A stretch of DNA of 40,543 nt from a virus: positions 1-40,543 of the IMG/VR virus record IMGVR_UViG_3300025282_000086. The stretch is one strand, 5' to 3'. Positions 1 through 40,543 of the stretch are shown in pieces. The notes below the pieces were generated by a model. That model made no database searches, had not been told where the DNA came from, and saw nothing but the letters and a program-made list of their open reading frames with translations. Made by a program: the position numbers and the translations under genes. Positions within the stretch are counted from its first letter, which is position 1. Each line of letters begins with the position of its first letter.

Positions 1-17
1 CTACAAGGAGTATTGAC

Positions 18-323
18 ATGGCTAAAATTGCATTGATGGATCAGGACTACACCGATCCTGAGACAGTGCAGGAGATCATTGAAATCATGAAGACGGACCC
101 TTACAGTCCTTCTTGTGTTCCCGGCAACCTTGCCGAGCCAACGATTCAATCCATCTCCCTGCCTTGGTACGTTTGGGATGACATCTTTCAGTGCTTGGCA
201 AGTGGTAATAAGCAGGCCAAGGCTCTGAGCAAGTGTGTCTATCCCGAGGATGGTCCGTTGGATTGTGTCAAGGACCAGATATCTGGACCTGACTACATCA
301 ACATGGTGACACTCAACAAGTAG
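18..323 (+). CDS. Hypothetical early protein, 101 aa
   Basis: I do not recognise this protein. It starts at an ATG preceded by AAGGAG with a 7-nt spacer, and it is the first complete gene in the window. It is acidic and soluble-looking, with no membrane segment; cysteines are scattered rather than paired, so no zinc site is evident. The start region (AGGAGTATTG then CATG) closely resembles that of the next gene at 412, suggesting a shared type of translation signal. It lies in a run of short unknown genes ahead of the first RNA polymerase, the place where T7-like phages keep host-takeover proteins; that role is inferred from position only. Confidence 0.75.
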   Translation: MAKIALMDQDYTDPETVQEIIEIMKTDPYSPSCVPGNLAEPTIQSISLPWYVWDDIFQCLASGNKQAKALSKCVYPEDGPLDCVKDQISGPDYINMVTLNK

Positions 324-335
324 CCACGGCTACCA

Positions 336-369
336 CCACGGTTCCAATGCTCGTAGCATTGGACCGTGG
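336..369 (+). other. Long RNA hairpin between two early genes
   Basis: Positions 336-351 pair with 355-369 to give 15 base pairs with one bulged T and a CGT loop. The hairpin follows the stop of the first gene and precedes the ribosome-binding site at 398-403. No T-tract follows, so a processing or mRNA-stabilising hairpin fits better than a simple intrinsic terminator. CACCACG at 334-340 could alternatively pair with CGTGGTG at 378-384, so two competing folds are possible. Confidence 0.6.
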
Positions 370-411
370 ATAGTAATCGTGGTGATTGCTAATTACACAG
401 GAGTATTGTTC

Positions 412-636
412 ATGGATATAGAGTTGAGTAGTCATGAAAGACCGTCAAAACCTTGCCCTTGTGGTTCAGGTAAGATGTCCATTTGGATGCATGATTGTCA
501 AGGCATACCCCTAGACAGGGTTTGTGATGATTGTGAAGAAAAGAAGCGGTCAAAGTACAGACCAGAGACGTTCTCTGGTTACACGCAAGCCGACCTCGAT
601 GAGTACAGCGGGGAACGCATTGAGCCTCTTGATTGA
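412..636 (+). CDS. Small zinc-ribbon-like protein (SEC-C-like), 74 aa
   Basis: The ATG at 412 has AGGAG 8 nt upstream; an in-frame GTG at 379 lacks such a site. Near the N-terminus the sequence KPCPCGSGK (residues 13-21) resembles the SEC-C zinc motif. It is followed by further cysteines at about residues 29, 38 and 41 (CDDC), enough to bind one zinc ion. The C-terminal half is polar with no clear domain. Its function is unknown. Its last codons form the left arm of the hairpin that precedes the next gene. Zinc binding is inferred from the cysteine spacing. Confidence 0.75.
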   Translation: MDIELSSHERPSKPCPCGSGKMSIWMHDCQGIPLDRVCDDCEEKKRSKYRPETFSGYTQADLDEYSGERIEPLD

Positions 637-657
637 GGCAGAAAGTAGGTGTATATG
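624..657 (+). promoter_or_regulatory. Hairpin plus ribosome-binding module, copy 1
   Basis: GCCTC (624-628) pairs with GAGGC (635-639) across a 6-nt loop. It is followed by AGAAAGTAGGTGTATATG, which sets the start codon at 655. The same arrangement recurs at 846 and 1089, and in a variant form at 1572. Confidence 0.6.
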
Positions 658-840
658 CTTAGGTTGATTGAGCAGGCTTTGGCAGAAAGTTATGAACAAG
701 GCCGGGAAGATGAAAAGAATCCCTCATATGAAATGGGTGTTGTTCTTTTCTCTCGAAGGCACGCTGAGAGGGAGCAGAAAGCAATGGACCTGCTTGATGA
801 CATCAGGCGGGAGTACAAGATTGGGAACCGCTCCCAATAG
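655..840 (+). CDS. Hypothetical small protein, 61 aa
   Basis: This is a charged, probably helical protein of unknown function. The ATG at 655 is preferred over the in-frame GTG at 649, because the repeated hairpin/ribosome-binding module places other start codons at the equivalent position. It has no cysteine pair, signal or membrane segment. The central part (SRRHAEREQKAMDLL) is rich in Arg, Glu and Lys and could form an amphipathic helix. It sits in the early cluster with one repeat module before it and one after. An alternative frame over the same bases (668-856) encodes a Ser/Trp-rich product without a ribosome-binding site and is rejected. Confidence 0.65.
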   Translation: MLRLIEQALAESYEQGREDEKNPSYEMGVVLFSRRHAEREQKAMDLLDDIRREYKIGNRSQ

Positions 841-845
841 CAATC

Positions 846-879
846 GCCTCAGTTGAGGCAGAAAGGTAGGTGTCGAATG
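846..879 (+). promoter_or_regulatory. Hairpin plus ribosome-binding module, copy 2
   Basis: GCCTC (846-850) pairs with GAGGC (855-859) across AGTT. AGAAAGGTAGGTGTCGAATG follows, defining the ATG at 877. The arrangement matches copies 1 and 3. Confidence 0.6.
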
Positions 880-1089
880 CAGAAAGGTAGAAGGCATACC
901 AGAGAAGATTGGTCATGCCGCCTCGTTCAACATGCTTATATCTTTAGTGATAAGAAGAAAGCAGAAGATTATATCGGAGACTGGGGCGGACCACAGGTTG
1001 TGTTACCCTATAAAGATGGGTATATCGTCTCGGAAACTTTGCCCAATGGGCATTGCTATGTGGCTTCCCCTAAACGATGCTCATGTTAG
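877..1089 (+). CDS. Hypothetical small protein, 70 aa
   Basis: The function is unknown. The start is the ATG at 877, 6 nt after AGGTAGG; the in-frame TTG at 853 lies inside the repeated leader and is unlikely. The N-terminus is basic (QKGRRHTRED). A mixed core follows, reading VQHAYIFSDKKKAEDYI and then PYKDGYIVS, and the protein ends in a Cys-containing tail (KRCSC). The pattern suggests a small alpha/beta fold, but no family is evident. It is flanked on both sides by the hairpin/ribosome-binding module, like its neighbours. Confidence 0.65.
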   Translation: MQKGRRHTREDWSCRLVQHAYIFSDKKKAEDYIGDWGGPQVVLPYKDGYIVSETLPNGHCYVASPKRCSC

Positions 1090-1122
1090 CCTCTAGTTGA
1101 GGCAGAAAGGTAGGTGTATATG
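1089..1122 (+). promoter_or_regulatory. Hairpin plus ribosome-binding module, copy 3
   Basis: GCCTC (1089-1093) pairs with GAGGC (1099-1103) across TAGTT. AGAAAGGTAGGTGTATATG follows, giving the ATG at 1120. From the second arm onward it is almost identical to copy 1. Confidence 0.6.
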
Positions 1123-1530
1123 TACACTGACCGTCGTAAGCCTTGGATTCACAGGATGTTACTGTGGATTCTTGGTTTGTTACCAGAACGCAGGACTAAC
1201 CTTGTCCTTTGGGACTGCGGGGAGTTCAGTATGGATGTCAGGGATAATATAAACTCTGACTTTCGTTACGATTCCTTTGGCCGCCTCAAAGGTCTTGGTA
1301 ATCGCTGGTATCGTTACAGCATTAGAGAAAAGCATCGCTTTCGTAAGGCATGTGAACGATATGATGCTAGGGATTACAACCACCGACACTACGCCTCGCT
1401 TTTTCATTGGGAGGTTAGGGAGATGCAGAAGCGGTGGAGGCATAAACCAGATCCTGAGTTGGTTGCTATGACTCGTAATATACTGTTCCAATATGGATGG
1501 AGAGGTGGTGCTAATGAAGAAACCCGTTAG
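1120..1530 (+). CDS. Hypothetical basic protein, 136 aa
   Basis: I do not recognise this protein. The ATG at 1120 lies 5 nt after AAGGTAGG in the third repeat module; the upstream GTG at 1114 is part of the ribosome-binding region. It is rich in Arg, Trp, Tyr and His, with a short hydrophobic stretch near the N-terminus (MLLWILGLLP, about residues 14-23). That stretch could be a membrane anchor or a buried helix. The middle is strongly basic and aromatic (RNRYRYSIREKHRF-like), which might suit nucleic-acid binding, but this is weak. The opposite strand is also open but has no start signals. Confidence 0.7.
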   Translation: MYTDRRKPWIHRMLLWILGLLPERRTNLVLWDCGEFSMDVRDNINSDFRYDSFGRLKGLGNRWYRYSIREKHRFRKACERYDARDYNHRHYASLFHWEVREMQKRWRHKPDPELVAMTRNILFQYGWRGGANEETR

Positions 1531-1600
1531 TTTCTGGAGGTTATGTAAAAATATAGTCTCTTTCGTTTTCTGCGGAGGAATCCGCTACAAAGGTAGGTGA
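1514..1600 (+). CDS. Possible 28-aa peptide
   Basis: A short frame starts at ATG 1514, overlapping the end of the preceding gene by 17 nt, and reads MKKPVSFWRLCKNIVSF then a Cys/Gly/Arg tail. It is basic with a short hydrophobic core. GAGGTGGTG upstream could act as a weak ribosome-binding site. The hairpin at 1572-1585 lies inside the frame, so the stretch may instead be only the leader for the next peptide. It could well be non-coding. Confidence 0.35.
   Translation: MKKPVSFWRLCKNIVSFVFCGGIRYKGR
1572..1600 (+). promoter_or_regulatory. Variant hairpin plus ribosome-binding module
   Basis: GCGGA (1572-1576) pairs with TCCGC (1581-1585) around a GGAA tetraloop, and is followed by ACAAAGGTAGGTGA. 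Only the AAAGGTAGGTG part is shared with the three copies upstream; the hairpin sequence differs while its position is kept. Confidence 0.5.
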
Positions 1601-1610
1601 TTGAGTGTTC

Positions 1611-1697
1611 ATGATTGAATTGGTATTGTGTTTCGTTAGTGTATCGTTTATTGTTCTTTGTTTGATGTTGATACTTCAGGAGGTAAAGGAATTGTAA
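1611..1697 (+). CDS. Possible 28-aa single-span membrane peptide
   Basis: The frame runs from ATG 1611 to a TAA whose last A opens the next gene (TAATG overlap). The product is almost entirely a hydrophobic helix (core LVLCFVSVSFIVLCLMLIL) with a charged tail, so it would insert in the inner membrane. The AAGGTAGG module ends about 13 nt upstream, farther than in the other copies, which weakens the start. T7-like phages often encode such tiny membrane peptides early. The role is unknown. Confidence 0.45.
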   Translation: MIELVLCFVSVSFIVLCLMLILQEVKEL

Positions 1698-1915
1698 TGG
1701 GCAAGCAAATGAAATCTGACAATCTATGTCCCTTGCTTTTGGCTGACCTATTCCAAGAAGCATTGAAAGATAGAATGCTTCAAGGTTGGTTGGCACTGTG
1801 TCCTCCGGGCCTTGTCTTGGAATCTTGTGGGATAGGTCCAGCCTGTATTGCATTTGAATTGGGTGTAGAAGCAGGACTCAAGCAGGCACTTGACTCAGGA
1901 GGCAACGATGGGTAA
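1697..1915 (+). CDS. Hypothetical small protein, 72 aa
   Basis: The function is unknown. The ATG at 1697 lies 6 nt after AAGGA and overlaps the stop of the preceding peptide, so I prefer it to the earlier in-frame ATG at 1658, which lies inside that peptide. The sequence begins MGKQMKSDN and continues as a hydrophobic, Cys- and Leu-rich helical protein (LLLADLFQEALKD; LCPPGLVLESCGIGPACI). The Cys/Gly/Pro-rich middle could be a compact turn or a metal site; neither can be decided from sequence alone. It overlaps the next gene by 8 nt. Confidence 0.6.
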   Translation: MGKQMKSDNLCPLLLADLFQEALKDRMLQGWLALCPPGLVLESCGIGPACIAFELGVEAGLKQALDSGGNDG

Positions 1916-2210
1916 GAAGTTCGCCCCAATGTCTCGCCCTGTATCTATGCGTGAGGGTATGACGCATCAGGCTATTGCCGATGAGTTGAATGCTGACCCT
2001 CACCCTGAATCGGGCGACCACAACACGAAGGAAACCGTAAGGCAAACCCTGAGTAAAATCATATGCAAACTCAGGCACTTTATACTTGAAGATCCTGAGT
2101 GTAGAGAAGCGGCACAAACAATCCTCCAACGTAAGGAGTTTACTGTATTAGAGGAGTTTGAGGATAAACATAAAGAGGCTCGGGAACATTACAAAAGGAA
2201 TCGCCAATAG
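1908..2210 (+). CDS. Small helix-turn-helix (sigma region 4-like) protein, 100 aa
   Basis: The ATG at 1908 follows AGGAGG with a 5-nt spacer. Residues about 18-60 read MTHQAIADELN, then a polar insert, then ETVRQTLSKIICKLR. This resembles the HTH of sigma factor region 4 and related regulators (an A-x-x-L helix, then T-V-x-x-L-x-x-x-x-x-K-L-R), with about ten extra residues in the turn. The C-terminal third is a charged helix rich in Glu, Lys and Arg. A DNA-binding role or a role in modifying host transcription is inferred. It is the last gene before the promoter-like repeats at 2243-2337. Confidence 0.6.
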   Translation: MGKKFAPMSRPVSMREGMTHQAIADELNADPHPESGDHNTKETVRQTLSKIICKLRHFILEDPECREAAQTILQRKEFTVLEEFEDKHKEAREHYKRNRQ

Positions 2211-2218
2211 TATATACA

Positions 2219-2252
2219 TACGTACACAGGTAGGTAGATACCTATGTACGTA
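2219..2252 (+). other. 14-bp hairpin overlapping the first promoter-like repeat
   Basis: Positions 2219-2232 pair with 2239-2252 with a single mismatch and a 6-nt loop (GGTAGA). No T-run follows. It lies just downstream of the early cluster and shares bases with the first promoter-like repeat. It may terminate or process early transcripts. Confidence 0.45.
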
Positions 2253-2279
2253 CGTGATAGTCTAGTTCTACCAAAGGGG
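2243..2279 (+). promoter_or_regulatory. Putative phage RNA polymerase promoter, family A copy 1
   Basis: A 37-nt sequence here is repeated exactly at 2301-2337. The core CTAGTTCTACCAAAGGG (2262-2278) also occurs at 6019-6035. The 3' end, TACCAAAGGG followed by G/A, resembles the CACTAAAGGGAGA end of T3-type promoters. Initiation at the G run is therefore a reasonable guess. It is intergenic and directed at the 2402 gene and RNAP1. Confidence 0.6.
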
Positions 2280-2300
2280 ACCGGACACACCACACGTATG

Positions 2301-2337
2301 TATGTACGTACGTGATAGTCTAGTTCTACCAAAGGGG
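2301..2337 (+). promoter_or_regulatory. Putative phage RNA polymerase promoter, family A copy 2
   Basis: This is an identical 37-nt copy of the 2243 element, 58 nt downstream in the same orientation. Two tandem copies in a gene-poor stretch immediately upstream of a polymerase operon argue for a promoter rather than a chance repeat. It ends AAAGGGGCC, about 65 nt before the ATG at 2402. Confidence 0.6.
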
Positions 2338-2401
2338 CCACGGCACAGGGCTGTGTGTACCCACCCATGTAAACGCCATGACGATAAGGAACATACGTAA
2401 A

Positions 2402-3196
2402 ATGGCTAAGAAGATGATTCAACTGTCTGGACAAGAACTCGTAGCCAAGGGTAATCCTAAGGCTGTGGCTGAACTGGTACGCCGTCACAATAACGGTAGC
2501 CGGTTCGCTATCAAGCGGCTGGAGGAGTTGGGCCTTGACCATGAGGGAAATCCGTTGACCGATGAGCAGCCTGCCCAAGACAGCAACGCTGAGCGTATTG
2601 CTCAACTTGAGGCTGAACTGGCTGCTGCAAAGGCTGGCGGTGTTCCGACAGGCAAGCCAAAGGCGGCGAAGAAGACTCGCAAGGTGAAGTCGGTTGATGC
2701 ACCTCCCGTGTTTACGGAGGCGACGTTGACGGCTATGCCTCGTGAGCAACTCAAGGGGTTGGCTGGTGTTGGTGCTTCAAGCAAGTTGCGGAGCAAGACA
2801 CTGGTTCAGCAGATCCTTGGGAATCAGCAGCCTGAGGTGGAGCCTGTCTCCCCAATACAGGCCAAGACTGAGTACCTGAAAGGTATGATGGTTCGTCAAA
2901 CGCTTACCGATGACGGCATCATGCTAGAGATCCTTGGTACAGGGGTTCAGAAGAAAGACGGCACCTACAAGAAGAAGGCCAAGAAGCATGATCTTACGGG
3001 AGCATGTGGAATTGGTAACGACTACAAGGAAGCCGTCTATAGCCTGAACGAAGGGCTGGCCGAACAGGGATTCAAGATTGGCAAGCCCGGCAACTGGTTT
3101 GAGCAAGTAGATGAGCGGACTGGAATCACTAAGTCCAATCGTCCGAAGCGTCGTAACACTAACAAGTCTGCGGTAATGACAGCAGACCTCGGCTGA
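2402..3196 (+). CDS. Hypothetical protein upstream of RNAP1, 264 aa
   Basis: I do not recognise the family. An earlier ATG at 2378 has no ribosome-binding site, while the ATG at 2402 has AAGGA 11 nt upstream. The N-terminal third is helical, with a Leu/Ala/Glu coiled coil at about residues 60-78 (IAQLEAELAAAKA). A Lys/Pro-rich linker follows. A short helix-extension-helix segment then comes at about residues 110-140 (LTAMPREQLKGLAGVG), reminiscent of SAP/HeH DNA-binding motifs. The C-terminal half is basic. The protein is probably nucleic-acid binding. Its place between the promoter repeats and the polymerase suggests a transcription-related role, but this is inference. Confidence 0.75.
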   Translation: MAKKMIQLSGQELVAKGNPKAVAELVRRHNNGSRFAIKRLEELGLDHEGNPLTDEQPAQDSNAERIAQLEAELAAAKAGGVPTGKPKAAKKTRKVKSVDAPPVFTEATLTAMPREQLKGLAGVGASSKLRSKTLVQQILGNQQPEVEPVSPIQAKTEYLKGMMVRQTLTDDGIMLEILGTGVQKKDGTYKKKAKKHDLTGACGIGNDYKEAVYSLNEGLAEQGFKIGKPGNWFEQVDERTGITKSNRPKRRNTNKSAVMTADLG

Positions 3197-3200
3197 TAGC

Positions 3201-3226
3201 ACTGTGCATGACCTGAGCATGTCAGT
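3201..3226 (+). other. Short imperfect hairpin before RNAP1
   Basis: ACTG and CATG (3201-3204, 3207-3210) pair with CATG and CAGT (3218-3221, 3223-3226) across a 7-nt loop, followed by AAAAGG. It lies in the 74-nt gap between the 2402 gene and RNAP1. It may set the relative expression of the two; it is weak as a terminator. Confidence 0.3.
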
Positions 3227-3270
3227 AAAAGGCTCTTAATGAAACCCTCAAACATATGAGGAGTAAGCCA

Positions 3271-5397
3271 ATGACTAGAGTATTGGATGCTACATTGGAC
3301 CGTCAGCGTGACCTTGAAATGGAAATCGTGGGGTCAGGTAATAATCCTAACCCTATCGTTGACCATCTAGAGGAAGCCCTTGAGGTTGTGATGTCATCCT
3401 TTCAACGCTTGCCCAAGTGGGTCAGGATTGTGCGACATCTCGGAACCCGAAACGTATCACACATAGCCTTATGTGCGACAATGGACAAGGTTTCCAAGTC
3501 AGGTAACACGGCTCAAGCACACCCTGTTGTGAATGAAATATCACAGCGGTTGCTTTGGCTATGTTCTGACATGAGCAGAGATGATCGTTTGGCGTTGGCT
3601 TGGAACGTCTTACATGCTTGCCGACAGGCTGGACTGATTAGCCTGTGGACTAACAAGCGTGAGGATGCTACAGTCGTTCGCCTTACTTCGTACTTGACTG
3701 GTATGCTGGACGAGTATGATCTGTGGGGTCTGGTCGGCATGAATCGTCGGCCTATGATTGTCCCTCCTGTTCCTCATACAATAGAGGAGCCGGGTGGATA
3801 CCTTACAGATGCCCTTCGCCACGGCATTAGTCATGGTACATGGCAGAATGTTGTGGGCCAGAAAATTGTGGCTGCTATGAACGCACTACAAAATACGGCT
3901 TGGGTAGTTGATGAGTGGACCCTTGAGGTAGCCAAGTATACCTTGCTGCCTTATGAGTCTGAGGTCAACAAGTATTCGCACAGCGTTTGCCTACAGGTAG
4001 CGTCTGAGATGCTTGGCATCCCATTCTGGCTGGTTGTGTATCTGGATAACCGAGGCAGGTTGTACTACCTTAGCGATGTATTGTCACCGCAAGGTAATGA
4101 CCTATGCCAAGGCGTGTTGAGGTTTCATGAGAAGCAGCAACTGTCCACGATGCGTGACTGGTTCTGGGCAAGGGTTCAGGTTGCCAATGCGTGTTCTGGC
4201 CTGCCAATAGCAGAAGGTAAGAAACTGGACAAGATGCGATTTGAAGATCGCGCTCAGTGGACTGAGGATAATGAGAAGCAACTCGTTGCTATCTCGAAAG
4301 ATCCTTTGAAACATCTGGATGCTTGGTGGGATGGGTTTGGTAAGGGTGCTGGTACTTTCCGGTGCTTCGCAGCGTGTAATTCGTTGAGTGAAGCCCTTGA
4401 GGATGGCACTTGGAACCTACCCGTTAGGCTTGATGCAACTTCGTCTAACAACCAGCACTCGAATGCTGCCCTACTCGATGCCGATGGAGCATGGCGTGTT
4501 AACCTTGTGCCTAATGACACAGGGTTGCCTCATAACTTCCGAGAGGATATTTGTGAGGAGAACCGTCGTGCTTGGTCTGCGGGTGAGGACGATCACGATT
4601 ACGTTGATATGTTTATCGCTGAGGATGATGTAGTTAACAACGCCAGTGTTGCCAAAGACCCGGTAATGATTATTCCTTACGGTGGTACAGTACTACGTAT
4701 CGGTAAGAATTTCATGGGTGATAAGACTTGGCATAACGCAGGTACTGAAGATGAACCGGAGTGGATGGTGGTTGCTGCACCTGACAGTCCCATCGGTAAG
4801 TTAGACATTGATGTAGAGTTACAATTCGATGTTGCTATGAAACTTGCCAGTCGGTATCGCAAGTCGTTGTTAACTGTGGTCCCGAGTATCCTTAACTACA
4901 TGGACTTTATCAAGGCATGTGTTAAGGCTGCTGCGGAAGATGGTGAGCCTATGGTGTGGACTACTGCGGCTGGTCTTAGGGTTGAGAACTTTAAGAACAA
5001 TCGTGTAGAGTGTACGCTTACGGCTAGTAAACGCTTCGATGACGATTCTTGTTCGTCCTTGAAGTTCTTCAAGTTTGACGATGAGTTGAATGTACGGAAG
5101 TCTTGCACCGCTGGACCTCCTAACTTCACTCACTCAATGGATGGATGTCACTTACAACTGTGTATCTGGAAGGCGATTACAGGTCATGGTGTTATCAGTA
5201 TTGCTGGTATACATGACTGTCTTGCTATGTTGCCTAAGGATGTACCCGCTGTACGCGGTGTAATTCCTGCTATGTTCGTGGCTCTGTATAGGGAGTCACC
5301 ACTGGTAGCTCTCGCTGAAACGTATGATGTTGAGTTGCCTGAGTTCGGTGACTTGTGTATTGATGACGTTCTGGAATCTGAGTTCATGTTCATGTGA
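3271..5397 (+). CDS. Divergent T7-type single-subunit RNA polymerase (RNAP1), 708 aa
   Basis: This is a DNA-directed RNA polymerase of the T7/mitochondrial family. It starts at ATG 3271, 7 nt after AGGAG. Recognisable blocks in order are RRPMIVPPVPHT, the DxRGRxY motif (DNRGRLY, D259), motif A RLDATSSNNQHSNAAL (catalytic D388), motif B SVAKDPVMIIPYGG (K462 and the Tyr), FTHSMDGCHL, motif C GIHDC (D649), and a LESEFMFM C-terminus matching T7's SDFAFA foot. It is shorter than T7 RNAP (883 aa) and than RNAP2 in this window (819 aa). The positions of T7 R551, R627 and R632 are occupied by Leu, Ala and Asp. The catalytic Asp pair, the Lys and the Tyr remain, so activity is likely but perhaps altered. 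The gene looks more G+C-rich than RNAP2. Confidence 0.93.
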   Translation: MTRVLDATLDRQRDLEMEIVGSGNNPNPIVDHLEEALEVVMSSFQRLPKWVRIVRHLGTRNVSHIALCATMDKVSKSGNTAQAHPVVNEISQRLLWLCSDMSRDDRLALAWNVLHACRQAGLISLWTNKREDATVVRLTSYLTGMLDEYDLWGLVGMNRRPMIVPPVPHTIEEPGGYLTDALRHGISHGTWQNVVGQKIVAAMNALQNTAWVVDEWTLEVAKYTLLPYESEVNKYSHSVCLQVASEMLGIPFWLVVYLDNRGRLYYLSDVLSPQGNDLCQGVLRFHEKQQLSTMRDWFWARVQVANACSGLPIAEGKKLDKMRFEDRAQWTEDNEKQLVAISKDPLKHLDAWWDGFGKGAGTFRCFAACNSLSEALEDGTWNLPVRLDATSSNNQHSNAALLDADGAWRVNLVPNDTGLPHNFREDICEENRRAWSAGEDDHDYVDMFIAEDDVVNNASVAKDPVMIIPYGGTVLRIGKNFMGDKTWHNAGTEDEPEWMVVAAPDSPIGKLDIDVELQFDVAMKLASRYRKSLLTVVPSILNYMDFIKACVKAAAEDGEPMVWTTAAGLRVENFKNNRVECTLTASKRFDDDSCSSLKFFKFDDELNVRKSCTAGPPNFTHSMDGCHLQLCIWKAITGHGVISIAGIHDCLAMLPKDVPAVRGVIPAMFVALYRESPLVALAETYDVELPEFGDLCIDDVLESEFMFM

Positions 5398-5405
5398 GGT
5401 GTGTT

Positions 5406-5720
5406 ATGAAGAACGCTTCGTATCGTGAGTTCCTCAAGGATACTCTTATACTTATCCACGAGGGTCTGACGCTTAAGGTATATAAGCGACTCCCCTTAAA
5501 TGCCTATGAGTGGGAGGTATTTCTCTTTGATCGTAAGAGAGACTATAGTGTGAGTATTATGTGGAAAAACAAGAGGATCTATACCCGATTGATAGATCGA
5601 ACCTTCTTTGATCGCAGGAATACTAACGCTAAGGACCGTAAGTATATGCGATTACACGCCAATGTTTTGACTGATGCTGTTAGGAAGGCGTTAGTTAAGA
5701 AAGATAAACCTAATGTCTAG
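5406..5720 (+). CDS. Hypothetical basic protein, 104 aa
   Basis: The ATG at 5406 lies 6 nt after GAGG, which overlaps the RNAP1 stop codon; the GTG at 5394 is less likely. The protein is rich in Lys, Arg, Tyr and Phe with alternating beta-like segments (TLILIHEGLTLKVYKRLP; YEWEVFLFD). A basic helical tail follows. No family is recognised. Its immediate proximity to RNAP1 suggests coupled translation and a role in early takeover, both inferred. The next small gene starts inside its last codons. Confidence 0.65.
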   Translation: MKNASYREFLKDTLILIHEGLTLKVYKRLPLNAYEWEVFLFDRKRDYSVSIMWKNKRIYTRLIDRTFFDRRNTNAKDRKYMRLHANVLTDAVRKALVKKDKPNV

Positions 5721-5829
5721 AGTAACCGAAGCATTGAGGACGCATGTATCTAGGCTGCAAAAGAAAGGCAAGCCTAGAAGATCCAAGAAAAACAAGTATG
5801 GCCTGCGTAGAGCAGGTAGGAAAAACTAA
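5713..5829 (+). CDS. Very basic 38-aa peptide
   Basis: The ATG at 5713 overlaps the previous stop, and its TAA overlaps the next ATG (TAATG at 5827-5831), so the frame fills the gap exactly. The product is extremely rich in Lys and Arg (RLQKKGKPRRSKKNKYGLRR) with no acidic residue apart from one near the start. Binding to nucleic acid, such as DNA, rRNA or phage RNA, is likely from charge alone. It could resemble the small basic peptides that other phages package or use as inhibitors. The tight overlaps support it being real. Confidence 0.6.
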   Translation: MSRVTEALRTHVSRLQKKGKPRRSKKNKYGLRRAGRKN

Positions 5830-6086
5830 TGAATGTACTAGATAGATTCACGCTGGCCGGGTTCACGGTCGAGTTTAGATATAACCAAGTGTCGGTATTA
5901 CACCCGATACACGGGAGGTTTTTGGTTTGCTATAAGCGTACTGGAGAGTGGGCTTATGAAGCCGAATTGAACGGTGCTTACGACGCATTACATGAACGTG
6001 GGTGCATATGTGATAGCCCTAGTTCTACCAAAGGGAGGAACCCCCTCCTGAAGTTCTTCAAGCGTAAGCAAAAAGCAACGGCTTAG
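5829..6086 (+). CDS. Hypothetical protein, 85 aa, with an internal promoter-like motif
   Basis: It starts at ATG 5829 (TAATG overlap, AGGA upstream). The N-terminal 50 residues look like a small beta-rich domain (FTLAGFTVEFRYNQVSVLHP). The C-terminus is basic (KFFKRKQK). No family is recognised. Codons for about residues 60-72 coincide with the third copy of the family A promoter core at 6019-6035, so this gene carries a promoter that would read into the downstream non-coding block. Its stop codon touches the first hairpin of that block. Confidence 0.65.
   Translation: MNVLDRFTLAGFTVEFRYNQVSVLHPIHGRFLVCYKRTGEWAYEAELNGAYDALHERGCICDSPSSTKGRNPLLKFFKRKQKATA
6004..6036 (+). promoter_or_regulatory. 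Putative phage RNA polymerase promoter, family A copy 3
   Basis: The 17-nt core CTAGTTCTACCAAAGGG (6019-6035) is identical to copies 1 and 2, and TGATAG is conserved just upstream with one extra base between. It ends AAAGGGAGG, close to the T3/T7 initiation sequence GGGAGA. Although inside a coding region, it points at the hairpin-rich block and tRNA-Arg, so it may drive their transcription. Confidence 0.55.
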
Positions 6087-6890
6087 CGTTCGTTGTCCCC
6101 CTTACGAACGCAGAGATTAGTTACTTCTCAAGGATTGTATGTACTATTCTCTTATTGAATCCTTGACCTATCCTATGACGGGCGCGGTATGGGGCTGGTT
6201 GGCATAGGTGAGGCTGAATCGCCAAGAGTCATAAGACCACTCGTTTGGGCGAGTATAAATAGAATGTAAGCCCAAAGCGTTCCCTATTAGCGATGTAGGT
6301 CCGACAAACTCTGGACTACACCTAGTAGGGAGGAAACTATATGACAATGGTATTGCCATTGTTGATGTCCAGCGACAGATACCCTGCTTGTCGGACATTG
6401 CTGGCTAACGAGCCTTGCAAGGCGAGACAAAGACTAATCTATCTTGAGGATGATCATTGCTGGAATCAAACTCTCCTGAGCATGAGGAGTCTGAAATAAA
6501 CTGCTTATTTACTATACAGATCACTGGTTGTGATTACCGGCAAGGAAAATTACACTTGCAAGGTGTCCATGTTGCAACATGGTAGCCGGTAATGGAGGGT
6601 TCGATTCCCTCTACTGTTCCTTTTCTATATATCCAAGGGATATCAGAGTTACGCATCCGTCTACATGTGGATAGCAACCACCGATGCGTAGTTGTGACTG
6701 AATATGTCTTGGTACACTAGGAGACAAAGGTGTTGTAAAGCAACGAGAGAGTCCCTCTGCGGATGGATCAATGCGGAGCAGCAGTCAGGCTTTAGAGGCC
6801 AATAAAAACCAACTTACTAGTGGTGGACTCTTTGGCTATGGCTTGTGGGAATAGTTTACCCACCGACCTTGACTCTGGTATCCCTTAGGT
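6086..6890 (+). ncRNA. Candidate large structured non-coding RNA (about 800 nt)
   Basis: No credible reading frame with a ribosome-binding site covers this stretch, but nested hairpins are packed through it. Clear ones (arms) are: 6086-6092/6105-6111; 6128-6136/6158-6166 (9 bp); 6172-6177/6203-6208; 6239-6243/6250-6254; 6282-6290/6322-6330 enclosing 6294-6302/6313-6320; 6344-6350/6356-6362; 6366-6377/6389-6397; 6412-6423; 6473-6477/6485-6489; 6536-6541/6585-6590 enclosing two hairpins; 6629-6634/6638-6643; 6650-6657/6683-6690; 6845-6849/6859-6863. A tRNA T-arm-like hairpin sits at 6595-6611. Size, density and position next to a tRNA in a phage recall the GOLLD and ROOL RNA classes; the class assignment is inference. 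The family A motif at 6019 could start it. Exact ends are unknown. Confidence 0.6.
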
Positions 6891-6908
6891 ATATAGGAGG
6901 AACCGACC

Positions 6909-7025
6909 ATGAAGAAGAATTATTCCAAGTTGATACTTTCGTTTTCTTTCAAAACCTATATCGCTTGGTCTATCTTTGCTGATATAATGCTACTTGGTAC
7001 TGTTATCTACTTGATCTTCAGGTGA
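6909..7025 (+). CDS. 38-aa single-span membrane peptide
   Basis: A strong ribosome-binding site (TAGGAGG, 8-nt spacer) precedes ATG 6909. The product has a basic N-terminus (MKKNYSK) and one hydrophobic span (about residues 18-37, ending in IYLIFR), so it is an inner-membrane peptide. Its stop lies one base before tRNA-Arg, showing compact packing and making it the only gene-like frame after the structured RNA block. Its function is unknown; small holin-like or host-modifying peptides are possibilities. Confidence 0.65.
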   Translation: MKKNYSKLILSFSFKTYIAWSIFADIMLLGTVIYLIFR

Positions 7026-7026
7026 T

Positions 7027-7099
7027 GCGCCCGTGGCTCAGTGGATAGAGCAACGGCCTTCTAAGCCGTAGGTCGCAGGTTCGAATCCTGCCGGGCGTG
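7027..7099 (+). tRNA. tRNA-Arg (anticodon UCU)
   Basis: A complete 73-nt cloverleaf is visible. The acceptor stem is 7027-7033/7092-7098 with a G-U first pair. The D-arm is GCTC/GAGC, and the anticodon arm is ACGGC-CTTCTAA-GCCGT with anticodon TCT. The T-arm is GCAGG-TTCGAAT-CCTGC and the discriminator is G. CCA is not encoded. It reads AGA codons, which are frequent in the A+T-rich genes of this phage, so it probably supplements the host supply. Confidence 0.95.
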
Positions 7100-7113
7100 T
7101 TGAAAGGAATGTT

Positions 7114-7362
7114 ATGAAAATTCATAGGTGTAGAATAGATGTACCCCTTGACGACTTCGATTGTCAGATACAATGTGAGGAATATTACATGGACGAAAAA
7201 ACTTTAGACAAAATTGAAGATTTGTTGCACCAACTAGATCAAAATCATGGTAAAATGAATGGTGTTATGGATAGGATGGACCTAGCCCTATCGGCTGCTA
7301 TTCAGGTATGTGACGATGCCATCAAGAATTTAGAAGGTGAGATCAGTAAATGGGACGAGTAA
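7114..7362 (+). CDS. Hypothetical coiled-coil protein, 82 aa
   Basis: The ATG at 7114 is preceded by AAAGGA. The first 25 residues are polar with two cysteines. From about residue 28 onward the sequence is helical and amphipathic (LDKIEDLLHQLDQNHGKMNGV; DDAIKNLEGEI), consistent with a coiled coil. No family is recognised. It is the first gene after tRNA-Arg and starts a run of six small overlapping genes leading to the DUF932 protein. It overlaps the next gene by 13 nt. Confidence 0.65.
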   Translation: MKIHRCRIDVPLDDFDCQIQCEEYYMDEKTLDKIEDLLHQLDQNHGKMNGVMDRMDLALSAAIQVCDDAIKNLEGEISKWDE

Positions 7363-7511
7363 AAGAAACTGCGTATGAATGCTGGGAACTTGCGTCCGCT
7401 GCTTGGTATAAAGGTGAGGAACCTGATTGGGAAAGAATCGGTGAACTCACTGGACTTGACCCTAAAACCGCAGAACAATGGGCAAAGGGTTGGGAGGATT
7501 TAAATGACTGA
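7350..7511 (+). CDS. Hypothetical 53-aa protein, HTH-like
   Basis: This small frame fills the gap between 7362 and 7504, starting at ATG 7350 inside the previous gene (AGGTGAG upstream) and ending 8 nt inside the next one. The product is acidic and Trp-rich. Its second half, DWERIGELTGLDPKTAEQW, has the look of a short helix-turn-helix (helix, turn at GLDP, helix). The overlaps on both sides are typical of this cluster and support it being real. DNA binding is only a suggestion. Confidence 0.6.
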   Translation: MGRVKETAYECWELASAAWYKGEEPDWERIGELTGLDPKTAEQWAKGWEDLND

Positions 7512-7794
7512 AGAAGAAGGCGAATATAAATTCTCTAGGGCGCAACAGCGTCAACTAAATAAAAACCTAGCCGCAAAACGTGATTATGCTGCGGGTGACA
7601 AGAGTGCTGATGCAGCAAAGCGTAAGAATTGGACACCCTTTAACATGAACAAACCCGATCATGGGTCTGGTAAGGGTGATGACCAAAGACCAAGGAATAT
7701 CTCTGCTGCTGAGTATGGCTTACGTTATGACTTTGCCGTTGGGAACATTTCGATTGAAGAATTTAATAAGAAGATGGAAGAGTTGGATGACTAA
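7504..7794 (+). CDS. Hypothetical protein, 96 aa
   Basis: It starts at ATG 7504 with GGGAGG 5 nt upstream. It is polar and charged: an N-terminal helix (FSRAQQRQLNKNLAAKRD), a Gly/Lys/Asp-rich middle and a C-terminal helix (EEFNKKMEELDD). It has no cysteines or membrane segments. It is probably partly disordered, with an unknown function. It is overlapped by its neighbours at both ends, so translation is probably coupled. Confidence 0.65.
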   Translation: MTEEEGEYKFSRAQQRQLNKNLAAKRDYAAGDKSADAAKRKNWTPFNMNKPDHGSGKGDDQRPRNISAAEYGLRYDFAVGNISIEEFNKKMEELDD

Positions 7795-8005
7795 ACCACG
7801 TTGGGGTTTATATAATACCGAGAATGATTCTTGGTTTTACCATGAATCAATGGTAGAATCTGAACCTGAGTATTCGTCTTACACCCGTGAGTTGGCTATA
7901 TTTTCTGACAAGGGTGAGGCTGTGTTGGCCGTTAGACATTTGGATAGGTTCTTTCAAGGTATATATGAACCAAGAAAATTACCAAAGGATATGAGTAATG
8001 GATGA
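7787..8005 (+). CDS. Hypothetical protein, 72 aa
   Basis: The ATG at 7787 lies 8 nt inside the previous gene (ATGACTAA overlap) with GGAAGAG upstream. An upstream extension in the same frame runs antiparallel to sense in the neighbouring gene and is ignored. The sequence MTKPRWGLYNTENDSWFY, followed by a short beta/alpha pattern (YTRELAIFSDKGEAVLAVRHLD), suggests a small mixed fold. The family is unknown. The next gene starts within its last codons. Confidence 0.6.
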   Translation: MTKPRWGLYNTENDSWFYHESMVESEPEYSSYTRELAIFSDKGEAVLAVRHLDRFFQGIYEPRKLPKDMSNG

Positions 8006-8180
8006 ATTACCCACACAGGATGAAGTAAATCAGTTTTTGGATCACGTTAGAGAACTAGGCGTAGTTAATATGTTTGGTGCTGGAAACTACATCCAAGAAC
8101 AGTTTGATATTGGTAGTAAGGATGCTACTCGGTTCCTTTCGGAATGGATGAGTACCTTTGAGGAGAGACAAGATGCCTGA
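7998..8180 (+). CDS. Hypothetical protein, 60 aa
   Basis: ATG 7998 overlaps the preceding stop, with AAAGGA upstream. It is an acidic, helical small protein (DEVNQFLDHVRELG; GSKDATRFLSEWMSTFEE). A helix-turn-helix-like spacing is possible around residues 25-50, but no family is recognised. It overlaps the next start by 8 nt, consistent with translational coupling along the cluster. Confidence 0.6.
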   Translation: MDELPTQDEVNQFLDHVRELGVVNMFGAGNYIQEQFDIGSKDATRFLSEWMSTFEERQDA

Positions 8181-8511
8181 AATCTTTGACATTCAAGAGG
8201 CAGTACTAGGATTACTTGAGTGGACCGAAGAAGATCAGGGTATCGGACACTATGAGTTTTGGGGTAGTAAGGAAAGGGATGTAAATTGGCAACCCGTTTT
8301 AGAGAACCCAGAGGTTGAGTTTGAGGTGGATCTTAGCGGTAAGAATCTACTTGAGAATGAGGATTGGTTGCCTTTGTATTTCAATCGTTATACTCAAGCC
8401 TTTATTGATGATAATAGAGGCTATGATGTAACGATTCACGCTAGTCTTAGTGGTATCAAGTATCTTGGTGCTAAGAAGTGGTTTGTAAAGTATGAAATCG
8501 AACACGAATAG
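8173..8511 (+). CDS. Hypothetical acidic protein, 112 aa
   Basis: The ATG at 8173 has GAGGAGAG upstream; an in-frame TTG at 8158 is less convincing. The protein is strongly acidic with aromatic-rich beta-like segments (HYEFWGSKERDVNW; WFVKYEIEHE). It is soluble with no cysteine motif. The role is unknown, though small acidic phage proteins sometimes mimic DNA. It ends 9 nt before the DUF932 gene. Confidence 0.65.
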   Translation: MPEIFDIQEAVLGLLEWTEEDQGIGHYEFWGSKERDVNWQPVLENPEVEFEVDLSGKNLLENEDWLPLYFNRYTQAFIDDNRGYDVTIHASLSGIKYLGAKKWFVKYEIEHE

Positions 8512-8519
8512 GAAAAAAT

Positions 8520-9533
8520 ATGTCGCATGAAATGACAGAAAATGATTCGGCTGTATATTATGGTAAGAAAGCATGGCACGGTCTTGGTACTGTGACTAAT
8601 ACCATTCTCTCCCCTAGAGAAGCTTTGGTTGAAGCAGGTTTGGACTGGACAGTTAAGCCTTCTACCTATATTGAATACTTTTATCGTAATGATGAAGGTG
8701 AAAATGTATCGGGATCTACCAGTGACCGAGTGGCTAATGTCCGATCTGATACGGGCGATGTGCTTGGTTGGGTTGGTAAAGAGTATAAGGTAGTACAAAA
8801 TGCAGAACTGGCAGAACTCGCTTATAGTCTTGCTGGTGATGATACTCATGTGGAATCTTTTGGTTCCCTTAGGAACGGTGCTAGAATTTATACCCTTCTT
8901 AGGGCCGATTCTTTCATGGCTGATGGATTCAATGATACTGTTGATCAGTATCTTTGCCTCTGTAATGGACATGATGGTACACTGGCTCTTAGTGGGTTGC
9001 CTACTAGTATTCGGATTGTGTGTGAGAACACTTTGAACATGGCTTTGTCTCAGAGTAGCCGTAATATGTTTAGGTTTACTCATAATGGTGATATGGCAGA
9101 CAAGATGGCTCAAGCGAGGCAAGCATTGTCTTACTTTCGTGAGACTGGTAAATTCTTTAGAGAGAATGTACAACAGTTGACCTCCGTTAATTGGGACAAG
9201 GACAGTATCACTAAGTTCTGGCTTGACTGCTACCAGATGATTGAGGAGAAGGATGTTAATCCCAATCCTCAGACTGAGGCCGAGGATAATACCTATAAGC
9301 ACGCTATGACTACCTTGAATTCTTGGAGTCAGACATTTGATAGTGAGCGTTCTGATCTTGGGTCCAATCCTACGCCTTGGATGGCTGCTAATGCTGTGAC
9401 CAACTGGCTCCAGCACAGGAAGGCCAAGCGTGGTCGTCAGATGGCTACCGCTGCTAGAATTGATAGGAACCTGTTTGGCAAGGGTGCTAGTAACTCGATG
9501 AAGGTTATGCGCAAGGCTCTTGCTGCTATTTGA
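8520..9533 (+). CDS. DUF932 / phage-plasmid-like protein, 337 aa
   Basis: The start MSHEM, the block AWHGLGTV near residue 18 and the pattern SPREALVEAGLDW identify the DUF932 (phage/plasmid-like, TIGR03299) family. Later blocks agree, such as NARIYTLLRAD-like and CENTLNMALSQS. The protein is of usual length for that family. These proteins are common in phages and plasmids and have no firmly known function; links to recombination or single-strand annealing have been suggested. It closes the cluster before the promoter-like motif at 9587 and RNAP2. The opposite strand is open over the same span but is a shadow. Confidence 0.85.
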   Translation: MSHEMTENDSAVYYGKKAWHGLGTVTNTILSPREALVEAGLDWTVKPSTYIEYFYRNDEGENVSGSTSDRVANVRSDTGDVLGWVGKEYKVVQNAELAELAYSLAGDDTHVESFGSLRNGARIYTLLRADSFMADGFNDTVDQYLCLCNGHDGTLALSGLPTSIRIVCENTLNMALSQSSRNMFRFTHNGDMADKMAQARQALSYFRETGKFFRENVQQLTSVNWDKDSITKFWLDCYQMIEEKDVNPNPQTEAEDNTYKHAMTTLNSWSQTFDSERSDLGSNPTPWMAANAVTNWLQHRKAKRGRQMATAARIDRNLFGKGASNSMKVMRKALAAI

Positions 9534-9560
9534 TATTACGGGGTGAGGCATTTGGCTGGT

Positions 9561-9578
9561 CCTAATGATTGTATTAGG
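9561..9578 (+). other. Small hairpin before RNAP2
   Basis: CCTAAT (9561-9566) pairs with ATTAGG (9573-9578) across GATTGT. It lies between the DUF932 stop and the promoter-like motif. It may slow read-through from the upstream cluster, although no T-run follows. Confidence 0.35.
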
Positions 9579-9586
9579 TATTCCCT

Positions 9587-9607
9587 ATAACCGGGTATAG
9601 TAGTATA
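9587..9607 (+). promoter_or_regulatory. Putative promoter, family B copy 1 (before RNAP2)
   Basis: The motif TAACCGGGTATARTAGTATA occurs here (R = G) and at 21687-21707 (R = A), with only that base changed. It lies in the 99-nt gap before RNAP2, 25 nt upstream of its ATG. A TATAGT resembling a bacterial -10 box is inside it, so both a phage-polymerase promoter and a host promoter are possible. GTAGTATACTAC at 9600-9611 is a perfect palindrome. Confidence 0.5.
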
Positions 9608-9632
9608 CTACTTACTGACAAAGGAGATCCTT

Positions 9633-12092
9633 ATGCAATTATGGGACAAACTCTCAGAACAAGACAGAGGCGAGAGGATATCTACTCAAAATCTCATGGA
9701 AGAGGAGATGATAATGGGTGGAATCGCTCGCTACTGGAAAGACTATGAGCGTTCACCAGATGAAGGGCTACCGGAGCAACAGTTACTTGATGCTACGGTA
9801 GTCCACCTCACCCCTTTCTATCAAGAATGGATAGATAAATTATGTAGTAACCATAAGACACCTACTTGGTTAATACCACTGTTGGCTTTAGGTGCGCCTA
9901 AGATGGCTGACCTAACCCTAAGATGTTTCATTAGGGAATGGTTACGATCAGCCATGTTCAGGGATAAGGAATTCTCAGGGTTGATGAACCCTGCCTATCC
10001 ATTACCTACTGCACAAAAACTATCGAATATTATTTCCCAAGAAGCCTTTGCTATCATAGCTTATCAACAATCTAAAGAAGATTTTAAAAACGATTGGCAA
10101 AGGCAATCCAAGTTTATAAAGAACTGGACAACTAAAAGATGCCGGGCCTTCTCTATTAAGGTAGGTTGTCTACAAAACGTATCCTTAAAACGAAGACAAG
10201 ACTTTGGACATCATATGCTTCGTATTGCAGAAACCTCTGGTATTTTTCTAATGCTATCCCAACGATATGGTGGGGGTAAGATGTGGAGAAAGCGTTTGTT
10301 TATTACCCTACGACCTGATATACTTAGGGATCTCCATGATAAACATGCAATACTTGAGTCTAAGAATTTATTGTATCGACCTATGATAGTACCTCCTGTC
10401 GATCACACCTTACAAGCCAGTGGTGGTTATCTTAATCACTGGTCCCGTAAGGAAGTTGTCCAGAGGTATCTTTCAGATTACGAAGAAGGTTATTTAAAGC
10501 CTCAGAGTTTCTCTCAACCTAGTCAGCTTGTGTTAGATGGTTTAAATGCCATGATGCAGACCGAGTGGACTGTGAATCCAAAGGTCTTGGGGGTAATGGA
10601 GAATCTCTTTAAAAATAATACTTGTCTTGCAAACCTTCCGGCTTTCTCTTTAGATGTGTTTATGTTTAATGAACCTTATCCTGAAGATGGATCTAAAGAA
10701 GAACAGGCCAAGTGGTGCGTGGCAAGAGAAGAACATTGGGGTGACTGGTTTAAGTCCGAGCAACACCGTTGTCGTTTGCTTGTTAGACTAAATCTCGCCA
10801 AGGAATTATCAAAGTATGAATTTTGGTACATGCCTTACACACTAGATTTTAGGGGTAGGGCGTATTCTACCTGTGAGCTATTGTCTTGTCAGGGTTCTGA
10901 TTTAGATGTCGGTTTAATTATGTTTGCTGAACCAAGACAACAAACCACAGGTGGGGTGAGGTGGCTTAAGATACATATAGCGAACCTGTTTGATGAGGAT
11001 AAGGGTTCGTTTGCCGACAGAGTTAAATGGGTTGATGATAACATTGAGATGTTACGGGCTATCAATAATGATCCCTATGAAAATAAAGAGTGGGTTTCAG
11101 ATAAAACAAAAAAGAACCCATCGTTCCAAAGGCTTGCCGCAATATTTGATTTGTTCAGGGAGGATGGTTTAACACAGGTTCCTGTTCAGGTTGATGGGGC
11201 GTGCAATGGCTCTCAGCATTGGTCCTCTATAATGAGAGATGAGGTCATTGCCAAGCTGACTAACGTAGATGTTAATGATTTACCTCAAGATCTCTATCAG
11301 TTTATTGCCGATAAGGTTACAGTATTCTGCGATAAAACTAAAGAAGAGGTATCATTGTATGATGATTTTCTCGTTCATTGGAAACATAAGATACCAAGAA
11401 AAGTTACAAAGCGTAGTACTATGTGTGAACCATATGGTCTTACATTCTATGGTATACAGCGGTATCTTAAAACTGAGGGACACTTGGATTGGATGCCTAA
11501 GGATTCTCAGAATGCAGCTATTACTGAACTAGCCCGAGCTATAAAAGCTGGGTTAGAAGAATCTTTAGTCATGCCTAACAAGGGTAAGGAATATCTTAGG
11601 AAGATTGGGGAGATAGCAAGTAATCTTAATGAACACATTGTTTATACCACACCATCAGGATTCCGTGTGGTCCATGCTTACTTCAAACCAACGAAGCGTC
11701 GTAGCTTTGCTGAGTTATTTAATAAAAAAGAATTAATCTTTGCTACCCATAGTCAGACGGATGTGGATCGCAAGGCAGTTATGCAGGCTATATCACCTAA
11801 CTGGATACATAGTTTAGATGCCAGTCATTTATTCTGTACAGTGTATCGTGCTATAATGAATGGAATGTACCAGTTCTCTATGGTTCATGATTCCTATGGT
11901 TGTCCTGCTCCAGATATGGATTTATTAGTACCATTCATAAGGGAAGAATTTTATGAAATGCATAAGGAAGACCAGCTACAGAGACTCAAGGAGGATGTTG
12001 AAGAACAACTCGGATTGTCATTGCCAGAGCTGCCCGAAAGAGGACAATTCGAAATTGAAAGAGTTCTCAGATCTGATTACCTCTTTGCTTGA
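9633..12092 (+). CDS. Canonical T7-type single-subunit RNA polymerase (RNAP2), 819 aa
   Basis: This is a phage DNA-directed RNA polymerase. AAAGGAG precedes ATG 9633. All family landmarks are present: YRPMIVPPVDHT with GGYL, the DFRGRAY motif (D405), motif A QVDGACNGSQHW (catalytic D521), and motif B RKVTKRSTMCEPYG (R589, K593, R594 and Tyr). NWIHSLDASHL, motif C MVHDSYG (D753) and a C-terminal SDYLFA follow. Unlike RNAP1, the basic residues equivalent to T7 R551, R627 and R632 are intact, so this looks like the fully active enzyme. The gene is more A+T-rich than RNAP1. It presumably transcribes replication and structural genes; which promoter family it uses is unknown. Confidence 0.97.
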   Translation: MQLWDKLSEQDRGERISTQNLMEEEMIMGGIARYWKDYERSPDEGLPEQQLLDATVVHLTPFYQEWIDKLCSNHKTPTWLIPLLALGAPKMADLTLRCFIREWLRSAMFRDKEFSGLMNPAYPLPTAQKLSNIISQEAFAIIAYQQSKEDFKNDWQRQSKFIKNWTTKRCRAFSIKVGCLQNVSLKRRQDFGHHMLRIAETSGIFLMLSQRYGGGKMWRKRLFITLRPDILRDLHDKHAILESKNLLYRPMIVPPVDHTLQASGGYLNHWSRKEVVQRYLSDYEEGYLKPQSFSQPSQLVLDGLNAMMQTEWTVNPKVLGVMENLFKNNTCLANLPAFSLDVFMFNEPYPEDGSKEEQAKWCVAREEHWGDWFKSEQHRCRLLVRLNLAKELSKYEFWYMPYTLDFRGRAYSTCELLSCQGSDLDVGLIMFAEPRQQTTGGVRWLKIHIANLFDEDKGSFADRVKWVDDNIEMLRAINNDPYENKEWVSDKTKKNPSFQRLAAIFDLFREDGLTQVPVQVDGACNGSQHWSSIMRDEVIAKLTNVDVNDLPQDLYQFIADKVTVFCDKTKEEVSLYDDFLVHWKHKIPRKVTKRSTMCEPYGLTFYGIQRYLKTEGHLDWMPKDSQNAAITELARAIKAGLEESLVMPNKGKEYLRKIGEIASNLNEHIVYTTPSGFRVVHAYFKPTKRRSFAELFNKKELIFATHSQTDVDRKAVMQAISPNWIHSLDASHLFCTVYRAIMNGMYQFSMVHDSYGCPAPDMDLLVPFIREEFYEMHKEDQLQRLKEDVEEQLGLSLPELPERGQFEIERVLRSDYLFA

Positions 12093-12363
12093 GATAAGGG
12101 AAATCATTTGGGTTGACGCTCATTCTCAGGGTGGTCCTGAGTGGGTCACAGTAGAGGAAGCGTATTCATATGCCACAGAACCTTTACCTCAGATTAAAAA
12201 TGTAGGTTATATTTTATTTGAGAATGAGGAGTATGTAGCATTCACGGATACAGTTGGGGAGGATACGACAGGAACGGTTCATAGTATTCCCCGGGAGATT
12301 ATTATTGAGATGTCAACTTTAAGAAGGGGGCAAAATCATGACGATGAGGTTGATAGACAGTGA
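12085..12363 (+). CDS. Conserved small phage protein, 92 aa
   Basis: The start is uncertain. No ATG occurs in frame after the RNAP2 stop, so TTG 12085, overlapping the end of RNAP2, is the best candidate; a rare ATT at 12106 after AAGGG is an alternative. The sequence (EIIWVDAHSQGGPEWVTVEEA, then VGYILFENEEYVAF and IPREIIIEM) resembles small phage proteins that carry W-V-D-A, G-G-P, G-Y-x-L and I-P-R elements in a compact beta fold. The function is unknown. It overlaps the next gene by 26 nt. Confidence 0.65.
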   Translation: MLEIREIIWVDAHSQGGPEWVTVEEAYSYATEPLPQIKNVGYILFENEEYVAFTDTVGEDTTGTVHSIPREIIIEMSTLRRGQNHDDEVDRQ

Positions 12364-12610
12364 ACATGAGATGGAAGAAGCTATAAGTTATACGGTTAAC
12401 TTGGTGAGGAATTGTAGAGGAAATAAAGATATAACCTTTACCTTTCCATCCAAGGAATTGTCCCGTATATTCTTAACAAACCTTGCAGCCACTTTCTTTG
12501 TACAGAAACTAGCTCCAGTTAAGGGGCTACATATTAATGTCTTTATTCCTGAGGATGGTTTAGATGATGATGACGAAGACGGATTTGAGTTCGACTTTGA
12601 TTCTGATTGA
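12338..12610 (+). CDS. Hypothetical protein with acidic tail, 90 aa
   Basis: ATG 12338 follows AAGGGGG by 7 nt. An N-terminal alpha/beta region (EMEEAISYTVNLVRNCRGNK; ITFTFPSKELSRIFL) is followed by a C-terminal tail made almost wholly of Asp, Glu and Phe (DDDDEDGFEFDFDSD). The acidic tail could bind a basic partner or mimic DNA. No family is recognised. Another small frame begins inside the tail at 12570. Confidence 0.6.
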   Translation: MTMRLIDSEHEMEEAISYTVNLVRNCRGNKDITFTFPSKELSRIFLTNLAATFFVQKLAPVKGLHINVFIPEDGLDDDDEDGFEFDFDSD

Positions 12611-12710
12611 GGATGGAGACTACATAATCTCTAATGATGAGATCATTATCTTAGATTTAGATATTATAATAAACGACCCGGAGGATTTTGACGATGAAGA
12701 AACCGATTAA
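12570..12710 (+). CDS. Possible 46-aa acidic protein nested between two genes
   Basis: An uninterrupted frame from ATG 12570 to TAA 12710 starts inside the acidic tail of the previous gene and ends inside the next gene, filling an 83-nt gap. The product begins MTKTDLSST, continues LILIEDGDYIISNDEIIILD, and ends in a run of acidic residues. GAGGATGG upstream is about 12 nt away, a weak ribosome-binding site. The tidy gap-filling and the acidic, Ile-rich composition like its neighbour favour a real gene, but read-through of an acidic region could also explain it. Confidence 0.4.
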   Translation: MTKTDLSSTLILIEDGDYIISNDEIIILDLDIIINDPEDFDDEETD

Positions 12711-12945
12711 TAAAATTCAACAGAAGCATCGTAATGGTAAGCTGGATGTATATAAGCCAGTCAAGGCTTATTATGAGGAATGGGTTCATGAGGTTGATGC
12801 TAATGGAGACTTCGTGAAAGCGTACCCTAAGCCCGGTACACGGAAGCGTGCTGACCTGCCACCCATTGCAACACAATGGCAGCAGGATTATAGAAATAGA
12901 TTTTGTAAGGATAAACAAGATGTCAAGAGTTCTAGTAATAGGTGA
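12694..12945 (+). CDS. Hypothetical basic protein, 83 aa
   Basis: ATG 12694 lies 9 nt after GGAGG; the in-frame TTG at 12688 is too close to that site. The protein is basic with many Lys, Gln and Tyr residues (KKPINKIQQKHRNGKLD; VKAYYEEWVHEVD) and a Pro-rich middle. It ends in a charged helix. The family is unknown. It overlaps the metallophosphoesterase start by 26 nt and may be translated together with it. Confidence 0.6.
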   Translation: MKKPINKIQQKHRNGKLDVYKPVKAYYEEWVHEVDANGDFVKAYPKPGTRKRADLPPIATQWQQDYRNRFCKDKQDVKSSSNR

Positions 12946-13588
12946 TCTCCACCTACCTGCTGAGCATCCTGAATACTTTGATTTTGTAAAGCTTATTAAA
13001 CGAAAATATAAGACAAACAAAACAGTGTTCATTGGGGATATAGTAGACCACCATGCTATCTCGTTTCATAAGAAACACCCTGAGTCTGATTCTGCGATGC
13101 ATGAGTATTGGAATATAGTGGAGACTATTAAAAGATGGAAACGATTGTTTCCTGTGGCAGATGTTATGATTGGAAATCATGACGAGCGGGTTATTAGATT
13201 GAATGCTGATGTCGGTATCCCTACTGTATATCTTAAAAACTATAGAGAGTTATGGGGTACTCCACATTGGAAGTGGGAATATACCACACAGATAGATGGT
13301 GTTAATTATTCTCATGGTACAGGAACTAGTGGTATAGCCCCTGCATTTAATTCTGCAAAACTTACAGGAAATTCTTGGGTTATGGGTCACACCCATAGTG
13401 TTGCTGGTATACAATGGTTGAAGACACCAGTTGGAAACCATATATTTGGTATGAATGTAGGGTGTGGAATAGATGCAGGGCATGTTGTTATGAACTACGC
13501 TAAAAATCATATGAAGAAACCGATTGTTTCTGTAGGTGTAGTTATAGATGGTCATCCGTATTTAGAAGTTTTAGACAAGGAGAATTGA
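12920..13588 (+). CDS. Calcineurin-like metallophosphoesterase, 222 aa
   Basis: This is a phosphoesterase with a two-metal active site. ATG 12920 (AAGG 9 nt upstream) gives MSRVLVIGDLHLP at the N-terminus; an ATG at 12848 would add an out-of-family extension and is rejected. Metal and catalytic motifs occur in order: GDLH (D9, H11), GD (D40), GNHDER (N86-H87-D88), SHG (H132) and GHTH (H157, H159). Phage enzymes of this kind are annotated as Ser/Thr phosphatases or as nucleases; the substrate here is unknown. It sits between RNAP2 and SSB, so a role in nucleic-acid metabolism or host signalling is possible. Confidence 0.9.
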   Translation: MSRVLVIGDLHLPAEHPEYFDFVKLIKRKYKTNKTVFIGDIVDHHAISFHKKHPESDSAMHEYWNIVETIKRWKRLFPVADVMIGNHDERVIRLNADVGIPTVYLKNYRELWGTPHWKWEYTTQIDGVNYSHGTGTSGIAPAFNSAKLTGNSWVMGHTHSVAGIQWLKTPVGNHIFGMNVGCGIDAGHVVMNYAKNHMKKPIVSVGVVIDGHPYLEVLDKEN

Positions 13589-13589
13589 A

Positions 13590-13820
13590 TTGTCGGAGGA
13601 TACAATGGTTATGAATGAAGATAAAAAGGATACCCCCGATCAGGGGCCGTCACTACCGCCCGGAATTAAAACGGAGGCTGTGCTATCATTTCTTGGTAAC
13701 ATCAGTCGTGCGTTGAATGAACTGGCAGACGGAATTAACCAGACGATTACTAATATTGTAACTGAAGGTACTAAAATGGAAGCTACTGAAGAAGGAGAAG
13801 CTAACGATGAAGCGCGGTAA
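13590..13820 (+). CDS. Hypothetical protein, 76 aa (start uncertain)
   Basis: TTG 13590 has AAGGAG 7 nt upstream and is taken as the start; ATG 13605 with GGAGG 5 nt upstream is a close alternative, giving 71 aa. The N-terminus is polar and Pro-rich. It is followed by one amphipathic to hydrophobic helix (AVLSFLGNISRALNELADGI) and an acidic tail (EEGEANDEA). The family is unknown. It overlaps the SSB start by 14 nt, and its last codons contain the SSB ribosome-binding site. Confidence 0.55.
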   Translation: MSEDTMVMNEDKKDTPDQGPSLPPGIKTEAVLSFLGNISRALNELADGINQTITNIVTEGTKMEATEEGEANDEAR

Positions 13821-14325
13821 TTCTTTTGTGACTGAGGATCTTGAGGTTCGTTGGTCACACCTACACAAGCCGGATAGCAAGTTTGGTCTTGACTCGGCTA
13901 ATCACAACATCACTGTAATTCTTGATGACGAAACCATGCAGTACATGGATGATGTCGCCAAGGAATTGGGATGCACTAAAATTAATAGTCTTAAAACTGA
14001 GGATGATGGGATTAGTACACTCAAGTCAAAGACTAAGATCTTTGTTAGAAAGGAAGTCCATGCATTTCCGTGCGTTGATGCGTCAGCAAAGCCTACGACG
14101 GCTACTCCTTATGGTGGTGATAGGGTTAAGCTTAGGCTTACTCCTGTCGTCATTGAGCGTGATAATTCTCTGAGCATGTTCCTTAATGGTGTTCAGATTA
14201 TTGAGAAGGCAGAACGAGACTTTACTGGTGGCTTTGAAGCTACAGATGGTTTCGATGGTTCTGAGCATAAGGCCGAAACTATTGTAAACACTGACGCTGG
14301 AGATACTGAGGATCTCCCGTTCTGA
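13807..14325 (+). CDS. Single-stranded DNA-binding protein (T7 gp2.5-like), 172 aa
   Basis: It coats single-stranded DNA and coordinates replication. AAGGAG precedes ATG 13807. The protein is an all-beta OB-fold type (core WSHLHKPDSKFG; HNITVILDD; KLRLTPVVIERDN). It has the hallmark acidic C-terminus ending in aromatic Phe (AGDTEDLPF), which in T7 gp2.5 contacts polymerase and helicase. T7 gp2.5 is longer (232 aa). It lies just upstream of RusA and the replication genes, as expected. Confidence 0.85.
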   Translation: MKRGNSFVTEDLEVRWSHLHKPDSKFGLDSANHNITVILDDETMQYMDDVAKELGCTKINSLKTEDDGISTLKSKTKIFVRKEVHAFPCVDASAKPTTATPYGGDRVKLRLTPVVIERDNSLSMFLNGVQIIEKAERDFTGGFEATDGFDGSEHKAETIVNTDAGDTEDLPF

Positions 14326-14338
14326 TAGGAGTCTAGCT

Positions 14339-14716
14339 GTGCCAGAGTGGAGATTTAATATTAATCCCATAGCAGCCAGTAGACCCCGTGTTTCTAGGTA
14401 TGGTGCATACTTTACTGGACCATATAAGAAATTCAGGGCGGAGTGTGCAGAAGAAGTGTATGAAGTTCTAGGTACGGATTTCGAGCTTATCGAAGGTCCA
14501 ATTATTGTAGACTTGGAGTTGTTTATTACTCGACCTAAGAAAACTAAACTAGAATATCCAAAGGCAGACGTAGATAATTTTGCTAAGGCTGTCTTGGATG
14601 TTCTGAATAAGAAACTTTGGGTTGATGATTCTCAAATTCATAAGTTATACATTACTAAACAATGGGCCGAAGCTGGTGAACCCGGCTACTTCCTTATTGG
14701 AGTTGATAAGTTGTAG
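14339..14716 (+). CDS. rusA: RusA-like Holliday junction resolvase, 125 aa
   Basis: It cleaves Holliday junctions and branched replication intermediates. The start is GTG 14339, 7 nt after AGGAG. The diagnostic block PKADVDNFAKAVLDVLNK with LWVDDSQI matches RusA: metal-binding D77 and D79, K83, and D96/D97. The N-terminus (ASRPRVSRYGAYF) matches the family's basic loop. The length is typical (about 120 aa). T7 uses a different resolvase (gp3) at the equivalent position, so RusA here is a functional replacement that debranches concatemers before packaging. Confidence 0.93.
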   Translation: MPEWRFNINPIAASRPRVSRYGAYFTGPYKKFRAECAEEVYEVLGTDFELIEGPIIVDLELFITRPKKTKLEYPKADVDNFAKAVLDVLNKKLWVDDSQIHKLYITKQWAEAGEPGYFLIGVDKL

Positions 14717-14723
14717 GGGATGG

Positions 14724-14760
14724 GGGTTGGCTTCGTCCTGTGATAATGGCAAGCCAACCC
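14724..14760 (+). terminator. Hairpin terminator or processing site before the tRNAs
   Basis: GGGTTGGCTT (14724-14733) pairs perfectly with AAGCCAACCC (14751-14760) across a 17-nt loop, starting just after the RusA stop. TCGTCTTCTC follows, which is pyrimidine-rich but not a clean T-run. It may end RusA transcription or mark the 5' side of the tRNA transcript for processing. Confidence 0.5.
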
Positions 14761-14773
14761 TCGTCTTCTCATT

Positions 14774-14846
14774 GCCCTCGTAGCCCAACGGCAGAGGCAA
14801 TGGACTTAAAATCCATACAGTGTGGGTTCGAATCCCACCGAGGGTA
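14774..14846 (+). tRNA. tRNA-Leu (anticodon UAA) with a short variable loop
   Basis: A 73-nt cloverleaf is seen. The acceptor is 14774-14780/14839-14845 with a G-U first pair. The anticodon arm is ATGGA-CTTAAAA-TCCAT, the T-arm is GTGGG-TTCGAAT-CCCAC, and the discriminator is A. The variable region is only 5 nt (ACAGT), whereas bacterial leucine tRNAs normally have a long variable arm. The D-stem is short (GCC/GGC). It would decode UUA, a common codon in the A+T-rich late genes. Confidence 0.85.
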
Positions 14847-14853
14847 CTATATA

Positions 14854-14923
14854 CCCCGGCCTTCACCGGATGGCGCAGGCTACCTAACCCTCCTGTCGGC
14901 AATGAGGAAAGCCGTGGCCGGGT
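14854..14923 (+). other. Unexplained tRNA-sized structured element
   Basis: CCCGGCC (14855-14861) pairs perfectly with GGCCGGG (14916-14922), closing a 54-nt interior. Inside, GGC/GCC (14878-14880/14911-14913) and CCTC/GAGG (14889-14892/14904-14907) can stack. It lies between two tRNAs and has a tRNA-like size, but it has no T-loop or normal anticodon arm. It could be a decayed tRNA or a small structured RNA or ribozyme. Confidence 0.4.
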
Positions 14924-14937
14924 AAAGAGACCTCTAC

Positions 14938-15010
14938 GGGCCAGTAGCTCAGCGGTCAGAGCAAACGGCTCATAATCGTTCGGTCCCCGGTTCGAATCCG
15001 GGCTGGCCCA
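14938..15010 (+). tRNA. tRNA with anticodon CAU (elongator Met or Ile2)
   Basis: A 73-nt cloverleaf is seen. The perfect acceptor is 14938-14944/15003-15009, and the D-arm is GCTC/GAGC. The anticodon arm is AACGG-CTCATAA-TCGTT with one G-U pair, and the T-arm is CCCGG-TTCGAAT-CCGGG. The discriminator is A. A fully paired 1-72 position and the lack of GGG/CCC pairs in the anticodon stem exclude an initiator. Without the lysidine identity set I cannot separate Met from Ile(CAU). Confidence 0.93.
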
Positions 15011-15025
15011 TTTAGGAGAAATACT

Positions 15026-15250
15026 ATGGACAGACAAAAGTTTCGTGATCGTATGGATTTCAAGAATGGTTGGGGACTATCTCTTGTCAGCGGACCCGGT
15101 ACAAATTCTAATGAGGGTACGTTTGAGGTTGCTGTTCTAGATCCTAAAGGAAATATAAATTTCGACTATACTGATGGGGAAGTATTATCGTATCAAAGTA
15201 TTGCGGATATTGAGAATATTGCTAAGGTAATAAGTGGAATTAGAAACTAA
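15026..15250 (+). CDS. Hypothetical protein, 74 aa
   Basis: ATG 15026 follows TAGGAG by 9 nt and starts 15 nt after the CAU tRNA. The sequence has a beta-rich pattern (WGLSLVSGPGTN; TFEVAVLDPKGNINFDY) and ends in a short helix (ADIENIAKVISGI). The fold would be small and soluble; no family is recognised. It overlaps the ParB-like gene by 17 nt if that gene starts at GTG. Confidence 0.65.
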   Translation: MDRQKFRDRMDFKNGWGLSLVSGPGTNSNEGTFEVAVLDPKGNINFDYTDGEVLSYQSIADIENIAKVISGIRN

Positions 15251-15689
15251 TATGACAACCCTAAGCAGTCAGTATACGTCGTATGGAAACATGGAAGTAG
15301 TTGAGGTGGAGTTGGATGGCTTAAGATGTATGGTTGAACCCCCTGAACAACAAGATTTCTATGACAAACTAAAAATAGAGATATCTAATGATGGTTATAT
15401 GCTAGATCCTATACTAATAGTACCTTTCTCTAAAGAAAGACTTGACCATATGATCTCTAATAGTCTTTTCAGAGGTCTTAAAGGTATCTTAAAAGAGAAT
15501 CCCCCGGATTGGGATAATCTTTCTGAGGTTATGGTAGTAATGAAGGGTAACAATAGAGTGTTAATTGCAAAGGAACTAGGTCACGATAAAATTGATGCTG
15601 TTATTATGAAGACTGATGATGTTGTTGGGGTGGGTAGGGTTATGAAAAAATCGAAGACTAATTCGGAGATACGAGATGAAAGATTATGA
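15234..15689 (+). CDS. ParB/Srx-like domain protein, 151 aa
   Basis: GTG 15234 has AAGG 6 nt upstream; ATG 15252 is an alternative (145 aa). The central part contains YMLDPILIVPFSKERLDHMI, and the C-terminal part MVVMKGNNRVLIAKELGHDK followed by IDAVIMK. This is the pattern of the ParB N-terminal/sulfiredoxin-like domain (V-x-x-G-N-x-R-x-x-A-x-x-L-G). In phages such domains occur in ParB-like nucleases or nucleotide-binding regulators. The catalytic function is unproven here. It overlaps the primase-helicase start by 14 nt. Confidence 0.65.
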   Translation: MELETNMTTLSSQYTSYGNMEVVEVELDGLRCMVEPPEQQDFYDKLKIEISNDGYMLDPILIVPFSKERLDHMISNSLFRGLKGILKENPPDWDNLSEVMVVMKGNNRVLIAKELGHDKIDAVIMKTDDVVGVGRVMKKSKTNSEIRDERL

Positions 15690-17421
15690 AGACAAAGGAA
15701 CGGTGGTTAACCGAGACAGATGCCCCCAATGTGCAGTAAAGGGGCTAGATACTTCCAGTGATAACTTAGCTGTCTATGATGATGGTCACAGTTATTGCTT
15801 TAGTTGTGGCTTCTACGTAAAGGGAGATAATACCACAAAGATGACAAATGTAATTGAAGGAACGTCCGCTAATTTTATTCAGGGTGATTGTATTGCCCTC
15901 AAGTCCCGTGGAATTACAGCGGAGATTGCTAAAAAGTATGGCTACCAAGTAGCCGAGGTTAACGGGCAAAGAAAAGAGATTGCTCCCTTCTTTAATGATG
16001 GGATCATGATAGCTCAGCATGTACGTGGAGCTAATAAATCCTTTAGGTGGATTGGTAATAGTTATAAGCCAACCATGTGGGGCCAACATCTTTGGAGAAA
16101 CGGTGGCAAGAGAGTCATCATTACTGAGGGTGAGTATGATTGTATGACTTGTAACCAAGCACTAGGAGGACGATGGCCTGTTGTGTCATTACCTAATGGT
16201 GCGGCTGGAGCAGGTAAGGCTGTGAAAGATAATCTTGAGTGGTTAGTTTCCTATCAAGAAATAGTCTTGGCGTTTGATCAGGATGAAGCTGGACAAAAGG
16301 CTATGAATGAGGTTGCGGAACTTCTGCCTCCGGGTAAGTGTAAGATTGCTAGTATTCCCGGCAAGGATGCTAATGAGTGTCTTGTTAATGGACAAGGTAG
16401 TGAGTTAGTATCCGCTCTTTGGGAAGCACAGAGCTATTCTCCCGATGAGATCATTCATGTTTCTAAGATAGCAGATCAATCTGATTTCTCAAAGACTAGG
16501 GTATATCCCTTCCCATTCACTAGGCTGACAGAGTTTCTCATTGGTCAAAGATCAGGAGAGGTTACACTGTGGGCTTCAGGTACTGGCTCTGGTAAGTCTA
16601 CAATCTTAAGAGAAGTTATGCACCATCATCTTGAGGAAGACCGTAGTGTTGGTGCTATTATGTTAGAGGAAGCACCACAGGAAACTATGGATGATATGAT
16701 TTCTCTAATGATTAATAAACCTGTTCGTGCTATTAAGGCTGTTAGGCTTATGAACGAACTTAGGGATAAGATGGGAAAGCCGCCAATTCATATGGATATT
16801 ATTGATGAGCTTTCGGATGAGGAGTATGCTGAAGCAAGAAGTAAGCTTAATGAAACATCCTTCTACATCTATGATCATCTTGGTAATAATGCACTGAAGA
16901 ATCTATGCGCTCGCATGGAATACATGGCTGTATCCCTTAAGGTTGATGTCATTGTGTTAGATCATATCACGGCTGCTGCTACTGGTTTAATGAATGCTGC
17001 CACTGATTTCGATGGTGGTAACTCAGAGCGACTCTTGATTGATAACATCATGAAGGAACTGAGGTCGTTGGTTTCTCGTACTGGAGTACGCATTGATGTT
17101 GTGTCTCAGTTACGTAAGACTAATAAAGCTTATGAAGAGGGTGATCGTATTACCTTGCAGGATTTACGAGGCTCAGGAAGCCTAGCTTCTGTACCTAATG
17201 TTGTTGTTGGTTTGGAAAGAGATCGTCAGAACCCTGATGAGAACATAGCCAATACTACCATAGTTCGGGTACTAAAGAATAGACTTACTGGCCGTGCTGG
17301 TATTGCTAGTACACTCTTTTACGATAGAAAGACTGGTCGTTTGGAAGAGATTGATCATGCTATTGATGATACCGGCCAAACTTTATTTCAACCAATAGAA
17401 GCAGGGGATAACAATGGCTGA
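15676..17421 (+). CDS. T7 gp4-like DNA primase-helicase, 581 aa
   Basis: It unwinds the replication fork and synthesises primers. The order follows T7 gp4: an N-terminal zinc-binding domain (C16, C19, C41, C44 in CPQC and CFSC), then a TOPRIM primase core (VIITEGEYDCMT near residue 150; VLAFDQDEAGQKAM near 200). A linker and the RecA-like DnaB-type helicase follow, with Walker A SGTGSGKST (K307), MLEEAPQETM, VIVLDHI (Walker B) and the SQLRKTNKAYE/DLRGSGSLA arginine-finger region. Its length matches T7 gp4A (566 aa). The start is ATG 15676, 8 nt after GGAG. It stands directly upstream of DNA polymerase and one small gene. Confidence 0.96.
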   Translation: MKDYEDKGTVVNRDRCPQCAVKGLDTSSDNLAVYDDGHSYCFSCGFYVKGDNTTKMTNVIEGTSANFIQGDCIALKSRGITAEIAKKYGYQVAEVNGQRKEIAPFFNDGIMIAQHVRGANKSFRWIGNSYKPTMWGQHLWRNGGKRVIITEGEYDCMTCNQALGGRWPVVSLPNGAAGAGKAVKDNLEWLVSYQEIVLAFDQDEAGQKAMNEVAELLPPGKCKIASIPGKDANECLVNGQGSELVSALWEAQSYSPDEIIHVSKIADQSDFSKTRVYPFPFTRLTEFLIGQRSGEVTLWASGTGSGKSTILREVMHHHLEEDRSVGAIMLEEAPQETMDDMISLMINKPVRAIKAVRLMNELRDKMGKPPIHMDIIDELSDEEYAEARSKLNETSFYIYDHLGNNALKNLCARMEYMAVSLKVDVIVLDHITAAATGLMNAATDFDGGNSERLLIDNIMKELRSLVSRTGVRIDVVSQLRKTNKAYEEGDRITLQDLRGSGSLASVPNVVVGLERDRQNPDENIANTTIVRVLKNRLTGRAGIASTLFYDRKTGRLEEIDHAIDDTGQTLFQPIEAGDNNG

Positions 17422-17725
17422 AGAACAAACACCTAAGATGGAACTGATAGACCATGAGAGTACGGTTAATCTAACACAGGATGTTACTATATTACCTGAC
17501 GGGGATCATCAAATCTCTATGGCAATCGGGGAAGATTCTTTTAAAGTACCAGTCAATGTAGACAGGTCTTTAGATAAGATTAAAATCTCATACGAGCATG
17601 ATAATCACCACTATATTTATGTATTACATAGTGATGGACGAAGTTATTCTCATGTTAGGTTTATGGGAAATGAAGCTGAGTCCCCTCATGAATGGGAACG
17701 AAAAGGAAGCTGGCGTTACTTTTAG
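17414..17725 (+). CDS. Hypothetical protein between helicase and polymerase, 103 aa
   Basis: ATG 17414 overlaps the helicase stop by 8 nt (AGGGG upstream). It is acidic and beta-rich: after a polar N-terminus come IDHESTVNLTQDVTILPDGD, FKVPVNVD and HHYIYVLHSDGRSYSHV. It has no cysteines or membrane segments. No family is recognised. Its position inside the replication operon suggests a replisome accessory or modulator, which is only contextual inference. It ends 9 nt before the polymerase. Confidence 0.65.
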   Translation: MAEEQTPKMELIDHESTVNLTQDVTILPDGDHQISMAIGEDSFKVPVNVDRSLDKIKISYEHDNHHYIYVLHSDGRSYSHVRFMGNEAESPHEWERKGSWRYF

Positions 17726-17734
17726 GAGATCCTT

Positions 17735-19447
17735 ATGAACCGGATCGTATTTGATATTGAAGCAAATGGTTTAACAGAAGTTGTATTGAACTCTAAAGGT
17801 CAGGTGTTTAAAGAAGCGGATACCGTATACTGTATGGTAACGAAGAACCTAGACACTGGTGAGTATAAAGAATATGGACCTTGTGAGATAGAAGAGGGGG
17901 TAGAGGAGCTAAGGAATGCTGATGTTATTATAGGTCATAACATTCTGATGTATGACATTCCTCTATTGGAGCGTATCTACGGACCTATCCTAAGTTCTTT
18001 GACAAGAGCATTAGACACTCTTATTATTAGTAAGTTAATGTTTCCAGATAAATCTCAACACCCTCTAACGGGTAACTCACTAGATTGTTGGGGAACATAT
18101 CTTAACTACCCTAAGTTAGAATATGATGGTGGGTGGGCAGCATTCAACGAGAAAATGATAGGCTATTGTCGAGGGGATGTGTCCCTCAATCATAAGATCT
18201 ATAAGTATCAATTAGATTTTATTAAGGCTAACATAAAGATTGTTAGGTTTGAACATATCATTACTGAGATCATCGCTAATCAAACGGCTAATGGTTTTAA
18301 CTTTGACTTACCAAAGGGTAAGGAGTTGTTAACCAAGCTAGAGAAGAGATCAGAGGATATACGAGAAGACCTAAAAGACATCTTTCCTCCTGTTGTTCAA
18401 ACACGATTCTCAGATAAGACTGGTAAGAGATTAAAGGATAAGATAACTATCTTCAACCCCGGCTCTAGAAAGCAAATAGCTGAGAGACTGAAGGAAAAGT
18501 ATGGATGGAAAGCACCTCAAACCGAAAAGGGAAACCCGAAGGTAGATGAGGCTGTACTCAAGAAGTTAAAATATCCTGAGGCTAAGAAACTGGTTGAATA
18601 CTTTAACATTATTAAGCTAATGGGGCAGGTAACTGATTGGGTTACTCGTGCATCTAATTCAAGAGATGGTCGTATACATGGTTCTATTAATCCACAAGGT
18701 ACTGTGACAGGTCGCATGACCGCAAGCCAACCTAATCTCCAACAAGTAAGTAGCGATAAACGAGCAAGAGCTTTGTTCATACCTAAAGATGGTTGGGTTC
18801 AAGTTGGTATTGATGCACAGGGATTGGAAGCTAGAATGTTAGCTAGTAGAATGTATCCTTATGATCGTGGTAACTACGGAAAAATTATTATAGAAAAGGA
18901 TATTCATGATGAGAATCAGAGGCTTGCTGGATTGCCCTCCAGAAATGCGGCAAAAACTTTCTTCTATGGTTTTATATATGGGGCTGGTGATGCTAAGATT
19001 GGAAAGATCGTGGGACAAACCGCTGCGGTCGGAAAGAATCTTAAGGCACAATTCCTGCAAAAGTTGCCAGCTTTAAAGAAAGTAATTCAGAATTGTAAGT
19101 TTCAGGTGAGTAAATCTGGTACAATACAGTTGCTAGATGGCCGCGAAGTTCCATGTCGTTCGGTACATGCTGCACTCAATGTCCAGCTACAGGGTGACGG
19201 AGCTATTATAATGAAACTTGCTCAATGTATATTAGACAGGAAGATTAAGCGAGCAGGTTTGGAGGGTGCAGCTAGATTTATAGCTACTGTACATGATGAA
19301 TGGCAACTTGAGGCTAAGAAAGATGTAGCAGATAATATAGGTAAGATGGGGTGTGATAGTATAAGAGAAGCAGGAGAGCGACTCGATTGTAAAATTGAAT
19401 TAGATGGTAATTATATTGTTGGAAGGAATTGGGCAGAATGTCATTAA
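17735..19447 (+). CDS. Family A DNA polymerase with 3'-5' exonuclease (T7 gp5-like), 570 aa
   Basis: This is the replicative polymerase. Exonuclease motifs are intact: FDIEANG (D7, E9), GHNILMYDIPLL and YCRGDVSLNHK. Polymerase motif A is VGIDAQGLEARM (D360), motif B RNAAKTFFYGFIYGAG and motif C VHDEWQLE (D521, E522). The C-terminus NWAECH matches T7 (NWAICH). It is about 130 aa shorter than T7 gp5. The region holding the thioredoxin-binding insertion in T7, between FPPV and the FNPxS block, is reduced to a short linker here. Host thioredoxin is therefore probably not its processivity factor. TAGGAG precedes ATG 17735. Confidence 0.97.
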   Translation: MNRIVFDIEANGLTEVVLNSKGQVFKEADTVYCMVTKNLDTGEYKEYGPCEIEEGVEELRNADVIIGHNILMYDIPLLERIYGPILSSLTRALDTLIISKLMFPDKSQHPLTGNSLDCWGTYLNYPKLEYDGGWAAFNEKMIGYCRGDVSLNHKIYKYQLDFIKANIKIVRFEHIITEIIANQTANGFNFDLPKGKELLTKLEKRSEDIREDLKDIFPPVVQTRFSDKTGKRLKDKITIFNPGSRKQIAERLKEKYGWKAPQTEKGNPKVDEAVLKKLKYPEAKKLVEYFNIIKLMGQVTDWVTRASNSRDGRIHGSINPQGTVTGRMTASQPNLQQVSSDKRARALFIPKDGWVQVGIDAQGLEARMLASRMYPYDRGNYGKIIIEKDIHDENQRLAGLPSRNAAKTFFYGFIYGAGDAKIGKIVGQTAAVGKNLKAQFLQKLPALKKVIQNCKFQVSKSGTIQLLDGREVPCRSVHAALNVQLQGDGAIIMKLAQCILDRKIKRAGLEGAARFIATVHDEWQLEAKKDVADNIGKMGCDSIREAGERLDCKIELDGNYIVGRNWAECH

Positions 19448-19791
19448 TAGATATACCACATAAAGAGTACAGTAAAATTAAAGTTTATATAGCTGGTCCA
19501 ATGCGAGGACGGAAGAACCTCAATCATGAGGCTTTTGATAGAGCAGAGAAGCGTTTAATTAGAAAGATGGTTTGGGATCCTGTTAATCCAGCAGAAATGG
19601 ATAGAATTTACGGGATAGATCCATCTAAAGATATGACTAAAGAAGAATTAAAAGAAGCCTTGAAACGGGATGTAGAAGCATTGTTTGAGGTCCATAGTAT
19701 CTATATGTTAAAAGGCTGGGAGGAAAGCTTAGGGGCTAGAATGGAACATGCTTTGGCTGTTGCACTAGGCTTGTCAATTTTCTATGAATAG
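19438..19791 (+). CDS. DUF4406-like (nucleoside deoxyribosyltransferase-like) protein, 117 aa
   Basis: The block KVYIAGPMRGRKNLNHEAF followed by VNPAEMD, RDVEALFEVHSIYMLKGWE and SLGARMEHALAVALG is diagnostic of the DUF4406 / nucleoside 2-deoxyribosyltransferase-like fold. That fold binds nucleotide or nucleoside sugars. ATG 19438 has AAGGA 10 nt upstream and overlaps the polymerase stop; the TTG at 19429 is too close to the ribosome-binding site. The substrate is unknown. Its position next to nucleotide-metabolism genes suggests a role in nucleotide salvage or editing. Confidence 0.85.
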   Translation: MSLIDIPHKEYSKIKVYIAGPMRGRKNLNHEAFDRAEKRLIRKMVWDPVNPAEMDRIYGIDPSKDMTKEELKEALKRDVEALFEVHSIYMLKGWEESLGARMEHALAVALGLSIFYE

Positions 19792-20320
19792 ATTCCATGT
19801 TTCTGTTGGTTTCTTTCATTGGACTAATCCAGCTTTAAGACCAAAAGAACTTAAAGAGAAAGAATTGAATATTGGACAATGGATATTCAAGTTTTTCTCT
19901 AGTATACCCTATACTCATTGTGATATTAGAATTTATTGTAAGGGTTTAGATCTCACTTTATTGTGTACTGAGAATAGACAAGCCGCCTTTTATCCTACAG
20001 ATGCTGTTTACAGTTACTTTGGTAAGGCGGATATCATGATTGAATTGGGAGAGTTTGAGTTTGATGTTAGCAAGATTGATAAGTTTTTATTTCCATCTTA
20101 CGTTGGAACAAGATGGCGATTAAGTTTATGGTATTTCATTACCAGATTTTTATTTGTAAGAAAAACAAAAACTTGTACAACTGCGGTGTGTCACATATTA
20201 CAAGACATAGGATTACCTGTGGGTAATTTTGCGATACCCGCAAACTTATACAAGGAGATACAAAATGCACCTAATTTTAATAGGAGGAAAGGCTGGCGTT
20301 GGAAAGACTACTTTGGCTAA
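19784..20320 (+). CDS. Possible permuted NlpC/P60 papain-like protein, 178 aa
   Basis: ATG 19784 overlaps the previous stop by 8 nt. The sequence contains YTHCDIRIYC near residue 45 (H45, D47) and, after a Trp/Phe-rich stretch, TKTCTTAVCHIL (C131, C136) followed by GLPVGNFAIPANLY. A His-x-Asp early and a Cys starting a helix late is the order seen in circularly permuted NlpC/P60 (YiiX-like) hydrolases or amidases. A cell-wall or lipid-amide hydrolase is therefore possible, perhaps the lysis enzyme. The assignment is from motif order only. It overlaps the kinase start by 56 nt. Confidence 0.5.
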   Translation: MNRFHVSVGFFHWTNPALRPKELKEKELNIGQWIFKFFSSIPYTHCDIRIYCKGLDLTLLCTENRQAAFYPTDAVYSYFGKADIMIELGEFEFDVSKIDKFLFPSYVGTRWRLSLWYFITRFLFVRKTKTCTTAVCHILQDIGLPVGNFAIPANLYKEIQNAPNFNRRKGWRWKDYFG

Positions 20321-20981
20321 GCATATAGCCGAGTTTGCTTTTAACAGCGGTCTACGACCAAAGCTTATGTCTTTTGCAGGTGCTTTAAAACGAGAAGCAA
20401 AGTCTTTGGGTTATGGAAAAGAAGAACAGCCTGAGAAGTATAGAGAATATTGTCAACAGGTTGGAAGAGAAAAAAGATTAGAAGATAAGGATCATTGGGT
20501 GAAACGATTTCACCATGACTTATTAGAAGTAATGGCTGAAGAGATTAAGCTCTTAAAAGTGGGTAATAAATATTGGGAAACTTTAGTTATTGTGGATGAT
20601 TGTAGATATTTAAATGAAGTTGCATATGGTAAACACCATGACGCAGTACAATTATTCCTGATGGCTAGTGATCGCAAGTTACCTAATGATGATGCAGATT
20701 GGCGTAAGGATGAATCAGAGTATCTTGCTAATATAATTGAAACAGATGAAGAATCAGATTATGCTGAATTATTTGATTGGTTGGTATACAATAATGATAC
20801 TTTAGATGCGTTGACTCAAAGAGTAAAGAAAGCATTACCTATTTGGTGTGGCATGGAACCACATCCTTCTGATGATGAAGACGATGAAACATGGTTAGAG
20901 ATTATAGAATCTCAAGATGATATTTGGGAAAAGATGATGGACTTGTTTGATAAATTAGAGGACGATGATGAAGAAACCTAG
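20265..20981 (+). CDS. Deoxynucleoside monophosphate kinase-like P-loop protein, 238 aa
   Basis: ATG 20265 follows AAGGAG by 7 nt; the earlier ATG at 20229 is not supported. The N-terminus is a P-loop, LIGGKAGVGKTTLA (K14, T15). A lid-type region (REYCQQVGREKRLEDKDHWVKRF) and VIVDDCRYLNE follow, in the position of the D-x-R-x-x-N-E motif of T4 gp1-type dNMP kinases. The C-terminal tail is very acidic. It would phosphorylate dNMPs to feed RNR-linked dNTP synthesis, matching its place near RNR and dUTPase. Other P-loop kinases cannot be excluded. Confidence 0.75.
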   Translation: MHLILIGGKAGVGKTTLAKHIAEFAFNSGLRPKLMSFAGALKREAKSLGYGKEEQPEKYREYCQQVGREKRLEDKDHWVKRFHHDLLEVMAEEIKLLKVGNKYWETLVIVDDCRYLNEVAYGKHHDAVQLFLMASDRKLPNDDADWRKDESEYLANIIETDEESDYAELFDWLVYNNDTLDALTQRVKKALPIWCGMEPHPSDDEDDETWLEIIESQDDIWEKMMDLFDKLEDDDEET

Positions 20982-21690
20982 CATTGCAATTTTAGATAGT
21001 GATATTCTTATATATCGTGCATCCTTTTGGGCTGACGTTGAGGGTATTGATGAACTGGAATCAAGATTAAAGCAAGATATTATTAATTGGACACCGGAGG
21101 GTGTTGATAATGTTATTTTGGCTAGGTCTTGCGATAGAGAAACAAACTTTAGAAGGAAGTGTTTACCTTCGTATAAGTTTAACCGAAACGATAAACCAGT
21201 ACCCGAGTGTCTTGAATACTCGAAAGAAATATTAGATACTTTAGGTGATGTTCGTATGGTCCCTACTATTGAGGCAGATGATCTCATGGGAATTGGGGCA
21301 TCTTCTGGTAAGGCTATTGCTGTTACTATAGATAAAGATCTTAGAGGAGTACCGGGATGGCATTGGAATCCTGATAAGGAACCAGAACCTACTCTGGTTT
21401 CTGACTATGAAGCAGATAAATTCTTTGCTTGTCAGTTAATATCTGGAGATGGGACCGATAATATACCGGGGTTGTTTAGAAAAGGTAAGAGCTTTTTCGA
21501 AAAGAATATCCTACCGTTTGATGATGAAGATTGGTGGTGGGAAATTTGGTGGGCATATGAAGAAGATGGTCATAACATGGATTCATTTTTAGCACAGGCT
21601 AGATCTCTTCGTATCCTACGAGATGGTGAATATAATAAAGAAACTAAAGAAATCACCCTCTGGAGCCTTCCAGACAGGTATGCCGAATAA
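20968..21690 (+). CDS. 5'-3' exonuclease (T7 gp6-like, FEN family), 240 aa
   Basis: It removes RNA primers and degrades host DNA. The metal-binding motifs of the FEN/T7 gp6 family are present: AILDSDILIYRA (D10, D12), RRKCLPSYKFNRNDKP, EADDLMGIGAS, VTIDKDLRGVPG and SGDGTDNIPGL (helix-hairpin-helix). ATG 20968 is preferred (AGAGG 6 nt upstream) over ATG 20965. It is shorter than T7 gp6 (300 aa). It overlaps the kinase by 14 nt. Its stop overlaps the family B promoter-like motif. Confidence 0.93.
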   Translation: MKKPSIAILDSDILIYRASFWADVEGIDELESRLKQDIINWTPEGVDNVILARSCDRETNFRRKCLPSYKFNRNDKPVPECLEYSKEILDTLGDVRMVPTIEADDLMGIGASSGKAIAVTIDKDLRGVPGWHWNPDKEPEPTLVSDYEADKFFACQLISGDGTDNIPGLFRKGKSFFEKNILPFDDEDWWWEIWWAYEEDGHNMDSFLAQARSLRILRDGEYNKETKEITLWSLPDRYAE

Positions 21691-21707
21691 CCGGGTATAA
21701 TAGTATA
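21687..21707 (+). promoter_or_regulatory. Putative promoter, family B copy 2 (before dUTPase)
   Basis: TAACCGGGTATAATAGTATA here differs from the copy before RNAP2 by a single base. It begins on the stop codon of the exonuclease and ends 16 nt before the dUTPase ATG. It contains TATAAT, but no TTGACA is seen at a -35 spacing, so a phage polymerase site is at least as likely as a host promoter. It would drive dUTPase, RNR and possibly the late genes. Confidence 0.5.
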
Positions 21708-21723
21708 TCCAGAAGGAGAAATC

Positions 21724-22191
21724 ATGAGTAGTAATTCAATGACTGAACCGCCACCTTTGCATGTTGACTTTATGCCTTCCCTTTCCTATCTACCGACTCC
21801 CTCTCATGCTACTGAGGGTTCAGCCGGGCTAGATCTGAGAGCAGGGATAAAAGGTAGTAAGACAATTAAGCCCGGTGAGTGTGTTCATATATCAGCAGGA
21901 TTATCAATAGGTATTCCACCGGGATACTTCGGCTTAATCGCCTCTCGCTCAGGTTTGAGCCAAGAGGGAATCCATCTAGCCAATGGAATTGGAGTCATTG
22001 ACAGTGACTATAGAGGCGATGTAATTATTGTAATAAGAAATTCAGGGTCAGAACCATTCGAAATAACTTCCGGTATGAGAATAGCACAGCTTATTCTTGT
22101 GCCTTATGCTAAAGTTCAGCTTGTGGATGTCTGTGATTTAGCAGATACCGAGAGAGGATCTGGAGGATTCGGAAGTACGGGGGTTGACTAA
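21724..22191 (+). CDS. dut: dUTPase (dUTP diphosphatase), 155 aa
   Basis: It hydrolyses dUTP to dUMP and pyrophosphate, preventing uracil incorporation and supplying dTMP synthesis. All five trimeric dUTPase motifs are visible: EGSAGLDLRA, SIGIPPGYFGLIASRSGLS, GVIDSDYRGDV, RIAQLILVPY and the C-terminal RGSGGFGSTG. The length is typical (about 150 aa). AAGGAG precedes ATG 21724. Its stop overlaps the RNR start (TAATG), so the two nucleotide enzymes are probably translated together. Confidence 0.97.
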   Translation: MSSNSMTEPPPLHVDFMPSLSYLPTPSHATEGSAGLDLRAGIKGSKTIKPGECVHISAGLSIGIPPGYFGLIASRSGLSQEGIHLANGIGVIDSDYRGDVIIVIRNSGSEPFEITSGMRIAQLILVPYAKVQLVDVCDLADTERGSGGFGSTGVD

Positions 22192-24092
22192 TGGATACCT
22201 TCAGAAATTTCATTGCCGTATCGAGATATGCTCGTTGGCTTGATGGTGTTCGACGAAGAGAAACTTGGGAAGAAACTGTTACTAGATATTGGGATTGGAT
22301 TACGGATAAGTTCCCTATCTTACTGGATAAAGCCCCGTACATTAAGGATATGATCTTAAAACACGAGATCATGCCAAGTATGAGAGCTTTGATGACCGCT
22401 GGTGAGGCTGCGGACAGAGATAATACTTGTATCTATAATTGTTCTTATCTAGAGATCGACACCCCTAGAGCCTTTAGTGAGCTTATGTATATTCTAATGA
22501 ATGGAACTGGAGTGGGCTACTCGGTCGAGTCGAAGGTTGTAAGTAAGCTGCCTAAAGTTCCTTCAGATATTATGAGGGTCAAGGGCGTTAAGGTTACTGT
22601 CGAAGATTCCAAAGAGGGTTGGGCTAATGCCTGCCTCGAACTACTCGAAAACCTATGGTTAAAGGGTGTCCATCCAACTTGGGATCTCACACAAATTAGA
22701 TCCGCTGGTAGTAGACTACATACCTTTGGTGGTAGAGCCTCTGGTCCTGAGCCTTTGGAAGCTGTCTTTAAGTATGTTGTTAAGGTATTTGAGAATGCCC
22801 AAGGACGTAAGCTTACTTCCTTGGAGTGCCATGATATTTGCTGCGTTATTGCTAAGTCGATTATTGTTGGTGGTGTACGTAGATCTGCAATGATTTCCCT
22901 ATCTGATTTAACTGATCGTGAGATGGGTAAGTGCAAGAGTGGTGCATGGTGGGAAGGTTCCGGCCATCGTTCTCTTGCTAATAACTCAGCGGTCTACAAT
23001 GGACGGCCATCGTTAACCGAGTTCATGACTGAGTGGAGAGATTTATATGACTCCCATTCTGGTGAACGTGGTATCTTTAATCGCATGGGCGCACAAGAAC
23101 AATGCGAATGGTTAGGACGAGACTCAGCTATTGACTATGGGGTAAACCCATGTGCTGAGATCTTACTAAGACCTAAGCAGTTCTGTAATTTAACTGAGAT
23201 TATTATACGACCTGATGATAAGATCTCTGATATCAAAAGGAAGATTGAGGCTGCTACCATACTTGGTACTATTCAATCTTCCTTTACTTACTTCCCCTAC
23301 CTTTCTAATGATTGGGAAGAGAATGTTAGAGATGAGAGATTACTAGGTGTTTCCTTTACTGGAATTTATGACAACCCGTTGATGTGGGGTAAAGATGGAC
23401 TTAATAAATTATCGGGTCGTCTGAATCGTTGGCGAGAATTTGCAAGACGAACTAATACAAGTTGGGCCAAGGAAATAAATATCAATCCTTCGGCTGCAAT
23501 AACCTGCGTAAAACCTAGTGGGACTGTATCATGTCTTAGTAACACAGCATCAGGTATCCACCCTAGATATTCTAGGTATTATATTCGTAGAGTACGTATT
23601 GATAAGAAAGATCCATTGTACTTCTTTCTGAATGATTCGGGAGTACCCTCAGAAGACTGTGTATTAAATCCAAACAGTACTGCGGTATTCTCGTTCCCCA
23701 TGCAAGCACCTAAGTATGGGAAAACAGCAGATGAGGTTACGGCATTGGAACATCTAGAGTTATGGCGAGTCTATAAGAATCATTGGTGTGATCATAATCC
23801 ATCCATCACTGTAAATTATTCTGATGATGAGTTTCTATCTGTCGGTGCTTGGGTATGGGAGAACTTTGATGACATTCAGGGTATTTCTTTCTTACCTAAA
23901 GTCGATCATATTTATGAACAAGCTCCATTCGAAACGGTTGATGAGGTTAGATATAAAATGATGTCTGATAAAATGCCGTTGGTAGATTTCTCTAAGCTTA
24001 GTTCTTATGAAGTTGAAGATACCACCAAAGGATCACAAACATTAGCGTGTACTGGTGGATCTTGTGAAGTAGTAGATTTAGTGGAGGCGTAA
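22191..24092 (+). CDS. nrdJ: Adenosylcobalamin-dependent (class II) ribonucleotide reductase, 633 aa
   Basis: It reduces ribonucleotides to deoxyribonucleotides with a B12 cofactor, without oxygen dependence. Landmarks are NTCIYNCSYLEID (C80, C84), VGGVRRSAMISLSD, and NPCAEILLRPKQFCN, with C321 as the thiyl cysteine, E323, and C332 eleven residues on. KPSGTVSC, GIHPRYSRYYIRRVR and a C-terminal CTGGSC redox pair (C620, C625) follow. The spacing matches monomeric RTPR-type enzymes such as that of Lactobacillus leichmannii. Monomeric class II RNRs are frequent in marine podoviruses. The phage would depend on host or environmental B12. Its start overlaps the dUTPase stop. Confidence 0.97.
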   Translation: MDTFRNFIAVSRYARWLDGVRRRETWEETVTRYWDWITDKFPILLDKAPYIKDMILKHEIMPSMRALMTAGEAADRDNTCIYNCSYLEIDTPRAFSELMYILMNGTGVGYSVESKVVSKLPKVPSDIMRVKGVKVTVEDSKEGWANACLELLENLWLKGVHPTWDLTQIRSAGSRLHTFGGRASGPEPLEAVFKYVVKVFENAQGRKLTSLECHDICCVIAKSIIVGGVRRSAMISLSDLTDREMGKCKSGAWWEGSGHRSLANNSAVYNGRPSLTEFMTEWRDLYDSHSGERGIFNRMGAQEQCEWLGRDSAIDYGVNPCAEILLRPKQFCNLTEIIIRPDDKISDIKRKIEAATILGTIQSSFTYFPYLSNDWEENVRDERLLGVSFTGIYDNPLMWGKDGLNKLSGRLNRWREFARRTNTSWAKEININPSAAITCVKPSGTVSCLSNTASGIHPRYSRYYIRRVRIDKKDPLYFFLNDSGVPSEDCVLNPNSTAVFSFPMQAPKYGKTADEVTALEHLELWRVYKNHWCDHNPSITVNYSDDEFLSVGAWVWENFDDIQGISFLPKVDHIYEQAPFETVDEVRYKMMSDKMPLVDFSKLSSYEVEDTTKGSQTLACTGGSCEVVDLVEA

Positions 24093-24094
24093 GA

Positions 24095-24286
24095 ATGTTA
24101 GATCCGTATAGACAATTAATGATTAATGGACAGCTTAACCAATTACAAGCTGTTCAAATGTTACAATCATTGGATAAGAGAATTACAGAATTAGAGAAGG
24201 GTACGAATGAAAAACCAGAAAGACAAACTACCAGTACTAGACGAACATCTAGTAAAGATTCTGGAAAAACTGTACCCTCCACTTGA
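24095..24286 (+). CDS. Hypothetical small protein, 63 aa
   Basis: GGAGG lies 7 nt before ATG 24095, within the end of RNR. The first half is a Gln/Leu-rich amphipathic helix (YRQLMINGQLNQLQAVQMLQ, then LDKRITELEKG), a likely short coiled coil. The second half is a polar Thr/Ser/Lys tail. It is similar in style to short proteins that precede structural genes in podoviruses. The role is unknown. It overlaps the next gene by 80 nt. Confidence 0.55.
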   Translation: MLDPYRQLMINGQLNQLQAVQMLQSLDKRITELEKGTNEKPERQTTSTRRTSSKDSGKTVPST

Positions 24287-24401
24287 ATATAGTCCAGATA
24301 TATCTCAAGAAGATTGGGCTTTTCGTGGTGGTCAGCGTGATGTAGTAGCTAAGCTACGACACATATATTCACAACAACAGAAAGGGGAATACTATGCCTG
24401 A
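24207..24401 (+). CDS. Hypothetical small protein, 64 aa
   Basis: ATG 24207 follows AGAAGGG and overlaps the tail of the preceding gene by 80 nt in another frame. The product is helical and amphipathic (LDEHLVKILEKLYPPLEY; ISQEDWAFRGGQRDVVAKLRH), a pattern seen in short phage proteins encoded just upstream of head genes. The function is unknown. The large overlap means that either this gene or the tail of the previous one may be partly non-functional, but both have ribosome-binding sites. Confidence 0.55.
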   Translation: MKNQKDKLPVLDEHLVKILEKLYPPLEYSPDISQEDWAFRGGQRDVVAKLRHIYSQQQKGEYYA

Positions 24402-25239
24402 TGCAATGTATGAAAATCTTAAAGCCAAGCAGGCAGCAGGTCCAGAAGCGGGTATGATGCCCCCTCCAGCGGCTGATGCTGCTATGATGGATATGGGCGG
24501 TATGCCTATTGAAGAAGATATGGGTGAGTTAGCTACGGAAGGCCGTGGTGGAGATATCGTCATGGGACACCTTACTCCGGGTGAGCTTATAATTCCTGTG
24601 GCTATGATGGAAGATCCTGAGATTGCAAGAGTATTAGAGGATGCTTTTGATGCTTTTGAAATGGATATGGATAGATTTACTGTAGGACATGAGAACAATA
24701 GTATTAATCCAGATACCGGATACCCTGAATTTGAGGGTATGAATTATGATGAACTATGGCGGATGCAGATACAGGCACAACAAGAGGCAGTAAAGGAAAG
24801 AGAGGCTTATAGAGATCAAGCTTGGTCAAGACAAATTCAGCAGCAAGAGGAAACTAAAAGGATACAAGAAGAATATGATTTGACAGCAAGAGAAAATAGA
24901 GCAGCCAATGTAAGGGCAGCGTCCTTAAGGCATAAACAACAAGAGGAGAGATTAAGAAAGACCCAAGCAGAAACTCGTCTATTAGCTGAAGAACGCCGTA
25001 CCCATGAAAAGGTTCAAGCAGTAAAAGCAGAACGTAAAAGACAAGCTAGAAAAAAGGGTAAGACCCATGCTCTTACTGCTGCAACAGCCGCTGCGGCTCA
25101 TGCCCCAAATAAACCTAGAGGAGCAGGAGTAGCTAAAGTATCTCGTAGAACGGCTCCCACAAGATTTTATAGCGCACCCGGTACTGGTGCTGGCGGCGAG
25201 GGTGGTCGTCACACCGCAATGGGTCGTAGACCCGCGTGA
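24394..25239 (+). CDS. Putative virion-associated protein, 281 aa
   Basis: ATG 24394 has AAAGGGG upstream. A Met/Ala/Pro-rich N-terminus precedes the block GRGGDIVMGHLTPGELIIPV (about residues 50-69) and INPDTGYPEFEG (about 108-119). This motif pair recurs in phage structural proteins near portals and tails. Residues about 125-215 form a long Gln/Glu/Arg coiled coil. The C-terminus is Lys/Arg-, Ala- and Gly-rich and probably disordered (RPA end). A minor head or ejected protein is likely. It is the first gene of the morphogenesis block. Confidence 0.6.
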   Translation: MPDAMYENLKAKQAAGPEAGMMPPPAADAAMMDMGGMPIEEDMGELATEGRGGDIVMGHLTPGELIIPVAMMEDPEIARVLEDAFDAFEMDMDRFTVGHENNSINPDTGYPEFEGMNYDELWRMQIQAQQEAVKEREAYRDQAWSRQIQQQEETKRIQEEYDLTARENRAANVRAASLRHKQQEERLRKTQAETRLLAEERRTHEKVQAVKAERKRQARKKGKTHALTAATAAAAHAPNKPRGAGVAKVSRRTAPTRFYSAPGTGAGGEGGRHTAMGRRPA

Positions 25240-25256
25240 TAGAAAGAAGGTAAACT

Positions 25257-25634
25257 ATGGGAACATCAGTAGATAATACAATGCCTTACGTTCCTGATCC
25301 AGTCGAACAAACTGCTGCGTATGATGAGTTTATGGATGAAACTAGGGCTGAAGAAGATCTAGCGTGGCAAGAGAGAATGGATGAGGTTCTACAACAAGAG
25401 GAGGAGTTTAAAGCTTTAGAAGAGGAAGTAATCTCTCAAGAGGAATTAGAGCTACAGCAAGAAGAAGAGCAGATATCAGATACAGAGCAACAGGCTCAAC
25501 AAGAAGCTGGTGTAATCCAAGATCCTACTGCTCCGGGTCAAGACCCTGATGATTTCTTATATGGATTCTATGGTTTAATTGATGATGAGGAATATTATTC
25601 AGATCTGGATGGTGATGAGGATGATTATTATTGA
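25257..25634 (+). CDS. Acidic coiled-coil protein, 125 aa
   Basis: GAAGGTAA precedes ATG 25257. The protein is extremely acidic: a long Glu/Gln helix at about residues 25-80 (EEFKALEEEVISQEELELQQ), then a Pro/Asp linker and an Asp/Tyr tail (DGDEDDYY). Such composition suits a DNA mimic, a scaffold-like chaperone or a partner of the basic C-terminus of the neighbouring 24394 product. No family is recognised. It is located immediately before the portal gene. Confidence 0.6.
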   Translation: MGTSVDNTMPYVPDPVEQTAAYDEFMDETRAEEDLAWQERMDEVLQQEEEFKALEEEVISQEELELQQEEEQISDTEQQAQQEAGVIQDPTAPGQDPDDFLYGFYGLIDDEEYYSDLDGDEDDYY

Positions 25635-25653
25635 TCTTTATTAGGAGATAACA

Positions 25654-27279
25654 ATGGCTGAAGATAAAATTGTAGAACGCTGGAGACTATTAGATGGTCA
25701 GCGTCTTATGAGCCTAGAGCGCGCACGAAAATGTGCAGCACTCACAATTCCCTCCTTACTTCCACCAGAAGGTTTAACAGAAGAGAATCAATTACCTCAG
25801 GCTTATTCATCTGTTGCAGCTAGAGGCGTTACTAATATGGCCTCTAAAATTCTATCGGCTATGCTTCCCCTAAACGATGCTCCCTTTTTTAAGTTTGAAT
25901 TATCTACTGGCATGGAACCAACACAAGAAATAGAGAACTTTCTAGATAGGTTATCTTATCAAACCTATAATAAACTTTCCAGTCGAAACCTAAGAGAAAC
26001 AATTTATCTTGCCTTGCAGCATCTTATTGTTATTGGGGATGTGTTAGTAATTCAAGAAGATGATTTTAATTTTAGGGTAATTCGATTAGATCAGTTTGTT
26101 TTACGTAGAGATGTAGACGGTATTACTCAGGAGATCATTTACCTAGAGTATATAGCTAAGGATAATGATGAGGAAATTCTAGCTGGTTATTATAACTCTA
26201 CTACAAATGCTAAGAAAGGGTATGATACAGTATATGTAAGACTAGAATTACAAGAAGATGATACATGGAAACAAACAGCCCAAGACGAAGAAGGAACAAC
26301 CGTAAACTCAGGTTCGTTTAAAGTATCTCCTGTGGTTCCATTACGATGGGCTATTGTTGCAGGGGAAAATTATGGTCGCTCTCATTGTGAGGATATTATT
26401 GGCGATATCCAGACTCTCGAATCATTTACCGAAGCTTTAATCGAAGGTATTGCTGCTGGCTCAGCCTTTTGGATTGGTATTGATCCCGCAGGTTTAACTG
26501 AATTAGATGACATTGCTGGAACCTCTAATGGAGGCTTTGTGTCTGCAAGACAACAAGATGTCTTTACCCTTAGTCCTTCTGGTACTATGAACCCTCAGAT
26601 TCAATCGACTCAGAGTGGTGTCGAAACTATGCGAAGAGAGATTGGCAACGCTTTCTTACTCAGTGGTTCAGCAATACCTAGTGGAGATCGTGTTACCGCA
26701 ACGGCTGTTCGAATGATTGGTTCAGAATTAGAGACAATTCTAGGTGGTGCATTCTCAGCAATTTCTAGAGAATTAATGGAGCCTATTGTTCGTCGATCAG
26801 TACATCTTATGCTTGAAAATAATGAGATAGATCCTAGATTACAGGAACAGTTTTCTGAAGATGGTTTGTTAACAGTAGAGATTGTAACAGGATTACAAGC
26901 ACTTAGTAGAGACACAGATCTTTCTAAGCTTATGCAAATGGGTGAGATGGTAAAGAATTTACCGCCACCCGCACTTGAATTATTTAGATGGGATGAGTAT
27001 GCTAAAGCTCTAATTACCTCTATTGGATTTGATTCTACTAAGTGGGTTAAGTCCCCTGAGGAAGTTCAGGAAGAAAAGATGGCTCTGATGGAACAGCAAC
27101 AAGGCGCACAAACACAAGCTGGTATCCAAAGTCAACTCGCCCAATCGGGAGCCGGTGCTGTCGGAGACTTGGCTGCTAAAGATCTACAGGAAACAGGTGG
27201 TCAAGGTATCCAACAAATCTTACAACAGAATCCTGAATTAGCAGAGCAGGTTTCGCAACTTAGTGGAGGTGTAATCTAA
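25654..27279 (+). CDS. Portal (head-tail connector) protein, T7 gp8-like, 541 aa
   Basis: It forms the dodecameric ring at the DNA entry vertex. The N-terminus RWRLLDGQRLMSLERARKCA, then SLLPPEGL and SSVAARGVTNMASKIL, is characteristic of the Head_tail_con family (T7 gp8). Later blocks agree: LPLNDAPFFKFEL, GRSHCEDIIGDIQTLESF and GDRVTATAVRMIGSELE. The length is like gp8 (536 aa). The C-terminus is Gln/Gly-rich. AGGAG precedes ATG 25654. Next to it are two small paralogous genes rather than the scaffold gene found in T7. Confidence 0.95.
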   Translation: MAEDKIVERWRLLDGQRLMSLERARKCAALTIPSLLPPEGLTEENQLPQAYSSVAARGVTNMASKILSAMLPLNDAPFFKFELSTGMEPTQEIENFLDRLSYQTYNKLSSRNLRETIYLALQHLIVIGDVLVIQEDDFNFRVIRLDQFVLRRDVDGITQEIIYLEYIAKDNDEEILAGYYNSTTNAKKGYDTVYVRLELQEDDTWKQTAQDEEGTTVNSGSFKVSPVVPLRWAIVAGENYGRSHCEDIIGDIQTLESFTEALIEGIAAGSAFWIGIDPAGLTELDDIAGTSNGGFVSARQQDVFTLSPSGTMNPQIQSTQSGVETMRREIGNAFLLSGSAIPSGDRVTATAVRMIGSELETILGGAFSAISRELMEPIVRRSVHLMLENNEIDPRLQEQFSEDGLLTVEIVTGLQALSRDTDLSKLMQMGEMVKNLPPPALELFRWDEYAKALITSIGFDSTKWVKSPEEVQEEKMALMEQQQGAQTQAGIQSQLAQSGAGAVGDLAAKDLQETGGQGIQQILQQNPELAEQVSQLSGGVI

Positions 27280-27701
27280 TGGCTTTTCAAACCTCTACTA
27301 TTGCTTCTTCAACCACAACTAAGATGCCTGCCGGATATACGAAAAAGTATTCCGCTTCAGCTACTAGTGTACTTTCATCTACAACCGATGGTGTTGTGAC
27401 TACCTCAATTTCTGATGTATTTGCTAATAAAAAAATAGCTGTTGCTGTGGAAACAGTTGTTAGGTTTAATGCTGATGCTTCCATAAGATTGCAAGCATCT
27501 CCAGATGGTACAAATTGGGTAGATGTTTCAACTATATCAGCTACATCAGGACTTACCGCAGTTGGTACTAATACATTTGTTGTAGATAACAGTGATTTTT
27601 ATGCACCGTATTGGCGGTTAATTATTAATGAGGAAGCTGCCACTATATATGGTGGTTCATATTCAGCCGGAACCGTTAAGACTGAATACTCTATAAGTTA
27701 G
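27279..27701 (+). CDS. Hypothetical virion protein, 140 aa (paralogue A)
   Basis: ATG 27279 overlaps the portal stop (TAATG), with GGAGG upstream. The Ser/Thr-rich, all-beta protein contains KKIAVAVETVVRFNADASIR and ASPDGTNWVDVSTIS, a pattern also seen in the next gene (DGSNFTDTFATIS, then a hydrophobic strand with F/W-R). This suggests tandem duplication. The D-G-T-N-W-V pattern occurs in phage minor head and decoration proteins. The exact role is unknown. Confidence 0.6.
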   Translation: MAFQTSTIASSTTTKMPAGYTKKYSASATSVLSSTTDGVVTTSISDVFANKKIAVAVETVVRFNADASIRLQASPDGTNWVDVSTISATSGLTAVGTNTFVVDNSDFYAPYWRLIINEEAATIYGGSYSAGTVKTEYSIS

Positions 27702-27711
27702 GAGAGAACTA

Positions 27712-28143
27712 ATGGCAACCTTTATAGTCGAGGAAGACTTTGCAACTTCCACAGTTAATTTATATACAAAATATGAAACAGCAGCCTCTCCTCTTATCTC
27801 TGGTCTTACGGGATCTGGTACTGGTGATATCTTAGCCTCTCGTGCCATCAGTACTACAGCTTTTAACGGTAAGAAAATTATGGTGGGAGTAGATGTTACT
27901 ATTGCTTTTTCTGATGTTGCTTCAACCTTAACAGTACAGCTATCTCACGATGGTAGTAACTTTACTGATACCTTTGCTACAATATCTTCAGATATTACCC
28001 CTAATGTTACTGGTCTTAAGATGGCTTTGGTTGATTTTACAAATACAGATGTTCCATTCTTTAGAATTGTAGCTAATGCTAGTGGGTTAACTTGGGGCAA
28101 TAGTGGTAAACTTAAGTTCTTTTACCTATTACCACCGGCATGA
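27712..28143 (+). CDS. Hypothetical virion protein, 143 aa (paralogue B)
   Basis: GGAGAG precedes ATG 27712, 10 nt after the preceding gene. Like its neighbour it is beta-rich and Ser/Thr-rich. It shares a GKKIMVGVDVTIAFSDVAST segment, which parallels the neighbour's KKIAVAVETVVRFN segment, and then HDGSNFTDTF and VPFFRIVANASG near the C-terminus (neighbour: APYWRLIINEEA). It is probably a duplicated surface or decoration protein. It ends in an ATGA overlap with the next gene. Confidence 0.6.
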   Translation: MATFIVEEDFATSTVNLYTKYETAASPLISGLTGSGTGDILASRAISTTAFNGKKIMVGVDVTIAFSDVASTLTVQLSHDGSNFTDTFATISSDITPNVTGLKMALVDFTNTDVPFFRIVANASGLTWGNSGKLKFFYLLPPA

Positions 28144-28652
28144 TCAATAGAGTAACTGTTGATATCCCTGAGCAAGAGCTAGGATCATTTAAGATTCAAC
28201 ACTGTAAAAGAAAATATGGTAAAGAAACTATATTATTCCATAATAAACAACACATAATGTCGGATAGACCAAGTGAATTTATAGAACATAGGCCGCTATT
28301 TTCTGAGACACTGAGGGGAAACATATTAGTTACTGGCTTAGGTATAAGCTATGTACATAATAAAATATTGTTTTCCCCTGAAGTAGAACGAGTTATTATC
28401 TTAGAAAAATATCCTGAGGTTGTAGGATTAGTATGGCCTTATTGTAAAAAGGATGATCGGTTTGAAGTTATTTGCTATGACTCCGATGACTGGGAACCTA
28501 CTTTGCATTTCGATTTGGCTTGGATGGACTCTTGGACGGAGCATCATTCTGTCCCTCAAGAACTATGGTGGAAAAAAACAGAAGAGAAGTACAGTTCGCA
28601 CTGTGATAAAATAATGTTTTGGAAGCCTACTAAACTTATGAACGGAGGTTGA
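28140..28652 (+). CDS. Rossmann-type methyltransferase/spermidine-synthase-like protein, 170 aa
   Basis: ATG 28140 overlaps the preceding stop. A nucleotide-binding-like block GNILVTGLGISYVHNKIL (about residues 60-77) is followed by RVIILEKYPEVV (acidic end of strand 2), RFEVICYDSDDW and FDLAWMDSW. This is the order of motifs I, II and post-II in SAM-dependent methyltransferases and spermidine synthases. It is short, so substrate-binding parts may be missing. It sits among structural genes; it might modify a virion protein or DNA, or be a vestigial fold. Confidence 0.6.
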   Translation: MINRVTVDIPEQELGSFKIQHCKRKYGKETILFHNKQHIMSDRPSEFIEHRPLFSETLRGNILVTGLGISYVHNKILFSPEVERVIILEKYPEVVGLVWPYCKKDDRFEVICYDSDDWEPTLHFDLAWMDSWTEHHSVPQELWWKKTEEKYSSHCDKIMFWKPTKLMNGG

Positions 28653-28653
28653 T

Positions 28654-30222
28654 ATGGCAACTTACACTCCTACTGCTTCGGCTACTTCGGGAGCAAGGAT
28701 ACCTTGGCCTATAGATAAACCTCTCTGTCGATTAGAAATATCTAAAAACATACCAACGCCTATAAAATATGAAGAAGATAATACAACATACACAGTACCT
28801 ATAGATGGGTCGTTTGCTACGACGCACGTAGGTACTGGCTGGATTCAATCTGGTAGAACATATCTTTTATCAGTTACAGTTCGTTATCAAATGGATGATG
28901 CTGGTGATGATTTAGTAATTACTATGTTGGAACGTAGTACTGGATCTAATGTGGTTATGGATGGTTCTAAAATGAAACACCTTGGTAGGCAAAATCCACC
29001 AACAAACCATTATTCTACGTATACTTTTGTTACTCAGTTTACTGCTAGTAGTACTAGTACAAATGGACCTATAGTTTACTTAGAACATACTGGAGCAGGT
29101 ACGGCAACTAGTCCTATACAAGACTATGCTCAAATGATTTTGTTTGACCTTACGGATATGACAGAAGGTAATGATTATTTCTACGAAGAGAACTCAACAG
29201 ATGCCTCTAATACAACTACCCCAGTTACGAGAGAATCCGCCACATTAAACTTAACAAAAGATAATAAAGGTCTTTGGTTATTGGGTGCTGCGTCTCAATA
29301 TAAGTGTAATAACGATAATGACTATGAGTCTACGGTTATTATTAGGAATCAAGATGCCTCAATTTTAGGGGGAGATGTTTTAACATTAGATACAAGTGAA
29401 ACAAATGATGAGGATATGCTTACATATACTACATTATTAGATAACGATTTATCAGATACTTCGTGGGATATACTACTAAAGACTAGTGACGAAACTGCGG
29501 CAGGCCGTGGTGTTTCTGCGAATCTAACACAACATAATAAAGTATTCGGTATTCGTCTTGGTAAATTTGTATCTTCTTCCTTTAGTTCAAACCAAGCTAC
29601 TGATACTTCAGCAACTAATGATACTAAGACAATATCTATTGAATTAACTGGTATTAAACCACAATATGATTCACCAAATTACCTAGTACTTCATGGTGGT
29701 CTTGCTAACTTTGAAAGTGGAACAGCCGCATCTAGGAAAAAGGTTAAGTTTTTTACTGATGTACAGTGGAAAAATACAGGGGGTACATATGCTAGGTATG
29801 GTGATGATGATCAACAAGCTTATAGTACATTAATTTGGCGAGGGAATACTGCGATAAGTGCAGACTATGATGATAAGTTACCTTGGTTATCTACAGTACC
29901 TCCTACAACCCTTAGTGGTATAGGAACATCTAGTGAACTATCCTTTAAGCTTGAGATTTGGAAGTCTCATCCTACAGGATCTAATGCAGATGTAGTAGAG
30001 GGTACTGATATATTTCTTGGTGTTATTGAGCTACCACCTGACTTAGACTATGACGATGGTGGATCTTATGTAGTTAAAGCAAACCATAGTACTTTATTAT
30101 GTGGGCCTACGACACTAGAAGAATGTATAAATACTCGTAATAGATTACTAGAGGCTAGGGGCTTTAAGGTTCCTGAGAGATGGGATACTGTTTGGACGAA
30201 ACAAGACATAGAAAAAACATAG
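28654..30222 (+). CDS. Hypothetical virion protein, 522 aa
   Basis: GGAGG precedes ATG 28654. The protein is large, Thr/Ser/Asp/Gly-rich and beta-rich, and lacks cysteine clusters or transmembrane segments; it resembles phage appendage or head-fibre proteins in composition. The last 45 residues look like a helical hinge (LEECINTRNRLLEARGFKVP). No family is recognised. Its place between portal and scaffold is not occupied by a comparable gene in T7. A structural role is inferred from location and composition. Confidence 0.6.
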   Translation: MATYTPTASATSGARIPWPIDKPLCRLEISKNIPTPIKYEEDNTTYTVPIDGSFATTHVGTGWIQSGRTYLLSVTVRYQMDDAGDDLVITMLERSTGSNVVMDGSKMKHLGRQNPPTNHYSTYTFVTQFTASSTSTNGPIVYLEHTGAGTATSPIQDYAQMILFDLTDMTEGNDYFYEENSTDASNTTTPVTRESATLNLTKDNKGLWLLGAASQYKCNNDNDYESTVIIRNQDASILGGDVLTLDTSETNDEDMLTYTTLLDNDLSDTSWDILLKTSDETAAGRGVSANLTQHNKVFGIRLGKFVSSSFSSNQATDTSATNDTKTISIELTGIKPQYDSPNYLVLHGGLANFESGTAASRKKVKFFTDVQWKNTGGTYARYGDDDQQAYSTLIWRGNTAISADYDDKLPWLSTVPPTTLSGIGTSSELSFKLEIWKSHPTGSNADVVEGTDIFLGVIELPPDLDYDDGGSYVVKANHSTLLCGPTTLEECINTRNRLLEARGFKVPERWDTVWTKQDIEKT

Positions 30223-30327
30223 GGGAATATTTTGTTTAGACTCCTTAGAATACTAACGTCAGGTTTTGTACTACCAAGTACGTATTTGGATTTTGAAACA
30301 ACTCATTTTAAAAGGGAGGATTTTATC

Positions 30328-30444
30328 ATGCCTACAGTTGGGAAGGGTAAGAAAAAGAAGAAATTTAAATATACCAAAGCAGGTATGAAAAAGGCTAAAG
30401 CTTATGCTAAGAGAACTGGCAAAAAAGTTAAGTATTCTAAGTAG
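30328..30444 (+). CDS. Lysine-rich 38-aa peptide
   Basis: AGGGAGG lies 9 nt upstream of ATG 30328, a strong signal. An in-frame extension to TTG 30232 is less supported. The product is mostly Lys with Gly, Ala and Tyr (VGKGKKKKKFKYTKAGMKKA), ending KVKYSK. Small Lys-rich peptides like this are encoded in the head module of several podoviruses and may neutralise packaged DNA; that function is inferred. The next gene starts inside its coding sequence. Confidence 0.7.
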   Translation: MPTVGKGKKKKKFKYTKAGMKKAKAYAKRTGKKVKYSK

Positions 30445-30817
30445 TTTATTTCTTGGGGGTTGTTTTTCTACGAATAAAACTAAGTTACCTTCTATCGCAC
30501 CTGAGAATGTAACAACCGATATGGTTGAAAGAGTACAGAGTTTGAATAACCTGTCTATTCTTAGTGCTATAGGGGGCTTTTGTTTACTAGCAGGTATGGT
30601 TCTTCTAGTATTAACCAGAGGATCTATGGGATGGAGGGCAATTTTAGGTGGTAGTTTAATGATCGTAGTTAATTACCTTATTGCTCTATATGCCTCATGG
30701 ATTTTTATTCCTGTAGTTGTTGTAACCGGAGCTATTAGTATAGCTTGGGGTTGGAAAATTATTGTTAAGATTATTAATGACGATAAGATCAAAGTAAAGG
30801 AGATCATTAGTGTTTAG
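30404..30817 (+). CDS. Putative membrane lipoprotein, 137 aa
   Basis: ATG 30404 lies in another frame inside the Lys-rich peptide gene (AAGG about 10 nt upstream), overlapping it by 41 nt. The N-terminus MLRELAKKLSILSSLFLGGC has the pattern of a lipoprotein signal with a lipobox ending in Cys at about residue 20. Three hydrophobic segments follow (about residues 53-72, 79-95 and 99-116) and a short basic/charged tail. A lipid-anchored or polytopic membrane protein in a cluster with two more membrane peptides suggests a lysis role (spanin or holin). This is not proven. Confidence 0.55.
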   Translation: MLRELAKKLSILSSLFLGGCFSTNKTKLPSIAPENVTTDMVERVQSLNNLSILSAIGGFCLLAGMVLLVLTRGSMGWRAILGGSLMIVVNYLIALYASWIFIPVVVVTGAISIAWGWKIIVKIINDDKIKVKEIISV

Positions 30818-30932
30818 TAGTGTGTTAGGAACAGTTTTTTATACTGCTGTAGTTTTTATAGTCGGTGGAATCATCGGCAGACCGTTATATACTTGGGTAA
30901 ATAAGATGATGCCTTGGTCTAAGTCAACTTAG
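30810..30932 (+). CDS. 40-aa single-span membrane peptide
   Basis: GTG 30810 follows AAAGGAG by 7 nt, overlapping the previous gene by 8 nt. The peptide has one hydrophobic helix (VLGTVFYTAVVFIVGGIIG) and a basic, Trp-containing tail. A holin-like or accessory lysis function fits its size and position. No family is recognised. Confidence 0.6.
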   Translation: MFSSVLGTVFYTAVVFIVGGIIGRPLYTWVNKMMPWSKST

Positions 30933-30946
30933 GGGGAACCATAGCT

Positions 30947-31114
30947 ATGGAATTAGAAGCATTCACAATAATAGAAGTCTTGATAGGAACAGGAATTGTT
31001 TCTATGTTATGGCAAATGAATAGACAACTAGGTTCTTTAGCTACGGAGATGAAACGCTTTTCAAACATGATATCAGATCATGAAACAAGAATAAGAAAAA
31101 TAGAAGGAAACTAA
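30947..31114 (+). CDS. 55-aa membrane protein with coiled-coil tail
   Basis: GGGGGAA precedes ATG 30947. The N-terminal helix (FTIIEVLIGTGIVSMLW) is membrane-spanning. The rest is a charged amphipathic helix (LATEMKRFSNMISDHETRIR). The topology of one span plus a cytoplasmic or periplasmic coiled coil is found in small holins and inner-membrane spanin subunits. It sits directly upstream of the scaffold gene; a lysis assignment is inference. Confidence 0.6.
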   Translation: MELEAFTIIEVLIGTGIVSMLWQMNRQLGSLATEMKRFSNMISDHETRIRKIEGN

Positions 31115-31115
31115 T

Positions 31116-32069
31116 ATGGCAGAGACAAATGAAACACAGCCGGAATTCGATTATCAACAGCCTGTTGTAAACGAAGCGGCAGAACAAGTACAAGAAATGC
31201 AGCAGGGGTTAACAGCTTCCCCGGATGATATGAATGCTATTGCTGAACGCGAAGCATTTAAGACTTACGTAAGCCAGCAAAATGTTGAGATGCCAGAGAA
31301 TTTCTCTGATGCCAATCAGTGGTTTGATAGTCTAAAAGAAGCACAAAAGAATTATACCCAAGGCCAGCAGGAATTGGCACAGATGAGACAACAGATGGCT
31401 CAGCAGCCAACTCAACCACAGCCAACTGAAGAGACTCAGGCACAGCCTGAAGTTCCGGTTGATACAGAAGATTCGGAATTAAGAATTCCTGAGGTTGAAG
31501 AGGTTCCTGAGGAACCCCAACCGTTATTCCAAAGTATTGAAAAAGAAGATTGGGATAGTTGGGGATATGAAATTGCTACTACCGGAGAACTTATGGATAA
31601 CACCATGAGTGAAATTAAAAGTAAGACCGGATTATCTGAGGAAATGATTAAAGATTTCGTAGCTGGACAAAAGGCTAAGATGAGAGAATCTTATGGTAAC
31701 TCCGCTAAGGTTGTTGGAGGTAAAGAGAATCTCCAAAGTATGCTTAAGTGGGCCTCAGAAAACCTCAGTGAACAAGAAAGATATGCAATTAATTATGGCT
31801 TTGCTAATAAAGCTATGAGAGAAACTACTCTTAGGGGACTACAGGCTAGGTATACTGATTCTACAGCTAATTCTCCTAAGGCTAAGGAGCCTGCCAAAAT
31901 GACAGGCAAAGTTAATGTAGGTTCCACAACGTCAGGACTAATGCCCTATGCAACAAAGCGTGAGTTTGCGGCTGATCGCAGTAATCCACGTTTTAGTATG
32001 GAACCGGCTTTTAGAAATGCTGTTGAGGAACGTATGATGAAAACTGATTTTAATTATCTTCCAGAGTGA
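31116..32069 (+). CDS. Capsid assembly scaffolding protein (T7 gp9-like), 317 aa
   Basis: The protein is acidic and Gln/Glu/Pro-rich. A long helical N-terminal region (NEAAEQVQEMQQGLTASPDD; ELAQMRQQMAQQ) leads into a folded C-terminal part near LLRWA-like IKDFVAGQKAKMRESYG and SMLKWASENLSEQERYAINY. Its place immediately before the major capsid gene and its length match T7 gp9 (307 aa), which helps build the procapsid and is then expelled. GAAGG precedes ATG 31116. Confidence 0.85.
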   Translation: MAETNETQPEFDYQQPVVNEAAEQVQEMQQGLTASPDDMNAIAEREAFKTYVSQQNVEMPENFSDANQWFDSLKEAQKNYTQGQQELAQMRQQMAQQPTQPQPTEETQAQPEVPVDTEDSELRIPEVEEVPEEPQPLFQSIEKEDWDSWGYEIATTGELMDNTMSEIKSKTGLSEEMIKDFVAGQKAKMRESYGNSAKVVGGKENLQSMLKWASENLSEQERYAINYGFANKAMRETTLRGLQARYTDSTANSPKAKEPAKMTGKVNVGSTTSGLMPYATKREFAADRSNPRFSMEPAFRNAVEERMMKTDFNYLPE

Positions 32070-32241
32070 GGGACAACTCTGGATAACTTGGTTACTCTTA
32101 AGTTAAGAACAATCCCCCTATATGGCAATGGATGTCTTAGATCTAGTTTAACCGCATATGGAGGACTCCGAAAGGAATAATCTAAAGTATGTCATCGTTA
32201 ATCGTCCCTTCGTTTTTGCTCAAATATAAGGAGATAAACCA
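32070..32241 (+). other. 172-nt leader before the major capsid gene
   Basis: No gene is seen in this stretch. It holds AAGGAG (32228-32233) 8 nt before the capsid ATG. TTAACCGCATATGGAGGA near 32148 partly resembles the family B motif (TAACCG and TAT shared), and may be a weak or diverged promoter. A short palindrome-like segment (CTTAAGTTAAG) lies near 32098. A long leader before the most abundant protein suggests separate control of capsid synthesis. Confidence 0.4.
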
Positions 32242-33402
32242 ATGGCACTTCCAGGTGACTCATTTGATGCAACAGCTACTGGTTTAGCTTATCGTGGGAG
32301 TAGTACTGCCGGAACGTCGAACACGACGCCACCCGGTAAGTTATGGCTTCCTATTTGGTCAGGCGAAGTGATTCATGCTTACGATGAATACAATTCGTTT
32401 GAACCGTTAGTTATGTCGAAGACCATTTCAAGTGGTCGAGAAATGCAATTCCCTGTGACGGGAACAGTCAGCCTCAACTCATCATGGGATGCAGGTGAGG
32501 AACTGCTTGGTAATCAGGATTCCACATCGGGAACCTTTAAGGTTCTTCTTGATAACCGTCCAATGGCTGCTCACTTTGAGATTGATAACATTGATCTCAT
32601 GTTAACACAGTGGGAATTCCGTGCAGAGTTAGCGCGTCAGGCAGGTATGACACTTGCTAATACTCGGGATAAGCAGATTTATGCTTATCTGGTTCGTGCT
32701 TCGTGTGAAGCGAAGCTTACTAATGATCCACGATCAGATCTGTCATTACATGATGGATTCCAAGGGTCGGACTATGATAACCTTGGTGTAGCCGCAGGCA
32801 CACCTACGGCTCGAACTTCGTCTGCCTTGGCATATTTACAAGACCTAGAGGATTTCGTGGTTCATCTTCAGAACAATAATATTGCAACTGAAGGTGTATA
32901 TAGTGTTGTCAATCCTCGTGCGTTCCAAGACATTCGCGCTCTTGGTGTTGCACGAACTCAAGCTACGGCGATTGACTCACAGCCAATGTTTGGTGGTGTT
33001 GCGCAGGCTGGTGGCTTAGGCCGACAGTTTACGGAAGGTATGAATAGTTTACAGGATTCCCTACAATACATGGGTGTTACAATTATTAAGTCTAATCATA
33101 TTCTTCTTGATAACGACCCTGATATTGGTGAAGCTAAGTATGTTCTTAATTATGCCGATGGGCAGATTAGGGCTGTAACTTGGCAGAAGGGTGCTGTAGC
33201 GGCTCTCAAGCTTCAGGGCTTGAAGGTTGATACGGTGGATGATATCCGTCGTAATACAGTATTCACGGTCGCATCTATGATGGCTGGTACGGGCGTTTTG
33301 CGTCCAGAGTGTGCGGTATTCCATTCGGGATATGCTGCTTCAGCCGGTCGTGCTGCAATGATTACGCAGCTTGATATGACCGCAGAGTACAATGACGCTT
33401 GA
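32242..33402 (+). CDS. Major capsid protein (T7 gp10-like), 386 aa
   Basis: It forms the icosahedral shell with the HK97 fold. The sequence LPIWSGEVIHAYDEYNSFEP, SGREMQFPVTGTVSL and the E-loop/A-domain blocks LLDNRPMAAHFEIDNIDLM and FRAELARQAGMTLANTRDKQ match T7-type gp10. The length is near that of T7 gp10A (345 aa) with about 40 more. It is preceded by the scaffold gene and followed by a strong terminator, as in T7 (gp10 then Tphi). AAGGAG precedes ATG 32242. Confidence 0.95.
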   Translation: MALPGDSFDATATGLAYRGSSTAGTSNTTPPGKLWLPIWSGEVIHAYDEYNSFEPLVMSKTISSGREMQFPVTGTVSLNSSWDAGEELLGNQDSTSGTFKVLLDNRPMAAHFEIDNIDLMLTQWEFRAELARQAGMTLANTRDKQIYAYLVRASCEAKLTNDPRSDLSLHDGFQGSDYDNLGVAAGTPTARTSSALAYLQDLEDFVVHLQNNNIATEGVYSVVNPRAFQDIRALGVARTQATAIDSQPMFGGVAQAGGLGRQFTEGMNSLQDSLQYMGVTIIKSNHILLDNDPDIGEAKYVLNYADGQIRAVTWQKGAVAALKLQGLKVDTVDDIRRNTVFTVASMMAGTGVLRPECAVFHSGYAASAGRAAMITQLDMTAEYNDA

Positions 33403-33434
33403 TCTTTGATCATAGTTGTCATTCAGTTTGACAC

Positions 33435-33473
33435 GGTGGGCCTCCCTTTAGGGGGAGGTCTACCTTTTATTTT
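33435..33473 (+). terminator. Intrinsic terminator after the capsid gene
   Basis: GGTGGGCCTCCC (33435-33446) pairs with GGGAGGTCTACC (33453-33464), 12 bp including two G-U pairs, with a 6-nt loop. TTTTATTTT follows immediately. Its position directly after the capsid gene mirrors Tphi of T7 and would raise capsid mRNA relative to the tail genes. Confidence 0.9.
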
Positions 33474-33490
33474 AACTAAGGAGGATTCTA

Positions 33491-34162
33491 ATGGGATATC
33501 TTACAAGACTTAACGCTGTTAATGAAATGCTATTAGCAGCAGGTGAATCTCTGGTGTCAGATCTTGATGAATCCTCTGGTGTAGACACAAGTATTGCTGA
33601 GTTTATGTTAGATAATACTTCTGATGAATATCAGTTTAGAGGATTAGCTCATAACACATACATTCAAAAGAAGAAACCAGATTCCAACAATAAAATCTTC
33701 CTTCCAAATGATGCTATTAATATTACCTTATTAAGTCACCATACTAGTAACAATACCGCAGATGGATTTGATGGTTATATTATTGAAGCAGGTATTCGTG
33801 GTGAACCAAATGGTTATCTGTTTAATATTACTGAACAGACCGATCAATGGGAAGCTGGTACAGAATATACAGTAGAAATTATTCAGCGAATACGTTGGGA
33901 AGATATGGATTCTTCGATTCAAAAGGCTGTGGTTGCTGGAGCCGCTAGATGGTATCAAATGATTACCCAAGGTGACGAAGCTGCTGACGCTTTCTTGGCA
34001 CAGAAAGAAGCTATGGGTATGGCTGAAGGTAAAGCTTCTGATGCAAAAACTAAAAGTAGAAATATATTTGATGGAGACTTAAGCAGACGAGCAATTCGTA
34101 GAGAACACTTCTTATTTACCAATGATCCCGCTAGATTTAGATTCTGGCGAGCAACTATGTAG
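33491..34162 (+). CDS. Tail tubular protein A (T7 gp11-like adaptor), 223 aa
   Basis: It forms the ring between portal and nozzle. The N-terminus TRLNAVNEMLLAAGESLVSD with VDTSIAEFMLD is characteristic of this family. The C-terminal half contains IRWEDMDSSIQKAVVAGAAR and YQMITQGDEAADAFLAQKEA, also typical. AAGGAGG precedes ATG 33491. The length (223 aa) is close to T7 gp11 (196 aa). It is followed at 10 nt by the nozzle gene. Confidence 0.92.
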   Translation: MGYLTRLNAVNEMLLAAGESLVSDLDESSGVDTSIAEFMLDNTSDEYQFRGLAHNTYIQKKKPDSNNKIFLPNDAINITLLSHHTSNNTADGFDGYIIEAGIRGEPNGYLFNITEQTDQWEAGTEYTVEIIQRIRWEDMDSSIQKAVVAGAARWYQMITQGDEAADAFLAQKEAMGMAEGKASDAKTKSRNIFDGDLSRRAIRREHFLFTNDPARFRFWRATM

Positions 34163-34171
34163 GAGTGAATC

Positions 34172-37102
34172 ATGGCTAAAAGAAAAAGATCTGTAAAAAC
34201 TGTTAACCAAAGGATTGCGATTAATACTTTAGGTGGCGGTGTTGGTAGACAAGCTCCAAGTAAACGATTGCCGTCTGAAGCAGAGACTATAGAAAATTGT
34301 TATGTAACACTAGAACGATCTATTTCTAAACGATCAGGATTTGAAATCTTTAGAAATAATGAGGGCGGGTTTCAATATGATTTAAATATTGATGATATCG
34401 AGAGTAAAGATCTTTGGTTTCACTGGTTCGATGTAGCTAGTAATGCTAGATATCTTATTATGATTGATTTTAATGCAACTAGTTCTTCCCAACAATTCCT
34501 TTGGATCTTTAGATTAATGGCATTAGGATGGAAGGACATTTCTCCCGCCAATAATTCAATCGGCCCTGAACTACGACGTTATCTAACTCATAGAAACGAT
34601 GAATATTCTACAGCTAGAGAAGCCTTACGATGTATTTCAGTTGGACAAGCCTTAATTATTTTAAACCGTACAGTTAAGACGGGATTTTCCAGCCAAGATT
34701 CAGGACCGGGCTGGCCCTTTGGATCAGGATCGGCTCCTATAGCTGGCCTTGAAAAAGCCGCCTTTAGATATGTTTTGGGATTACATGCTGCCGATCCAAA
34801 TACTTCATATAACGCACAAAACGTATCTAGTGAAGGATCTGGATTAGCTGTAAAGATGAATTATGCAGGAACTAAAGTAACAGAAGTTACTTCTCCCGGC
34901 GATGGTTATAAGCTTGACGATGTAGTTAAATTTAATAATAATACCTTTCGATTAACTAATCCAGCAAACTATATGTTTGATTTAGATGGTAATTTAATGA
35001 ACAATATTGATCTTAAAGGTAGACCTATAACCTATTATACTACTGTAGAACAAGACCCATTAGCCGAAGCAACAGAATGGACCCCATTAAATGCCTATAT
35101 TACTGGTGACTTTGTAATAGGAGGTAGTCCTCGACAGGTATATAAAGTTATTAATACTATAGCTGATGGAACAGACGAAATAGAAACAACTAATTATCTC
35201 GCAGTAAGAGATGGTAAACTTATTGAGGTAGAGGATTGGGCTTATCCTGATAATGATTTTAAGTACAAGGGACAATCTCTAGATAACTTTGGTTCAATTA
35301 AGTTTCCTCCCCTAAAGACAGATATCTCTGCAAACAACGGATCAACCGACACAGTGTTTTCGGATGGTAGAGGCATCAGTAGAACCGCAGAAACATTAAG
35401 GGCTTTATATCCTAATACCGGAGATAAAGCCGATAATGGAGATGCTACAGGTATGGGAAAGGTTTACTTTACAGCAGGTGCATATCTAGCTGCCATGCCC
35501 GGATACTACCGCATCATCTCAAAGAATGCAGAAGAGGGAGGATCTGGAAGACCCTTTACACAGAAGGTTAGGACTCCAGAAGGTCATTGTATGTTTGATT
35601 CTAATAGGATGCCGGTTAGGCTTTCTTTGGTTAATTCTAATAACTTTGAGTTTGAACCGATTGAGTGGGATCCAAGAACCAACGGTACTTTAAAGACAAA
35701 CCCCGGACCAGCAATTTTTACAAAAGATGATGAAAGCCTTAGACAAATAGAAATAAATAGTATTGCTTTTTACCGTGGACGTTTATTCTTTAGTGCTGCT
35801 GATACTTTATTCTCTTCAAGAATTGGAGACTTTGATAACTTTTGGTTTGAGGACGCAGGCAATATTGTTGCTAGTGATCCTATTGATCTTCAAGCTTCTT
35901 CTAATAAGTATTCTCGTATTAATGCTATGATTCCATTCTCAGACTATCTATTTATTAATACCGATAGTGATGCTCAATTTGAATTACTGGGATCAGAAAA
36001 TACCATAACACCCTTCACAGCAGAATTGGCTCCTACTGCATTTTATTCAACCGCACCATTAGTTGATCCAGTTCTTATGGGATCACAGATCTATTTCTTT
36101 GCTGATAAGAAGATGTATATTTATTTCTCAACACAAACAGGCAGTATTGCTAGTGCTTTAGAAGTAAGCTCTCATTGTCCTGATTATCTACCATCAGAAT
36201 TTGGTAGTACCGCAGTTGCTGGATCAAGAGATACTATTTTCTTTGTAGATGAAGATAATAAAAACGAAATCTTTGTTTATTCAAATCGTTATTCAGGAGA
36301 TCGGGTAATTCAAAATGCATTTCATAAGTGGGTATTAAATTCTGAAGATCAGGTGTTAAGTTTAACCCACTTTGACGATAAACTATATGCAGTTATCCAA
36401 AAACCTAGAGGCGATGGTACAACAATTCTTTATTTAGAGCGTATTGCTATGTCAGATGAGGAATATACAAAACCTAGAATTGATCATAGATATAAACACA
36501 TTACTGCCGATGAAAATACAGAGTATTTACCAGAAACAGACCAAACCAGAATAGTTGTTCCTTTCTTAGCTCCCAATATTAATGAGGTTATCTTAGATGA
36601 TGGCTGGGGAGAGTTAAAGTATTTAAGAATAACACCAGATTCTGTAGTTACTTATGTCGATAGCAAACAAACTTGGGTTACTATCCAAGGAAACTATAAA
36701 ACAATAGATAATAAGTTTTACCTTGGTGAATCCTTTTTGATGAATGTTGAACTATCCCAACAATTCTTTAGGGATGAAAACAATAATATCATAAACGGTA
36801 TCTTAAGCCTAAAATCAATGTCGATACGTCATTCCTATACAGGAAACTATAGACTTGAGGTAAAGCGTCGAGGACGAGCGGCATTAGTAACAACTTTTGA
36901 TGTAAACCAACTTGGCGTACGTGGACAAACTTTAGGTTCTTTAGAATTATTTGAACCTGAAGGTGAGATGACAGCAAAAATTTTAGGCTTTGGTTCAGAA
37001 ACACAAATATTTATCAAGAGTGATTTTCCCACTCCCGTCAATATATCTAATATGGAAATCAAAGCCATGTTTAGACCCACATACAGTTCTGTCTTAGATT
37101 AA
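34172..37102 (+). CDS. Tail tubular protein B (T7 gp12-like nozzle), 976 aa
   Basis: It builds the tail nozzle and carries the fibres. The N-terminal block INTLGGGVGRQAPSKRLPSE, followed by AETIENCYVTLERSISKRSG, fits gp12-type proteins. Later segments include NFWFEDAGNIVASDPIDLQA and VLSLTHFDDKLYAVIQKPRG. It is larger than T7 gp12 (794 aa), mainly in the middle (residues about 180-480), where inserted beta domains may lie. AGGAG precedes ATG 34172. Confidence 0.92.
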   Translation: MAKRKRSVKTVNQRIAINTLGGGVGRQAPSKRLPSEAETIENCYVTLERSISKRSGFEIFRNNEGGFQYDLNIDDIESKDLWFHWFDVASNARYLIMIDFNATSSSQQFLWIFRLMALGWKDISPANNSIGPELRRYLTHRNDEYSTAREALRCISVGQALIILNRTVKTGFSSQDSGPGWPFGSGSAPIAGLEKAAFRYVLGLHAADPNTSYNAQNVSSEGSGLAVKMNYAGTKVTEVTSPGDGYKLDDVVKFNNNTFRLTNPANYMFDLDGNLMNNIDLKGRPITYYTTVEQDPLAEATEWTPLNAYITGDFVIGGSPRQVYKVINTIADGTDEIETTNYLAVRDGKLIEVEDWAYPDNDFKYKGQSLDNFGSIKFPPLKTDISANNGSTDTVFSDGRGISRTAETLRALYPNTGDKADNGDATGMGKVYFTAGAYLAAMPGYYRIISKNAEEGGSGRPFTQKVRTPEGHCMFDSNRMPVRLSLVNSNNFEFEPIEWDPRTNGTLKTNPGPAIFTKDDESLRQIEINSIAFYRGRLFFSAADTLFSSRIGDFDNFWFEDAGNIVASDPIDLQASSNKYSRINAMIPFSDYLFINTDSDAQFELLGSENTITPFTAELAPTAFYSTAPLVDPVLMGSQIYFFADKKMYIYFSTQTGSIASALEVSSHCPDYLPSEFGSTAVAGSRDTIFFVDEDNKNEIFVYSNRYSGDRVIQNAFHKWVLNSEDQVLSLTHFDDKLYAVIQKPRGDGTTILYLERIAMSDEEYTKPRIDHRYKHITADENTEYLPETDQTRIVVPFLAPNINEVILDDGWGELKYLRITPDSVVTYVDSKQTWVTIQGNYKTIDNKFYLGESFLMNVELSQQFFRDENNNIINGILSLKSMSIRHSYTGNYRLEVKRRGRAALVTTFDVNQLGVRGQTLGSLELFEPEGEMTAKILGFGSETQIFIKSDFPTPVNISNMEIKAMFRPTYSSVLD

Positions 37103-37113
37103 GGAGAAAAGAC

Positions 37114-40029
37114 ATGAGTTATATCAATACGAATGATTCCTACGGATCATTTGTTAAATATTCAGGTAGTGCTGGAACGTACACTTATTCGTACAGCACC
37201 CTTTCGCTCAACTCTTCAATCTCTGATCAAGACCAATTAATCGTTGTTCGTAAGTTTACTCCTTCGTCAACTTTTGAAGCCGCTGCTGCACCAGATGGCT
37301 TAGGTGGAACTAAGATTGCTGCTTCAGAACAGTGGGATGCTTGGACCTTACCAAACACATCCTCTTCTGGTAGTACAATGTATACTATTGATACAGTAGC
37401 CAAGACAATTACACTGTCTAATACAAACGCAGACTACGTATGGAACCGAAGCGGAACTACAGTTAATCTACCCGTCTTTGTTCCCTCAACAGATACCATA
37501 ATCATAGCCCGTAAAACCTATGGCGTAAGTCCTTTTGTGACATGGGCTTCCGGTTCTAAGCTAACCTCTGCCCAGCTTAATCATCAAACTACACAGTTAA
37601 TTTATTTGAGTCAAGAACTATTAGATAAGATTCACAACGCAAGCGACCTTGATCCTTACTATGGAACTCCCAGTGGCTATGCTACATTAAACACACTTGG
37701 AGCCTTAAGTTCAGCTAATACTAATACCCTGACATCAGGCGATGGTTTAACTGGTGGTGGAGACATTGGTGATAATCTTACGTTAGCTGTAGATTTAGCT
37801 GACGATAGTGGTCTTGAGTTTGACGTTAATAAACTTAGGGTAAATACAGACACAACCATAATCCGTGGGACTGCTGGTCTTGGTGTCATCTTAAAAACTA
37901 ACGGTGCTTTGCTTTCTGATGCTGATGGTGTTTATGTGGACCTTGAAGACAGCGTAACCTCTACATCTACGGCTAAAGCACTTACGGCTAATCAAGGTAA
38001 AACTCTTAAGGGATTAATTGATGCGTTAGGTACTGGGGTTAACTATCTTGGTAGTGTAGCTGCGGGCGTAAAAGCAGCAGCGACAGATGCACTTAAAATC
38101 ACAGGCGGAACTGTATATCACAACGATGCATTCACAGTCCTTGTTCCTGAAGATGCTGGTGGATATGCCGGTGACGTTACTGCTACAGTTATAGCTAGAA
38201 CTTCAATGGGAAGTACTCCATCTGCAAATCAGATTCATTGGTATCTTGATCCGAGCGGCGATGCTGCTAAAATTGCTAATTTAAAACTTGCAATTAATGG
38301 TACTACTGATACTGCAAAAGTAAAATTTGGGTCTAGTTTCACAAACACGCTTGGCGTTAAAGGTCTTACAGCATCTGATGGTGTAGCGAGTACAGAGTCA
38401 TATGCTAGTCTAACTGCGGATAATGCTGGTGCTGATGGAAACGACATTGCGCTTACAGATACAGTAGGTACAGTTCTCGTTAATGAATCCGCACTTACAG
38501 ATGGAAAACTTGCTGGTGGCATTACCCAAAGTTCATTCCCAACAGGAAGCGGAGTAGATGATGCGTTTGTCGCAGGTGATACAGTTGATATTATCACAAG
38601 ATCTGGTTTCGTTACTCCTACAGGTGCATCAGAAATGGAAGTAACTGTAGGCGAAGACATCCGATATAATGGCTCAGCATGGTATAACGCGGGAGCTACG
38701 GCTACCTTAGATGATACCGCATATTTTAAGCATGATGGCTCTCGGGTTGCAACTGGTGAATTTAATTTAGGTAGTAATAAGATTACTGCCCTTGCTACGC
38801 CTACGGGTGGTACTGATGCTGCTACTAAAACTTATGTTGATTCGGGATGGTTCAGTGGTGCTGCCGCTTCCAACCATATTCTTAAGTACAGCGGTAGTGC
38901 ATGGGAAAGCGGAACCATTGGCATGGAACATATAGGTAATGAAAACATTTCCGCTACACCTGCCCTTGGCGATATTATTGCTTGGGATAATGATACTAGT
39001 AAGTGGACAAACTCTAGTATTGTTTCAACTCCTCAGATTTGGTATACTGGAGGAGCGGGAGAATATGCTATTGATCTTGCTCCTGATGGTACTATAGTAG
39101 CTTTTGCTGTGGGTGATGCAGTACTCCCAAATTCTACCGTAGCAAGTGCATGGTTCGTTACTATAGATGGTATTGTTCAACCAGCTAATACGTATTCTAT
39201 ATCAGGAGATACTCTTACATTTACTACGGCTCCACCAGATGAAGCAGAGCTTTACTTTGTTTGCTTTGGTGTTATGGTTACAACTAGTATTGCTGCTTCA
39301 GTAGGAGACTTAAGTGCAACTACAGTTACAACTACAGGCGATATAACAGTAGGTGGAGACATCTCTATAGATGGAGGAGACATTACATCCTCTGGAAGCA
39401 CTGTAAATGTTGTTAAGGATTTTGCGGTTAATACTAATAAGTTTACTGTAGATGAGGCTACTGGAAATACAACTATTGCTGGTACTTTAGATGTAGTTGG
39501 TTCTACAACCCATAATGGTGAAGCTGAATTAAGATTACTCGAAATTATATCAAGAAAAACAGAAAATAACCATGATAGTGCAAATGCTATGACAACCACT
39601 TGGAAAAGTCTAGGACAAGTACTAGAAATAACACCCAGAAAAGCGGGTGATATTGTAATGATTAGTGCTAATATACCTTGGTATATGCAGAATACTACCA
39701 CAAATAGTAGATATGTTCAGGTTAGACTTATTAAAAACTTTACTAGCTCCGAAGTAATGCCAACCACCCTCGATGGCGGAACAGATATTACAGACGATAA
39801 TGGTGATGTCGGTAGCAATCATTATAGATACTTCTGGATTTCTGCACAAACAGTTCTTTACATGCCTATTGAGTTTAAATATACTATAACAGCAGATGAT
39901 GTTTCTACTTACGACGGTGGGATAGGAACAAAGGTAAAGATTGGTTTATTTGGTTATGCTAGTAACACTAATGTAAAATATCAAGGAAACTATGGATCGA
40001 CCTTATACGGATACTATTACTCAACATAA
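37114..40029 (+). CDS. Tail fibre protein with T7 gp17-like N-terminus, 971 aa
   Basis: It recognises the host. The N-terminal 165 residues resemble the T7 gp17 attachment domain, with FVTWASGSKLTSAQLNHQTT and QLIYLSQELLDKI. The remainder is Gly/Ser/Thr/Asp-rich and repetitive-looking, with KALTANQGKTLKGLIDALG (about residue 290), a common fibre segment, then further beta-rich domains. The C-terminal part (about 820-971) is more aromatic and ends YGYYYST, likely the receptor tip. It is much longer than T7 gp17 (553 aa). AAGGAG precedes ATG 37114. Confidence 0.88.
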   Translation: MSYINTNDSYGSFVKYSGSAGTYTYSYSTLSLNSSISDQDQLIVVRKFTPSSTFEAAAAPDGLGGTKIAASEQWDAWTLPNTSSSGSTMYTIDTVAKTITLSNTNADYVWNRSGTTVNLPVFVPSTDTIIIARKTYGVSPFVTWASGSKLTSAQLNHQTTQLIYLSQELLDKIHNASDLDPYYGTPSGYATLNTLGALSSANTNTLTSGDGLTGGGDIGDNLTLAVDLADDSGLEFDVNKLRVNTDTTIIRGTAGLGVILKTNGALLSDADGVYVDLEDSVTSTSTAKALTANQGKTLKGLIDALGTGVNYLGSVAAGVKAAATDALKITGGTVYHNDAFTVLVPEDAGGYAGDVTATVIARTSMGSTPSANQIHWYLDPSGDAAKIANLKLAINGTTDTAKVKFGSSFTNTLGVKGLTASDGVASTESYASLTADNAGADGNDIALTDTVGTVLVNESALTDGKLAGGITQSSFPTGSGVDDAFVAGDTVDIITRSGFVTPTGASEMEVTVGEDIRYNGSAWYNAGATATLDDTAYFKHDGSRVATGEFNLGSNKITALATPTGGTDAATKTYVDSGWFSGAAASNHILKYSGSAWESGTIGMEHIGNENISATPALGDIIAWDNDTSKWTNSSIVSTPQIWYTGGAGEYAIDLAPDGTIVAFAVGDAVLPNSTVASAWFVTIDGIVQPANTYSISGDTLTFTTAPPDEAELYFVCFGVMVTTSIAASVGDLSATTVTTTGDITVGGDISIDGGDITSSGSTVNVVKDFAVNTNKFTVDEATGNTTIAGTLDVVGSTTHNGEAELRLLEIISRKTENNHDSANAMTTTWKSLGQVLEITPRKAGDIVMISANIPWYMQNTTTNSRYVQVRLIKNFTSSEVMPTTLDGGTDITDDNGDVGSNHYRYFWISAQTVLYMPIEFKYTITADDVSTYDGGIGTKVKIGLFGYASNTNVKYQGNYGSTLYGYYYST

Positions 40030-40063
40030 TTGTTAATACTTTTATCTTTAGGAGAAACTTTAA

Positions 40064-40543
40064 ATGGCACTTACTAAAACTAATTTACGAATGATGGATA
40101 CTGGGTTCATCACGCCGCTCGACTTCGGGGCAATAGGCGATGGGGCAACAGACGATGCAACAGCCCTACAGAATACCCTTAATGCATCAGACTATAGTGT
40201 CATTGATCTTGCTGGTAAGACTTATGCAACTACCGTTCAACTAACATTAACCCGAAGTAATGTTACGATTAAGAATGGTACAATTAAGTATACTGGTACT
40301 AATAAGAGTAAACTTAGCATCCTTAAGATTGGCAGCAGTTCTCCGGGTTTCGGAAGTACTCTCAATCCCAATGCCGCTGTAAATATCGGAGAGTATGTAA
40401 TAAGCTTTGCGAGTGCCTCTAGTTTTGCTATAGGTGATTGGGTAAAAATTGCGCATCATACTGATAATACAGATTTTATTTCTAATTATACTGATACTTC
40501 TTCTGTAGATTCAAACCCCGACCTAAAAACTACCTTCTTTAGT
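40064..40543 (+). CDS. Tailspike-like protein, partial (N-terminal 160 aa)
   Basis: The gene starts at ATG 40064 after TTAGGAG and continues beyond the window without a stop. The segment TPLDFGAIGDGATDDATALQ (about residues 17-36) is the typical opening of pectate-lyase-type parallel beta-helix tailspikes. Repeated short beta turns follow (VIDLAGKTY; VTIKNGTIKYTG). These proteins bind and often cleave capsular or surface polysaccharide. A second receptor-binding protein next to the fibre gene suggests fibre and spike are assembled together. Confidence 0.85.
   Translation, partial: MALTKTNLRMMDTGFITPLDFGAIGDGATDDATALQNTLNASDYSVIDLAGKTYATTVQLTLTRSNVTIKNGTIKYTGTNKSKLSILKIGSSSPGFGSTLNPNAAVNIGEYVISFASASSFAIGDWVKIAHHTDNTDFISNYTDTSSVDSNPDLKTTFFS

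Follow-up and report, generated by a model that had tools for sequence, protein, structure and literature searches.

Two single-subunit RNA polymerase genes and two classes of promoter-like motifs in a T7-like phage genome

Results

Gene organization around the two RNA polymerase genes

The window analyzed here is the whole 40,543-base stretch of IMG/VR record IMGVR_UViG_3300025282_000086. It contained two intact and separate genes for single-subunit RNA polymerases (RNAPs) on the plus strand, a divergent RNAP1 (3271–5397, 708 aa) and a canonical T7-like RNAP2 (9633–12092, 819 aa). The scores against Pfam RNA_pol (PF00940) were 125.3 bits (E = 3.9e-36) for RNAP1 and 263.8 bits (E = 3.5e-78) for RNAP2, both above the curated cut-off of 22 bits. 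Both proteins also matched PHROG 414 (1.2e-145 for RNAP2), and a sequence search of the PDB returned RNAPs of T7 and of mitochondria for both. A previous sequence-only reading of this DNA had proposed two complete T7-type RNAPs in one phage, and the intact reading frames and Pfam scores confirmed the two genes. The RNAP1 frame begins earlier, at ATG 3256, but ATG 3271 is the better start because it is preceded by the ribosome site GAGGAG.

The gene directly 5' of RNAP1, ORF272 (2378–3196, plus strand), matched neither Pfam nor PHROG families. Its homologues were located directly before RNAP1 in the related contigs G029 (38%) and G002 (28%), and a 252-aa ORF occupied this place in G014, with no BLAST match and 24% in a forced pairwise alignment. 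ORF272 is possibly a cofactor of RNAP1. The gene before RNAP2 encodes a DUF932 protein (8520–9533, plus strand; PF06067, 1e-39), which was found at the same place in relatives. The portal, capsid, tail, DNA polymerase and helicase-primase genes of the window were T7-like (PHROGs 449, 267, 446, 457, 17 and 239), as had been noted for the portal, capsid and tail genes, and the best isolate identities were approximately 33% for the portal and 39% for the DNA polymerase.

Exact terminal repeats were absent from the 40,543 bases, and the window probably covers about two-thirds of the genome, as the long contigs of relatives are 60–69 kb. The GC content varies along the window (48.3% in RNAP1, 40.4% in RNAP2), which might point to two genomes joined by an assembly artefact, an objection raised in advance by the sequence-only reading, but this was rejected because independent IMG/VR contigs were collinear with the window up to base 15394, the end of the compared loci (L002, 99.76% from base 1, and L003, 99.98% from base 992, both spanning the two genes; L004, 99.86% from base 4549, inside RNAP1), while relatives kept the same gene order and the GC step is a feature of the lineage.

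Conserved residues and predicted fold of the two proteins

Conserved positions were compared in an alignment of 16 RNAP1, 18 RNAP2 and 12 reference RNAPs, using the residue numbers and roles of T7 RNAP (D537, D812, K631, Y639, R627 and others). The RNAP2 family kept all 14 checked positions, with R627 and Q544-H545 in 18 of 18 members, and the window RNAP2 thus had the whole T7 catalytic set. The references likewise kept all 14, except for N in place of H545 in LUZ100 and RHEph01. The best isolate matches to RNAP2, the RNAPs of LUZ100, BB8 and RHEph01, were 28% identical over 97–99% of its length.

The RNAP1 family was far more variable, as the identity to the window RNAP1 fell to 13% among relatives. 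K631, Y639 and D812 were nevertheless kept in all 16 members, D537 and R425 in all 15 members that cover them (G055 is truncated), and H811 and H784 in 15 of 16. The DxRGR motif, Q544, H545, Y571, the foot and the neighbors of motif A were drifting. Arg was found in the R627 column in only four of the 16 (Ala in the window, Thr in G029). For the members that diverge most, some of these variable columns may be shifted by one position; G003, for example, has Arg one place earlier. The window RNAP1 kept Q544-H545 but ended in FMFM instead of the FAFA foot, and its smaller length relative to T7 RNAP is mostly due to the absence of a large part of the N-terminal domain. The earlier statement that each protein carries the full motif set held for DxRGR, the motif A Asp, K631/Y639 and the HD pair in both; for motif B and the F-rich foot it was too generous, since RNAP1 has Ala at R627 and the FMFM end. 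Both proteins can accordingly be placed in the single-subunit RNAP superfamily by PF00940 together with the two catalytic Asp, K631 and Y639, while the canonical T7 gp1 set (R627, Q544-H545, F/A-rich foot) is incomplete in RNAP1.

An AlphaFold model of RNAP1 based on 15 sequences (pLDDT 83, pTM 0.78) adopted the right-hand fold of single-subunit RNAPs. The comparison by Foldseek and VIA-align ranked T7 RNAP first (8dh5_M, Z 41.7, 487 residues, rmsd 2.9 Å), with Z-scores of 22.3 for N4 RNAPII and 21.2 for N4 vRNAP. An assignment of RNAP1 to either N4 enzyme was rejected, as the model was nearer to the T7 and mitochondrial enzymes.

The loss of R627 and of the foot, the drift in DxRGR and around motif A, and the very fast divergence might indicate that RNAP1 has given up general transcription and persists as a decayed or regulatory protein with a retained fold, binding for example the P1 sites described below or host DNA. 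However, both catalytic Asp, K631 and Y639 were present in all members with data, and relaxed selection would hardly keep these residues at identities down to 13%, so that this explanation is considered unlikely. We therefore read RNAP1 as a presumably active enzyme, because both metal-binding Asp are kept at such low identities, although the lack of R627 and the FAFA foot makes its activity less than certain.

Distribution and phylogeny in the lineage

A single-query search with RNAP2 detected 28 distinct loci with 35–100% identity. The RNAP2 family profile matched 502 stretches, which may include more distant RNAPs, and the best 80 of these, with 49–100% identity, were kept. The window is placed in a clade without close isolates. 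Five long contigs carried exact end repeats of 55–127 bases. The conserved order was giant ORF (3,515–5,565 aa where complete), early region, RNAP1, DUF932, RNAP2, replication genes, nucleotide genes, portal, capsid and tail.

With Pfam as the sole criterion, 4 of 16 and 9 of 40 records, many of which are fragments, showed a second RNAP gene separate from the first. An RNAP1 profile, built from five of the carriers, identified RNAP1 in 16 of 23 contigs with RNAP2, a proportion that does not represent prevalence because the contigs were picked partly for having a second match. Ten of the other 11 carriers also matched the general RNAP profile, and G048 matched the RNAP1 profile only, weakly (E = 3e-4). 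The seven contigs without an RNAP1 match included G007 and G010, which are cut short. The early regions of G008, G011, G013 (read across its contig ends, which share a near-identical repeat) and G033 contained no ORF of 280 aa or longer, and in G041 the place of RNAP1 was taken by a 625-aa ORF that had no match.

In a tree of 45 sequences, from which the partial G055 was left out, RNAP2 formed one clade beside the isolate RNAPs (support 100). The RNAP1s of the window, G029 and G002 formed another (100), to which G014 was attached with a support of 77 and the very long G032 with 54, and ten shorter RNAP1s formed a third (100). The references and RNAP2 were split from the RNAP1s at a support of 92, although long branches of the fast-evolving RNAP1s may have affected the RNAP1 grouping. 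The tree thus placed the two proteins in different clades. With their 24% identity and different GC content, this agreed with the view that they are distinct proteins, and a recent duplication of RNAP2 as the origin of RNAP1 was rejected. The RNAP2 of G014 was located among those of G008, G011, G013 and G033, suggesting that the RNAP1 module was lost repeatedly or moved, since no RNAP1 was found in the latter four genomes.

RNAP-like motifs in the giant proteins of relatives

The window ends short of the giant gene. A giant protein is present in the window's species, as read from its C-terminal 2,060 aa, and the contig G017 extends 8.7 kb beyond the upstream end of the window. In the relatives, the giant ORFs (L100, L077, L254, L229, L226 and L245) adjoin the early region. 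With regard to the giant virion RNAP of N4-type systems, RNAP-like motifs were seen only in giants of other relatives, namely G003, G005, G037, G039, G041 and G048 (3,999–5,327 aa). These shared a motif A of the form D...[NS]G.H[HN] and a motif B of the form [RK]...K.......Y; in G005 and G003, YFDGNFNGIHHKMAL and RxLFKKPVMxYLYGA corresponded to motifs A and B with R627, K631 and Y639. Of the 16 complete or partial giant sequences examined, six had the A/B pattern with an upstream HD pair. The pattern had been defined with these proteins already in view, and G031 gave one unrelated A/B match without HD.

The HD pair common to the six giants lay 82–122 aa before motif A (82–88 aa in G037, G039, G041 and G048, 119 in G005 and 122 in G003), and no HD common to the six was found within 900 aa after motif A, where only non-shared pairs occurred (G048 at +523; G003 and G005 at +70 to +74). 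The palm may be circularly permuted, in the order C-A-B, because the sole shared HD precedes motif A. The G005 giant matched Pfam RNA_pol with 15.7 bits (E = 1.1e-4), below the cut-off of 22, and PHROG 414 with E = 2.6e-4, whereas Pfam RNA_pol was absent from the G003 giant. The domain had no sequence match in the PDB or in phage records, its profile-profile probability was at most 38%, and its predicted model was of low quality (pLDDT 45.7). Its profile matched three of 18 further records (G031, G032 and G040) and gave no match in the other 15, including G029, G002 and G033, some of the records being fragments.

These motifs are a lead that the giant protein of some relatives may contain a third RNAP domain. 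A relay of three polymerases, in which this domain of a virion-type protein would start transcription after injection and be followed by RNAP1 and then RNAP2, is rather improbable on the present matches.

Two classes of promoter-like motifs

Two promoter-like motifs, designated P1 and P2, were identified by a repeat-based motif search. A tandem P1 pair (2243–2347, plus strand) with 15-nt cores at 2264–2278 and 2322–2336 (AGTTCTACCAAAGGG), 58 bp apart, was located upstream of ORF272-RNAP1, and a third copy (6004–6035, plus strand; core 6021–6035) downstream of RNAP1. P2 was found upstream of RNAP2 (9586–9607, plus strand; TATAACCGGGTATAGTAGTATA), at the same place as in G029 and G002, and upstream of the dUTPase-RNR and structural genes (21686–21707, plus strand; AATAACCGGGTATAATAGTATA), with counterparts at the same place in G029 (14690) and G002 (60986, 2 mismatches). 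The repeats previously noticed at 2243/6004 and 9587/21687 were therefore real. When up to 3 mismatches were allowed, the P1 17-mer had three matches in the window, compared with an expectation of 0.09, and P2 had two against 0 expected. Exact sites in the window, G029 and G002 numbered 3, 3 and 4 for P1 and 2, 4 and 2 for P2, all on the plus strand and counted in G002 with its own variants, while 100 shuffles per genome gave no site.

The P1 sequence (AGTTCTRCSAAWGGG) had three copies in the window (2264, 2322 and 6021) and three in G029 (61559, 61617 and 65500). G002 had the variant GAATCCTACCAAAAG at 39134, 39188, 42460 and 51671, together with a one-mismatch copy inside the RNAP2 gene, and G055 had an exact copy at 8476 and two-mismatch copies at 848 and 3026. 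The pair before the gene preceding RNAP1 was also seen in G029 (58 bp) and G002 (54 bp), and a pair of different sequence occupied the same place in G014 (64 bp). The copy downstream of RNAP1 corresponded to G029 65500, G002 42460 (variant) and G055 848 (2 mismatches), and copies were also found after RNAP2 in G002 and G055. The P2 sequence (AACCGGGTATARTAGTA) had two copies in the window (9589 and 21689), four in G029 (2293, 14690, 34892 and 57932) and three in G002 (35718 and 48681, 1 mismatch; 60986, 2 mismatches). In G029, G002 and the species of the window, one P2 site lay where the early region begins (on G017, directly behind the giant ORF), and G029 had one after the tail spike.

At up to 1 mismatch, nothing beyond the G055 P1 copy was detected in other contigs. 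Stray two-mismatch P1-like matches were found once each on the minus strand of the window, in G005 and in G031. Contigs carrying the shorter RNAP1s, such as G003, G005, G030 and G031, yielded no comparable pair of motifs. Sigma-70-like sites in window 1–12200 numbered 13 against 22.3 in shuffles, and no host-type promoter stood out.

The conservation of the motifs followed that of the specificity loops in the same order, among few genomes. Between the window and G029, the specificity-loop region was 95.7% identical in RNAP2 (78.1% for the protein) and 50% in RNAP1 (59.9%), and the P2 core was unchanged while P1 had changed; between the window and G002, the corresponding values were 78.7% and 44%. 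Another motif, AGTTGGGGCTACTGATA (up to 2 mismatches), was common to G008, G011, G010, G033 and the RNAP1-bearing G014, and was also located upstream of the SSB gene in G008, G011 and G014. Its presence in G014 as well as in G008 and G011, where no RNAP1 was found, is as expected of an RNAP2 site.

In T7, the tandem promoters phi1.1A and phi1.1B act as an origin. By analogy, RNAP1 might mainly prime DNA replication at the tandem P1 pair while RNAP2 carries out bulk transcription. The fixed place of the pair in the window, G002, G029 and, with other sequence, G014, as well as the small number of P1 sites in all, would fit such a role, but single P1 copies are also located downstream of RNAP1 and, in G002 and G055, of RNAP2, and there is only a small chance that priming is its main function. 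A similarly small chance is given to P1 and P2 being other regulatory, packaging or processing elements, with both RNAPs using unrecognized sites. The window holds only three P1 and two P2 sites, and the search was based on repeats; on the other hand, the sites are exact matches on one strand upstream of genes, end in a start-like GGG in the window and G029, keep their positions, and covary with the specificity loops. P1 and P2 are thus better read as promoters.

Composition and RNA elements of the early region

In each of the 10 relatives for which it was determined, the GC content of the early region exceeded that of the rest of the genome, the difference being 2 to 13 points. This also applied to G008 and G033, in which RNAP1 was not detected. 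A foreign origin of RNAP1 on the ground of GC was therefore not supported, the step being an early-region feature of the lineage. In G037, RNAP1 had 57.8% GC in a genome of 39.1%.

A Pistol self-cleaving ribozyme (Rfam RF02679; 42.9 bits, gathering threshold 34.5, E = 1.1e-4) was detected at 6239–6300 on the plus strand, starting 203 nt past the end of the third P1 core and 218 nt past its start, compared with 227 nt past the core start in G029. It lies in a stretch of about 0.9 kb (6090–7025) between the third P1 and tRNA-Arg (7026) that has no plus-strand ORF of 60 aa or longer and is perhaps a structured non-coding RNA. Pistol ribozymes were found in the early regions of the window, G029, G037, G048, G041 and G008, and two type II hammerheads in G039. 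The ribozyme loci of relatives were L217 1212–1273 (minus), L225 11066–11143 (minus), L245 13583–13653, L255 8036–8088, L090 17673–17749 (minus), and L229 15003–15068 and 15482–15550; no ribozyme was found in the searched pieces of G002, G014, G005, G031, G030, G032 and G055. The window also carries tRNA-Leu (taa) and tRNA-Met (cat) among the replication genes (14774–15010), and a manA RNA motif (RF01745, 78.6 bits) was detected in G032 (L243 3535–3729).

Discussion

A probable two-stage transcription program

The explanation we favor, and consider probable, is that the phage has two active RNAPs, each with its own promoter class (P1 for RNAP1 and P2 for RNAP2), and that RNAP1 acts before RNAP2. 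The two genes, the predicted fold of RNAP1, its retained catalytic residues, and the two motif classes with their conserved places are observations; the catalytic activity, the pairing of motif and enzyme, and the order are what we infer here. The pairing is suggested by gene neighborhood and covariation in few genomes. RNAP1 is placed first because its gene is located in the early region and the P1 site at 6021 is the nearest same-strand P1 upstream of RNAP2. The cascade that the sequence-only reading had put forward becomes more likely with two classes of promoter-like motifs that are arranged in the same way in three genomes, while the order remains conjectural.

RNAP1 would first be transcribed by the host RNAP or by a virion-delivered enzyme. 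Once made in the early region, it would read the P1 promoters. From the tandem pair it would transcribe its own ORF272-RNAP1 operon, constituting a self-amplifying loop, and from the copy after RNAP1 it would proceed through the ribozyme and tRNA region towards DUF932 and RNAP2. RNAP2 would then read the P2 site of its own gene, thereby amplifying itself, and the other P2 sites upstream of the dUTPase-RNR and structural genes, at the start of the early region and, in G029, after the tail spike. Expression of the nucleotide, structural and late genes would thus depend on the P2 sites.

In phage T7, the textbook example, a single polymerase reads a single promoter class. The present clade comprises at least 80 loci with RNAP2 relatives of at least 49% identity, and at least some members have a second, fast-changing polymerase that seems to have a promoter class of its own. 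If the proposed program is true, it shows how a single-enzyme program becomes a two-stage relay and provides new polymerase/promoter pairs for testing. It also raises the question of whether a single-subunit RNAP works without R627.

Comparison with known systems

Autographiviridae normally have one RNAP per genome. RNAP2 shares the full catalytic set with the canonical RNAPs of this family (T7 gp1, LUZ100, BB8 and RHEph01), whereas in RNAP1, R627, the foot and a large part of the N-terminal domain are absent.

N4/Schitoviridae and P23-45 also carry more than one phage RNAP, which act at different stages, as may be the case here. Two RNAP genes together with a large virion RNAP are reported for Schitoviridae (PMC10057805), and a virion RNAP fused to the tape measure and a non-virion RNAP for Thermus phage P23-45 (PMC10770324). 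Unlike in these systems, both RNAPs of the window are encoded by separate single-chain genes, and the RNAP1 model is nearer to T7 RNAP than to the N4 enzymes.

In the open-licence PMC literature, no paper describing two single-subunit RNAPs in a T7-like phage was found, and in the paper on Alteromonas phage R8W (PMC8228385) the term 'RNA polymerase' appears 0 times. The statement that a T7-like phage normally has one RNAP holds as a rule, but isolates with two are already in GenBank. Like the window, Alteromonas phage vB_AspP-H4/4 (Foturvirus) has an early 708-aa RNAP (gp3) and a second RNAP of 796 aa (gp29), located approximately 17 kb from the first in a genome of 47.6 kb. R8W (Foturvirus), also a T7-like podophage, has two RNAP-matching places, as have the records of phiV141 and the Vibrio K437b group, and Vibrio phage JSF7 (Tawavirus) has two annotated RNAP genes, gp16 and gp41. 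The early RNAPs were 87% (R8W) and 31–34% (JSF7, phiV141 and the K437b group) identical to H4/4 gp3. H4/4 gp3 did not group with RNAP1 in the tree, where long branches may mislead, and it keeps R627 and Q544-H545, unlike RNAP1 at R627. The presence of two RNAPs in a T7-like phage is thus already known from isolates, and H4/4 gp3 is only 24% identical to RNAP1.
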